Below, one piece after another: positions 1 through 64,000 of a stretch of DNA of 64,000 nucleotides. Within the stretch, counting starts at the first letter, position 1, and every line of letters begins with the position of its first letter. This stretch comes from Stropharia rugosoannulata. Taxonomy: Eukaryota; Basidiomycota; Agaricomycetes; Agaricales; Strophariaceae. Below the pieces are notes generated by a model. That model had not been told where the DNA came from. It did no database searches and worked only from the letters and a program-made list of their open reading frames with translations. The position numbers and the translations under genes are program-made. Location of the stretch: assembly GCA_028532985.1 (NCBI GenBank), contig JANCIK010000012.1:2480001-2544000 (forward strand), in the 5' to 3' direction.

Positions 1-411
1 TTCCATTGCATTACGGCTGCCGAAGGACGGAATGTCGTATTCTCGGCCTTGTTGACACGATGGAAAGAGGCACCAAAAATAGTCGTGTACGACTTCGCGT
101 GCGCCTTGCAGCCTTATTGCATGGCGCACGAACCGGAGTTCTTTGCCAAGACAACATTCATAATTGATGCTTTTCACAGCAAGGGACACACGAAATGCGG
201 CCAGGCTACATTCCTGAAGACTTACTGTGAAGCCGACCAGAAACTAGATGAAATCAACTCAAGTGCAGCAGAATGCGGGAATGGTGGCATTACAAAAATA
301 CGGAAGTCTGTAAGTTATATGACACAAGACAGAGCCATCATCTTCACGAAGGTATTTTTATCTATATGGAATCGCCTCAGAATACAAAAGTTGGAGCTTG
401 GGGTGTTTTAA
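1..411 (+). CDS. C-terminal part of a KDZ-superfamily (CxC5/CxC6, HMGXB3-like) transposase, cut by the window edge
   Basis: The frame is open from base 1, so the 5' part lies outside the window; it ends at a TAA at 409-411. About 136 residues are visible. The conserved blocks are VVYDFACALQPYC, then FIIDAFHSKGHTKCG, then INSSAAECGNGG, then a basic tail after YMTQDRAIIFTKVF. These match the Asp/His/Cys-rich catalytic end of fungal transposases carrying CxC5/CxC6 cysteine clusters, which are related to vertebrate HMGXB3 and belong to the wider KDZ group. The YDFACALQ Asp and the AAECGNGG Glu are candidate catalytic acids (inference from family). No stop or frameshift is visible in the part seen, so it may be intact. 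It is a different branch from the CxC2-type transposase at 5163-9095. Confidence 0.65.
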   Translation, partial: FHCITAAEGRNVVFSALLTRWKEAPKIVVYDFACALQPYCMAHEPEFFAKTTFIIDAFHSKGHTKCGQATFLKTYCEADQKLDEINSSAAECGNGGITKIRKSVSYMTQDRAIIFTKVFLSIWNRLRIQKLELGVF

Positions 412-1077
412 TTATGTATGAAGTATGTAAACTTCTATTTGAAATATAATACCTTGTGCGTGCAAGCAATAAATACTTCTTCTTGAAGTCCGTAAGTAGC
501 TTTGATGTTTGTAGACTTATGTGCACACAGTACACATAACAGCAGAGAGGATATTGTACCCTATGTACTTGTATGCTGAGTACAAATATATCCTACGGCA
601 GATTTATTGTACCCTACGTAGTTGTACACTGAGTACAAATATATCCTACGGCAGATTTATTGTACTCTACGTACTCGTACGCTGAGTACCGCTCAAAGAC
701 AATATCAATGTATCTCATGTAGTTTTATTGTACACTACGTACCCCTACGCGTCATGCAGATGTTTTGGTAAAGGGTAAGACAGTACGTACAACATTTGCA
801 TTTGCACATACGATACATGCTTATTCCTTTCATTAAACACTCTTTAATATTGTAACCCACTTTATACTTCCGTTCTGCATGATTTTGACCCCACCTACAT
901 AGTAAATGCTTGCAGAAAGCGTCAAATTTTGCTATGCAACATACATATCCTTATTATGTAATACATTGTATGATGCAGGGCGGCTGGGACCCGCCAGGCG
1001 GGGTGGGCACATCACATCACGGCAGGGTGCGCTTTGTGCACCCTGTCACATTACAGTTGTCCCCAAATTTGGGTAGA
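412..1077. repeat. AT-rich spacer with about 62-bp tandem repeats
   Basis: No gene is seen. At about 548-700 a unit of about 62 bp containing GAGTACAAATATATCCTACG and TTATTGTACYCTACGTA is present in about two full and one partial copies, with a further diverged copy near 728-750. A GC-richer inverted stretch (GGGTGC...GCACCC) lies at about 1026-1043. The repeats directly follow the transposase stop, so they may be the subterminal region of that element (inference). Confidence 0.6.
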
Positions 1078-2137
1078 CATCAGGAAAAAGACTTTTTTGA
1101 AAAAAGTCTTTTAATTTTTTAAAAAGACTCAAAAAGACTTAAAAAGACCCCAGGAGACCTGGGTCTCTAGGAGACTTTTAAAGCAAAGTCTCCAGGTATC
1201 AAACTTTTAAAGACTTTTTTATGTCTCTAGGAGTCTCTTTAATGTCTTTTTATGTGTCGATAATGTCTCTAGATGTCTCTAAATGTCTTTTAATGTTACA
1301 TTTTTGCTTTATAAAAACATTAAAAACATGACCTCATCTTAGCCAAATCACTACTACATAGACTAGATTGTATTAGTAAGTGTATTTGTATTTGTAAGTA
1401 GGTAATTAGGTATATTTAAATGTACTTAAGATTTGTCATGAAGTAACTATATTAGTCAGCACCTTACATAAACATACAATGGCAAATAAACCATCACATT
1501 AACTTGGGTACAATGGGGAGAGGAACTTATATTGTGGAAATAATTTGCATTAGCCAGGAATTGAACCAACAGCTTCATGCATGACTTAAAACCAGCATAC
1601 TTCCCCCTACACCATGTGCCTGTGTAAGTAGTTTAACTGCAGGTCAAATATGATGATAATGCTCTAGACTACATTAATTTGTTACATCACAAGTCATTGA
1701 ATTTAGTCATGTTCAGATGTATTTTATATAAGATTTACAATGTAGATTACAAGTATTAGTTGACAATAGCTATTCATAAGTCAATTTTTTCCTAGTTTCT
1801 TATGTCTTTAAATCTCTTTTTGAGTCTTTTTGTAGCTTTTTAATACACTTTATGAGACATTTTTAAAATCTTTTAGAGACATAAAAAGATATATACAATT
1901 ACACCAATACATTCAAATACTTAGAAATTTTGAAAGACTTTAAAAGACATAAAAAGACCTAAAAGGACATTGGAAGAATTACATATTTCCCTAAAGTCTC
2001 TAGGAGACCTTTAAAAGTATAAAAAAGACAAAAAATTCACCAAAAGACATATTGATGTCTCAAAAAGACAGTAAATTTCCTAAGAGACACATAGATGTCT
2101 CAAATAGTCTCTTTTCAAAAAAGTGGTTTTCCTGATG
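1078..2137. mobile_element. 1.06-kb non-autonomous inverted-repeat element (R), full copy
   Basis: The ends are inverted repeats starting CATCAGGAAAA, matching at about 28 of 32 bases between 1078-1109 and the reverse complement of 2106-2137. Both arms are crowded with AGAC/GTCT words (GTCTCTAGGAGACTTT-like). No ORF is present. Its centre carries a tRNA-like segment with pol III A and B boxes. The half from the tRNA-like segment to the right end (1553-2139) recurs in the same orientation at 20581-21168 with high identity. The right end abuts the 3' remnant of the DUF6729 gene. A target duplication beyond a possible GA could not be resolved. Confidence 0.65.
1553..1625 (-). other. tRNA-like segment with pol III A and B boxes inside element R
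   Basis: On the minus strand, TGGTGTAGGGG (1604-1614) fits the A-box consensus TRGYNNARNNG, and GGTTCAATTCC (1557-1567) is a perfect B box at normal spacing. A TTTAAGT loop resembles a Leu-UAA anticodon loop. The acceptor and T stems are imperfect here, so this is read as a tRNA-derived promoter region and not as a working tRNA. Confidence 0.5.
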
Positions 2138-2141
2138 GACG

Positions 2142-2276
2142 AGAACGGATGTGCGTGTGAACACCTCCCTCTGTAGAGTTTGTGCCTCATGCGCATCTAT
2201 ACAGAATAAGACCAGGAGCCTTTACATCAGGAGATAAGGCAGTGTAGAGCACAACTCCGGGGGGATCAGACAAATA
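2142..2276 (-). pseudogene. 3' remnant of the DUF6729/exonuclease gene, separated by the KDZ transposon
   Basis: Read on the minus strand from 2276, this encodes LSDPPGVVLYTAL, then ILYRCA, a TGA stop (2187-2189), then GTNSTEGGVHTHIRSR. It joins in frame to ...LIKNGYLS at 16710 once the transposon and one 8-bp duplication are removed. The order DPPG...LYRC.RGTNS.EGGVH is the conserved C-terminal part of DUF6729-exonuclease proteins. The TGA fits a CGA (Arg) codon changed by C to T. The remnant ends where element R begins. Confidence 0.75.
2269..2276. repeat. Left 8-bp target-site duplication GACAAATA
   Basis: GACAAATA at 2269-2276 is repeated exactly at 16710-16717, immediately outside both ends of the 14.4-kb element. 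An 8-bp duplication is the length I recall for Zisupton-type KDZ transposons. Confidence 0.85.
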
Positions 2277-2289
2277 CACATAGTGTAGC

Positions 2290-2369
2290 TACACTGTACC
2301 GACATAGTCATACCTAGGGACACTACAGTGTAGTCGACAGTGTCGGTCCCTAGGAACACCCTCGTACCC
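2290..2369 (+). repeat. Left terminal inverted repeat of the KDZ transposon
   Basis: It begins TACACTGTAC and ends CTCGTACCC. It matches the reverse complement of 16618-16697 at about 70 of 80 positions by eye. Just outside it lies a perfect 14-nt palindrome AGTGTAGCTACACT (2282-2295), which is not conserved at the right end. Confidence 0.85.
2313..2354. other. 42-nt nested T-shaped palindrome, left terminus
   Basis: A 9-bp stem CCTAGGGAC/GTCCCTAGG encloses two perfect hairpins in series, ACTACAGTGTAGT (6-bp arms) and CGACAGTGTCG (5-bp arms). There are no spacer bases. The fold is a three-way T shape like that of parvovirus terminal repeats. The right terminus has the same arrangement. Confidence 0.85.
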
Positions 2370-3055
2370 ACAGTGTATATGGCCTAAACGGGACAAACTA
2401 CACTGTAGTCGATATACTCGTACCCGGGTACGGGCCCTATATGCCGCATTATGCCGTGCAGTCAAGCAGCATTGCATTGCAATAATGCGCGGCATTACAT
2501 TATACTGATGTGCGGCATGGTGAAAAAAGGAATTATGCCGCATTATGCCGTGCAGTCATGCAGTATTGCATTGAAATAGTGCGCGGCATTACATTATACT
2601 AAAATGCGGCATGGGGAAAAAAGTAATTATGCCGGAAATCATGCAGCGTTAGATAGTTGCATGATTCAAGTCAATATGTAGGCTAGTTGGAACTATTGTG
2701 AGTTTGCCGCATGAAGAATAATTGCTATTAAGAAGGTGTGTACTTCACTAGCTTGTATGGACCCTATAAGCTATATGATGCTGCAAGATAGTAATGATAT
2801 GAGTTTGCCGCTCTGAGTTTGCTGCTTTATAAATAATTACTACTGCGAAGTCCATACTTCACTGCTAATATATTTGACTGTATTACATGGTACTTTGCCA
2901 TGATACTTCAAGGTTGGCCGCTTTATGCCATATTGCAAATTCATTGTGGTAATATTCTCTGGGGCCGGAGCTCACCACATAAAAACAAACACTGCCTCAA
3001 GAAATCAATTTTGCCGGATCACAAAATGTTATAAATTTCTACTTATATACAAGGC
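2370..3055. repeat. Left subterminal region with about 90-bp GCCGC-type repeats
   Basis: There is no gene. Two tandem copies of about 90 bp (about 2450-2540 and 2535-2625) contain TATGCCGCATTATGCCGTGC, then GCGCGGCATTACATTATACT, then TGCGGCATGG. Further on come TTTGCCGC-type words at 2701-2920. An additional TACCCGGGTA palindrome lies near 2431. Confidence 0.7.
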
Positions 3056-5073
3056 CTACTCAATATCGGATGACTCTGATGATGACTCTCCATCAGATGC
3101 ATTGCCCGCAGAATCAATGGATGACATGTTCACATCTTGCTCCTCAAATTCTTCAATGTCATCATCGTCCGAGTCTCCCTCAATGTCCTCAGGAATGTCT
3201 TCAATTTGAATGTGGGCAAAAAAATTTATACCAGCGGAGGGTCGGGCCAAACTATCAGACTGTGATGAGCTTTGCAGTTGGGCAGGCAGAATTGTAGTGG
3301 AAGCGGCCATATGACTAGAACCAATATGAAGTGTGGCAATCGACATCATTTCATTGTCGTCAAAATCATCGAGCTGAGGCAAGGCACTTGTGCCAGGGAG
3401 GGATAGAGGCATCTCATCAAAATCTTCAAGTGATGGTGTACTTGACTTGGCAGGAATCATACCATCAAAGTCTTCAAATGAGGGCACACTTGATTTTGCC
3501 GGATTGACATTTTGCTTTTCCACATTTGCCGCAGAGTCCTCGGGATTGCCGCTGGCCAATGTAGTTATCAGATCATCATCAAAGTCTGATGTCTGTGGGA
3601 GCTTATGAGATGCCAGGGTGCTGGGTGGTGCAGGAGCCTCGGGCATATAAATGTCATCGTCATCATCAAAGTCAGATGGCTGTGGCAATGTGGCAGCATC
3701 AGGGAGTTGTAAAAACAATTCATTGTCATTGAAGTCGTCAGATTGTGGTGGCATGCCAGAATGAGTCGTGTGATCATTGTTGTGATCAACCATTGTTGCT
3801 GCGGCAAAATCAGAAATGCAGCCATCTCCTGCGGGCAACTCGTCGTCGAAGTCCTCCAATGTCGGCACAGAAGGGTCTGTTAGTTCTTCAAATGCTTTCA
3901 TCACTATGTCAGAAATGCTACAGGAATGTTGACTGTCATCGCCAGATTCAGTATTCAAGTCAATGTCACGGAAGCGGGGATCTTGCAGCAAACTTGAATC
4001 GACTTCAGGTGGTGCAACATTGCCGCTGCCTGCAAAAGAAAAAACTGGGGAAACCTGACGAGGTGACTGATATCCTGATGCAGAGGCCATGCTACCATCC
4101 TCCAGGGGTGTATTGTAGTCTGAGCAACTATGAGCTAGGGGGTCATGGGTCGGGCGCCATTGCAGGACTTCTTGCTTTGTTGGTTCGTATGAAGTGTCTC
4201 CTTTCTGAAGAATGGCCTCACGGATATCAAATGCACCAATCATTCGCCGTGTACTGAGATTAACATCAGTTTTAAATGATGCTTGCATTGCATCGGAGTG
4301 CTCCTCTATTTGAGATAGTGCTTCAAAGGCCTCACGGCAAAGTTGTTGAAGTGTAAGGCAGTTATCGCATTTGAGTGGTGTCAGGCGTGCATGGGGCTTG
4401 CTGGGAAAATCCTCATCTGCAGGTGGCTCAATTGTAGGCACGTCTTCTTCTTTGTTGAGCTGAGGATCTTGCAGCGCAATATTGATGAGGGGGTGCGGCA
4501 AACTTTCGGGCACATGTTGCGGCAAATTATCTTTATAGATGCAAAGTGCAGTATTGAGTGTATACTGGTCAAGGTGGGCAAAATTGCTATGGCCGGGGTT
4601 CCACCAATCCAGATAGTACTTGCTAGCCGTGATATATTCTTCCTTTGGATCAAGAGCAGATGGGTAGAGGGCAATTACTTCCATAAATTCATCAGTGAAA
4701 GAAAAGTTTGCTGCAGTTGATAAACAGAATTGATCAGCCAATGATCGGATAACGAAAGGGATGGGAATGCCGAGGGTCATTGTTGAAGATAGGCCAATGA
4801 ATGACATAGCAAACTTCTATTGTTTTAGTATTTGGTAGTCAATAAATAAATGCTTGGAGAAAGGATTACTAAGCTTACCAGTTCAGTGCGTAAATGTGAC
4901 AAGCGTGCTTCACGTGCCCTGTTGCCTTCCAGGCTATGAACAATGGCAGGAATAGCCACACGGAAACGAGACTCGAAGTAGGCAATCACAGTTGCAATAT
5001 ACTTGCGTGCAGGATGGTCGAGAACGTCACCAGTGTTGAGAGGGTTGAAGCAGTGCACTACAGGAGTAGACAT
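3056..5073 (-). CDS. Acidic-repeat protein encoded next to the KDZ transposase (function unknown)
   Basis: There are two exons, 4879-5073 and 3056-4816, in phase 0, giving 651 residues. The ATG at 5073 gives MSTPVVHCFNP. The first half is globular-looking, with no family recognised. It includes YYLDWWNPGHSNFAHLDQYT and a CDNC pair. The second half holds about seven spaced copies of an acidic motif around P..xDFDD (LEDFDDELP, PSDFDDDDD, QTSDFDDD, FEDFDGM, LEDFDEM, LDDFDDNE). It ends in an Asp/Glu/Ser tail (SDDDDIEEFEEQD, SSSESSDIE). The gene lies 89 bp downstream of the transposase stop on the same strand and uses GCCGC-rich codons like the rest of the element. A chromatin or nucleic-acid mimic role is possible but unproven. 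Confidence 0.7.
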
Positions 5074-5162
5074 AGTGGACAAATGAGGTGTTGTTTGAAA
5101 AAATTGGGGACAGAGATGGTGGTTGTATGTAAAGAAGATTATATTTGAACAATACATTTATT

Positions 5163-8100
5163 TCACATTATTGATTCAAACTCAGCAGACTCCAATGAAA
5201 AGTGACAGTTTGCGTTAACGGCAAGCCGGTGCCAGTCCCACTGCTTTCGTTCTGCATATGCCCGTGGCCCTGCGGCCATCTTGTTTGCCGCATCAGCAAT
5301 GATTGCCGCCCAGAATTGGCTTTTGTGTAGAAAATACTTGACCGTCCACATCATTTCATTTCGAATGTAAGTTCTTTCTTCATTCCACCTTGCATGTGTT
5401 GCTCGTGCTCGAAGCCAGTGTATACGTTTGACTGTAAATAAGGTTCATCATGCCCGATGAGTGAAAATGTTTGCTGAATAGTTGGCCGCAAGTCATTCAC
5501 AAAATAATGACTTACATTCTAGTACGGTTGCCGCATCACTAGAGTCAGATACACCAGCATTTGCATAAAATCTGCGGCTAACAGATTGCCATATCCATGA
5601 CAATGTCAGTCTCGTTGAGCCTGTTTGATTAGGCTGTAAAATTGCCGTGCTACATCGAATGTCCTCTTTCTTCAAAGGTTGATAAATGTGTAGTGCATCA
5701 GCAGCAATGTCACCCAACACTTCAAGCCTGCTACGGTTCCATGAGTACATTTGGCACAAGAAGGAGATTTTCTGATTCAGTTCAACAATTGCTGTGCGGC
5801 CACGGGTTCTGACACCTTTTCTTGGTGCATTTCGAATTTGATCTGTGAACCTAAATGACTTTTCCGCAATGGCTTCGCATATTTGTGTGAGGTAATGGTG
5901 AGCCTTTTTTCGCCGCATAGGTAGTTCATGTTCATTGTATATGTGATCAATGTTCAAGTATGATGGCAAAAATATTTCAACGTGTTCTGGGGGAATATCA
6001 GAGTCATATTCGGCTATCTCTGCCTGCTTTGATTTGCCTTTGTGCCGTCTAGAATGTGGTTGAAGACTAAATGGAATGTGAACATCATCTTCATTTGTCA
6101 TTGCGGCAGTACATTCAGTTTCTGATGGTTCTGACATGTCCAAGTTGTCCCAATTTGAAGTGGCTGTATTGTCTGCCGTGACAATGGCTGCATTTGGCTG
6201 CTGGTCAAATGGAATAACAGTAACCGCAGCATTCTTTTCAAGTTGTGTTAGTTGTGTCAGTAGTGGAATTAAAGCAGCCCGGTCCTTTTGAATATTTTCA
6301 AGTGATGCATCATGTTTGTCCTTGCAATAGCGGCGAATGCTATATTGAATTGACATTCTGTGCGGCAAAATAAGTATGGTAAAGTCAGTGACTCAATGGC
6401 CAAATGCAGCAAACTTACTGTTTCTCTTCAACCATTAGGGCATAGTGAATCCATTTTTCTATTGCTGACATTTTGTAGTTATCGGCAAAGTCATGGTCTT
6501 CCTCCGTCCCAAGTTTGATTCTTGCTGCATATAGGTCCATCACAGTCTTGTCATGACCGCAGCGTTCTTCAGCCTCTTCAATTTCTTCTCTCCAGCAAGC
6601 AACTTCTTCTGGACGCACACTGTTGGTTAGATTATAGAGGTACTCTTTACTGTTTGCAAGCTCCCTCTTTGTTTGATGATAGCGGCGAACCAGAGATTGT
6701 ACAATACCCAATGCCTTTTTGTGATTTGCATCATTGCAATGATCATCAATGACTTCTGCACGGTGTGCTAAAGTAGCAGTCCTGACTGTCGGTGAAATTG
6801 AATTTAAAGATGACCACATTGACTCCAATATTTCGCCGGCAGTTACACCAGAGCCTGGAATAAAGGATGTTGCATATCGGAAAAAGCATTCATCTTTGTG
6901 GGCATGTACATGGAATAGTCCAATTGCTGATTCGATTTGGATTCCCTGCAGCAATAAATGTCCAATTCGCCGCTGAAGGTGGATGATGTACTGGCAAACT
7001 ATGTCATAAATAATCATCAGCCCTTGCTTACTATCAACATTTGTTGTATTAATGGCCTGCAATAGAGCATAGTCAACATTTTTTTGCTGTTCGCCCTTAA
7101 AGAGGTCAACAACACTGTTAGGAGCATAACATCCATGGCGTGCACAGGCAATGGCAACTTTGCCAGTACGGTCACATGCGGTGGATGCAAGCAATGCATT
7201 CATAATAGCGCGGAATGAATTTTCGCAAGGTGCCTTCTGAGAATAGGACATATGTCAATGATAACGCGGCAAATTTAAGAATGTGGCCAACTATGTTTGC
7301 CGCATGGTCACTGACTGTTTGAGTTTCTATTGCCCTGGACAAAAAATCATGATAGTCAGCTTCTCGTGGATCCATTAGGCCACCCTCAGAGAGCCAAACA
7401 TCAGCATTTGATTGTTCGTTACGAACATGGTCCGCTTTGAAATTGCCGTCAGCAACAAACATCCTCCGATACACAAAACTGTGAAGATATTAAGTACTGA
7501 TTGATAAATTCTGTCAATGACTTAACTTTCCTGTCTTTTGAAGTCAAGTCATCAACCCATTTCTCCGGCAAATTCACCCCAGGAATTGGACATGCTGGAC
7601 AATAGACACAAAGTTCGCCGGGAGTCACTTGCATTGGTGACCGATCATTATGACCAAATCCATTCCATTTCAATTTTTTCAACCAACGCCAAATTCTGGT
7701 CATGCGGCGAAATATGTTGTAGACATTTGCCACAGCAGTTGGACTGAGCGGCATAGTCAGGCGTTTTAGCAACTGGAAGAATTGATATGCAGAAGACTTC
7801 AACTCTAGGTTGCACAAGCGGAAATGGTCCAGGACCTGTGTTGTAAAAAGAGTTCTGATCCTGATAAAACTTGCCGGGATCAGGCGCTGAGACACAATAT
7901 CGGCAACAAGCTCTTCTTCCGTGGGAGATTGGCATGAACAAGTAACCATTGCCAGATAGTGAAGACCATTGGTGTGAATGATACGAACATAAGCATTGCA
8001 GAGCAAGTCAGTGGTTGGCCGCTGATCCATTGAACTTGAATTATTGAGATATGCGGGCAAAGTTGACATTTCTGAATCCAAGTCCTCTTCGTCTAATTGA

Positions 8101-9095
8101 TCTTCTTCCTCATCCGGTGGTTCAATTTCATCAAGAATTTGTTCTGTATCTGTGGAAGTGCTTGCAGCATAGACTCGGTCAAAGTATTGCTGATATGCTT
8201 CATCAGTTGCCGCTTCATTGTCTCCGGCCATATTGTCAACATTCTCAGATAAGTCATTGGCCATGTCAATGTCATCCATCACAAAAGTTTCATGATCTGC
8301 AGCATTCTCCTGGTAAGCAGTGCTCAGCAATGTTTGCTCAGCCAAGTCATTGTGCACTTCAAAAGCTTCAAGTCTCTCCATGGTAGCCTTCAAAGTTGAA
8401 CATAGTCCCATTTTGCCTTGATGTTTGATTAAGACATAACAACCAACCTCCCACAAGTCTGCCTTTCGAAAGTATAGTCCAGTCCATTTTTCTATACGGT
8501 GGAAGGGGTTGACCAGATGAGATTGCCGCATGCAAGTGCGGCAAAGTATCTCAGGCAATGTACAGTCAACACATCGGTAGACAGCTAGCTTGGGCATATT
8601 GCACTGTTGACATTCCCGCACACTTTGCCGCAGAGCCTCTCTAGACAGCAAGGCTTGAAGAAGAGGTTTTGCCTGTTGAACATACTCCATGATATAGTGA
8701 CGGTGCGTCTAGTTTTCCATGACACAACAATTGCGATAGTTGAACAATTGCCGCATTATGCAAATATTATATTTAGACATCTCGGCAAATATTATTACAA
8801 ATTTGAATTTCAGACTTACTTTCTTAGGCCTTCCTGGTGGAGCATGGTTTTCGAAAAGATTGCCGCTATTATTAAACTCTGCGGCAAACTCCAAATTTGC
8901 TTGATCATGGTCAGTGTCGAGATGTTGAGTTGAACTTGTTGTAGGCTCTGATACCCTTGTATTTGTCTTTGCAGATCGTTTCTTCAAGGTTGCACCCTGC
9001 TCGTCAATATCGTAGAACACATGTGACTGCATGCGTGGATCCGAGGCAGGTATAAATTCATTGCGCCTACTTCTCTTGCTTGGTCGGTCAGCCAT
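5163..9095 (-). CDS. CxC2-type KDZ transposase, complete
   Basis: Six exons read 9095-8820, 8708 to about 7522, 7478-7316, 7236-6419, 6357-5516 and 5431-5163, totalling 3555 nt or about 1184 residues, the usual length for the family. The second donor is uncertain (7521 or 7526); only 7521 keeps frame. The N-terminus is basic (MADRPSKRSRR). The CxC2 zinc cluster has C125/C128, C138/C141, C148/C151, H156 and H162, ending HLVNPFHRIEKWTG. A second pair is CVYCPACPIPG. The catalytic core has VADGNFKAD (D about 498), IIYDIVCQY (D about 620) and PGSGVTAGEILESMW (E about 677/680), with HVHAHKDECFFRY between. The C-terminus has HWLRARATHARWNEE. The protein would cut and join the element's own ends. 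No inactivating change is seen. Confidence 0.9.
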
Positions 9096-9291
9096 TGCGA
9101 AGGACAGTGGGGATGAAAGGAAACACAATTGTGACCATGCCACAATTGGAATATATATATTACTCTATCCTTATCATTGTGTCATTATTCTATATCGGTT
9201 GTGGCATAACAATGTGATGATGGACAAGATAATCAAATTGATTGAATCAATATATAAACAGCCATGGAATGTACATGTCACCGAACACACA
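9096..9291. promoter_or_regulatory. Divergent promoter between transposase and accessory gene
   Basis: This is the 196 bp between the transposase ATG (9095, leftward) and the accessory-gene ATG (9292, rightward). It contains TATA-like runs ATATATATATTA (about 9152-9163) and AATATATAAAC (9248-9258). It probably drives both genes (inference from spacing and orientation). Confidence 0.5.
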
Positions 9292-11623
9292 ATGTCTTCC
9301 TTTGTTTCCCCAGATGTTTATCCTCCTTGCAAACAGGGCACTGGACAGCAAAATGGGCGACACTATACCCATGCTGAGAAAGCAATCATGAAACCATTCA
9401 AGGACAAGTACCTGGCAGCAAGAACTGTTGCAGAGCGTCGGAATATTATTTGCCAGGAGATCTTGTCCCACCTTTTTGATTATTGGATTCCACGAGTACC
9501 TGGTGGAGTTTCATGCATTGATATAAATGGAGTGTCAAAGGTGGCTTCTGGTATTTGAAAGAATAAATTTATTTCTTACCTGGAGTAGACAGTAGTGGAT
9601 TATATACGAAATAACTGGAGGTTGAACAAGAGACTCACCCAAAAGTCCAATTTGCGAGTTACTCTGGCTACTGTGCTGTGGAACAATCACCAGGAGCAGG
9701 TGTATCGTAAAATCTATGAGATACAAATGTTGCCATATGATGATTCAAAAGCTCCACCAAATATCTTCAGGCATAGGTCATCTGCCATCAAGAAAATACT
9801 GGATAACATGTCAAAAACAGAACTTGATGCACTGGAGGAAGAGCGCAAGAAGATAAAGGAAACTGGATATACTTCAGATGTGTGCGTTCAGTATGTTACA
9901 TCTTTCTCATTAGATGGTCATGAATCAATGCAGCAATCTAGAAACGCACAAAAGTTCTGTCGAGCAAGAATTGCAAAGGCTGATAGACTGCACTGGTTAG
10001 AAATGGGTGTTTTGTCACTAACATTCACCGCTGGGAAACTTGATGGGCGCCAATGGGGTGTTGCAGTGTAATTGTTTCTGACTTTGCCGCAATCATTAAC
10101 TCAATGACCAACCTTCTTTCTAGTTATGACAATGTTAATGACATTCTTGGCATGAATGGAAAGTCATTTGTGCAGTTGCACGGAAGTTTGGTTGATGAAG
10201 TTCGCCGTATGTGGTTCAATTACATTGAGAAGGCAAAGCTTATACTGGACCCTGAGGACCATGACGAAGGTTTATCTGGTTACATCAAGGTTATCTCTGG
10301 TGCAAATGGCTTTCCGGTGATTGTTGACCCCCCGGCAAACTTCAACACACTCAGCCACGACACATTGGAAGACATCTATCGCGAGTACATCAACACTCAT
10401 TATCGTGTGTCTTTCATTTTGTCTGCAAATTATTAAAAAGTAATTAAACTGACTTCATAAGAGCTTGCAAATTCATTCAAGTACAAGTCTGCGCCATGGA
10501 CTAAGATTGCCGCACATCAGTATGATTTTATTGACAAACAATACCTACCGGCAAACTTCACCATTCAGTCGGCAAAAGAGCTTAGCAAGAAAACACTCAT
10601 CCAATTTATTGAATTTATTGTTGAGCGGCAAGAACGCAAGCCATTGCCAAGTGTATTCCGTTTTGCAAAGGTACAAAGTGCCAAGAAGGTTGACATGGAC
10701 ACACTTATTGTCTCAAGATACCCTGACGAAGAAAACTACGAAGAAAGACAAGCCATTGAGAATAAAAAAATGTTGAAAGCCAAGGAAGCAAAATCAAAGA
10801 AATGAGTTCGCCGTGGCAAAGGAGAAAAGCAGTTGCCGTTGTTGGCCGAACTCATGGTAAGTAATAGTTATGATTGAGCAGGATTTAATGACTCAGAGCA
10901 TTCTCTTACCAGCGGCAAACTCCTGAGCCTTCCACTGATCTCGGCCAAAATATGGTGTTAACAACAACCTCTATGCCTTCATTGCCGCAACCAGACTTGG
11001 CAGCATTTATGCATCAGTTCCCGTCGCCACATGTTCATCAACCAACAGTACGGGGTACTACCATATCTAACATGCAGCAAACTCCGGGCAATATACCAGA
11101 CCACTTGATAGATCCAGCTTTGCGGAATGAAGAAGTCCTAGAGCATCCAGGTGTTATTCAGTATCTTGCGCCATCTTCAAGGCCTCCAGCATATGGCCAG
11201 CCTCCTCAGCAAAATATTGAATGGACGACACAAACAATTATGCAAATGCCGCAATCATTGGCACCAGAAACTTTGCCTGCTGCTGCAATTTCTTTGGAGT
11301 CGTTATATGTAAATAATGATTTGGCCGCAGCAGGGCAACTTGGTGACGTCAGTCTTCCAACTCCTCGACCATCAAGTTCACCATATCCAGAAAATGCCGC
11401 AAATGACAAGCGGGCAACTCGTGGCCGCATGGCAAATGTATCCACTTTGCCACATCAAGATGAGGTTGACGTTGAAAATGAAATAAGTCAGATGCAAGCT
11501 AGAGCCCGTAAAGGGAAAGCAAGAGAGAAGGACGAAGCAGTAGTGGCAAGACCTAACACACGAAGTGCAGCAGCATCACAAAGACACCAGACAAGAGCTA
11601 CAACTTCGAAGACCCGGAAATAG
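9292..11623 (+). CDS. KDZ-associated protein of unknown function, with an in-frame TGA
   Basis: Six exons fit by phase: 9292-9495, 9589-9890, 9942-10067, 10124-10404, 10462-10856 and 10913-11623. Recognisable segments are VVDYIRNNWRLNKRL, MSKTELDALEEERKK, ADRLHWLEMGVLSLTF and YREYINTHYQLANSF, then SAPWTKIAAHQYDFID. This order (a basic region, an 'EEER' helix, then 'HYR.. W..I') is what I recall of the unknown ORF paired with CxC2 KDZ transposases in mushrooms. The frame meets TGA at 10803-10805 after about 418 residues. Beyond it the same frame continues (VRRGKGEKQ), splices in phase and runs to 11623, 672 codons in all. The TGA fits CGA (Arg) changed by C to T. The tail is Pro/Ala-rich then basic (TRSAAASQRHQTRATTSKTR). 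Confidence 0.65.
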
Positions 11624-11796
11624 TTACTTTGTCTTCATGTGTTTAATGTGTCGGCAAAGTCAACTTAAATCAAATTATCACACATTTCTGACACAAGGCA
11701 TAAAGTTCATTGAGCATGCACAGTGAAACTATATATGCGCATAAGACGGCCATTACATTGCTGCAACACAAGACAAACATTTATTACAAAAACTAA

Positions 11797-14700
11797 CTAC
11801 TTCTTTGTTGAACGAGGCTTACTTGATGAAGTTGGCTTGCTTGATGTTGCCCCCTTGCTCATTGGTTTCGCCGCGGCTTTCCCCTTCCCTTTGCTTGACG
11901 ATGCAGGTTTGGATGAAGATGCCGCCTTTGAGGATGCCCGGAGTCTTGAACTTGACCTTGAGTTGGCCACATCAGAAGATGCGGAAGCAGAACGTGAGCG
12001 CCCCCTTCGTACAGGTACATCAAGCAAGTCTGCAGTTGCCGAGGCCATTTGGTCTTGCTGGACATGAGACTCACTGTCTGCTGCAGACGGAGAAGTTACC
12101 AACTCTTCCAATGTTGCGATAACCGGATGCTCAGATGACTTTGCTTTCTCTGCGGCCAACTTGTCTTCTGCGGCCAACTTGTCTTCTGCGGCCAACTTGT
12201 CTTCTGTGGCCAACTTGTCGTCTGCAGCCAACTCGTCTTCTGCGGCCAACTCGTCGTCTGCGGCCAACTCATCGTCTGCGGCCAACTCATCATGTGTGGC
12301 CATAGTTGCCAACGGAATGTCAATGTTGGGAATGACTTCAATTCCATGCTGACTGGGCTCAGCGTCGATATCCATTGGCTCTGCAGTATCTGGGGAGTTT
12401 GCCGCATCAGTTGATCTGGCTGCATCGGGAGAGTTTGCCGCGTCATTAAAGTTTGCCGCCTCTTGTGAATTTACAGCGGCGTTGTTGAGGGAGTTTGCCG
12501 CGGTACGCGATTTGGCCGCAACAGGAGAGTTTGCCGTGACAGCGTTGTTGAGATTATTGCGGATGGGAGTAGGGGGAATGACACTGGCAATGATTATGGG
12601 TGAACTTGTTGAGTTTGCCGCAGTGTCAATGTTGTCCTCTTCACGCATTGCGTCCTCATGAGCGGTATGAATGGTCATATTGACGTCGGCCATCATGTCT
12701 TCAATGTGCGCATTGCATGTGTCCACGCCATCTCCGACAGTCTTGAGACTGGGGTTGCCATCAACAATGGACTTTGTGATCTCCAGAGCTGCTTCTCGTG
12801 CAGCTTCACTTTCGGCATATTCATTGAGAGTTTGCCGTGTTGTGTTGAACTGCTGCGCAATCGTGTCTTGTTTTCCACGGCAAAGTTAAGTAAGGATCAC
12901 GTTCAAGCATATATGTAAGAAATTTACTTACCTTCGCCGCCATAGTCATTGACTTGATGACGAATTGTCCTGATGGCCTCATAGTCATCATCACCCTCTA
13001 AGTCCATTTCGTCCCTCACTGGGGGTGGCGCAGACAGGTCAGTATCTTCAGTGACACCCTCAATTTCGTGGGCCCGCATCTTGGCAAAGGTGATCATCTG
13101 GAATGCTGACCCGGCCATGACGTCCATAATAGTTGCGGCTTGCTGACGTGCAGACCGCACAATGTCCTTCGCCTGGGCCTCTGCTTTGCGATGGATAGCA
13201 TGGGCCTCTTCCCCTTCATTGTGGTCCACTGCTTTGCCCACACAGAGGGCGGACTCCAATACCGCAAGACGTGCGGCAAACTCCTTCTCGACGGCATTGT
13301 GTTTTAAAGTGAGCAGGTTCATCTCATTATTGCGCATCTTCAAGCCTTCTTGCAAAGTGTTGATCTCGACGTCTTTTGCGGCCATCTGATTTTGCAGTTC
13401 GCTTACTTTCCTTTCGAGTCCTGAAACACGATCATGCTGAGTCTTTGAAAGGTCCAAGATGAACTGATGCCACTGCCCAGAGTTGCCCTTTATGATTCCT
13501 ACTTGATGCTCCAGTTCGGGGATACGTTGCGTCATGAATTTCATTGACTCTGCGGCCAACTCTTGGAGTGACGCATCTGGTTTATGGGCTACAAAATAAG
13601 TCAGAAAGTAACTAATTATATACAGGCTTATGCGACTTACCTGGAGGTGCAGATGTAGGCTTTTTTGCCGCAAGTGTCGAGGGATGAGGCGGCGTTGATA
13701 CTCTTTCCGGCTGGTGAGATGGCCGCGGGTTAACAGCTGCCCGAGGTCGTGGGTCAACAGCTGCCCGACGCCGCGGGTCAACAGCTGCGCTCGATGGCAC
13801 TACAACCACTGCTCGTTGCCGCACTTCAGCAGTTGGTCTTGATGACGGTCCTGCGGGCATTGGGCTGAGTGACCGTCTGGCTTCTTCTGTGTGGTGGCCA
13901 CGAGAGCGACTTCTTGACTTGGCCGCATCAAAAGACTGCGCATGGGGTTCGTCATATGGCTTTCGCAGCCATTTCCGTTGCATAGTTGGCGGCGATCCCT
14001 TGTAAGAGTCGGAGCTGTCTGGGGTGGGTGACCTTGCCTTCTTCTGCTTGGAGCGGCCTCGAGAACGGCTTCGAGATTTTGCTGGAGGTGGGGCTGGAAC
14101 CTCTCCTTCATTTCGTCTTTTTGCCGCCCTTTCCACTGCACGGGTCACAGTCATAGCAGCAATCTCTTGAAGAGATTGCCGCACAATCTCAAGATCTGAT
14201 GTAAAAACTATTAGCAAGTTAAATCGACTTGAGAATGTACTTACCTGTTGGTGCGGGCTGTTGAAGCCCGGGCAAGTTTGCTGCTTCTGCCAATGGCAAA
14301 CTAGGCACAGTTTGCGTCTCCACGGCCTCGTCAGAAAGCGAGCACTGATGTTTGCCGCTTGCGCACTCAAGGTATGCGCGCTTCTTTCTACTTTGACCAG
14401 TCTTGACGCGGCATGCTTTTCCAGAGATACGGCAGGAATTGCATGATGGTGACCAGTACCAACCGTCTTTTGTGGCAGGCTCAGTTCGCAAGCGCTTGCC
14501 TTTGACCTTGCTGAATTTTGTTTGCGGCAATGTTGAGTTTGCCGCAGGTGTTGAAACTGCAGCTCCTTCAGTTGGCCGTGCCTTCTTGTTCATCTCCACT
14601 GGACCATCCAAGTGCTCGCCCTTCCTCTTACTCGGTGCGGGCTGTGAGTCGATGTCCATCTGATCGTTGGATGGCTGCATTGACATTTGCCGGATACTTG

Positions 14701-15185
14701 ATGTGAGGAAATGAACGTTGCCTGATTCAGAGTTGGCCGCTTCAGCGTTGGCCGCACGAGAGTTGGCCGCACGAGAGTTGGCCACATTAGAGTTGGCCGC
14801 CTTGCCCTTGCCGTGAAGTGAGATGCCATGCTTTGCATACCAAGCCTTTTCTACATCAGGCGGCATTGGCTTGCCTTTTGAAGTTGCCCGGTAGTCACGA
14901 TACAAGTTGAAGAACTTGTAGTTGTCCCACTTGACTCGGGCATCTTTCACTAATGGATGATGTAATGCGACCTCTTTCTGTTAATGCATTGAATAAGACA
15001 TCAATAGATCATTGACTAAAGAAAGAAAAAAGTCTTACAAGCTCACTGTACTCAGCACTGAGCACTGCGCCAAATTGTTGTGTGTGCAGACCCTCCTGGA
15101 AAAGATCTTCAAGTCGATTAAGCCTCTTCACATAGGCCTCAAAAGCGGCCATGTTGTTGCTGGAAGAAGTGGGCATGGAAGACAT
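11797..15185 (-). CDS. 1053-aa coiled-coil, repeat-rich protein carried by the KDZ element
   Basis: Five exons (15185-15039, 14977-14245, 14195-13641, 13588-12932, 12866-11797) give 3162 nt with every junction in phase. Regions in order: a short N-terminal helix; AANSRAANSRAANAEAANS repeats; a cysteine motif WSPSCNSCRISGKAC...ECASGKHQC that could bind zinc; an Arg/Ser-rich stretch (KSRSRSRGRSKQKK); AAVDPRRRAAVDPRPRAAV repeats; a long coiled coil (about HQVGIIKG to FAARLAVLESAL); a second AANS cluster; eight tandem DELAADDELAAEDKLAAE-type octads; and a Ser/Lys-rich basic tail. Many repeats are direct translations of GCGGCAAAC or TTGGCCGCA. No function is recognised. It converges on the 9292-11623 gene (173 bp apart). 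Confidence 0.75.
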
Positions 15186-15407
15186 GATGGCCGAAGAGTA
15201 TGAGGAGTGCGGCAATGCGGTGAGAAGGAAGGAGGCAAAAATCAAACCGTGGAAATTTTAAACAAAGGGGACGTCATGTGATCATTATATCAGTCATCAG
15301 CGTCCATCATGTGATCACCATCTATTTCACAGGTTGGCAAATGGTCATTACATATCTTGCCTTCTTACTACATCATTCAACCTAGTCAACTTCAAACTTC
15401 ATAAGAT
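15186..15407. promoter_or_regulatory. Second divergent promoter region of the KDZ element
   Basis: This is the 222 bp between ATGs at 15185 (leftward) and 15408 (rightward). A direct repeat GTCATGTGATCATTATATCA / CATCATGTGATCACCATCTA (near 15272-15328) holds two copies of CATGTGATCA, 36 bp apart. These are candidate activator sites (inference). Confidence 0.4.
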
Positions 15408-15914
15408 ATGGCAGGATTTGATCGAATCAAAGAACATGCAAAATATGTTGATACATTACTATCAGCTATTCGAAAAGAATGTGACACAGACACAGCCAGT
15501 TTAATGGTCAGCGGCCAACTTGTGTATATCTCAAGTATCTCACCTACAATCTTTCATTCATTTAGCCTCAGAAAGCGCTAGAGACTCAATATTCCTTAAT
15601 CTCTCCAATGCGGGCAAGAATTCCGAATGACCCTGTAAGTTTGCCGCATCATCACGTTTCAAACATTTTAATGTTCAATACATATTAAGCCTTTAACTGA
15701 TCGGGAGTTATTGACACTGCATTCACGAATTTTGTCTTACGTGCAAATGGATGGCTGCAGCTACTTAAATGCCTGTCATGTTGTGTACATGGAGGAAATG
15801 GCACGTTTGGAGTTTGCCGAGCATCAGCGCAAGTCTTGGGCAAGTTTGCGACAACACATACAGAAGAAAAGGAACAATTTTCAGGACAAGTTGAAGAATG
15901 CAGGAGTCTTGTAA
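15408..15914 (+). CDS. Small 130-aa protein of the KDZ element (unknown)
   Basis: There are three phase-0 exons: 15408-15506 (MAGFDRIKEHAKYVDTLLSA), 15566-15634 (QYSLISPMRARIPNDP) and 15690-15914 (LTDRELLTLHSRILSYVQMD ... KKRNNFQDKLKNAGVL). The introns are 59 and 55 nt with GTCAGC and GTAAGT donors. The protein looks mostly helical with a basic C-terminus (RQHIQKKRNNFQDKLK). No family is recognised. Intact splicing phases and position inside the element make a real gene likely. Confidence 0.6.
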
Positions 15915-16617
15915 ATACATGTTATAATTTGTATAGATAAAAAGCATTACCATGTGGTCATAGTTGTATATTAATAATACTGTAAAGTCACATTGTAATG
16001 CGGCAATCTGATTTTTGTATTGAATGGGCAAGTATTATAAATTTATTTTGCGTATGCCGTGATGCATTTTTGAATCGCAGCAATCTCACTTTTGTATGCG
16101 GCAATCTTATTTTTGTATTGTATGGGCAAGTATTATAAATGAATTTTGCATATGCTGTGAGGCATTTTTCAATGGCGGCAATCTCAATTTTGTATGCGGC
16201 AATATTATTTTTGTATTGAATTTCAAGGGTATGCCGCACAGCATTTATGTAGTGGGGTAAGTAATTTAAATGTATTTTGCGTATGCCGCGATGCATTTTT
16301 GAATCGTGGCAATCTCACTTTTGTATGCGGCAATCTTATTTTTGTATTGAATTTCAAGGGTATGCCGCACAGCATTTATGCTGTGCGGCAAGTATTATAA
16401 ATGCTTTTTGCATATGCCGCAAAGCAATTTTTGAAGGATGGCAATTTCACTTTCTGTATTCTACTTCGAGGGTATGCCGGAAAACAAATTTGGGAATGCC
16501 ATATGACAAACAGTTTTGAGGTCTCATAGTATTATAGATGGTTTGACTATAGTAATCATTATCTTCTTAGTATATGCGGCAATGTCTGGCATGTCCAAAT
16601 ATGGACAGGAAGGCCGC
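15915..16617. repeat. Right subterminal tandem repeats of the KDZ element
   Basis: From about 15990 to 16450, three to four diverged copies of a roughly 115-bp unit alternate TATGCGGCAATCTYATTTTTG with TATTGAATTTCAAGGGTATG, CCGCACAGCATTTATG and GGCAAGTATTATAAATG. Each unit places GCGGCAA and GCCGC words about one to four helical turns apart. There is no credible gene. Confidence 0.75.
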
Positions 16618-16697
16618 GGGTACGAGAGTGTTCCTAGGGACCGACACTGTCGACTACAGTGTAGTGTCCCTAGGTACGACAGTATCAGTACAGTGTA
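16618..16697 (-). repeat. Right terminal inverted repeat of the KDZ transposon
   Basis: Reverse complement of the left repeat (2290-2369), with about 10 differences. It begins TACACTGTAC when read inward from 16697. The outer 12 bases to 16709 (AGGTAGGCACGT read inward) differ from the left end. Confidence 0.85.
16633..16674. other. 42-nt nested T-shaped palindrome, right terminus
   Basis: Same construction as at 2313-2354 in inverted order: stem CCTAGGGAC, hairpin CGACACTGTCG, hairpin ACTACAGTGTAGT, stem GTCCCTAGG. All four stems pair perfectly although the flanking parts of the terminal repeats have diverged. Confidence 0.85.
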
Positions 16698-16709
16698 ACG
16701 TGCCTACCT

Positions 16710-16717
16710 GACAAATA
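16710..16717. repeat. Right 8-bp target-site duplication GACAAATA
   Basis: Exact repeat of 2269-2276. On the minus strand it is the TATTTGTC part of the codons for Y-L-S in the interrupted gene. Confidence 0.85.
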
Positions 16718-19700
16718 ACCATTCTTGATGAGATCAAGAACATTTTTAGCTGTCTTCCAATTATTTCTTGAAAAAAGCGGTTTTTTTGTATCAGGATCAA
16801 TTAGTGGGCCATAGATCTGAAATACTTCTGCAACAACAGGGTAGAGAAGGTGTGGTGGTGGAACAATATGTTTGCATCTTCTCCGAAGCCAAGCTGGAGA
16901 TGAGTTGCGAAGAATATCATAAGTAGTTGGTGGGTTCTGCAGTGCGCCCCATGCATTGATCCGAGCCTTGTCCTCACTGTCAGGAATAAACAGAGCATCG
17001 CGAAGATCATGCGCAAACTGTTTACAACACCCATGTGTAGCAGAAATATAAAACATATGAAATATGTGCCAGATGTCTTTTAAGACACAGCTATGAGTTT
17101 TGAAGTCCCATTCATCAGCTGTTGGATTTTAACCAAGTATCTCGGTCCCTAGAGTGACACTCTCTGGGTCCTGATCTAGCCCCAAGATATTTGGTGATAT
17201 AGTGTCACCAGAGTCCTGTGACAAAAGAGCACCAACAGTTGTTGGTGTATCAACTTCAGGGATGTTGTCCGAGTCCAATACAGTGGGACTAGTGTCTATA
17301 AAAGGTTCCTCGGATTCCATATCTGATGTGCGGCCTGTGTGCGTGATGGCTGGTTTTGGCAGAGCCGTAAAATGATTACGAGTCGGCTGGCACTTAACAT
17401 GGCTCTGCTGTACCAGTGCTGTAAATGGTAGTTTCCCAAAAGTAGATAGTGAGCACTTGTGTACTCCAAGAATAGCCCCAGGGACAAGAACTTTAGAGAC
17501 ATCAATAAGTATCCGTGTTTGAGAAACTCTAAGGCCTTCAAACATAGTATCTGATCTATCAGAAATGACACCTTCAGCTATAAGGCAAGTATTGTCGTTG
17601 CTGTAGACCAAAACCGGGGTAAAGGGTGGCGGATTTACTGGAAGAGGCTGCGGAATACTGAGTTTGATAAGTGTGTTATATATGCACAAAGATATGTATG
17701 CATCCTTTGAGGCATATTGAACCTGTTCATTAGTTAGTTCCACACTATCCCAGTTACTGCTTAGCTGCTCAGAGTCATTTTTGTCAAGTCTTTTGTGGAG
17801 AACAAGAGCAGAGAGATCAGCAAGGCTTGTTTTTGAGATACTAGAGATCAAGCATCTCTCTTTGGCAAGTTTTGCAAGATCTACCGCTCCCGTAAAGGCT
17901 ATGTCAGAGTGACATGCTTCTTGAAGATAGGCAAGATCTGCATTGACCATGCGGCCGACTTTGAGAACCCGAGGATGCGCCAAAAGGAGCTTTAACTGAT
18001 GTGGGAAGTCTCCTTGCGACATAATTGCACCAATCTATACAGACATATATTAGAAACTTGATTATAACAGACAATATGTATATGTGAAATGCATACCTGA
18101 ACGATATAAATATTTTCCTTGTATGCAATCTGTATGACTGCTGTTTGTCCGCGGTTATTTATAGTTCCACGAGGCGATATTTCAATGTTCCATTCAGAGT
18201 CAAAACCAACTGGAACAGTGCCGCTGTCATCAGGAATATCTTCGAGGATTAGGCGAGCCATGTCATTGATAGATGGCCTATCACGCTTGATAAAAATATT
18301 GACGTTTGGAAACTCAGAAAGGGAAAAGGCATCCAGATATCCGTACTTCTCAATGGCAACAACGTCCTTGTGCAAAGATGGAAAGCAGCACTCAACCCAA
18401 GCTTTGTCAGCCATGTTGTCCGTATAGAAGACTAATGGCTGTGTGTGTCCATAGATCTCAAGTGAGTCACGCACATTTGTAAGTGTTAACTCGGCCTGAG
18501 CCTGAGCTTTTGTAGCAACAAGATTGCACCCACGTATTTCACTGAGCTGATTAGTTAAGGTGAATAGTGCAGTGAACACCTGCTCTCCTTCGACATGTGC
18601 TATGTGCTTTGTGACCTACGTAAAATGTAAGTCTAGCAATAATATGGAAAGAGAATTTGCTTGCTTTATGGCTATGATCAATTGCCCCAATCTCACAAGG
18701 TAACAATGCCGTGTGCTGGTTAAAATCTCTTGCATGCTTCTCTATGTAGCCGTCATACATAGAAGCAAACCACTGACCATTTGGAATGTACCCATGTGGA
18801 CCTGTGAGACTCCGATCTTCGAAAGGCAGAAAGCTCTCATAAGTTATATTCAGCCAAGTATCCAGACCTGATAAGCACGCATAGATGTTCTCCAGATACT
18901 GGAGGTGCAATTTATCATATGCAAGTAGGTGCTGTACTCGCAAAGAGTCCAAGAACTGTTTGGCACCCATACCATTCTGCATACAGGATCGCATCCAGGC
19001 AAAAACCAAGTTTGATATAGCACTTCGATGACTCAGGCGTGCAGGAAACTCACGTGCAAGAGCCGGAGGAAGCATTTTTAAAATAGCTGGATCCCAGCTC
19101 TGATATGTGACTGTGTTCTTCTTTGATTTTGGATGCCGGCAGACCATACAGCGGTAACGGAAGCCTATAATCCAAAATGACAAGTCCATATCAACCACAC
19201 GGCGTGGTCGAGAAATGGTTCCATGTCGCACAAGTGAAGTCTTGCAATTTGGGCACGGTATAACCTTGCAAATTGACTTTGGATCCCACAAATAGAAACG
19301 CAGATTGTTCAAATCAGCAGGTGAAATGTGTTTATGATGTCGAAGTAGGAAGGTAACAGATTTGTGTGGGAACCAAAATGTATTTGACTCTGCGTACAAT
19401 GGTGGTAAGTCATCAGAATTCCGCCTCATGGACTCCTCCAAGTGCTCCTTGAATGGATTCATTAGCCAAGTGGGAAGCAGCCGACGGGCGTTAGCACGAG
19501 TGTGATCCGATGGGGTGCCAAGCGGTGTACCACCATATTCATCATCGTCATCTGATGGCTCGTCATCCTCATCCCCTAGTCCTTCACCATCTCCTTCTTC
19601 TCCATCTTTTTCTTTGCTTTCCGAGAGGTCTATTGAAACCTGTGGATCTTCATCTGGGAGTATTGACTGGTAGATTACATGATTGAAGGATGGAGGTTCT

Positions 19701-20375
19701 GGCAAGTTGTTTAGGGCTTCATTGACCGGAGGCAGAGGTGGAGATGCTAGGGAAGGTGGAGTATATACAAGTGGTGTTGGTGAAGCATTTTGCGAGCTAG
19801 TAGCAGTGCCACTGACAACCTAGTTTAAAATATATCACTGCCTGACGGTTAGATATAATATAAATAGCACATACATATGATCCAAATTCAACAGAGAAAG
19901 GCAGTGGTGAGGGCTGTTTCCGGGGATGACCTCGTGGCCGCCTGGGTACATCTTCTATGCCCAGTGCAAGTCTCTCCTTCTGTTTATATCCAGTGCCAGG
20001 TGGTCTCCCGTGCCACGGCCGTGGCCCAGATTCAACGGCTAGAGTTGTTGTATGTGGTCGTCCCCGTCCTTGCTTCGGAGGTAATACAGTTGCGGTTGAG
20101 TCAGTAGTACCAACTTCCCCGGGATCAATCAAGACAAGATCTGATATATATCATGTTAGATGTAAAGTAGAAACCTTTAGTATACTATGAACTGGTCTGC
20201 TTACTGTGTGATTCGTCCAAAGGCGCCCTACTGTTTGATTTGTCCAAAGGCAGTGCAAGATTCGGACTGGGGGAATGTCTAGTGAGATAGATGGAGCAAA
20301 AGTGGAGATAGTAGATTCCGGGTTAATCAAAATGAACTATTGACTGTGACTGTTGACTTACTCGGGTTCACTCAT
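16710..20375 (-). pseudogene. DUF6729 and 3'-5' exonuclease (RNase D/WRN-like) gene, split by the KDZ transposon
   Basis: Exons read 20375-20362, 20278-20205, 20140-19875, 19819-18665, 18615-18097 and 18034-16710, then continue at 2276-2142. The start is MSEPEHSPSP. The N-terminus has AT-hook-like GRGRP and PRGHPRK. The DUF6729 part has WLMNPFKEHLEE, CPNCKTSL, YRCMVC and GAIDHSHK. The DnaQ-fold exonuclease has GFDSEWNIE (Exo I), VGRMVNADLAYL (Exo II) and YASKDAYIS (Exo III), with all acids kept. A TAA (17129-17131) breaks the frame after EILG; coding resumes in frame with NPTADEWDFK and IFHMFYISATHG. Intron 4 begins GC, not GT. The gene is dead through the stop, the transposon and the downstream TGA. 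The family occurs as multicopy, possibly mobile, genes in mushrooms. Confidence 0.85.
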
Positions 20376-20580
20376 ACTATTGCTTGATTTTGGAAGTAGG
20401 AATAGAGAAAGAAGAAATGCAGGAGGAGGATAGCAAGGACCGCGACGAGCATGCGGAAGCTGCTCGTCCGTATGAGACATGCATTGGGTAATTACATCAT
20501 ACTTGTCTATATATGGCAGTACGGCCCGAGTATTTTCAAACTCAGTATTCGTGAGCTATTCACAACAGACATAAATGGCC
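20376..20580. promoter_or_regulatory. Upstream region of the DUF6729 gene
   Basis: Only about 200 bp separate the ATG at 20375 from the R half-element. Read leftward, a pyrimidine-rich stretch (CTCCTCCTGCATTTCTTCTT, about 20437-20418) precedes the start, as in many fungal promoters. No TATA box is certain. Confidence 0.35.
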
Positions 20581-21168
20581 AGCCGGAATTGAACCAACAG
20601 CTTCATGCATGACTTAAAACCAGCATACTTTCCCCTACACCATGTGCCTGTGTATATAGACTCACTGCAGGTCAAATATGATGGTAATGCTCTAGACTAC
20701 ATTAATTTATTACATCACAAGTCATTGAATTTAGTCATGTTCAGATGTATTTTATATAAGATTTACAATTTAGATTACAAGTAATAGTTGACAATAGCTA
20801 TTCATAAGTCAATTTTTTCCCAGGTTCTTATGTCTTTAAATCTCTTTTTGAGTCTTTTTGTAGCTTTTTAATACACTTTATGAGACATTTTTAAAATCTT
20901 TTAGAGACATAAAAAGATTTATACAATTACATCAATACAATTAAATACTTAGAAAATTTGAAAGACTTTAAAAGACATAAAAAGACCTAAAAAGACATTG
21001 GAAGAATTACATATTTCCCTAAAGTCTCTAGGAGACCTTTAAAAGTATAAAAAAAGACATGAAATTCACCAAAAGACATATTGGTGTCTCAAAAAGACAC
21101 TAAATTTCCCAAGAGACACATAGATGTCTCAAATAGTCTCTTTTCCGAAAAGTGGATTTCCTGATGGA
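20581..21168 (+). mobile_element. Half copy of element R, ending at its tRNA-like segment
   Basis: It matches 1553-2139 almost throughout, with few substitutions. The left limit coincides with the 3' end of the tRNA-like segment (B box GGTTCAATTCC at 20595-20585, A box at 20642-20632, minus strand). The T stem GTTGG/CCGGC pairs fully here if G-T wobbles are allowed. The left arm of the full copy is absent. Its right end joins transposase-coding sequence directly. Confidence 0.75.
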
Positions 21169-22783
21169 GATCCAACTGTGGTGCAGCGTCAGGATCTTGT
21201 ATGCTGCTGGCACACACTTTGCAAGCAGCTGGACAAATTTGCACGCAATGCTGTTGACATCATGGGCATTGACATTGTGAATGCCTTTAATGATGAGCAT
21301 GAAGTTGCCATTCTTGATGGTGCACAAACAAATGAAGAAGGCGAGATTGCAAATGAAGCAGTCAGTTATGCTGACCCAGAAAGACAGCTAATGGCATTCC
21401 CTTCAGCAATCACTGAAGAGCTCATGACAGCCACCGGTGCAACTGCTCAGGATAAATCTCTGCTCTGCCAGTTACAGAAAACGGAGCTGAAGGTTAGGAA
21501 AGCTCATGCTGATGATTTATTGGAATCCATTCATGGAGAAATTATTTAGAAATCTTGGCTATATGCATTTGACGTCAGGAGGACAGATGGTGCCCATCAC
21601 ACTCGAGCACAAGATCATGTTGTGCTACTTGCCCAAGCAACCAGCACACACCGGTGGAAATATAATGAGAACAGATCGTCAATGCTTCGTCTTGCCCGGC
21701 GTGAAGATGACCAAGCTAGCATTGAAGCACAGTTTCCAGTCATGTCAAAAGCTGATACAAATACTAGTTCGTCCATTACAGACCCCAATACTCGAGGAGG
21801 CAGCAGTGCGAGAATGTCTTGGATTTGGCGGGTGGAGCATAACATTGGGCCGGCAGTCGATGGAAATCTGAACCAGGAAAGAATTAATGACTGTGAGTTG
21901 ATACGCTGAAGCTCTCTATGAGCGCGTATGCGTGCGAGGCTGTTTCACACGGCTTCTAACCAACCCAAAACAATGCAGGACGAAGACAAAGATGAGACAC
22001 AAAATAAGACAAAACTACGAGGGAGTGTAAGCTGCAACAACAGCTTCGAACCACTCCTGGACGCGGGACGCAACGGGGACGCAAACTAGAACACAAACGG
22101 ATGCGCTAAGATGATGCAAAACGAGGGGAAAACTATTCTATTGTTCTCTACTACATACATCATAAGTATTTAAATATGTACATTAGTAATACAGCTAAAT
22201 GGAACAAGAAAAGTCTAGAAAATGAAAGGAACTGTAAGAGAGTATTGTAAAAGGAAAGCCAAGATGATAAGAATGGAGGGGAAGTGGAGTGGCGTACAGT
22301 TACTCCGAATGTGCATACGAGGCGCGTTGTGGCACGTGGCTGTGCGTCGTGAGAATAGGACTTGATGCGTGCGGTTTCCGTGAGCGTAGATGGGCATGGC
22401 TCATCAGAGTATCATATTTATTTATGTAACATTTAACTAATACAAATTCAGTCTATCATATTCATTGGCTACGTGCCCGTGCACAGAAGATGCATTGGGA
22501 AGAGGAGGTCCTACTCTGCCAACATGAAATGGACTGGACTGTCCACTTCTATGTGCATATGGCTATTATTTGGAAACTCCGCTGGTCTGTATGGGATGAG
22601 GCAGCTGGCCACATTGATCACACATCAAATGATGCCACCGGCCAACTCCTATGCCACCCACTTTGCTTCCAAGCATACACACAAGCACAGATCAATTTAT
22701 GGAACGAATTAGGCAGGGTGGCAGACACCAGATTCAGTAAAGCACATGTAAATTATATAAGCCATTGGCATCATGTGGCCTGA
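21166..22783 (+). pseudogene. 3' part of a second KDZ transposase, with a nonsense codon and an LTR in its intron
   Basis: The frame runs GDPTVVQRQDLVCCWHTLC through LRKAHADDLLES-like sequence to a TAG at 21547-21549. It continues in the same frame with KSWLYAFDVRRTDG and SSITDPNTRGGSSARMSWIW. The intron 21893-22451 then joins to HIHWLRARAQKMHWEEE and ends at 22783. These blocks match exons 5-6 of the transposase at 5163-9095 (there HWLRARATHARWNEE), but the two copies are clearly different subfamilies. The 5' two thirds, including the zinc cluster and catalytic core, are missing to the left of the R half-element. The TAG fits CAG to TAG. Confidence 0.85.
21899..22406 (+). mobile_element. 508-bp solo LTR inside a transposase intron
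   Basis: It begins TGATACGCTGAAG and ends GGCTCATCA, giving the TG...CA ends of an LTR. A 4-bp duplication GAGT flanks it (21895-21898 and 22407-22410). An inverted second copy lies at 38235-38735. It carries a TATA-like TATTTAAATATG (about 22167). No internal retroelement genes are present, so it is a solo LTR left by recombination. Confidence 0.85.
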
Positions 22784-22884
22784 CCAATACATGTGACCTT
22801 ATCAATCTACCATCATCCCATCTGCAGTGATCTTGCTCTTCATTTTTACCTCCTTGACAACCAAATCACCCCTTCAAAAGTACA

Positions 22885-24625
22885 ATGTCCTCCCTTGCCA
22901 GCTCCATCCCCATGCTCAGTGAAGATGCACATATTGAAAGTGTTCAGTGCAATGTCCTGCTATATCTGTGCATGTTCTGCATCCGCTGCGGATTGCACTA
23001 CTCCATTGAAGGCAGGGAGCTTTGCCACAGCAACCCATATGCCCACCTTCTAATGAAGGAGATTTCAAGCTTTAATTAATCTATTCATTGATACTATTAA
23101 CATTTTGTATACAGGAATTCACATTGATACACATCTTGATGTGTGTCATGAAAGGTTACCGGCTGTGACAACCATATCTCCTGGACGAACTCGCCTCTAA
23201 TGGGTATGGCATCGCCCGGCAGTTTGATGGGATCATGCTACCGGCCCGGGGTTACAATCCTGAACTTTTGTGCTGTGAAGACGAACTCCTTCTGTCAATG
23301 ACAGAAACAACGCCGGTCTGGTGGTTAGCACCAGCTGACGAAATACTCTATTACAACGACACTGCTGCGTCAACTCGGCATCACTTCGACATCCTCCTGA
23401 CATTCATGCTGGATTTCTACGATGCAACAAACCTGATGCCTGCTCTGCCTGGAAGTCTGGTGCCATATGTGGAGATACCAGGATTGGCACGACGACCGGC
23501 GGGGAACAACACCACTATTGAGCAGATGTGCGAACCATGCGCACACAAGGATGAAAAACTGGCATGGCTACACTTCTATTTCGACTTGTTGGAGGCTGAG
23601 TTTGAGAGGGGACAGGATGGTGGGCCCCAAGAGCCCAGAGAGATGCTGTAGGAGAGGCTGCATCTGCCACCGGCGTCGACATATGTTTACCCACCGCTGG
23701 CTGCCAATCCCAATGTCTTGGGGAGAAATTGTCTTCTCCCACACTACATTAGCCCTCTGCCAGAAGAGCAGATCTCATCACAATCGAGCAGCACATCGTC
23801 TTTGTTACACACCGCCGGACCATCAGATCAACCCAGGACATTGATCCTTCAACACGGCACAGCATCAGTGGATGAATTGATGAAATACCTGCATGGCTGA
23901 AAGGAGGAATGCAGGCAGAATACAGCAGCTGGCATGGAGAGCAACAAAAGGGCTCAGGCCACCAATGCCCCTATGGCTGAGGGTGAAGACATTGAGGACA
24001 AAGATGATGCACCCATGGAGGTGCCTGAAGGGGAAGCGTTGGCACACTGTGTGGCAGAAGTCCAATGCACCAATGGAGGTGCCGCAGGGGAACGAACCAG
24101 AAGATGAGGACAACCCACCAATGGAGGTGCCAGCAGACGAAGTGGACGAAGAAGAGGATGAGCCGCCGATGACGGTCCTGCCGGTCACCCAAATCGAAAG
24201 TGCATTGCCACCAGCAAGCAGTACACCAGAAGATAGTGCATCAGATGAGGACGACCCTCCTATGAACGTACCTGCAAGTCAGGCAACTGCAATCACTGGC
24301 GAGGATGACAAGGATGAAGATGAGCCGCCGATGTCTGTGGCCACCGGTCCTGTCGTCGAGATCAGCAGTGATGATGAAGACGACCCCCCGATGAATGTGC
24401 CAGCTGCACCCCTCATGGGTCATTATCACACACAAGATGACAGCGATGATGCAGACTCGCCACCGATGAGTAAGTGCCTTGATCCACACCGAACTGTAGT
24501 TTTGAACAATATTATTAGATGTGCCTGCTGATTTCGACAATGACAACAACAGTTCGGTAGGCACTTCTCTTCCTTCCACCTGGAGCCCCAACTCAAGCTC
24601 TGATTCTGATGATTCTGATGACTAG
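22885..24625 (+). pseudogene. Acidic PPM-repeat protein gene downstream of the second KDZ transposase, decayed
   Basis: The start MSSLASSIPMLSED is plausible. Coding segments are EGRELCHSNPYAHLL, QPYLLDELASNGYGIARQFD, MTETTPVWWLAPADEILYYN and TISTA-free linkers. A C-terminal array of about eight acidic units follows, of the type DDEDDPPMNVPA / DEDEPPMSV. The last intron (24470-24518) splices perfectly into NVPADFDNDNN and the frame stops at 24623-24625. Damage includes a TAA at 23077, TGA 23166-23168, TAG 23649-23651, TGA 23898-23900 and a frameshift near 24055. No family name is known to me. Position and acidic C-terminal repeats parallel the gene at 3056-5073. Confidence 0.7.
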
Positions 24626-25491
24626 GACGCCGATGCAGATGGGGAAGTGGACTCGCAGGTCTGAGCATCTTGCTGACCAAATTTGTCCCATTGCATTGCA
24701 CCGCCGGTTGTCCTTGGTCATCTTGTGTCTTTTGTTTTGTTTTTTTGCTCCATTTATGTAGTTGTGCATTCTTATGTACTTGCATCAATAATTTCATTGA
24801 ATCTTTTTGAACATGTTTACATTACCCCAAGCTGGCTTTCAGTCAGTCACATCTGCAATTGTAGATTTTCACCAAAAAACTAAGCATAACCACAACTCGG
24901 TGACAGGCCTGCATTTACACCAAGGCTGTAAGTGGCCACAGTGGGCGGTTTGGGCTGAAGTGCAGGGATACAGTGGAGTGGTGACTAGCCTGGTCAGCTG
25001 TCTCAGCGCGCAGCGCATGTATTACAAATCGATCACACATGTGCCCAGCGGGCGGTTGTGTGGGTTTCAGCGGACTGTACAGGCCACAAGTACACAGTTG
25101 AAGTACCCGGAATAGCTGTCAGCGGAGTACATAACAGTTACTGTCCTCTCAGTGGAAGACAGGAGTACAGCTGAGCAGAAATATCAAAGGCAATGAGCAG
25201 GACTGTGTGTAGACAAGGCCTCAAGGGGCTCAGCGGAACACATCATAAAGGCAAAATTTGCCTAAGTCCACTCATCAGGTGACTGTGGCACGTGCGCTGG
25301 AGCATGTGATGCCCGAGGGAAATAAACAATGCACACAGCACAGCCTCCACTGGGGAACTTTGGCAGCAGTAGCCAGGCCTCGATGACCCAGAAGGAACCA
25401 CCCAGCAGAGCTTAACGGTGTCTCTCGGTGGAGCCTGGCAACACAACGGTGATAGGGCACCTAAGTGCCTGGCCGTGAAATTTTGCGATTT
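24626..25491. repeat. CAGCGG-rich non-coding stretch
   Basis: No gene is seen. From about 24950 to 25440 the words CAGCGG, CAGTGG and CAGCGC recur every 40-80 bp (for example near 25030, 25069 and 25119). The same word pattern resumes after the LTR-like block at 27284. Confidence 0.5.
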
Positions 25492-25864
25492 TGCTAGAAA
25501 TCCTATCATTTCAGTAGTCTAGACTATTAAAGTCGTATTAAAGACCTCAGTATGACCCAATGAGAGACAGAGAATAACAAAGACAAGTGTAGACCTCCAC
25601 TTAATCAATTAAGCGGGCTATTTTAACTATAAGCGAAACCACACTAAAAGCTTAAGTAAAAGTGACGACGGTAACTGTCCATGTTAAAGAACTTAACTGG
25701 AAAGTAAACCAAGAGACTTTAAACAAGCGGGTTAATAAGTCTTTACGGTTGGACTTAGTCGCAGGACCAGTACGGCTTATAAGCGCATCTGACTGGCTTA
25801 AAGTTAGAATAATAATAAGCCCGGCATAAAGGAGAGCACAGGTATGCTTTGCATTTAACCCAGT

Positions 25865-26340
25865 ATAATTATACCGGGCTAAATGTAAAGTTACTGCCCA
25901 AGAAATACACTTAGTAATGTCTTCAATTTCGAGGAAGTCAGATAAGCGGGTTAAACAGAGTGCAAAGGCAGAGGCATTATACCGGGTTAAATTATACCGG
26001 GTTAAATGACACCAACCATAACGACGAAACTCAACTAGAGACTTATAGTGGGTCAGTCTTCTGAAAACCAGCCATTGAAAACGAGAGATTAGGAAAAGCA
26101 AATCATTATACCGGGTTATTTAACTCGAGTAATTATACCGGGCTATTTGACTTAGGCATTATACCGGGCTAAATGACTTAGTCGTTATACCGGGCTGTTT
26201 GATTGAATGTTATACCGGGTTAATTAGCAAAGGTCAATAAGCCGGGCTAGTAAAACTTAGACAGTTCTACCGGGCTAATTAGCGAGGCCTCGTACTGGCC
26301 ATGCAGAGGGAATATAGCGGGCTATTTGGCAGGAGACTGA
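25865..26340 (+). repeat. Array of about eleven TTATACCGGGYTA units
   Basis: Eight units read TTATACCGGGCT or TTATACCGGGTT, each followed by AWTT-type bases. Three variants (AATAAGCCGGGCT, TTCTACCGGGCT, TATAGCGGGCT) follow. Spacing is irregular, about 15 to 110 bp. Confidence 0.8.
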
Positions 26341-26844
26341 TAGACCCTGAAAAGCGGGTACAGTCGGAGGCAAGATGACTCACCAGTGGGGTAACTCTGT
26401 CCCGGCTTACATTCCAAAAAGCCAAGGCGTAGTAAAACTGACTGTACTCAGGAGGCAGACAGACGCCCAGGCACCAAAAGACGGTTTAACCGTTCTAAAA
26501 ATAGGCTCGTTCCTGACAAGCCTTCAGAATCTATCCTTTTTCAGTTATTTCAAATTTTTACTCCACTCATCTAGAACGACTAAAATGTAATTAAACGGGC
26601 AGAACTGTATGGATCTACAAACCAATCGGGTGCGAGGTTTTAGTAGAGAACACCTCCGGGCGCCTACGAAAACCTGTCTCCCAGAAACGTATAAATACCC
26701 CAGCATGTAACGTAGAATAGCAGGTTCCCCTGAGTAGATTTACCTAGAGTGAATATATACGGTTAAAGTCCTCACTGCGAGTTTAGAGAGAGTTCAAAGC
26801 TTTTGACGGATTACTTGACTAAGTCTTGAGTCTGGAAGCAGTTT

Positions 26845-27002
26845 TGCAGGCAACGTTTAACGTATACCTGGAGCGGTTTAATTTTGCAGGCAGTGTCGTC
26901 GTGCACATACCTGGAGCAGTCATTTTGCAGGCAACACTACGTGTATACCTGGAGTGGTTATTTTGCAGGCAGTGTCGTTGCGCACATACCTGGAGCGGTT
27001 AA
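26845..27002 (+). repeat. Four tandem repeats of about 40-50 bp in the LTR-like block
   Basis: The unit is TTTTGCAGGCARYRYYGT followed by ACATACCTGGAGYGGTTA or GTATACCTGGAGYGGTTA. Four copies run in a row upstream of the likely TATA box. Confidence 0.75.
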
Positions 27003-27283
27003 ACAGTTTTCAGTTCTCTTTCTGATCGTCGTGTCAGACTAAGTCTCATTTGAGCACCTCGCGTTATACGCACACAAACTACACTTATCACATTACACCA
27101 TCACGCCCCTTGGGCTGAGTCTTTGTGTTAAGAAAACGTTTACCCGGCTTATATTATAAAAGACAACTGTGTCTTTCTTTTGTACATAGACCCCCGACTT
27201 CGCATTAAAGAAGCATTTGTTTGAGACTGGTTGTGTGTTTTTGTTGTGGTTGTTGGTTGTGTTGTGTTAGATCATTTCTAGCA

Positions 27284-29122
27284 GGACATACAAACGGGCC
27301 ATCACTGAGCACTTGACCAGACCCAAACAAGGTCCTTCAACGGGCCCCAGTCGCACTCAGCAGAGCAGTCATCAAAACGCCCAGCGAAGGCACATGTGCT
27401 CAGTGGACCTTTGGTCCAGCATTGCTAGTATTTACTCTCCACCTAAATTAGTACACAGCATGCATCTATATAAACTTGTAATTGTAACTACGGAAATTAA
27501 GCAATTGTCTACCCACTAGATCTGTGTGTTGGGCTCTGTCCCAGACCGTCAGCGGGCTGTGTTTAGCTTTTGTTAGGGTTTTAACTGTGAAGTGTCTTGT
27601 GAATTATAGAAGTTTTGGATAGCTTCAGGCCACCGGGTCATTTGGAGAGCTCAGCGGGGAGTCAGTACAACCGTGTACGAAAACTCGCGCTGTAGTGTTT
27701 TGTGAATTGAGACTGCACCACCAGGTGAACGAGGTTCTGGATAGCCTCAGCGGAACAGGACTTTGGACAGTCCCAGCGGAACGACTTTGGATAGTCAGCG
27801 GAGCAGGGCACAATTGGGAATACCAGCTTGTGTGAGCACCTGCATCGGTCACCGGATCTCAAACCCACTCAGCAGAATAAGCCCCGCAGAGCCACCATCA
27901 AAAACTATACATTACTATTGATACCCTGCACTCAGTGGAGGTCGCCCAGACATTGATCTGGGACTTCTAGAATTAAACCCCGCCTTAAAAACGAACTTGC
28001 AGGCACTGTACAGCGGACGTCTGGACTGAACTTATGAGACCCTTGAACATCACAGTCTGCTCAGCAGAGAAGTACCAGGAGAAGCATAGACATCTATAAC
28101 CTGATCTGCTGAAGAGCATTGCTCGATCTAGGGGATAGGATCTTGCTCTGCTAGGGTTGTGTGTGTTGTGTTTCTTGTGATTTGAGTCTAGCCCCACGGC
28201 AGACCTCTCAACGGCACACTAGTAAACCTTAATTCTCAAAAAATTTGCACATCTTTGCAAACTTTTACATGCAACATACCAGTATTTCTGCGCACACAGA
28301 AATGACTGTGAAAAACTCGCAGAGGTTATATTTGACCCTGAACTACTTTTTGTGCATGCTAAGTTTCTCCATGCAAGCTCGAAAACTTTTGCACATGCTT
28401 CAACTATTCCGTGCAGCGTGTTATAACTCTCACGCACATGGTGAGTTTGTCCATGGGTACAGGATCTCTCAAAATATTCTTGCGGAATATTTCCTCACAT
28501 GGACAGCCATACTATGCAAGCCACCAGCGCTCACAAAGTTCATACTTCAAGTGAAAAGCTCATAGTATGCCAGTGGCCAAGGTATAATGACCTGTAAGGC
28601 AATATTCCAAAGATAACATTGATATGTGATTTTATGACTTGTGAAATGTCAATTAATGGTGTCAGGGAGCATTCAATGTTATAGCAGACCTGTTACCCCC
28701 AATGTAGTTGGTTGCAATCTATATACCTACCATTTTGTTCAAAGCCTTCCAATGTTTGACATATCATACAACATAATAATTACATATATGTGGATGTAAA
28801 TAGCCACCGCAGTATCCACATTAAAACCTGAAAAAAAACATTCCCTGTAAGTTCTCAGTTTTAACTGATATATGTACATTTGGTATGCTTTGTGTAAAAA
28901 TATGAACAGTAATGATAACCTAAGTAAAATCTATTATATTCAAACTGAAATGTTCACAAAGACTGACTTTCAACTGAAAAGATTAAGGGTTCATGGCATA
29001 GAATTACAGATATTACCATAAAGATGTCAGGCATTTGTCAGGCCATAATGGCAAACCAGACAATAAATTGGTGCATAATTTTGAAACTCCATTATTGGAG
29101 ACATAAGTGCAAAACAGCTTTT
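27284..29122. other. Non-coding: CAGCGG-rich to 28200, then AT-rich
   Basis: CAGCGG words continue to about 27800 and thin out by 28020. From 28210 to 29122 the DNA is AT-rich with no ORF that shows coding bias. I see no RNA gene. Confidence 0.4.
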
Positions 29123-30845
29123 TCACATTTTAGTGATGATAGAATGATAATTGGGAGAATCTATAGGAGTGGATTGAACAGTATGCTGGAGCTTGGAGAT
29201 GGCATCTTCGATATCCTGATTGTTTCCAGTTCGTTTAAATCGATGTATATATGCCCCCCCAAGGCAGCTGCACATAAAAGAATGATTGGGAGAATCACAA
29301 GGAGTAGATTTATCAGCCTGCTGGCAGTATGAGATAGCATATTCAATGTCCTGACTGTTTCCAGTTTGGTCAAGTTGACACCTGTACGCATTTCCAAGAC
29401 TTCTGCATGCAATGGAATGACTGGAAGAGTCAAATGGAGTAGATTTAACAGCATACTGGAGGTGCGAAATGGCATCTTCAATATCCTGGCTGTTTCCGGT
29501 TTGTTCAAACTGCAGCCTGTATGCACTTCCAAGATTTTTGCACCAAGAAGAAAGATTGGGAAAACCATAAGGAGTAGATTTAACACCCTGATGGAGCTGG
29601 GAGATGGCATCTTTAATATTGGGCCAAGTGGCGGACTGAAAGCTGAAATAAAGTCAACACATACATTTAAAAGCCATCAACCGCACTTACTACTGACTAA
29701 TGAAAACATCGTTATTCCTCCAGAATTGTGTTCATCTAGCAATGTGAACGCATGTTTCACTGCTGTTCCTATAGCCACAACATTTAAACTTACAACAATG
29801 AAGTGATGGTTTTGAGCATACCTTTTTTAGTACTCATAGTGGCATACATTTCATCCTTGGTGATGGCATAGAAAGCCTCATCATTTCCATCGCTTGACTG
29901 AAGGCACAATGTTACATCAGCATGTGCCAATGCAGACCTTAATTGTGTTCCGTTTTATCAACTTGCTCAACAATATGCTTTGAAATATGACTCACAAAAC
30001 AATGATGTCAGCGGTTATCCAATCTGTAGAAGATCCCTTCGCAAAGTATAAGGTCTGACAAATGTCCCCATCCTGCATGACGACCAGCATTAAGCTGTCT
30101 TCAAACTTGTTGGCTTGCGAAGATTCAAGCACGATATCTGTATTGCAGGGTGAGGTGAGACGAAAATGCAAACAGGAATGGTCCTCACTGCTCAGTGAGA
30201 CCTCTTGACCCAAAGTTGGACCAGTTTGCGATAATTCGGGTAAGACAATGTGTTCCACATCCGCCTGCGGTTCCTCGGGACTCATTTGCGACGTCTGCTG
30301 CTCAGCAACAGCTGCGGCGCCGGGAAGATGAAGATAGATAGCGTTGTCAAGAACGACTTTACCAGCCTGACTCTGCTCGCTATGCTCAGATGTGTTGGTT
30401 GCGATGTCTGCACCTAAGAACACGACGAACATAAGACCCTGTGGAGATATTAGTAGAACGCGGGAGTCGCACCTTCAGCCGCCAGTATGTCGTGCCCCTT
30501 GAGCGATGGATCAACCGCTAGAATGTGGGTTAATTCTTCGTTTGGGGGTAATGGAAAAAATACTGCTTACTCTGTATGCCATGAAGTCGATCTATTTTCC
30601 AGAGAATTTACACAGATCGATAATGGCATCATGAAGAAGTAACAGGATTGAACAGAGAATTTAACGGAGGATTGAAAATATAAATTATTAGTACAATAAT
30701 ACTAGTGATATAATATACCCAATATCTTACCTTGTTGTCCAGTGCTTTCAATTACGGGGTCGATGGGGTCGAGCGGTAGTTGGTTTGTGGACTGGAGAGC
30801 CGAGTTTGATGCGTGGTCTGCATTGGTATGCGTGAAGGTAGACAT
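29123..30845 (-). CDS. TPR-repeat protein of the fungal TPR/CHAT family, lacking the CHAT domain
   Basis: Exons fit as 30845-30731, 30562-30473, 30413-29996, 29937-29822, 29768-29687 and 29642-29123, together 1341 nt or 446 residues with all phases consistent. The start is MSTFTHTNADHASNS. The N-terminal region (IVLSALAHADVTLCLQSSD) is unique. It is followed by about four tetratricopeptide units of about 38-40 residues: LGSAYRLQFEQTGNSQDIED, AISHLQYAVKSTPFDSSSH, LGNAYRCQLDQTGNSQDIEY, LGGAYIHRFKRTGNNQDIED. These match the TPRs that precede CHAT peptidase domains in mushroom proteins. The ORF stops right after the fourth unit, far short of a CHAT domain, so it is truncated or a short paralogue. 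The fifth exon is the least certain. Confidence 0.7.
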
Positions 30846-33418
30846 TGTGTTGATGTCGACGATATTGTTAGATTGAGAAAGCGCGTTCGTAAAAGAGAAG
30901 AAATGGGCAATGTTGTGGTCAACTGGAAGGGAGCTTGCGTGTTGTGCCCTGTTATATATTCCATTTCATCCGCAATTCTTACTACATGCTTCATGTATTT
31001 CACAGCACGTAGGTGCCGCAACGTACACAAGTACAATATTTGATCGGCGATACGTATACCACCATCGATCATGTATTTCATTCGCAATGGGCTGCGTGTC
31101 CAAGTTGACAAACGGACCCCGGATCTAGCCTTCCAGGTGTTATTCGTATTCTGCCAATAACGTATCATACAATACAGAAGCAGGCCACGGTTTGCGAAAT
31201 CATGTTTAATAATTAGATGGCAGTGAAAATATTACAATGTGTTCTTCATAATGTGGAGCCCTCTGACGCAGACTTGGATATGACTACTAGGCTTGCGATA
31301 TAAGCTTTAATAGATGGTTGCCAGTGCTCTTGGAAGCGAAAGACAATCCAGGTAGACCAGCGATCCGATGACTCACAATGTGATCGATATTCTATATTAT
31401 TTTTAATTTCTTCCCAATATCATAGTAGGGGATACAACTTGAACGTAATGTCCGTAATTAATAGGGATGCAACGATTCCCGGCTAGCTAATGGAAACTTG
31501 ACAAAATGTGGCCATGATATATGTAGAGTCCTCTCAAGCTCCTTCCTGCTCGCGCGCATCTGGTCATCCGGGCCCTCGTCGCGGACAAGTTTGATAGAAC
31601 ATCCTGTAACACAGCATTGAACCTGCTTCTCGGGGTTCTAGCTCTCAAATTGACATTTCGACTGCAATCAACTGGCCCATCGAGGTCAATGTTGACGTCA
31701 AATGCTTGAAACTTTGCGGTGCAAGAAAAGTATCTATTGGCATCATGCACATCAGCTTCAGCGCTTCAGTGGACAGCGGTATGGCCTGGGCTATGTTTGT
31801 CAGTGTGTTTGGGTAATATTAAATTTTAGCGGCCAGGCGGTGCCAAACAATGGTCAGCAAGTTGAAAGTCCGCCTACTACTTGCCTTTTGCCATATCTTG
31901 CTTGCTTGGACGAATTGCCTTGGACGGAGCTGCTGCACATATTGCCATTACCGCATCTTACGCATGTAGTCCATTTAGTACTTCCATTACACTGCCCACT
32001 GTCCCTAGACGATAGCCCACAGCCCTTCCCGGACCTCCGGACTACGTATGGACGTCAACTCGAACGGATCTCCAACGCTTTTCCTAGTACGTTATGCTGC
32101 GCTCCCTCAGGCATCATCGCAGCTGACTTTAGTGAAGAAATCTCTTCCCACCTTCTGCTGTCTGCGAATCAGGGCCCACCACCCATAGGCCTTCATTCAG
32201 GACCTCATCGTACCCAAGGCAGCCTCTCCGCACCCTAAGACATCCTCAAGCTGCCCGAACGCCCTGCACCAGCATCAACTAGGCCATTTCCACTCAGTGA
32301 GGAGATTACGAGCCCGTACTGTGCTTGCGTAGCGGGCGTGGGCTAAAGACAGCTTCATCCACTGCTCCTTCCTTTCCTGTGCTCATCCTCACATCGATTC
32401 TCAGCGCAATTGAATTTCACCATCCCCCTGTCCAACTGTACGTTCGCCGCCTTCAGCTTTGGCAATGGCCGTTGCTATGCTGCACCACCCTGGCCTCCTA
32501 CGAGCGGTGAGTACCCGAGAGTGCCGCAGTAACCTCTGCATTGACTGCCGAGTCGCACCTCAGCCCTAGATTCTTCCGCACTCAGGCGCACATGCCCCCC
32601 GCGACAGTCTCATTTTATCCCTTCGTTACTCAGTGACGACGATACACCTGTCCAGGCGCATTTTATTGTTGGGAGGCGCGTCACAGCTTTAGAGACTCGA
32701 ACATTAGGCAGGCATGCAGTCACAGTCAGGGACACAATCTATGAAGCATGGGCTATCAAGGTCATAGTGAAGCGTGCCTAGGACTCATTCGTACGCGGCC
32801 ATGCCGCATTATCCCTTCTTCTCGTGTGCGCTCAATACAACATCCTTACCGGATCCCGACGACAGGTGCACATATTCTTCCTTCCCTATGCTCAACGCAA
32901 CGTCATCATTGTACCACCATCGATGTTCACATTTACTCACTTCCCCTGGAACTGAATATTCTTCGACTTCAGTTCTAGAAGTGATTATTGTGTTGCCGTT
33001 TCCCTCTGGTTTTCCCTACGAGTAATCCCGAGCACCTGACGGTACTATTTAGTATGAGCGTACCAGAGGACCGAAGGTAGTCACATCTGGATCAGCTGCC
33101 GAGGCGCACCCTATCACTTGACTTGTCCGCACTTCACTCTCACAATACACCTAGTGTCACAACCTTCCCTCCGTTTCTACGACGGCAAGTACAGAAGCAG
33201 AGGTTGGGAAGAGGGTAACTGCGATACACTGATCGCACTCTTTTTTATGTGGCCACTGTCGCCTTATCCCCGCTTCGTCTTATGCTCAGCAGAACATAGT
33301 CACTCGACCGTCCCGACCTCGACCGTCTTTACCCTCTCTCCTTTAAACTTAACATTTAACACTTTAGCTCTGCCCGTACGGGACCGATAGCATACCACAA
33401 CCTCTTGGTCTGTCCACA
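30846..33418. repeat. Gene-free stretch holding copy 1 of diverged repeat B
   Basis: The segment 31781-32260 aligns, with many differences, to 36455-36484 plus 37296-37720 in the same orientation. Shared words include GTAATATTA, GGTGCCAAACAATGGTCAGC (GGTGCCGAACAATGGTCAGC in the other copy), GCAGCTGACTTTAGTGAA and CACCCATAGGCCTTC. No persuasive gene is present. Confidence 0.55.
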
Positions 33419-33639
33419 CACTGCTGGCGCTGACTTATATTTGGCGACCAAAAAGATGCTTCCAGATATGTCATGTTTTTGGTGGCATCGTTTTGGCGGG
33501 CAAAAAGGCATCAGTCTTGCCATTTAAGGGAACCCCGAAGACTTTTGTGACCTTTTGTGAGCCATACATGTCGATTTGAAAATATGACATATTCGCCGGC
33601 ACATTTTTGGCCATGAAACATAGGTAGGCGCCAGCAGTG
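33419..33639. mobile_element. 221-bp CACTG-ended MITE with 3-bp duplication
   Basis: The inverted ends read CACTGCTGGCGC (33419-33430 and the complement of 33628-33639). Similarity continues inward (ACYTATRTTT, GRCCAAAAA). ACA flanks both sides (33416-33418 and 33640-33642). CACTG ends with a 3-bp target duplication are the hallmark of the CACTA/EnSpm superfamily. It has no coding capacity. Confidence 0.75.
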
Positions 33640-33642
33640 ACA

Positions 33643-36477
33643 GGAGTAACATAGAACACCTCATTCCGTTCCCGGTCGCGGAATGTACGAAACCCGCGGA
33701 ACGTACGAAAACTGTGGGCCAGGGAACCTTAGTTTGTCCCGGCTTTCGGGACCGTCTACCTTCCCCGCCTCTCTGTGGAATTTCCTCTTTTGGTCAGCCG
33801 CGTCTTGCTTCCCCCCGGCTGCCTTACGCCGCCTGCATCGTTCTTTGTCCAGCCACGACGCGGCGCCTGGTTCCGCATTAGTCCGCTTGTCCTTGTCAAT
33901 TGCACCATCCCCCGCACCTGTTTTTGGTTCGCACTGTATCACCGACCATGTACCGCACCACCCTACGCTGTTCTGCGCGTTCCTGTCTGTCTTCGCCCAG
34001 GTATGATTGCATGCGCTCCTAAGAAAGGGTGGGGCAGAGCGTAGGAAGTGTCTGAATCAGTAGGAATAGAAAATGTTCTTCACCACCGGCAACGTTTCGA
34101 ACGGCTTACTGCACATAGTAACTTGCACGTACGACGCATCTCCCTCAAGTATATCGTCTATCTGTCTATATAGTACCAAAGGTAGTGGACATAGCAATAA
34201 ACTATAACACAGACATCGTTCGAGCAGTCGAAATGGGATAACTTAACGCACTCATACCGCCCCACGCTTTGATTACCTCTGTCAAGGTCTCATAAATAGG
34301 TAGAATCATGCATCAATGTTTGGAAGTTTCAACCGGACGACATTGCGCGAAACATGACGGGGGCGGAAGAGTACTGACAAGGCGAGCATTTCGTTGACTT
34401 CAACTAATAAACTACTTGCCAACTGTGACAATTTCGCAGAGATTCCGTGTCACAACATGCGCTGGAGTTCTACTATTGCACTGTAGCTGGTATGGTTTGT
34501 TGAAATTGAGTGCTGTTACATGGAAGAGCTGGGTGCGGGATTGAAATGTGAGCAGTATTACAGAAGTTTGTGCACGGCAAATAGGCAATCTCGATGGAAA
34601 TCCGACTCGCCGACTTCGATTGGTGCGGCGTAGTACGACCCGGCCTATAAATAGCTCAGCTCGGGCGTGGTCCCTTTTCTGAGATGAATTTTCGATGTGA
34701 GTGAACTACGATGATGTGCTGATATGAATGAATTGACGGACTTGCTTACAGAGAATTGTTGTCATGTACAGAGCTACTGGGTGACGTAAATATCGATCGG
34801 GCTGCATGTCTGGCATTGTATGCTTCACCCGTCTGCGAGTTTACTCAACATATGCTACACACCCTGGACGGTAGTGCACCTCCTACTTTGTTGCAACCAT
34901 TCGTACAAAGTCAGTCCAATGACATGCTTGATTCGGACATGCCTCAGATTTACAGTATAGAATTTTAGCAGCACTTGTCAAGACGTGTGCTTTTATTTGC
35001 GGTAGAGCGATAGAACCCTGCTCAACGAAGAGGGCCTAAATCTCACATCCTGTCCGCATGGAGATGAAATCATTGGCCCGTCCGCCGCACATGGTAGCAT
35101 ACGCAATGACTCATGCACCTGCGCCTCGTACAAGCTTACACGCCAAAGCACCTGCGACATGCGAAGGCTTATGATTGAACCGTAAGTATAAAAAATTAGC
35201 GGCGAAATGAGGACCTGACTTACTCCTAGATATCATCATCGTGCCTTCGGTCAGGTACACTGTCCCTCAGCATGAGGGCGATCCAGAATCTGCACTCTGT
35301 TGGGACACATAAAGAATGTTAATGTGAACTCCAATGGCCGAGACCAGTGATAACTGACTTGCCTTTGCTAGCAACTACATATCTTACCTATGCCATACCA
35401 CTGGAGCGCGATGGGCGGAACTTTAGACAAAGCAAGCTCATAAGCTAACCAAACGTGGATGTGCCCGCTGCACCGCGCTCATGAAGACTCGGTAGGTGAG
35501 GGCGACATGGCTTAGTAAATCTGTTCTACTTGGGTCTTGCCATATCAGCGTTCTTGATGGCGCCCCGAGGGTGCGAGAATCAAAGTCAGTTCACTGTCTA
35601 CGCCCGTTTTACTGAGCTGCAGGATGCGCAGAGTGAAGTATAATATTACTAAGTAGCCCCCGTACGCACCAGCTGTAACAAGTGTACATATAAACACCAT
35701 TTACCGTATATACGTAAAGGTTAAGATGTCTTGGATAGACGAAAGAACGGGATATTGATGATGATATGATGAATATGAAATACAGGGACCTGTAATCCTG
35801 ACCTGCAGGCATGGCCGACCTGTGAATTGTCGAGAACAAAGTAGAAGCAATATAACCACGTGGCCTGACGTATTTCGCCATCATGCAAAGGAGGATTGTA
35901 ACACAAAATGCATACTGTATTAACCACGACTATCAATCACGACACAGATGAAATAGAGCTAACTTGGAGCCAAATAAAAGTGACTGCACTACAGCTAACG
36001 TCGGAGGGTTCTCAACTGAGGATTTTATACGCAATCAAGAACGTGGTGGGCGCAGGAGAAAGCACAGGGAAGGGGATTGAATTTTGGGAAAACCTTGAGG
36101 AAGGAGAATAAGATAACGGTACAAGGTGGACACGAGCAGAAACAAAGAAGGGTGTGCATGCATCAGTGGAAGAAATCAGATCTTGTTTCGAAGTCAAGGA
36201 TAATGTATACGTCTAGGCGATAGGCTGAACGGGACACAGTCCCGATGCGTGGGTATTGCGCAGAGGCCGGGAAGCAGGTCAGCGGCTAAATAGTGCACTA
36301 AAACGTGTATCAGAAAGGACTGAGCTAGATGGGCAGTAGGACAGAGTGAAGGGACAGTGGACCGGACTGTTGGTGTCAGCACTGCTAACACCATCACGCT
36401 CCGCCTACTTTTCTTGCCCAAAGCTAGGTGGTATGTATCAGCATTAAATCGGAGGGCAATCGGGCCGGGTTATATTT
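33643..36477. other. Intergenic stretch; one unassigned short ORF and repeat C copy 1
   Basis: An ORF at 34756-34968 (ELLGDVNIDRAACLALYASP ... DMPQIYSIEF) has a coding-like composition but no recognised family. The segment 35550-35770 resembles 38895-39170 (GATGCGAGATTCAAG/GGTGCGAGAATCAAAG; TTACTAAGTAGCCCCCGTACGC / TTACTTAGTAGCCCTGTACGCG), a second diverged repeat pair. Near 33660-33700 two direct copies of GCGGAAYGTACGAAA occur. Confidence 0.4.
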
Positions 36478-36484
36478 GGCAGCG

Positions 36485-37288
36485 TATGGGAAGGTAACTG
36501 CACATTTATTCCCACGGCGCGCGACTTATTGATGGCACCGCCGCGCGCGACTCAAAGTGACGGGACAGTGCTTGTTTCACTATATCCTGGGTGTTTAGAG
36601 TAGAAATAAAGTATATGTAGGTATTTGTATTGTATTAATAGTAAATATTACTGGAGTTTATGGTTATCAATCCCCTTGAGAGGCATACAAGGCGAGTTTT
36701 TCCTGCTTTTTTGTACTTACAACTGCACTAAGCCGTCCAATATCATTCATTAATGACAGCATATGAGTACACAACGAAGCTATATATCTTCTCCTTTTTG
36801 CTCAAATACTTTCAATTCAATCCATGGGGACTTAGGCACATATTCCTGTCAAATTTCAGTAGTAGTTTCCTTCTAAAACATAAATGTAGTTCCCCATATT
36901 ACGGTAGAATCTGTGTATTCATACTGTATGTACCACACATATACTGTTATTATTCATAAAGAGACATACAATGGTGCATTTGAAAATGACCACTTGGTTT
37001 GAGTCGCGCGCGGCAGTCCTTCAGAGAGTCGCGCGCGGCGGGCATGTCGTGGGAATATTTCGGCAAATTCCATCATATGTACAAAATGTCATTAAACCAA
37101 CATTAAACTACAATCAACTCTACTTTATGACACAATATAATATGCAGAGTACATGATGAGCAGTAAATATAGACTCCTCTGGGAGGGAGCAGTCAAAATA
37201 ATATTCTGCCGAACCCGTTGAGTCGCGCGCGGCGGTGCCATCAATAAGTCGCGCGCAGTGGGAATAAATGTGCAGTTACCTTCCCATA
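36485..37288. mobile_element. 804-bp MITE with 71-bp inverted repeats and 7-bp duplication (family M, member 1)
   Basis: The ends read TATGGGAAGGTAACTGCACA inward from both sides. The roughly 71-bp inverted repeats differ at a single base. GGCAGCG flanks both ends (36478-36484 and 37289-37295). Each end carries paired GCGCGCGAC clusters, and a further pair sits at 37001-37045, while the interior is AT-rich. An empty-site relative at 31781-31845 (within repeat B) has a single GTCAGTG at the insertion point. Confidence 0.9.
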
Positions 37289-37295
37289 GGCAGCG

Positions 37296-38234
37296 TGTTT
37301 CCGTAATATTACATTTTTGGGGGCGGTGTTGGGGCGGTGCCGAACAATGGTCAGCAAAGTTCCACTCCTACCATATCTTGAGTTATGGGCGAATCGACTC
37401 AGGCGGAGCTGGGGTGGAGAGCAGCACCTGCCTTGCACACCTTGTAGGCTCTGTCCTTCTATCACAACACCAATCAGCTGGCGACAGCGCACTGCCCATC
37501 CAGGATCGCCAGACTGCGCATGGACGTTGATTTGGACTGGTCTTGAAACCTTTGCCTAGTAAGTTATGCTCACTCCATCCATCATCACTGCAGCTGACAT
37601 TAGTGAAACAATCTCGTGCCATTCTTGCCTGCTGTACGCGACTTCAAGCTTCAAGTCCCATCACCCATAAGCCTTCGAGACTCGCCTCATGCATCATTTT
37701 GCGGGGGGAAGAGGACGCACTCGATATATCTGATTGACGTGCTCCAGCCAGCATCAATACCGTTATGTGTTGATGTAATCCACGACGTACATGGCATACT
37801 TACCCAATGTAAGTGATTTGAATACTTACACGTACAATTATCTGTTCACTGATAGTTTTATTTCTGTCTCCTGAACTAGGGCAATGCTTCCACGTGCTCC
37901 GAGCAGGGCGTAAAAGGAAGCGCACGGATTCGCTCGCAGGCATACGGTTTACACTGAACCGCAGAAAGGTATCTGCAGACATGAGGGTCCATGCCCCTCA
38001 GTACGACAATTGTGCGCTCCGCATGTGATACACTAAGTTCGCTAACGAGTAACTACTTGTGAAGTTATGGGTCGTCTTGTTCACCTGTATATCCGCCACG
38101 CAGATTGCACTGGTAGGTACGTAGTGCAATGTACTACGACGATGGTTGGGTCCCGCTGCACCTCACGCATACAGACCAGGCGGGTGAGTGTGGTATAGCA
38201 TATATGGTAGTAATAACACTCATGCCTTGCCTGT
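37296..38234. repeat. Repeat B copy 2, continuing past the MITE insertion
   Basis: Together with 36455-36484 this is the second copy of repeat B. It is recognisable to about 37720. After that I see nothing beyond unassigned sequence. Confidence 0.55.
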
Positions 38235-38735
38235 TGATGAGCCGTGCCCATCTATGCTCACGGAAACCGCACGCATCAAGTCCGATTCTCACGACGCACA
38301 GTGCCACAACGCGCCTCGTATGCACATTCGGAGTAACTGTACGCCACTCCACCTCCCCTCCATTCTTATCATCTTGGCTTTCCTTTTACAATACTCTCTT
38401 ACAGTTCCTTTCATTTTCTAGACTTTTCTTGTTCCATTTAGCTGTATTACTAATGTACATATTTAAATACTTATGATGTATGTAGTAGAAGAATGGAATA
38501 GTTTCCCCCTCGTTTTGCGTCGTCTTAGCGCATCCGTTTGCGCTCTAGTTTGCGTCCCCATTGCGTCCCGCGTCCAGGAGTGGTTCGAAGCTGTCGTTGC
38601 AGCTTACACTCCCTCGTAGTTTTGTCTTATCTTGCGTCACATCTTCGTCTTCGTCCTGCATTGTTTTGGGTTGGTTAGAAGCCGTGTGAAACAGCCTCGC
38701 ACGCATACGCGCTCATAGAGAGCTTCAGCGTATCA
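38235..38735 (-). mobile_element. 501-bp solo LTR, inverted copy of 21899-22406
   Basis: Read on the minus strand it starts TGATACGCTGAAG at 38735 and ends GGCTCATCA at 38235. A 4-bp duplication CTGT flanks it (38231-38234 and 38736-38739). The two copies differ by scattered substitutions and small indels. Confidence 0.85.
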
Positions 38736-38894
38736 CTGTAGCCACCACGGGGGGTGATGCCACATGCTTAGTGCGCTGAACGCCGCCAGCTCGACGACGA
38801 TGTCTGTTATTTGCAGATGCCTACACCGTGTAGCAATTTCAGTACAGTAAGAGAACTCGCATTCTGGGTGACTATTCCAGGAACACATCAGCGT

Positions 38895-40569
38895 TCATAA
38901 ACGCACCGAAGATGCGAGATTCAAGAAGTAAGTTTATTGTCTACTGCCACCTTGTTCTAGTGCATAGGGAATACGCGGGGAGCGGCAGTAAGCGGGGAGT
39001 GAAGTTGTGGGCGGCTGAATTGCAGTCAAGACTCCGCGTTACAAGTATAAGGTCACATCGTTGTAGAATGTATTTTATAACGAGATGAAAATTAAACGTA
39101 ATGTTACTTAGTAGCCCTGTACGCGCAGGCTGAGATAAACGCAGATATATAAGTCAAGGTTAATAATAATAGTGAGACAGAATACGAACGGACCGTTCGT
39201 GTTATCTGGTAGCATGTCCCCTGATTCTCGAATACGTACCTCACGGACCATGCGCGCACGAGATGTTGGGGCAACGAAGGAAGGGGACTCGGCTCTCTCA
39301 CTTACCTCGACGCCGTCCCCGTGTGGGTACACCACAGGCGTGAGTGACTCATCACTCGTGAGGTGTTGATTACTGACAAGTGACAAGAGCGGTTGTTGCA
39401 CTCGTGTAGGCGGTAGTTGGTGGTCGGATCGGGGTCCGTTCAGTTACCTTGTTATTCATTCTTGTCTGTATTATATTTGTGAACATCTCCGTCGACCAAT
39501 ACGCTACTTGTAGAGATGCTCATGTTTAACCGGATCTGCGATATGGCGGGCAGCCAAATTAGATGGGTTTCCTGTGCGGGGAACGACTCGCGTCCGAGTA
39601 CTTTGGGCAATGAACGGAGCCTTAACCAGCTTCCAGCTTCCCATTCCCACCGCCTGAAACTAGTACCCGTCTGTTGACTGACCCGAAAGAGACGAACCGG
39701 GGCAGAACATGTGTCCAAGGGATGGAAGCGGAAAAGCATGGTATCCTGCATAAGACGGGTTTAGTTTAGGTAGTAGGTGAAAGCATGCTTACCGTGGAAG
39801 AGACGTCTTGCGTGTAGTATGAATGAGGTTGGCGTATCGTGATATATTGGGGAGACATCAAGCAGATGCAGAGGGCCTAAATGTGGGGTGACGGGACGAG
39901 GCGGTCCCCGAAGCGTGGGGCAGGGACGCGGGGTGTTGATCGGAATCCGCGGCTGTCGTGAACGGGGCGGGGAATAGGGCGGGTACAAAGGCGATGTAAC
40001 GGGGTCGGGAGTCGGGACACGGGACACGGCGGGGCGGGGGACATGATATATGAAAGGGCGGGGGAGCCTGGACGCAGGACCGAGTGCCCTGTATCGAGTG
40101 GAAGCAGTGGTATATGCGAGGACGGGACCGTATTGGGAGGGCCGGGGCGGCAAGGAAGCCAGCGAGACCAGGAAAAGATCAGACCTGGCGGAGCTAATTC
40201 AATGGAAGTTTGACTGTAGGAAATGATCCTCTTCGCCTCGTCCACCGTTGTCCTCAAGGACACTCCTGCGCCACACCTAACCGTCTTTGACGAGCACCGA
40301 TCGGCGCGCATACAGGCCTGCACTTGCATGCAGATGCGTGTGTGTGTGGACAGTGCGAGTTGAAGCTCTCGTTTGAGAGGGGAGAGGGACAGTGAGATGG
40401 TGAACAGGCAGAGTCTGATGGGGCTGGAGGTAGAACGATCGACGGATAAATAGCAGACAGGAGGTTTAGCTGAAGTAGTATTTATATTCGTCGCCCGTAG
40501 CACGTAGGGATTTTTGATCTGCCAACGGGATCGCAATGACTATATATTGAGAGCGGGCGCCTCGGGGGT
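38895..40569. other. Repeat C copy 2, then unassigned intergenic DNA
   Basis: Copy 2 of repeat C occupies about 38895-39170. Between 39171 and 40569 I find no gene; the short ORFs overlap on several frames without bias. The stretch 39880-40140 (minus strand) is Pro/Arg-rich in translation because of GGGACG/GGGGCG runs. Confidence 0.4.
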
Positions 40570-43500
40570 AGCTACCAGTCATCGTTGTTATCTATTTTTG
40601 GAGCGCGTGGACAATGCCGGTCGGGTCAACAAAGAAAGAGTAAGCTGCACAACCACGTACGTCTTTTTCTGTCGTTGACCCCCTCATCGTTCTCGTGCTT
40701 TCGACTATGGATGCCTGCGACACTAAAATGTACGGAATGCCATGTGTACGCAGAACCTGACCTGGTCACGACGTGTCTTGCGAGGACAAGGATTACAAGA
40801 TAGAAAATGTGACGTGTTGGCGCGGAGCGGGAGGAGAGGGGAAGGCGAGAGTGGCTGGAGCCGTTCCCGAGCTAGCTGATCTTTGGGGGATGGAGAAGGA
40901 CAGGAAGAGGTGGTGGTACGTGTCAATCTAGGCTACTGTCGCTCTTCGCTATACCCTTTGCCCAACTGACTGCTCTGTGTAATTATTAGGGTCTACTACG
41001 CGTGAGCTGGACTGCATACGCCTCGCAAGGTACGTGCTCGTCTCTCGCCCGCCTCGGCGCGTGTTTACGCGTCATTTGTTCGACTAGTCCGCTGCCCCCG
41101 CTGCCCTGTGTTTGTCTTCCTTTGTCGTATTCGTGGACTAGTCTGGATATGGCTTCGCCTCGATGACCCAGTCTTCGTGGTCGCGCCAGTTGTGTTACGC
41201 GTCAGGCCATCTCCGCGACATACCCCGCCCACCGGCGTCTCCTTCCTTGACTTAGCAGGGTCAGCCCGTGGTCGCATGGTAGCTTGATATCACTGGGCTC
41301 TGCACCTCGGCTGCAGGTCCTAGTAATTCTACCAGCCTGCCTTGGATCCATTTTCATCCCCACCCTTCTTGGGATGCTCACTGTGTGTTCCGGATCCGGA
41401 TTCGCGTACTCAAGTACTTGCACATGCGGATATAATGGCTGGCATATAGGCTTTTCCCGCCGCACCTCCGTGAGCCTCCCCTCCCCGCGGTGCACCTTCC
41501 TCAACGGCGCGCCTTCCAGAAACAGTATTTCTCCCCCACCTTTCATGTACATACCTCTGTGTACGCCCTGCCCTGGCGTCCCCCGTACACCCCTCCCCGT
41601 ACACGCTCTGTTCAGCCCGCACTCTACTTATGCCGTCCGTCCATGCATTCGACCATCCCTCCTGCGATCTCATCACTCCCGGCCCCGGCCCCCGCTCCCG
41701 CTCCCCCGCAAGGTCAATGCGCGCCTACGTATGCTTCACGCCATACCCGATTCGATACATCATATCCCGTCCGCGTCCATTTCATTGCGTCCTGTTCCGT
41801 CGGACCGTGGCGTCGCGTCGCATCGTATTACGCGCTGTTCTTTTTGACCTGCGGCACGGGCTCGATGCGCATGAAGGCACTGCGGACTGCGCGAGCGTGC
41901 GGTCTAGCGGGTGTCATGTGCGGAGTGGTATGTTGTGGAGGGGAGGGGTGCAGGGATATGACGTGGGGAGGGGAGGGGTGCAGGGTGTAGAGTCGGGGAG
42001 GGGAGGGGCAGGGTGTGGAGGCAGGGATGGACGCAGTATGGGCGAGGGTGATGGTGGACGAGCTGTGCGCGGTGAGCGCAAGGGCCGTGGAGGCGGGGCC
42101 TGTGCGGGAAGGAGCGCATGGAGGTGGGTTAGTAGAGCATTGGGGCGGGCCGTGCGCGCGAATCCGTCATCTCCCCAGCATTAATACTCGCTCTCCACGG
42201 AGCTGACACACCTCCCCCACAACAGTCGACGTGCATTACACATCCCGCTTTACCCCGCCTTTCTTGCGTCTATCGTGCGTGCACGTGCATGCCCCCCCGT
42301 GCCCTCCATGTACCCATCTCAATATGCACGCCTGGCGCATTGCGTCTCGTTCCATCATACCCCATGCGCCGCGTTCTATCACATCCCGCAGGGCTAGTCT
42401 GCGCATGGCCTGCCCTTGAGCACGGTCCTGCTATTTGCGTCCAACGTCGGCCATCTCCGCAGTGTTCCTCGCCCCCTCCCTCCACGACATCGCAGAGAGA
42501 ACCCCCTTGGTCGCATAGTGACTTAATACCACGGAGCGCCGCGCCTCGTCTTCAGGTCATAGTACACCTCCCAGGTGGCCTTGGTCTCATATACATATCC
42601 GCCCACGCCCGTCCGTCCGTCCGTCTTGCGTTCCTGTTCCGGTCACCCCCCCTTGACATACATTCACATTCACCCTGCTTGCTTGTACGCCGCGTCCATC
42701 TCATCGCTTGTATCCTGTTCTGTTGGTCATATCCCGACCCGCGCGTCGCATCACAGTGGGCATCGTCCCATCCAACCTGCCGGAGTGGGCCACGCGCACA
42801 GGTTTTGCTAGCGCGCAGTCCCGCGGTCTGGTATGCGCACTCTGCTACGATGCCACGAGGAGGGGAGGGGACAAGAAGGGGAGGGGAGGGTGGCGCGGGA
42901 TGGACGGGGGTGAGCAGTGCCGGTGAAAAAAGGAGGGCGCTGGAGCTATGGAGATGCTGGAGGTGGGAGACGGGATATACCCTTTGCCTCATTTAGCTCG
43001 CAAATCCGGCCTCGCTCATACGTACCGTTTGCCGTCACTCAGAACCCGTTCTCTCCCGACCTTGAAGTCCCTTGCCTCAGTCCCCAGGCGCGTCCCCTCG
43101 ATACTGTCCCACAGCTATACGGTGAATGCACTTACTACTCCGACTGTTCAGTCTCATTGTGCACCAATCTAATAAATGAATCTAGAACCCTCAAGCAAGT
43201 CCGGTTCAGCGCAGGCACCTCGGGCTGCCCGTAGCAGCGTCCGCGACATAGAACGCAGCATCACCGTCGTACACGTCGTATGCGGCTTGCGTCCCAGCCC
43301 TATTTTTTCTTGCGTAACACACTGGCGCGTAAAGCGTCATACATTGATCGTGCCCCACGTGCCCCTCCCTCTTTGGAGCCTCCTCCGACCAGACCCTCTA
43401 CATCCCGTGCCTGTTTGCTTCATCACATCCGTTCCGTGGTGTCGTGCTATGTCCGTCCCATCCGACCTGCCGGCAAGGGCTTGATACGCATGAAGACATT

Positions 43501-44030
43501 GTGGGTTGTGTTGGTGTGCGGTCCTGCGGGAGTGTTGCGTCTGGGGAGGGAAGGCGCGCAGTGGTATGGCGTGCGGAGGGAGCCGCAGGGTGTCGAGGTG
43601 GAGATGGACGGGGTGTACGCGAGGGTGGGCGCAAGAGCCGTGGAGGTGGGGCGAGCGCAGACAATGGTGTTTGTGAATGTGAATGGGTGGAGTTCTGGAG
43701 CCGTGCGTGGGTGGCGTGGTTAATACGACAGGCGATGCAGAAAATCGGCTCGGGGTACATTCTCCTAGTTCATTCTCTCGGATCCTTCGCGTATTCGATG
43801 CCCCAGTGGGGGACGGGGCGGGAGCTGGAGTGTGTCGCGGGTAGACCAGGAGATGTGGCCGAACATAGAAGTGAGGAGGGTGACAGGATATACCGTATGC
43901 GGCCGGGGGCGTACTGGGTGACCAGGTCGTACGAGATTTCTGTTCCTTTTCTGGTCGTCCGAGTATGTATGTGCGCCCCATGCAACTTGTCTGTGTGCCT
44001 TCACTCCACTCAATACTGTCGATCTTGCAA
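40570..44030 (+). repeat. GC-rich dispersed repeat D, copy 1 (about 3.4 kb)
   Basis: It starts near the conserved core TTATCTATTTTTGGAG followed by GGACAATGCCGGTCGG and ends near GTGCGCCCCATGCAACTTG. The whole stretch aligns to 54745-57350. Inside, a roughly 1.2-kb unit is repeated in tandem (compare CACTGGGCTCTGCACCTCGG near 41290 with CACGGAGCGCCGCGCCTCG near 42530). ORFs here are Pro/Ser/Arg-rich artefacts of base composition. Confidence 0.7.
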
Positions 44031-45790
44031 TGCACGGGGAGGATCTCTTGACCTACCCCTTAGCAAGTCCCCTCAAATTATTGTTTCCGCAAAGTAGTGT
44101 CTCCCCAAAATATCTGTTTCAATATGCAAGTTATGCACTATCAAACTTTAGCAGAACGATTGGGCTTTACCAGGTTTAAGCAGAACATGTCAGTACGTTC
44201 TATGAAGTTTTATTCGGGATGGGCCCGTAGGTGAATATTTCCTTGCCATGCCCGGAGAAACATGAGCCATACCTTTTTAGAAGAGGGGATAACCATGATG
44301 GCCCTTATGAGCCCTTAAGCTCCCCGATACTTATGTTAAATAGACAGCTAGTCGCATCTCATCCATGTGGCCCTGACCCACGCGTGTTAAGTGACATGGT
44401 TCGCGCCCGCATCAATTTTCTTGGCTCGAGCAGCTCTGCCAAATTTTCCGTTATAAATATGTATAAAGTCTACGCGTCCATAGCGGCCTGCTTAAAGTTC
44501 TGTCCCCTCCTGCAAGCGAGACGCCTTTCCTCCCCCAGCTCCTCTGCTTCGTACTTGCAGCGCTCCATGTCTCCACTGACACCAAAGTCCAAGTCTCCGC
44601 TATTGTGTCGGTCTCGACTTCATCCTTCCCCTTCCCCGGGGGTCTGTATGAACTCACAGAGAACATTGTGGGAGATGGTTTCTACGACCACTTCACATGG
44701 GAAACCATCAGCGACCCCACTCACGGAAGAGTGTAAGCCTAATCGGTTCACTTGCTTATTCGCCTGCTAATAACGCGAATATGGCAGGACATATGTTGAT
44801 CAACAGACATCGGTCAGCCAAAATCTGACCTTCGCCTCACCCAACACGTTCATCCTGTACTCACGGCAATGCATATACAAGATGCATCCCACCTGTGTGC
44901 ATAGCGCGCTCAGTTTCGCGATGCAGCCGCACCGCAGTCTTCTATCAAACGAGGTCGTGCATTGGCGCGGCATTGGTGCGTGGTATACAAGGCAAATGTG
45001 GAGTAAAGAAGCGGAGCGCAGCACAGAGTGCGTGGGTGCATCCTTTAATTCTTCGGTCTGATGCGATGCAGTCCAGTCCAGTGTGGCAGCGAGGGTGCGA
45101 GGAAATGAGTAAGTGAGAAGATGAGTTACTGAACGCGTGAAGAAGTGCAAAGCAGAATGAACGGGCGAGCGAGAGAAGCAGAGAAAGCAGCCAGTAAGAG
45201 AATCAGGCAATGAAAGTATGAAGGAGGAGACGTGGAAAATGCTGACGAAGCAGCTGCTGGGCAGTGTCTTTGTCAGCGTCGTCATCTGCGCGTACGGACG
45301 AGGCGCGCACGCAACGCGCACGGGGCGGCTGGCGCTGTTGTGGCGCTGTCTTCATTAGATTATCAGCCACCCATTCTCTGCAGATAATTCATTCATGTAT
45401 GTGTGGATAAAGGTAGAGATAACTACATGCCAGGTTGATGCAGTTTACAGAAAGAATATTTAGTGTCAAAGGCAAAGTGCGTGGCGGGGAGGGGGGACCC
45501 CCTGACGAGACAGACGGGACGCCGGTCATGACAGGACCTGCAATGGCGAGTGGAAAGGGACTATGTGGAAAATAGGGAGACACCTACGCCTCCGATCGGC
45601 GCCAAACATGGGAGAAAAGAAAATGCGGTAGCATTAACAAGCATTCCTAACCCCCGTGGGACCGCAAGCTTGTGCTATGTCTGGATCCACTCTGTCAAGT
45701 CTGCGCCTGTTGAAACTTAAGCGCTCTACTGAGTTTACTAAGAGCCTCAGTCTCGCGGAAACCCGGGTCTGCGCCTGCTGATGCGGCTGA
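44031..45790. other. Unassigned intergenic DNA
   Basis: No gene, RNA or clear repeat is recognised. An ORF at 44231-44770 is open for 179 codons but shows no family features. Confidence 0.3.
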
Positions 45791-45879
45791 TCTCTGAATT
45801 ATGGTTGCCCCGTGCCGAATACAGGAGGGTATATCAATAACGCATGGCTGTATACGCGACAGTTGGAGAGGGACAATTG

Positions 45880-47000
45880 AAATAACACGGACAGATCATA
45901 GATTGATTAGTAAATCATAGACAGAATGACAGTGCATAGACGGCGTAACTGAGCATAGACGGAGTACCAGGGCATTGTCTAGACAAGGTGACAAAGCAAT
46001 AGCCGGATTGGATCAAGACTGGCGTCTTTCAGTCGTGTCCGGGCGGACAGGCATGTATGTAGGTGGCGGTGAACATGAATCGATGTACAATACTCTTCGT
46101 TGAGCTGACTGGCATTGTCCGTGCTCCAAAAATAGATAACGAACGTACTGGGGAGCGGGTGAGCAGAACAGGTCGGCGCGGGACGTAGGTCAGCAGTTAG
46201 GAGACGAAGGGGAAGGAGAAGTTCGAGGTGGAAGAGATCGGGGTCCCCATAGCACGAAATGTGACGCATATACCTGCTCACGGGTACGGGTTAGGCAGGG
46301 ATACAAACGCAGAAGGAACGGATGGGCATGGGACGGAAGCGGGGACAGGAGGTAGGGTATAAGGGACTACATGGAGTATGAATGCGTAATGCACGCCGTA
46401 TGTTGCGGGGAGGCACGTGAGCCGCCATGACATTCTGGGAGGTACATGGCAAGGACCGCGAGGCGCATCGTGGGTTAGGTGGGAGCAAATGCACATGCGC
46501 AAGTAATCGAGTAGGACCCGGTCTCTGAACGGGCAGAGCGCTCTCCAGGAAGGGCGGGGATGTAAATAAAACCAAGGTCTAGTGGTATTAAGCTACCATG
46601 CAACCTTGAAGGAGATTCTCTCTGCGATTTCGAGGAGTGCGGGGAGCGTAAATCGCCAGACGTTGAACGTGACTTGCGAGACCAGGCTCAAGGGCGGGTC
46701 AATGTATGTAGACCAGCCTATGAGTAGCAAACCATGCAATGTACGCAAATGTGGGACGGAATACAATTCGACGTGGGGGATTTGAGTGAATGGGACGCGC
46801 GGGATGTGATGGAATGCAACGCAATGCAACGGATGGGAGTGGTGCACGTATAGAGAGGTGGAAAAATGACTCTTTTCTGAACCTCAGCACTATGCATTTG
46901 TGACCGTCTTTGGATTTGTCAACCCCTCTATCACAAATGGGAACGTATTGTATATTTTCAATAAACACACCGGGGAGAGGGCGAGCTAGAAAGGACTGGT
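45880..47000 (-). repeat. Repeat D, inverted copy
   Basis: On the minus strand, blocks such as TGGTAGCTTAATACCACTAG and CTATTTTTGGAGCACGG with GACAATGCCAGTCAGC (about 46139-46100) match the plus-oriented copies. Here the CTATTTTTGGAG core lies downstream of the body, whereas it is upstream in copies 1 and 3. That suggests the core occurs at both ends of the full element. Confidence 0.55.
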
Positions 47001-47099
47001 CAAGAGGTGAGCTACTGGCTAGGGTACGAAGGGAAAGGGGTCCGGGACGCTTGGCTCGACGCTGCCCAATCGACTCGCTGACTCGCACCCCAAGGGCCG

Positions 47100-49580
47100 T
47101 GATCGACTATTTTTAGAGCACTCGGCCAATGCCGCCGGCCCGCCCCCCGCGCAACGAAAATATGCAGCCACGTACGTTCGTTTCGTCGCTGTCTCCTACT
47201 CACAAGTTGCATACAATACGTCAGGGACCGCTCGACAACCGGTACCTATCTTGCTTTTGCATTTTGACCACTACAATAACAATATGTGACAACAAGGCTT
47301 AGGTACTGTGACGAAGGGGATGCGCGGAACGGGACCTGCTCAATGCTCACAATGCATCTTTCGACGACGAGGATCACAGTATAAGATCGTAAACAACTGG
47401 CGTGGTTGTGATGGAAGTGAAGAAGGGGAAGAGGAGTGATTGATTGACATGAGGTTTCGCGACGGGTATGGAGTGGACAGAATGCTAGGTACGTGTTTGT
47501 ATTGCCGGTCCATGCGTCAGCACAAGTTTACGGTCTTTGTACAGCTTCTTTTGCCAATTTCACTGCCGTCTCCTGATATGCCCCTCCTCGTTTGCATAGC
47601 AAGGTGCTCCGGTGCTTGTACCTCGCCCATCTCGGCGTGCGTTTATGTTTGCTTTGTTCGACTAGCCCGCTGCCCTCGCCGCCCGCGCTCTCTGCCCTCT
47701 GCTTGTGCAGGTCTCTGCTACTTGTGTCCTAGTCTGCATTAATGGCCCTCTCTGTACTGTCGCTGTGGTCGCGTCCAACGTGCGGCCACCTCCGTGACGT
47801 ACCCCGCCCACCCGCGTCCCCCTACTTGACACCACAAAGACAGCCATATGTACTGTTCCCCGTCTTCCTTTGGACGGGCCCCGATGCGCCCCGCCTCCCC
47901 GCAATGGTCCTTCACAATGGCGGGTCCGCTCACGCGCTTTTCAGAACATTTGGCATGCATTACACATCCTGCTGCACCCTGCCTTTCGCGTACGCCCCGC
48001 CTTAGCGTCATCTGTGGATCCCTCCCCTTGCACGCTCTGTTTGCCAAGCACTCTGCTTACGCCAACCTTCCATGCATCCATTCTGCGGCCTTAGTCCTTC
48101 ATTATCTGTTCTCATCACTCCACCCCGGCCCCCGCTCGCCCGCAAGGTTAATGCGCGCTCACATCAGCGTCACATCATATCCCGTTCGATGCATTATATC
48201 CGTCCGCATTCGATTCACCGCGTCCCGTTCCGTGGCGTCGCGTTGCACCGTACTATTCGCTGTCCCATCCGACCTGCCCGGAGGCATATTAAAGCATTGT
48301 GCATTGTGTCGGCGTGTGGTCCTGCGTGATGGAATTCGCGCAGTATTACGATGTGGGGAGGAGAGGGGTAGGCTGTGGAGGCAGGGATAGACGGAGTGTA
48401 CGCGAGGGTGGGGGTGGATGGAGGGTGCGCGGTGAGCGCAAGGACCGTGGAGGTGGGGCATGTGCAGGAAGGAGCGCGTGGAGGCGTGCGACAGGCAATG
48501 CAGGGACTTTGGCTCGGTTTGCGTGGACGCTAAGTGCTTCACTAGCCTGTTCTCCCGGATGCATTGTAACAGGTCTTCACCCCAGCATGCTCGGTCTCCC
48601 CGGAGCCGCCGCGCCTCCGCCGCAACAACCTATGTGCGTTACGCAGCCCGCTTCACCATTTCCAGCTTCTCTCGTGCATGCGTATGCATGCCGCCCCGTA
48701 CCCTCCTTACTCATCTCAATACGCACGCCTGACGAATGACATCGCGTTCCATCACGTCCCGCACTGCGAGTCTGCGTATGACCTTTCCTTGAGCACCGTC
48801 TCGCTAGTCGCGTCCAATGTCTGGCCATCTCCGCGATGTTCTTCGCTCACTCCCTCCTCGACATTGCAGAGGGAGCCCACCTGGTCACATAGCAGGCGCT
48901 GCGCGCCTCGGCCTCACGTTATAGTAATCCCCTCAGCCGGCGTATACATCCCTGCCTTCCTGGAGTGTGCTTCATGCACATGTGCTTCTCCCATACATCC
49001 TCGATGCCCCTCGCCGTCTTCGCCATGTATCTCTCACAATTACACGGCGCCTATCGCTCCTCCCCGCAACAACCGTGTCCGCCGTACGCAGGCTCTTCGA
49101 CTACATCGTGATGCATGAGCCACGGCGCCCGCTCTTGAGTGCTTTTCAGCCGCTCCGTCTGGTTTCTCCCCGCCGCCTTGCCTTTCTTCCCCATTCGCTT
49201 CCTATGCGTTTGCTTTCCCTGTATTTGCACGTTCAAGCACCCCACCCTGTCTGCATCCGTCGCCTGACAGAATAATTTCGTGCCTGCCTCGCCTCCCCCG
49301 CCGCAATGTACCTCCCACAACGGTATGGCAGCTCCCGCATGTTGCGTTGCGTTGGATGTCTGCCCATCTCCACAGTGCCTCTTTGACATCTCAGAGTCGG
49401 CCAGTCCCGGTACATAGCAGCTCCGTGGGGTCCCTACGTTCAAATAGCCTGCAGTGATCTCTGCGTGGTCTAGGTCTTACTCCAGTACTCGTGCATTCAT
49501 GGGGATGCACTAGCTGTCTCTTGACTTCCCTCAGATCCCTCCCCTCCCGTCGATGCACCTCGATGCCCACCCGCCGCACG
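47100..49580 (+). repeat. Repeat D, copy 2
   Basis: It opens with CTATTTTTAGAGCACTCG and CCAATGCCGCCGGC, followed by the same order of blocks as copies 1 and 3, including ACTAGCCTGTTCTCCCGGAT and CTCGGTCTCCCCGGAGCCG (about 48540-48610). No credible coding sequence is present. Confidence 0.65.
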
Positions 49581-49860
49581 GGCGTCCGAGCGGAGTCCCA
49601 GAAACAGAGTTTCGTTACACATGGGGCTTCAGCACGCTGCCTCCTCCGTCCTGTCCCCGTCTACTAAACGGCTACAGAGTTGTGTATCACACGCACTTCG
49701 AAGCCTGATTGGCTGTTCGCCTTACGCGCTCACTGACCGCATACGCCATATCCCGTCTTGTAGCTTCTCCGTCGAGTCTGACACTTCAGATAATTGAGAG
49801 TAGACTGTACAATCCACTTATGCACTCGAGTGTACTCAAAAATCTGCTCATCCACACTGG

Positions 49861-50067
49861 GACATGCAGGGGATGGGCCTAGATCAATATGTCGCAGATC
49901 TCGCCGGATACACGGCAGGAGCCGTGCTCGCGCAGCGGTTGATGAACCCATACCTTGCGCGACTCGTCCCCGACTACAAAAATCAAAATGCCAGTCTCAC
50001 GGTGGGCGAAGTCGACGAAGCCAAGTCCGATGCGTGCGCGAGATGGGGAGCGGCGATGTTAGATTGA
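49861..50067 (+). CDS. Short coding-like ORF, possibly one exon of an unidentified gene
   Basis: The frame reads GMGLDQYVADLAGYTAGAVL ... MNPYLARLVPDYK ... TVGEVDEAKSDACARWGAAM and then stops. Its amino-acid composition looks coding, and a CATGCAG just before 49870 could be a splice acceptor. It shows none of the arginyl-tRNA synthetase N-terminal motifs, so a link to the next gene is not supported. Confidence 0.35.
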   Translation, partial: DMQGMGLDQYVADLAGYTAGAVLAQRLMNPYLARLVPDYKNQNASLTVGEVDEAKSDACARWGAAMLD

Positions 50068-50390
50068 TAGACGGCCGGATGGATACATAGAGCACTGATG
50101 CACTGATGCCAGTCCCACCACGTCCCGTCCGCAGGTCCCGTGCCCCTACTATCATGTGTACCTGCCTCGCCCCGGTTCGTTCACAACTCCCTCGCCCTCC
50201 CATCAGCATCCCTTGGGGACCGTCTACCACCTTACATGGCCCAGCATATACGCCGTCACTCTGTCTCTGTCGGCTTGGTGACGGCCCCCGGAAGTCTCCT
50301 CCGCGATCTCTCAATTTATGCATACTGCACTGCGTAGAGTCTCGGGCCTGCCACCATGCACACACCTACCTCACAAGCCACCCACGAAGC

Positions 50391-51653
50391 GAACTCAAGC
50401 ATCTCTTTGACGTATATGTCAAAATAAGTAGGGACGCTGAAGCAGACCCCTCCATCAAGGCTAGCGCTGCCCGGTGGTTCAAGCGTATGGAGGACGGAGA
50501 TGAGGATGCTCTGAAGAACTGGCGGGTCTGGAGGGAGATGTCCGTCAAGAAATATGAGATAGAGTACGAGAGGCTTAACGTTCACTTTGACGTGTATACC
50601 GGAGAAAGCAAAGTGGGCAAGAAGTGTATGGACGACGCTCTAGAGAAACTCGAGGGGATGGGTCTGATCAAGGACTCGGAGGTTGCCAAGCTGATTGAGC
50701 TGGACCAATGGAAACTGGGAAAGGCGGTTGTGAGGAAGAAGGGTATGTCCCGCTTTTCTTGCAATGTTTCTTCAGCTAACAGTACTCAGACGGCACCTCA
50801 ATCTACCTCACCCGTGATATCGGAGGCGCTATTGAGCGCTACGAGCAGTACAAGTTCGACAAAATGATCTATGTCGTCTCGTCACAACAGGACCTGCACT
50901 TTGCTCAGTTCTTTAAAGTCCTCGAGCTCATGGGCCTCCCCTGGGCGAAGAACCTATTGCACATTAACTACGGACTGGTTCAGGGCATGGGCACGAGGAA
51001 GGGCACCGTCGTGTTCTTGAATGAGGTTATTAAGAAGGCAGGCGCAGTGATGCACGAGCAGATGATGATAAACGAGGAGAAGTACAACGCCGTCGAGGAT
51101 CCCGAGCAGACGAGTATAGAGATCGGAATCACCGGTGTCAAAATCCAAGATATGGCAGCTAAGAGGTTCGCTCCCTTTGATCGTACTTCTCAACATTGTA
51201 TTAATACTTCTTTCATACAGGATTAACGACTACACTTTCAACTGGGACCGGATGAGGTCCTTCGAGGGCGACACCGGTCCATACCTGCAATACGCCCACG
51301 TCCGACTTGCCTCGATTGGACGCAAAAACCCGCACCTCCTTCCTCTCCCCGCCCCCTGCAACATCGCTTTTGAACATCTCCTGCAGTACCCGCACGCGCG
51401 CGAGCTCGCGTTCCTCCTGGGCATGTACCCCGATGTCGTCAGGACAGCACTGATGACGCACGAGCCCAGCGGGGTCGTGACGTACGCGTTCCGTGTCGCA
51501 CATCTCATCAGCAGCGCATGGGATGTCGTGATCGTGAAGGGAGAGAGGGAGGAAGAGGCAGCGCGGGCGAAGATGTTCCTGTACGAGTGTGCGCGGGAGG
51601 TCCTGGGGGCCGCGATGCGATTGCTAAGCATTAGGCCACTGGAGCGGATGTAA
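50391..51653 (+). pseudogene. 5'-truncated cytosolic arginyl-tRNA synthetase
   Basis: Exons run from about 50391 to 50742, then 50790-51165 and 51221-51653, with clean 47- and 55-nt introns, about 387 residues. Class I ArgRS blocks are present: KHLFDVYVKISRDAEADPS, DGTSIYLTRDIGGAIERYEQ, HINYGLVQGMGTRKGTVVFL, FEGDTGPYLQYAHVRL and the anticodon-binding end THEPSGVVTYAFRVAHLIS. The N-terminal part with the HIGH motif (about one third of the protein) is not found upstream to 49600. The KMSKS-equivalent, MSTRKG in fungal enzymes, reads MGTRKG. The gene sits inside the GC-rich repeat zone. It is probably a broken duplicate and not the essential housekeeping copy. Confidence 0.85.
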
Positions 51654-54600
51654 GTAAGTTGGGCGAAAATATTTATTTTGTAAACTGGGTGTTTTGCTTT
51701 GACATACTGGAATATACACAACTGCTCTCCACTTTCAAGTTTCAAGTGTCATGAAGGCTGCGTTATTTACCATGAGGAAATGTCTTTCAAGAATCGGTTT
51801 AGAAATAGTAAAGAGCTTACTATGTCTTTACATCTGGTGCACAAGTTAATACACGACTCATTCGACCCTACTCCAGCTGTATTAATGCTGCTCGAGTGCT
51901 CCTCCACTTAGATTTCACCTTCCAAATAGATTTGCCGATACTTTCCTAAAGTCAGCTATTTTTTGTTCATCCAAGTCAACATACGAAGTTGTCAGAGCAT
52001 CTGAAGGCATATGTGTTCGCAGCCTGAGTTGGTTCTTTTTATCGTCTCTAATATGGACATTTATGGCTCTACCAATGAAAGAAGTCAGTTATTTTACTTA
52101 GATATATTTAATGATACAAAATACGCACTGTAGACACGAGTCAATGCTCAACCTCAATACCGACTCGCAGCAGTATTGAAGTTTGCAAGCTTGTACTGCC
52201 ATCAATGTCGTTTGACTTCAGAGGCTCTGACGTGGCTGACAAGGCCGTCCTTGCTGGAGACAAGAAAGACTTTGTCGTGTTTCCCGTTCCTTTGTATGAT
52301 TGATAATGTGTGTGGGTGCGAGCGACGACTGGTGGGGTCGTCTTGAGGGTGTTGCTCAAGAAAAGAGTGAGAGAATAAAAGAATGACTGTGCTGGATGAA
52401 CTGGATCTTATGGGTAGCTATACTGAGCTTCTTGGATCGTAAAATGAAGGTGGGTGTTAAATTAACTCCTATCTACGTGTACACGATGTCCTTAAATACT
52501 AAATAATGTGTAGAATTATCTCCTGACTACGAAGCACCACACAGATTATTTCTGAAGAAATCATACCACTAGAAAATTGTCCCACAAATCGGCCGGATCT
52601 AAGCACACGCAAATAGCGTACCTTACACCTTTAATATCTGGTTGCAAGGTGGGCTCACGGGAGTAATTCAAACTTAAACAAATGGACTGATACAATGTTA
52701 TAGCGATAATTTTTCAATAAACGTGGTCGACCACTTAAAAGACCTGACTATGGACACAAGTACCAGTGTGGTACGTATCATCATGCTCCTGCGACTTCAC
52801 AGCAATACATATCATCTAACACTGATATAAAGCACTGGCATGGCTTGGTCCAAAAAGGCTTATCTCGCCCGGTCATTTGTTTTTATATCGCTTTCAAAAA
52901 CCAGATCAGGCAGGAACATTCTGGTACCAATCCTTTTACTGTAGGAATCCCGCTTGAACTTTATACGCTCGTTCGCAAAATATAGCATGCTTGTATGTAG
53001 TGAAAGGGAATGGTATACGCCGAGAGCTTAGAGATAGTTCAGTCATCGCGTCAACAGAAGTAACCTTGTCTTCTGTCGTGGTATTCAGCCCTTTTGCACG
53101 GGATGAGTGACCAGACGGAACCTTTTCATATGGATTCATTTTTGAAAAGTACAACATTGTGTGAGACCTTCTGATACACTGGATTGTCACTACGAGTGCT
53201 AGAGACAGTCTATCCAATGTACTAGCACACTGAAGATGACAGGGAAGGTGAGCACATTACCTTAATACTGTAATCTGCCACAAAACTCATCTCCACTATG
53301 CCATGCCCAGGTTACCACGTTTTGAATCCTCTTCAAATATCAGTAGAGGCAAAGTTATGTCCGAAATCACATCCAGAGGGATAAAAGACATATAATCTGT
53401 ATACATTGCTGCAAAATACCTAGTCACGGAGTCTACTTGTAGCTGAACCCACTGCGAATATTTGTTACAGGAATAGTTGTGAATTAATCTACAGTCTTGA
53501 ATAGCTGCACGGACGTGTCACGGACATCGTCACGGACTCGTCACTATGTTGCACGGAAGTAGCCCCATGTGCCTGGGGGAAATGGTTCAATAGGAGTCGC
53601 ATATTCCAATTTGCAACGGACTGTGTTGAAAAGGTTACGGGAATCAAGTGAGAACTGTGTAAGTTCGTTATGGAGGAAGAAAGGAAGATGGCCTTAATAC
53701 CCGATGACGTCCGGTACTCTGCAAATGTCAGTATTCTCAGCCTTAGTGAATGGTAGTGTTTGATACTCTGGAAGGCCTCATAGCTCGTAAACTAGCCGTG
53801 AGGCCGTGTATTGTTATCTTCTAACTAACATGACAGGTCCGAGATTGAAATGGCCGTACTTTTTTTCATTTGCAGGTCCCCATCATTATTTAATTTGCGC
53901 ACGTTAAATCTTCGCATTTATTACCGAGAATGTATCAACCATCAAGATATGTTCTTTTATTTTTGTGAACTTCGCAGTCCTCCCATTCCAAAAACACCCA
54001 TGCCTGTACATGTACTTAGCGGGGTAGTTGGTCACATATATGCATGCGTCGCGTTTTGGCGTCGCGTCCCGCACTGTGGTGTCCCCGTTGTAAGATTGAT
54101 AATGTGTGTGCGAGCAACGACTGGTGAGGTCGTCTTGAGGGAGTATGTTCAAAGAAAGAAGAGATTAAAATAAAAGAATTGCTGTGTATCTGTGCGAGCT
54201 CTGGCTGAATGCGAATGAAAGTGGGTGGTAAATTAACTGCCTACCTACATGTGCACAACGTCCTTATATACTGTAAACTCTAGATATATAAATAAAATAT
54301 AGTCCTCCTAACTCCTGACTCCTGAGCACCAACCGTATTCCTTCAGGAATATTCTTGCACTATAACTATGTCTGAGACTAGCAATTGTACTCCCCTGTAC
54401 CATACCAAATCAAGAGGATCCGTGTCCATGCAGATCGGACTCCTTACACCGTGATCTAGCCAACACCGTCTCCTACGTCTAATTTACCATGTGGCTTCGC
54501 GACTCGAGTGTCACCTCTTCGGTCATTGTACTAAGCTTACTTATTGTACCCGCCATACTTATTCATGGTTAACGGGACTGCTTTATAAGTAATCTAAGTA

Positions 54601-54740
54601 TCCCGCCTCGCGCCCCAATCTCGTCTTCTTCGTCTCCCTTCCGAGTGGTCAGCTTGTTTACTCTGTTTATGTGGCATTAATATTTACTGTCTCTGGTCTT
54701 GCTTGATCTGGCAACCTCTCATGGATCATAATCACTGTAC
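51654..54740. repeat. Gene-free stretch with a direct repeat pair (about 240 bp)
   Basis: Segments 52301-52540 and 54097-54335 share TGATAATGTGTG, CGACTGGTGRGGTCGTCTTG, AATAAAAGAATKRCTGTG, GGTAAATTAACT and ACGTCCTTA. They lie 1.8 kb apart in the same orientation, as LTRs of a short non-autonomous retroelement might, but CA ends and flanking duplications were not resolved. Confidence 0.45.
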
Positions 54741-54744
54741 ATTT

Positions 54745-57350
54745 AGCGCGGGCGCTTTAGTGGGCAGATGTCGTTATCTATTTTTGGAGAGCACGGACAA
54801 TGCCGGTCGGCCCAACAAAGAAAGAGTAAGCTGCACAGCCACGTACATCTTTTCCTGTCGTTTGCCGCCTCTACAACGGGACCCCTCTGCAGCTTATGCT
54901 CATCGTGCTTGTTCTTTCAAACTATGGATACCTGCAACACTAAAACGTACGGAATGCGATGTGGATGCGGAACCTGACCTGCTCACGACATGTCTTGCCA
55001 GGACGAGGATTGCAAGATAGCAAATATGACGTGTATGCGCAGCTGTGGTTCGTAGGAGGGGGACGGGAGGCGAAGCGAAGGTGGCTGGAAGGGACGTGTC
55101 TGCGAGACGTGTATGGCGTTTCCAAGCTTGCTGGTACTTGCGGAATGGTGAAGGACGGAACAAAGTGATGGTACGTGTCAGTTTTGGGCTTCTGGCTTTC
55201 TTCGCCATCCGTTGTCCAACTGACTGCTGTGTGTACTTATTAGGGTCTACTACTCGTGAGCTGGTCTGCATACCGCTGGAAAGGTACGTGCTCGTCTCTC
55301 GCCCGCCTCTGCACGTGTTTATGCTTGCTTTGTTCGACTAGCCCCTGCTTGTCGAGTTTGTTTTACTCGTGGGCGAGTCTGGTTATGGCCTACGACCACT
55401 CTCTGCATTGTTGCGTTAGTCACGTCCAACCTCCGGCCCACCCTACTCCCTCATCGGCATGACAGACTTGTTCCGTGCTCCCACAGTGGCTCAATACTCC
55501 TGGGCGCTGCATGCGGCCTCGGCTCGGTTGCATTTGGTTGGAATGCGCTATGTGTGGTCCGGATCCGGTTCCGCTTACTCGACTAGTCGTGCATGCGGCT
55601 GTACCATCTGGCATATGTCCTTTTACCCGCCTTACCTTGGATGAACGTTTGAACCTCGATGCACTTCGCTGTCCCGGCGACGTACCTTCCCCAACGGCGC
55701 GCCTTCCCAAAACATCCAGCATACATTACTTCTCCCCCGGCTTTCACGCACATACCTCCGTGTACGCCATGCCCTGGCGTCCCCCGTACATCCTTCCCTG
55801 TCCACGCTTTGTTCGTCCAGTACTCTTCTTGCGCGATCCGTCGGTACATCCATTCTGCAACCTCAGTCCATTGCTCCTGTGCTCTCATCACTCCCCGTCT
55901 CGTCCCCCGCTCCCGCACGCAAAGTCGATGCGCCCACATCTGTATCACGCTAGGTCCGTCCGACGCGTCATACTCCGTCCGCGTTTGATGCATCATATCC
56001 CGTGGATGCTCGTTTCATCGTGTTCAGTTCCGTGCCGTCGCATCCGACCTGCCAGCATGCGCATTAACACATTGTGTGCGTCGCGCAGGATGTCATGCGT
56101 GGAGTGGTACGGCGTGAGGAGGGAGGCGCAGGGTATGAAGGCGAGGGATTAAAGGAGGGTGCGCGAGGGCGATGATGGACGGAGGGTGCGCGGTGAGCGC
56201 AAGGACCGTGGAGGCGTTGCCTGTGCGGGAAGGAGCGCGTAGAGGTGGATGTACACAGGTGGGGTGGATCGTGCGATAGGCGAAGCAGGGACTTTGGCTC
56301 GGTTTGCGTGGACGGTAAGTGCTTCACTAGCCCGTTCTCTCGGATCCGTTGTCACAGATCTCCACCCCAGCATACTCGGTCTCCCCGGAGCCGACGCGCC
56401 TCCGCCGCAACAACCAATGTGCGTTACGCGGCCTGCTTCACCCCACATTTCCTGTGTCTATCGTGCGTGCAGGTTCATGCCTCCCCGTGCCCTGCATGAA
56501 CCCGTCTTTATGCGCACGCATGTCGCATTGCGTCGCGTTCCATCACATCCCACATGGCTAGTAGGGTTCTTGAGCACGGTCTCGCTAGTTGCGTCCAACG
56601 TCCGGCGATCCCCGCGACGTTCCCCGCACTCCTCGACATCGCAGATAATACCACTGGGTGCCGCGCCTCGTCCTCAGGTCAAAGTACTCCTCCCAGCTGG
56701 CCTTGGTCTCATATACATCCCCGCCCGCGCCCATCCGTCCGTCCTACGTTCCTATCAAGTCACGCTCCCGCAACACACATTCAGTCTTCTTGCTCATCGG
56801 TCGTTCCTGTTCTGTTCGTCGAATCCCGTCCCGTCCCGCGCGTCGCGTCGGATTCCGATCGTAGTGGGCACCGCCCCGTCCAACCTGCCGGAGTGGGCCA
56901 CGCGCTTAGGTTCCTCCAGTGCACCGTCCTGCGGTCTGCTATATGCGTATTGGTACAAGGAGGCGCGGGATGAACGGGAAGAGCGGGGAGCGTGGGAGGT
57001 CGCAGGAGCTGTGGAGATGGGGCGTGACATGGGAGTCTCGAGGAAAGGCCGAGGGATACCGGTGATTAGAGGAGCGGCGAAGGAGACGGGAGGGATATCG
57101 ACGCCGCCTCTTGAAGCTCGCAAATCTACTCCCGCTGGGTGGGCTCAGGCAATGGTGCCCGTGGAGGTGGATGGGTAGAGCCGTCCGCGGGTGGGATGGT
57201 TGGTGCGACAGGCGTGGAAGAGTCCTGTGCTGGGCGTACTGGGTGGTCATACGGAATCTCCGTCCCTTTTCTGGAGGTCCGAGCGAGTATGTGCGCCCCA
57301 TGCAACATGTGCGCGTGGACCATCACACCATTCGATACCCTCGATCTTAC
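54745..57350 (+). repeat. Repeat D, copy 3
   Basis: It aligns with 40570-44030 from the TTATCTATTTTTGGAG core (about 54774) to GTGCGCCCCATGCAACATG (about 57291-57309). It contains the same tandem roughly 1.15-kb units (compare 55500 and 56650). The long ORFs here have no coding signature. Confidence 0.7.
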
Positions 57351-57430
57351 AAAATACGGTGAGGCTCTGGCGAGATATGACGAATATTTAAACGGTACTG
57401 CCCGTACCGTACACCTTTCTATTCCTTCGC

Positions 57431-57860
57431 TTGCACTGTGCCAATCATGCTGCTATCCAATCTATAAAATACAGATCACACACTGAGGATAATCAGCAAT
57501 GTTTGAAGTACTTTTCTACTTCCATTGGTCTCCTTGCAGAGGTAACGGGCCTGGAACAGACTATCCACCACCGTTATTCCAGCCTAAATAATTACTCGAA
57601 CCTCATGGGTCATAGCGTGGCCGCTGCTTTAATGTTACGTAGAGCAGATCTTGCACTCGAATGGCTTGAACAAGGCCGTTGCCTGGTGTGGAATCAGCTT
57701 GGTCAGCTCGGCACACCAGTGGACAAACCAAGAACTAGGTGATCGCTTCATCGAGGTCGCAACCACATTGAAGTCCTACGGATCTCATTTAACAATGTCC
57801 CCTACTCGACTAGATACACTGAGGGTTCATAGGATCGAACGGAGAAGAATGCTGAACCGC
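57431..57860 (+). pseudogene. Fragment of a TPR/CHAT-family gene, frameshifted
   Basis: The first frame gives STSIGLLAEVTGLEQTIHHR, then MGHSVAAALMLRRADLALEW, LEQGRCLVWNQLGQLGTPVD and a stop at 57740-57742. The +1-shifted frame then gives NQELGDRFIEVATTLKSYGS. Together these form the conserved block between the TPRs and the CHAT domain in mushroom TPR/CHAT proteins. Nothing upstream or downstream of the block is recognisable. It is a different part of the family from the TPR gene at 29123-30845, on the opposite strand. Confidence 0.8.
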
Positions 57861-60364
57861 CAGTGTATACTACAAGTAATTTGGGCTATGTTCTTCTACG
57901 CGATCGAATTCCTGTCATTTGTAATCATTCCCCACGTCGTGCCGATGGCACTGTTGACGCGGACGCGTGACGTGTTTATTCTTGACCAACACCAACACAA
58001 CCCCTATATACACAACGCGTCCCCATCCAAAGATACCCAAGCGCATACTATGTAACTGGAGGATGTAAACACTGCTCAAGGTGTGTATCTGCATTTCTGC
58101 GCTGTGTTTGAGTCACTTATCTCGTTCTACGTGGGCCCATTCCGTTTCATTAGGATATGCAGGTAGTAGGTCTGCCTCTGCTACGGTGGTTTCTAACTTT
58201 GGCATACACAGATACGGAACATGTTGGCCCTGTATACATCGTGCTCTTCGTTTCGTCGGCCTTATCTCCAACGTCCCCGTACAACCTACTGTCTCCTGAG
58301 CGACGGTCGTGCTCTCCCTACGCAAACCTCCCTCGCTGGGTCCTGCTTGGCAGTGGCCGTTCACTGCCAGGCTCTGTATCACACTCTCCGCACTGGGCAT
58401 GTCATGTGCTGTGATACGTTCGTTGATGCCATTGCCCTGCGGCTTCCTCTGTTCAACTCCCTTCAGCCTCAGCAGCGGCGTGCGTTCGCAGATGTCGATG
58501 AACCCTAGCGGCCGGCTTTGTCCCACCCCGCCTGAGGTCGTATTCCTCCTCTGTCCTGTGTGTTTTCGGCTTTACATTTCGTGTCCCGGCCTATCTCTCC
58601 ACCCTCTGAATGTCAGGACCCGTTCTTTCGACTGCGGCAAGTCTGATCATCAAACCCTGCGTACTGTGGTATGTTATACTACGGGCTCGATTTCGGGACC
58701 GCCGCCGGTGGTTCTGTCTCCACATCCCAAGTGTCCGTGGTCCTCCCGGCGTCCCCGTCGAGCGCGGTGGTCGTGCGCCTTTCTGCACCGTCAGGTCCCT
58801 CATGTCCTGTTGCGGACAACTGTCTGCCCTGCCTGCGCCCCTCGCATATCCCCTCATCACCACACATGTCCCTTCAATAGCCATGCACCTCTCCCCTTCC
58901 CGTTCAAACACGGCGTCCCCCCGCAATTCGCCCGCGCGATGGTCATGATCTTGGTGCAGGCCATCCGTTCCCCCCTCTCCCCTCCCCTCGTCCATCCGTC
59001 ATCTGAGTCTATTGTGCTCCAATCCGCGCCGCCTACCTATCTGTCCGCGGCGGCTCATGTGCACGACCCACCTCGCAGCGACGCAAAACCACCTCCCACG
59101 TCCTGCTCATCCCACGTCCCCGGAGGCTCTTTTTCCCTTGCCTCCCTTTGTGTGGGCGTGACCCCGCACGGACCATCCTCGCGGCTCCCCTCTTCGTCCA
59201 CACGCAATGCCTTCCCCTCCCTTTCCCCAAGTCTCCCCGCCCCTCCTCTTTCACGCCCGCACGTGCTAACCGCTACCCGCCCTCTCTGTTCTACGGCGCG
59301 GGCGGGGGACACAGTGCCCCCCTCAGGGCAGTATCTGTACGTACGAGCGGACGCTGTGGACGATAACCCGGACAGGATGCCTACTACATACTATAGCACC
59401 TTCGGAACCGTACAGCAGGAGGGCCCGGGTGAACGAAGGGGGCCAGGAGCTGGAAGGTCTTGAATGCAGCACGTGCAGAGTGAATACGGGAGACGGACAG
59501 AGATGAAAGGACGCAGTGCGTTCCGGTTCCATGCGGTGCTCGCCTATGGCGTAGTCTCCCCCAGGTGGTGGGGTCGTACAGTTCGGAATGGTGGTCGGAG
59601 TGGTGGAGTGGTGGTGCGTTTTCGCATTGGGTGATCCGCGGGAGAGGCGCAGGGGGAGGCAAGGCGCGGGGAGTCGAGACGAAGGGCTGTGGGGGATGCG
59701 TATGCCTGGAAAGATGCGGTGTCGACGGGGAGCCGGAGGAGTGCAGGATGGGACGTTTCTTATATTGTGCATGCAGTGGGCGGGAGCCCTGAGGGGCTTG
59801 TCGCATTATTTACAGCGGGCGGTATTGTACATGGTCAGTATGAGAGTAACACTCCAACTCTACTTGTAATAAAGAGGAGGGACGTGGGCCTGCTCTGGTG
59901 CCAGGGGGAAAGGACCCCGCACGGGGACGGGCAGCCTGGCGCACCGCGGTATAGGATCATGCTTATGAAGCGTTTAGATAGGGATGGGGACGCCACGCAG
60001 ATGTGGGAAAGCAAGCATGAATAGGCAACTGCACCGTCCCCACGATCTCGGACATGCTCTGCACATGGTCCCATACTTGCTCGGGAACCATTGGTCTCGC
60101 ACCCCTCGCTCGTCATTGACCTCGTGCGTCGATCCTCTCCTTTACTGGTTCCCGAGTGAGTATGTGATAGCCTCTTTCTGTCTTTCTGCGTCTTGCCCGC
60201 GTCTTGGTCCACTTTGTACTCTGTGGGTAAGTCACATGAGGTCCAAATATGCGGGGAACGAAGACATGGTGCAGATGGATACCATGTGTGGAGGAGAGTC
60301 TGGGATGTACGGGGGAGGACGGTGTCGGGAAGAGGAGACATGCGCGGGGAGGAGGGGCAGGCCG
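57861..60364. other. Unassigned GC-rich stretch
   Basis: A 384-codon ORF (58309-59463) is rich in Pro, Ser and Arg and overlaps open frames on both strands, so it is attributed to composition. A shorter frame at 59689-60024 (SYIVHAVGGSPEGLVALF) looks slightly more protein-like, but no family is recognised. Confidence 0.3.
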
Positions 60365-60371
60365 GATGCGG

Positions 60372-61127
60372 TATGGTGCGGTTTCTGCACAAGTATTCCC
60401 ACGCGCGCCACACTTTGATGGGGCCGCGCGCGCGTCTCAAACTTGGAGGACATTCCTTGATTCACTGCTTTCGGCATATATAGAATCTGAATAAAGGCTA
60501 GAGAGGTCAAATCCAGTGTTTAGACCTATATTATCAGTAGAAACAACACAATGAATTATTGCTAATATCCTTTCAATGTACTAGAGGGAGACTACAATCT
60601 ATTGAATTTTAAGAGACATATATATTGCTTCAATCCATGCTTTTTAAATACAAGTGATTTTAACTGTTTTAATGTGATTATATTGACAAAATAGGAAGCA
60701 AAAACATTGCTTATACACTTTTACATAACATTAATGACGATGTATTATGTTATTTTTAGTGAGAAGAAAGTGTACATGTATTGTAACCATGCCCAAAACA
60801 ATGTACTCTCGCTCTAAACAAAGCAGAAATGCCCAGCAGATGGTGAAGAAGAAATGTCCCCTCAGTTTGTGTCGCGCGCGTGGTCCCATCAAGTGTGGCG
60901 CGCGCGTGAGCATATCGTGGGAATTTTGGTACAAATACATTGATGAGATGTATTCTCCTGCCAGAAGTAGTGAGAATGCTCTATAAGCATGGAAGGTGTA
61001 CCCTCCCGGAAACCTCTATATTTATTATATAGAAAAATTGGGGGGAAAATCTATGCTTGGTGTTGCGAAGGTAGTCCCAACGAGTGTCGCGCGCGCGTGG
61101 GAATACTTGTGCAGAAACCGCACCATA
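60372..61127. mobile_element. 756-bp MITE with 7-bp duplication (family M, member 2)
   Basis: The ends read TATGGTGCGGTTTCTGCACA inward from both sides and match for about 36 bp. GATGCGG flanks both (60365-60371 and 61128-61134). Paired GCGCGCG clusters lie in the left end, at 60876-60910 and at the right end, with an AT-rich interior. That is the same plan as 36485-37288, including the shared segment CATRTCGTGGGAAT. Confidence 0.9.
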
Positions 61128-61134
61128 GATGCGG

Positions 61135-64000
61135 CGTTGGTGCGTGCCACTGAGTGGGGCACGCGCGCATGAAGGTGAGGCCGGGGGAGCATCAAGAACA
61201 CTTGGGACACATCTTGAACCGATAGGTCACCCCACTCTTCGCTCATTGTTTTCTACGCGTTTGTTCTCCGGCGTCCTTGCACAAACCCGTTTTCACCTGA
61301 GCGATCCCCTGATACACCAACTTGGCTCACTGGCTCCTGGCTCCTGGTCATCGATTCCCAGTCCCTGAATCGCCGTCATCTCCCCGGCGCACCTCCTGTA
61401 CATGCATGTATTGTCCTGCCTCTTTTGCCACATAGTTCATCGTTCTTCTCCGTTCGATCCTATGAACCCTCAACAATGCGCCTCCCAAAGGATGTTATAC
61501 TTGATATCATTATCGCTCTTAACTAGAATGACTCAACTGTTCAGTTGCAAATTTGCAATCACTGCTATGAAAAACTCACAGAAACAGAAAAAAAAGACCT
61601 GGCTGCATGCATCGTCTTGTCATGGATGCCAATACACCGTAGAATTAGGAGGTGCCCTGTTCCGTCCCACTCTCCGCATCTGGCTGTTGTTAAAAAGATC
61701 TTCTCCTGCTGTTTCCGCGCTCCTAGGCACTCTGTCGCACTCCCTTCCTCGGTCGGATTCCTCCCGTCCCTCTACAAGGATAACTCACTTCCTCTACACC
61801 TCAGTTCGGCTGACCGGCATCGCACGTGCTCCAAAAATAGATGACGATGCAGAGAAGACCGCGAGGTGGGCCACCTAGATTCTCGTAGCTATAGCAAATG
61901 AACAGGACAGAAAGCGACATGGTGGGAGCCGGCGCAGAACAAGGACCAATCGAGGTCACCACCGGAGGCGGCTGGGAGTTATTGTCATGCCCTTGAGGGC
62001 GGGTTAACAAGGTGGAGCGGGACTAGGACATTGATGTACGCGCACATTGAGTGGGAATCCATGTGAGGCGTACCGGTAGAAGTACATACAACGGAGAAGG
62101 CTACAGCGCATTACGCATACGAGCGAGCGGGGCGGGCCGCAAGAAACGTAGTCGGAGCGAAGGTGCATTCCTATATCGCGGTGGGTACACCGGGAGGTAG
62201 GTTAGCAAGACAGAGAGCAGGTTAGCAAGACAGGACTGCGCGGTGACGCTGCATTCGCATTGCAGGCGCTCTACAGAGCGGGATGGGGCAGGGCGAGGTG
62301 AATGCTCAGAAGCAGTGCTGGTGGGTGGTTAGGATAAGAGTCATCGTAGTGAGTGCATTCAGATATGTGTGGAACATTATCGAAGGGACACGCCTGGTGC
62401 TAAAGCGCTGGGAGCTGAGAGCCAGGTTGACGATGGGACCTCGAGGTCGAGTCGAATGCAGCGCACATCCGCTGCACGAGCGAGCAGGCTGATTATATAT
62501 CGCGGGAGCCAGGCGGGGGTAAGAATTGACAAGTGAAGTGAAGGGAAACAGATATCGAATGGAGTGGCTTTAAAAATCATTCGAGACTTGGTGCCAGCCC
62601 GAATCACAATGTAGTGGGAGAGTGCGCGTGCGGACGCGGGCAGGCAAACATACATGCAGTCCTTCAGGGGACACAATGTATAAAACGGGAGTGCGGGAGT
62701 GCGCGCAAGGAGGCCCGATCAACGGCCATACCTATACATTCTGGAGCCGCTTAGTTGGCGGAGTGCGGTTGCATACCATTATTATGGTGGGACGCGTCGT
62801 GGAACAGGGGATGTAGAGAAGTGGGTGGGCATAATATGATGGAACAAGGTGGGTCAGTGGCTGAACAGAGAGGGTCTAGCCGGAGGGGTTATCCGAGACG
62901 GAACGGAGAACAGGAATGGCAGAAAACGTACCACGCATGTCTCGACGCATAAACCTGCAGAACGGGGCAGGCTGAAAGTATCGGGACCGTCCAATGAGCC
63001 AAATCTTCAACATGCTGCATGCACTGAAGCAGACCTGAAGTTATATATATATATGTATACGCCAGCTACATACAGCCATATTTCCTCAAATATAAGGCAG
63101 GACGTCGTGCCCCCCGGACGAGGCAATGCGTGTAAGTCGCAGGACCGATCGACTGCGGGGGACAGGGCGTGTTAGAATGCTGCGCGGGATGTAGCGGATG
63201 GTACGAGACGCGGCGCGGCGGGTGGTGCGTAGAGTCGACCATCAAAGACGCACCCCCGAGTCCCGTGATGAGCGAGATAACGGGCTCAGATAGGATTACA
63301 GGAGGGATGGATGGGCATTTGCGGCAGGGACGAACACAGCACGCACAGAGAGAAACAGTTTATGCAGTGCGCATCGCGGGTCCGTGGGGGGAGGGAGGCG
63401 ACGTAGATCAAGGGTCGTAAGGAGGTGGAAAGCATGACAGCCATGAGTATCACGCATAGCGCACTCCAAGAAGGTAGGGATGAGGTGGACTGGTCACGGG
63501 CGCGGATGGGTGGTGCCCGTCCCGAGGATGGCCAGACTTTGGACGCGACGCCACGCGCGTGCGCATACAGGGACAGAACGGGGTACGCGCGTAGCAGACG
63601 GGGAAGCAGGCTCTACATAGGACAGCAGCCGTAAACTTGTGCTGAAGTAGCATGCAAAGGTACGTACCATTACCAGCTCGGTTTTCTGTGCGGGAATGCC
63701 TTACGTGCTACTCCCTGAGCCCTCCTCCCCACCAGTCGCTATCTTGTCAGTCGCGTCCTCGCAGGGCATTTCATGAGTGGCTTCCGTATTCATTTTGTCA
63801 TAGTCCCTACGCATTCGTGTCGCAGACAGCAACAGTTCAGAAACACGATCACAATGAGCGGAAGTCGGTCAGAGACCCCGTTGTAGGAGGCGTCGAAGAC
63901 GAAACAATGAACAGAACATGTCGCATACTCTTGAGCCGACCGACCGGCATCTCGCCTGCGTACTCCAAAAATGGAACACGACGTATAGCAAGTGAACAGG
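61135..64000 (-). repeat. Inverted copies or fragments of repeat D to the window end
   Basis: The core CTATTTTTGGAGCACGTG with GATGCCGGTCAGCC lies at about 61846-61808 (minus strand). A variant, CCATTTTTGGAGTACGC, is near 63975-63955. CAGCACAAGTTTACGGCTG (about 63643-63625, minus strand) matches 47519-47540 of copy 2. A TATATATATATGTATAC run lies at about 63043-63060. No gene is recognised; the short ORFs at 61402-61878 lack features. Confidence 0.5.

Follow-up and report, generated by a model that had tools for sequence, protein, structure and literature searches.

A KDZ transposon of Stropharia rugosoannulata carries one short word some hundred times inside and outside its genes and its sister families use other words, which suggests recognition of own DNA family by family, perhaps in escape from host silencing

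The element and its genes

The window, that is, the whole stretch of 64,000 nucleotides of Stropharia rugosoannulata DNA analysed here, contains a transposon with the following parts (strand given where one is assigned).

2277..16710: KDZ (Kyakuja-type) transposon, word-saturated, recognized by its target-site duplication (TSD), ends, PF18758, PF18803 and a second copy on C12
2270..2276: left target-site duplication, ACAAATA
16711..16717: right target-site duplication, ACAAATA
2290..2418, + strand: left arm of an imperfect terminal inverted repeat (TIR), 129 nt, 76%
16569..16697, - strand: right arm of the same repeat, 129 nt, 76%
2440..2627: two 94-nt repeats bearing the word
2443..16617: GCCGC/GCGGC copies, first to last, n=106, extended consensus AGTTkGCCGCA
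3056..4816, - strand: accessory ORF, second reader candidate, bearing one C-x2-C-x6-C half cluster and conserved in families A and B (tblastn)
5493..6392, - strand: ORF downstream of the transposase, conserved beside it in sister elements A and B
6415..7254, - strand: exon of the KDZ transposase (PF18758, E 1.5e-41)
7449..8708, - strand: CxC2 exon of the transposase gene (PF18803, E 6.9e-16)
12113..12328: word-bearing 18-nt tandem array within ORF 11797-12885
12924..13799, - strand: ORF with coiled-coil-like stretches (Pfam coiled-coil matches weak, below cut-off throughout)
14219..14980, - strand: candidate word reader ORF, with paralogs adjoining other KDZ transposases
14342..14443, - strand: zinc-cluster stretch, with five of six cysteines in the window copy and all six in the C12 sister copy
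15988..16431: 98/131-nt spaced repeats carrying the word, right end, non-coding

Both signature domains score well above their cut-offs (PF18758, 143 bits against 26.6; PF18803, 58.8 against 27). Kyakuja elements are described as having 7-bp TSDs and 5'-CA..TG-3' ends (PMC12730594), and the window element has ACAAATA on both sides and the ends CACATA and TACCTG. The duplication moves the right end from 16709, where the first-pass annotation had placed it, to 16710. TSDs of 7 bp were also found in the relatives C12b, C9 and C10, and in C2 after a one-base shift of the border; none was seen for the relative C11. The same source reports no TIRs for two Laccaria Kyakuja families (PMC12730594), whereas the arms of the window element are 76% complementary over 129 nt; absence of TIRs is not among the defining features of KDZ elements overall. 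According to Pfam, the supposed second KDZ remnant (about 17129-19819) does not belong to KDZ, and codes for a 3'-5' exonuclease domain and DUF6729.

Number and distribution of the word

The by-eye estimate of about 100 GCCGC or GCGGC words in 2277-16709 proved close, since the count is 106 against 15.9 expected from base composition, and 300 dinucleotide-preserving shuffles of the element gave a mean of 16.6 and a maximum of 31. The words are found in both orientations (56 on +, 50 on -) and, taking ORF blocks as approximate exons, at nearly equal density in coding (71 in 9701 bp, 7.32/kb) and non-coding DNA (35 in 4733 bp, 7.39/kb); the intron at 7237-7315 indeed holds two, at 7266 and 7299. 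At least one word is present in 28 of the 29 500-bp bins of the element, and 80 of the 106 lie outside its four tandem arrays. Longer forms are also in excess: counting both strands, TGCGGCAAA occurs 18 times against 0.2 expected, and AGTTTGCCGC and AGTTGGCCGC occur 13 and 12 times, each against fewer than 0.1.

As the first-pass annotation had it, saturation stops at the TSD: there are 2 words in 1-2276 and 4 in 16718-21160, in line with its figures. Among the top six words of each length from 7 to 10, only the 7-mers GCGGCCA (2) and AGTTTGC (1) recur in the flanks. The rest of the window (21161-64000) holds 81 words against 90.0 expected, so within it ordinary genes do not equal the element, and the density is 1.9/kb in the host DNA of the window against 7.3/kb in the element.

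Genome-wide, the 11-mer AGTTkGCCGCA piles up only in the window element and in one sister copy, on C12. The same core word is carried by three short relatives which keep the element ends and have no long open frames; their unique left halves hold 10 words in 1891 bp, 15 in 1838 bp and 11 in 1743 bp, against about 0.9 expected in each. Relative C11 has the ends in common with the window element without being saturated: its 10.2 kb hold 34 words, where 16.8 are expected, and TTKGCCGC at 0.1 per kb. Further AGTTGGCCGCA pairs, at L016-L018, were rejected as word-saturated elements, being part of a short repeat common to these loci.

Other KDZ families and their words

We compared 31 KDZ loci, the best 30 of 123 KDZ matches plus L063: 22 fall in word families, one is weak (L022) and eight are wordless, loci within one family not being independent (four word families, six wordless groups). 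The words of the other families are TGGCCGAA; TCGCCGA plus CCGGCCG; CGCCGA; and CCGSCGG. Every family word contains CCG/CGG, and a cross-table of five words against sister families is near diagonal. Two loci are borderline: L046, which DNA similarity assigns to the CCGSCGG family, has 2 words left against 0.05 expected, and L063, classed as wordless, has CGCCGA 6 times against 1.7.

When words are scored by plain counts, z rises to 22 for low-complexity words of the host (CGCGCGC) and to 20 for a local array at 25.9-26.3 kb. For a bin-based score the null, from 25 overlapping 3.6-kb windows of 16718-63517, is 3.0-7.3, and two of these windows, starting at 20318 and 22118, exceed 6. Scores are 3.4-4.4 for the eight wordless loci and 4.5-14.4 for those of word families, with the weak L022 at 6.8. 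Ten word-family loci (L037, L043, L044, L049-L052, L054-L056) lie within the null range, and their class calls are based on longer assemblies and on recurrence of the word from copy to copy.

Between the window family (W) and families A and B, none of four exon sets shows significant sharing of word codons (lowest p 0.076, W against B, CxC2), therefore new word sites seem to arise after families split.

Conservation and decay of word sites

Two CCGSCGG lineages, with 22 and 21 word positions, have 19 in common, two of them by strand flip. Between lineages, CpGs in words changed less than context-matched CpGs elsewhere, in one comparison at 1/42 against 4/13 (p 0.009) and in a second at 2/42 against 8/20 (p 0.001). 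Among 14 CCGSCGG copies, context-matched CpGs are variable alike in words (60/590) and outside them (12/132). Between the window copy and its sister, all 44 word-core substitutions are transitions and 42 of the 44 are at CpG, so that words are lost by mutation and retained in the propagating lineage.

A zinc-cluster gene beside the transposase

A gene with a six-cysteine, Gal4-like zinc cluster lies at most 8 kb from the transposase at 20 of the 22 word-family loci and at none of the eight wordless ones, the latter count covering clusters like the known ones (Fisher p 7.7e-6, with loci of one family treated as independent). Leaving out L046 the count is 19 of 21; the two word-family loci with no match within 8 kb are L028 and L035. 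The six cysteines of the pattern C-x2-C-x6-C ... C-x2-C-x6/7-C are invariant in all seven aligned stretches, which come from the sister copy of W, from A, from two CGCCGA-type and from three CCGSCGG-type elements. Family B, which has two words, has an ORF with a half cluster only.

All seven stretches match PF00172 weakly (best E 0.0014), the sister-copy stretch with 16 bits against a curated cut-off of 21, and the whole zinc-cluster ORFs of A and F0 gave no match to PF00172 at E 0.5. Against PDB sequences, the cluster matches an elongation factor best (E 0.22) and Leu3 second (E 0.55). A search of 5.8 billion proteins with two of the zinc-cluster proteins returned no relatives at E <= 0.001. 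A coiled coil in the candidate reader is suggested by weak Pfam matches, and ORF 12924-13799 is possibly a later exon of the candidate-reader gene at 14219-14980.

CGG triplets are a typical target of Zn2Cys6 proteins (PMC5559640). Dimerization through a coiled coil on such DNA is a further mark of the class. The genes at 3056, 9292 and 11797 had been put forward as encoding the DNA-binding protein of the element; ORF 14219-14980, with its paralogs beside other KDZ transposases, is the best candidate, and from these sequence features we consider it probable that this protein reads the word.

What the words may do

The first-pass annotation saw in the words a self-recognition tag or protein-binding site. 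Family-specific words, their conservation between lineages and their co-occurrence with a zinc-cluster gene speak for this idea, in which the genes named are not the leading candidates and the TET-target version is unlikely to hold generally. Methylation of the words is possible, and transitions do hit word CpGs in resident copies. We lean slightly towards the words being dispersed binding sites of the element's own zinc-cluster protein, serving element-wide self-recognition and, most likely, anti-silencing. The divergent, Gal4-like Zn2Cys6 protein from ORF 14219-14980, and its counterparts in sister elements, would bind the words, each KDZ family having its own pair of reader version and CCG/CGG-containing word. 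Selection, in part with local tandem duplication, would have spread the words over the whole element including its coding exons, and protein bound along the element would label the DNA as own. The most likely benefit would be relief from CpG-methylation-based silencing and mutation for the own family alone, as with VANC and the VANDALs; on whether reading the word would lead to anti-silencing, our confidence is evenly balanced. The excess and even spread of the word, its core in the short relatives, the invariant six-cysteine pattern and the CGG triplet in every word also favour this reading. Against it speak the word CpGs of the two resident copies and of the 14 CCGSCGG copies, which are no less variable than matched CpGs, the missing cysteine of the window copy, the weak Pfam and PDB matches of the cluster, family B with its two words and half cluster, and L028 and L035 with no zinc-cluster match within 8 kb.

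The strongest alternative, which we regard as possible but clearly less probable, is that a complex for transposition or transcription (transposase, a TnpA-like accessory protein or an activator) uses the words as its sites, without anti-silencing, and that their spread aids synapsis, looping or expression. Consistent with this, the ends are word-dense (9 in 2277-3055 and 15 in 15155-16710), and the short relatives keep words along with ends and without long ORFs, as they would keep cis sites for movement. Known subterminal transposase sites are located at element ends, but here exons are as word-dense as non-coding DNA, and wordless KDZ families (L024, L030, L031) also form near-identical copies.

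It is improbable that the words are instead the target of a TET/JBP enzyme or of the methylation machinery itself, with no dedicated reader. Every word contains a CpG, and 11 of the 15 CCGSCGG loci have a TET/JBP match within 8 kb, but none of the seven other word-family loci does, which leaves 11 of 22, the window element included, with no match in that range, and one of the eight wordless loci has a match 5 kb off and no clear word. TET/JBP presence does not track the word, and as a general rule the TET target was rejected; nor could a single host machinery alone yield a separate word for each family.

Still less probable is a host silencing or mutation signal that the element is unable to lose. 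Between the two resident copies, the share of changed CpGs is indeed higher within words (42/115) than over the other CpGs taken together (87/411, p 0.0013), but CCGC-context CpGs outside words changed about as often (18/38, by subtraction), and a harmful word should be lost, yet the words are conserved between lineages and dense in non-coding relatives. A mutational or compositional by-product (survivors of CpG decay, codon bias, biased gene conversion) has the low CpG observed/expected ratio outside words (0.58 once words are masked, against 0.68 when they are counted in), where decay would raise the word share, and the Ala-Ala frame of 33 of 59 coding words in its favour, but was rejected as the least credible reading on absolute density, on a word that differs among families of similar base composition, on the equal non-coding density and on the direction of decay, CpG transition removing the words themselves.

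Returning to binding by the zinc-cluster protein, a wider formulation for KDZ elements, which we put forward tentatively and with rather less confidence than the reading of the window element, is an address code: each family would have a 7-11-bp CCG-type word over its whole length, exons included, and its own zinc-cluster reader, with anti-silencing (with or without TET/JBP) confined to own copies, and reader and word would change together at family splits. If true, transposons would recognise their own DNA by its sequence in a second, independent instance, which differs from VANC in kingdom, superfamily and DNA-binding domain and has its sites throughout protein-coding exons. The anti-silencing that mushroom transposons are proposed to encode would gain a targeting component, and work on zinc-cluster recognition a naturally occurring set of reader-word pairs; with several codes in one genome, how families avoid aiding each other would become testable.

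Comparison with known systems

VANDALs belong to the MULE superfamily. In Arabidopsis, related VANDAL families have different short motifs that are targets of the element-encoded VANC, a DUF1985 protein diverging faster than the transposase; the motifs are non-coding and have spread partly as tandem repeats, and demethylation has been demonstrated (PMC5735166, PMC10398659). The likeness lies in family-specific short motifs among related transposon families of one genome, in the faster divergence of the accessory protein and in the partial spread of motifs by tandem repetition. Unlike in that system, the elements here are fungal KDZ transposons with a candidate zinc-cluster reader, known from sequence, and the words are as dense in coding as in non-coding DNA; DUF1985 had no match in the ten window ORFs scanned, nor in eight sister ORFs.

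Spm/En TnpA and other binders of subterminal repeats are element-encoded and have many short sites in both orientations, confined to the ends, whereas here exons are saturated as well.

For TET/JBP-bearing mushroom Kyakuja elements, methylation escape has been proposed and TET speculated to act without target specificity, the available part of the source mentioning no family-specific word (PMC12730594). The CCGSCGG family resembles them in having TET/JBP genes beside the transposase, unlike the window element and families A, B and CGCCGA, and the imperfect inverted repeats at the ends are a further difference.

As in Gal4/Leu3-type Zn2Cys6 factors, a six-cysteine cluster is followed by coiled-coil-like sequence, and the words contain CGG triplets. 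Unlike in those factors, the linker between the cluster halves is longer, the Pfam score is below threshold, the gene is transposon-borne and the sites extend over 14 kb rather than a promoter. CCGSCGG may represent an everted pair.

Word saturation of the window element

The first-pass annotation had claimed that the window's KDZ (Kyakuja-type) transposon (W) is saturated with GCCGC/GCGGC up to its borders, and the counts bear this out. W holds 106 copies against 15.9 expected from base composition (300 dinucleotide shuffles: mean 16.6, maximum 31), and the signal halts at the TSD. The features referred to below are:

2277-16710, W, with TSD ACAAATA
3056-4816 (-), ORF of W, second candidate word reader
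14219-14980 (-), ORF of W, candidate word reader of zinc-cluster type
17129-19819, frames that encode PF01612 (3'-5' exonuclease) and DUF6729

Both strands are used (56/50), 28 of 29 bins of 500 bp hold a word, coding and non-coding DNA are about equally dense in words (7.32/kb and 7.39/kb), and 80 of the 106 words fall outside tandem arrays. The extended form is AGTTkGCCGCA; one 9-mer example, AGTTTGCCG, occurs 18 times versus 0.1 expected.

Copies and relatives of W

The window is C12:2480001-2544000 of a 48-Mb host genome with 123 KDZ and 32 TET/JBP matches. Of 120 relatives listed for the CxC2 ORF of the W transposase, the three with an organism name come from Psilocybe cubensis (1) and Agrocybe pediades (2), which points to an agaricomycete as host. 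Genome-wide, AGTTKGCCGCA occurs 75 times: 17 in W, 18 in its sister copy C12b, one each on C9 and C10, and 38 scattered, the last to be compared with 28 matches of the reversed control pattern. The alignment of C12b spans all of W, with 98.7% identity where aligned.

Four further relatives have about 430 and 238 terminal bases in common with W (88-91% identity). Those on C9, C2 and C10 are 4.3-4.6 kb long, with a longest open stretch of 148 codons and no match to W proteins; besides the ends, they have in common with W only one diverged repeat near the right end. Their unique left halves hold 10, 15 and 11 words versus about 0.9 expected each, flanked as AG[AT]T[TG]GCCGCA. The fourth, on C11, has an interior poor in words. 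Separately, L016-L018 (C1:377.7k, C6:1381.8k, C11:819.2k) are short repeats that resemble one another; they contain two inverted copies of AGTTGGCCGCA but are not word-saturated.

Sister KDZ families carry other words

We sought paralogs in the genome with ORF 14219-14980; most of the paralogs have a KDZ match some 6 kb away, and two such elements, A and B, were taken up. GCCGC is dense in neither. A (C10:1014-1031k) has GGCCGA 54 times versus 6.3 expected and TGGCCGAA 17 versus 0.5, while B (C9:554-570k) has CGCCGA 54 versus 5.0, TATCGCCGA 13 versus 0.1 and CGGCCG 30 versus 1.8. Short loci at the best 30 of the 123 KDZ matches add three with the CGCCGA word and 15 with CCGCCGG/CCGGCGG (CCGSCGG; z up to 52.7), one of the latter a decayed copy with two words. 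In F0, a C13 element of this family, words run across about 11 kb, drop to zero and resume about 2 kb further, where another element may start.

The words are family-specific: a cross-table of five words by ten sequences is near diagonal. The core GCCG recurs, with neighbours at -1/+1 mostly T/C in W, G/A in A, G or C/A in B and C/G in F0, and CCG/CGG is present in every family word. KDZ core identity of A and B to W is 68-71%, that of the 14219 and 3056 proteins 31-33%, and the words of W, A and B do not occupy the same codons. Family B (L059+L060) has two abundant words, TCGCCGA (2.0/kb) and CCGGCCG (1.9/kb), perhaps for two readers, since C-x2-C-x6-C occurs in proteins of both the 14219 and the 3056 type. 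In the window, 22637-24703 is enriched in ACCGGC and CCGGCG/CCGCCG, with CCGSCGG at 23496, 23812 and 24701, and could be a piece of a CCGSCGG-family element.

With the window's own host and spacer DNA as null, ten of the weaker word-family loci give bin-based scores at 3.6 kb that overlap those of the null. L022 is a weak case, and no clear word was found at the KDZ loci L019, L020, L021, L024, L030, L031, L048 and L063. L024, L030 and L031 cluster as copies of one family; KDZ families without words therefore also spread.

Words decay in resident copies and are kept between lineages

Between W and C12b, 42/115 word CpGs and 87/411 other CpGs differ, against 54/13306 non-CpG sites (0.4%), and all 44 substitutions in word cores are transitions, 42 at CpG. 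Resident copies thus lose words through CpG mutation. The rate of change at word CpGs exceeds the CpG mean and is close to that at non-word CpGs in CCGC context (18/38 by subtraction). CpG-directed mutation is strong here overall (129/526 CpGs), whereas section 4.2 of PMC12730594 describes hypermutation as undetected in Agaricomycotina. In 14 CCGSCGG copies, context-matched word (60/590) and non-word (12/132) CpGs vary alike.

We also compared two CCGSCGG lineages, one of 11 copies and one of 3, which have diverged by about 13%. They have 19 word positions in common, of 22 and 21; 17 are identical and two are strand-flipped via the middle base. Differences fall on 1/84 (2/84) CpG positions in words versus 29/191 (46/220) elsewhere (p 2e-4 and 1.5e-5), and, for context-matched dinucleotides, on 1/42 (2/42) versus 4/13 (8/20) (p 0.009 and 0.001). 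The trend is also seen at third codon positions, where one of the two directions reaches significance (p 0.11 and 0.006). Removal by mutation with retention in the propagating lineage is the pattern that would be expected of selection on the word.

A candidate reader accompanies the words

The 14219 protein family has C-x2-C-x6-C, a linker and C-x2-C-x6-C; one of the six Cys is Tyr in W, while C12b has 6/6. F0 elements encode a different protein, in which a comparable cluster occurs together with stretches that resemble coiled coils. PF00172 matches 7/7 cluster stretches weakly, the one with bits given being below cut-off, and does not match the whole ORFs of A and F0 at E 0.5. A PDB sequence search with the cluster returned an elongation factor first (E 0.22), then Leu3 (E 0.55).

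A zinc-cluster gene lies within 8 kb of 20/22 word-family KDZ loci versus 0/8 wordless loci, the latter scanned with two query proteins only (p 7.7e-6, counting singly loci that within a family are not independent). The exceptions are L028, with such a gene at 17.7 kb, and L035; the closest to any wordless locus is at 10.7 kb. Three F0-type proteins, each adjoining a CCGSCGG locus, are 43-58% identical overall and 72-88% in the cluster. For L061, L064 and L065 (CCGSCGG family), this 43-58% identity goes with KDZ regions alongside that differ by only 5-13% in DNA, so the accessory gene may evolve rapidly or have been exchanged. A TET/JBP match is present within 8 kb at 11/15 CCGSCGG loci, 0/7 other word-family loci and 1/8 wordless loci.

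Gal4, Leu3, Hap1, Put3 and Ppr1 typically recognise CCG/CGG triplets in pairs, according to PMC5559640, and CCGSCGG would fit two such triplets in everted arrangement. We suggest that the zinc-cluster protein would bind the word along the whole element and that this binding may relieve silencing. The main rival is that the word serves transposition or transcription only. Relief from silencing would resemble the action of VANC proteins of Arabidopsis VANDAL transposons, which, according to PMC5735166 and PMC10398659, act via motifs that are likewise family-specific; VANC motifs, however, lie in non-coding DNA, whereas KDZ words occupy coding DNA too. For fungi, PMC12730594 (2025, section 4.2) proposes a TET/JBP-based escape and speculates that target specificity is absent in Agaricomycotina; a word-reading protein could supply such targeting. 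The titles and abstract openings listed for VANDAL/VANC, KDZ/Kyakuja/Dileera, KDZ with TET, TnpA, Zn2Cys6, basidiomycete anti-silencing, binding motifs and Kyakuja with motifs (10 of 585 for the last), mostly from outside subscription journals, reported no such words, nor did passages of PMC12730594, PMC12810828 and PMC8889193.

Other features of the window

The frames at 17129-19819, earlier taken for a second KDZ remnant, are not KDZ and encode the PF01612 exonuclease and DUF6729. Direct repeats 19 kb apart (1557-1856/20585-20884 and 2021-2131/21050-21160, 93-96% alike) flank W together with these genes, and W may be nested in another repeat. Unlike the dispersed words, the nine copies of TACCGGG at 25872-26268 form a local array of under 400 bp and share one strand.
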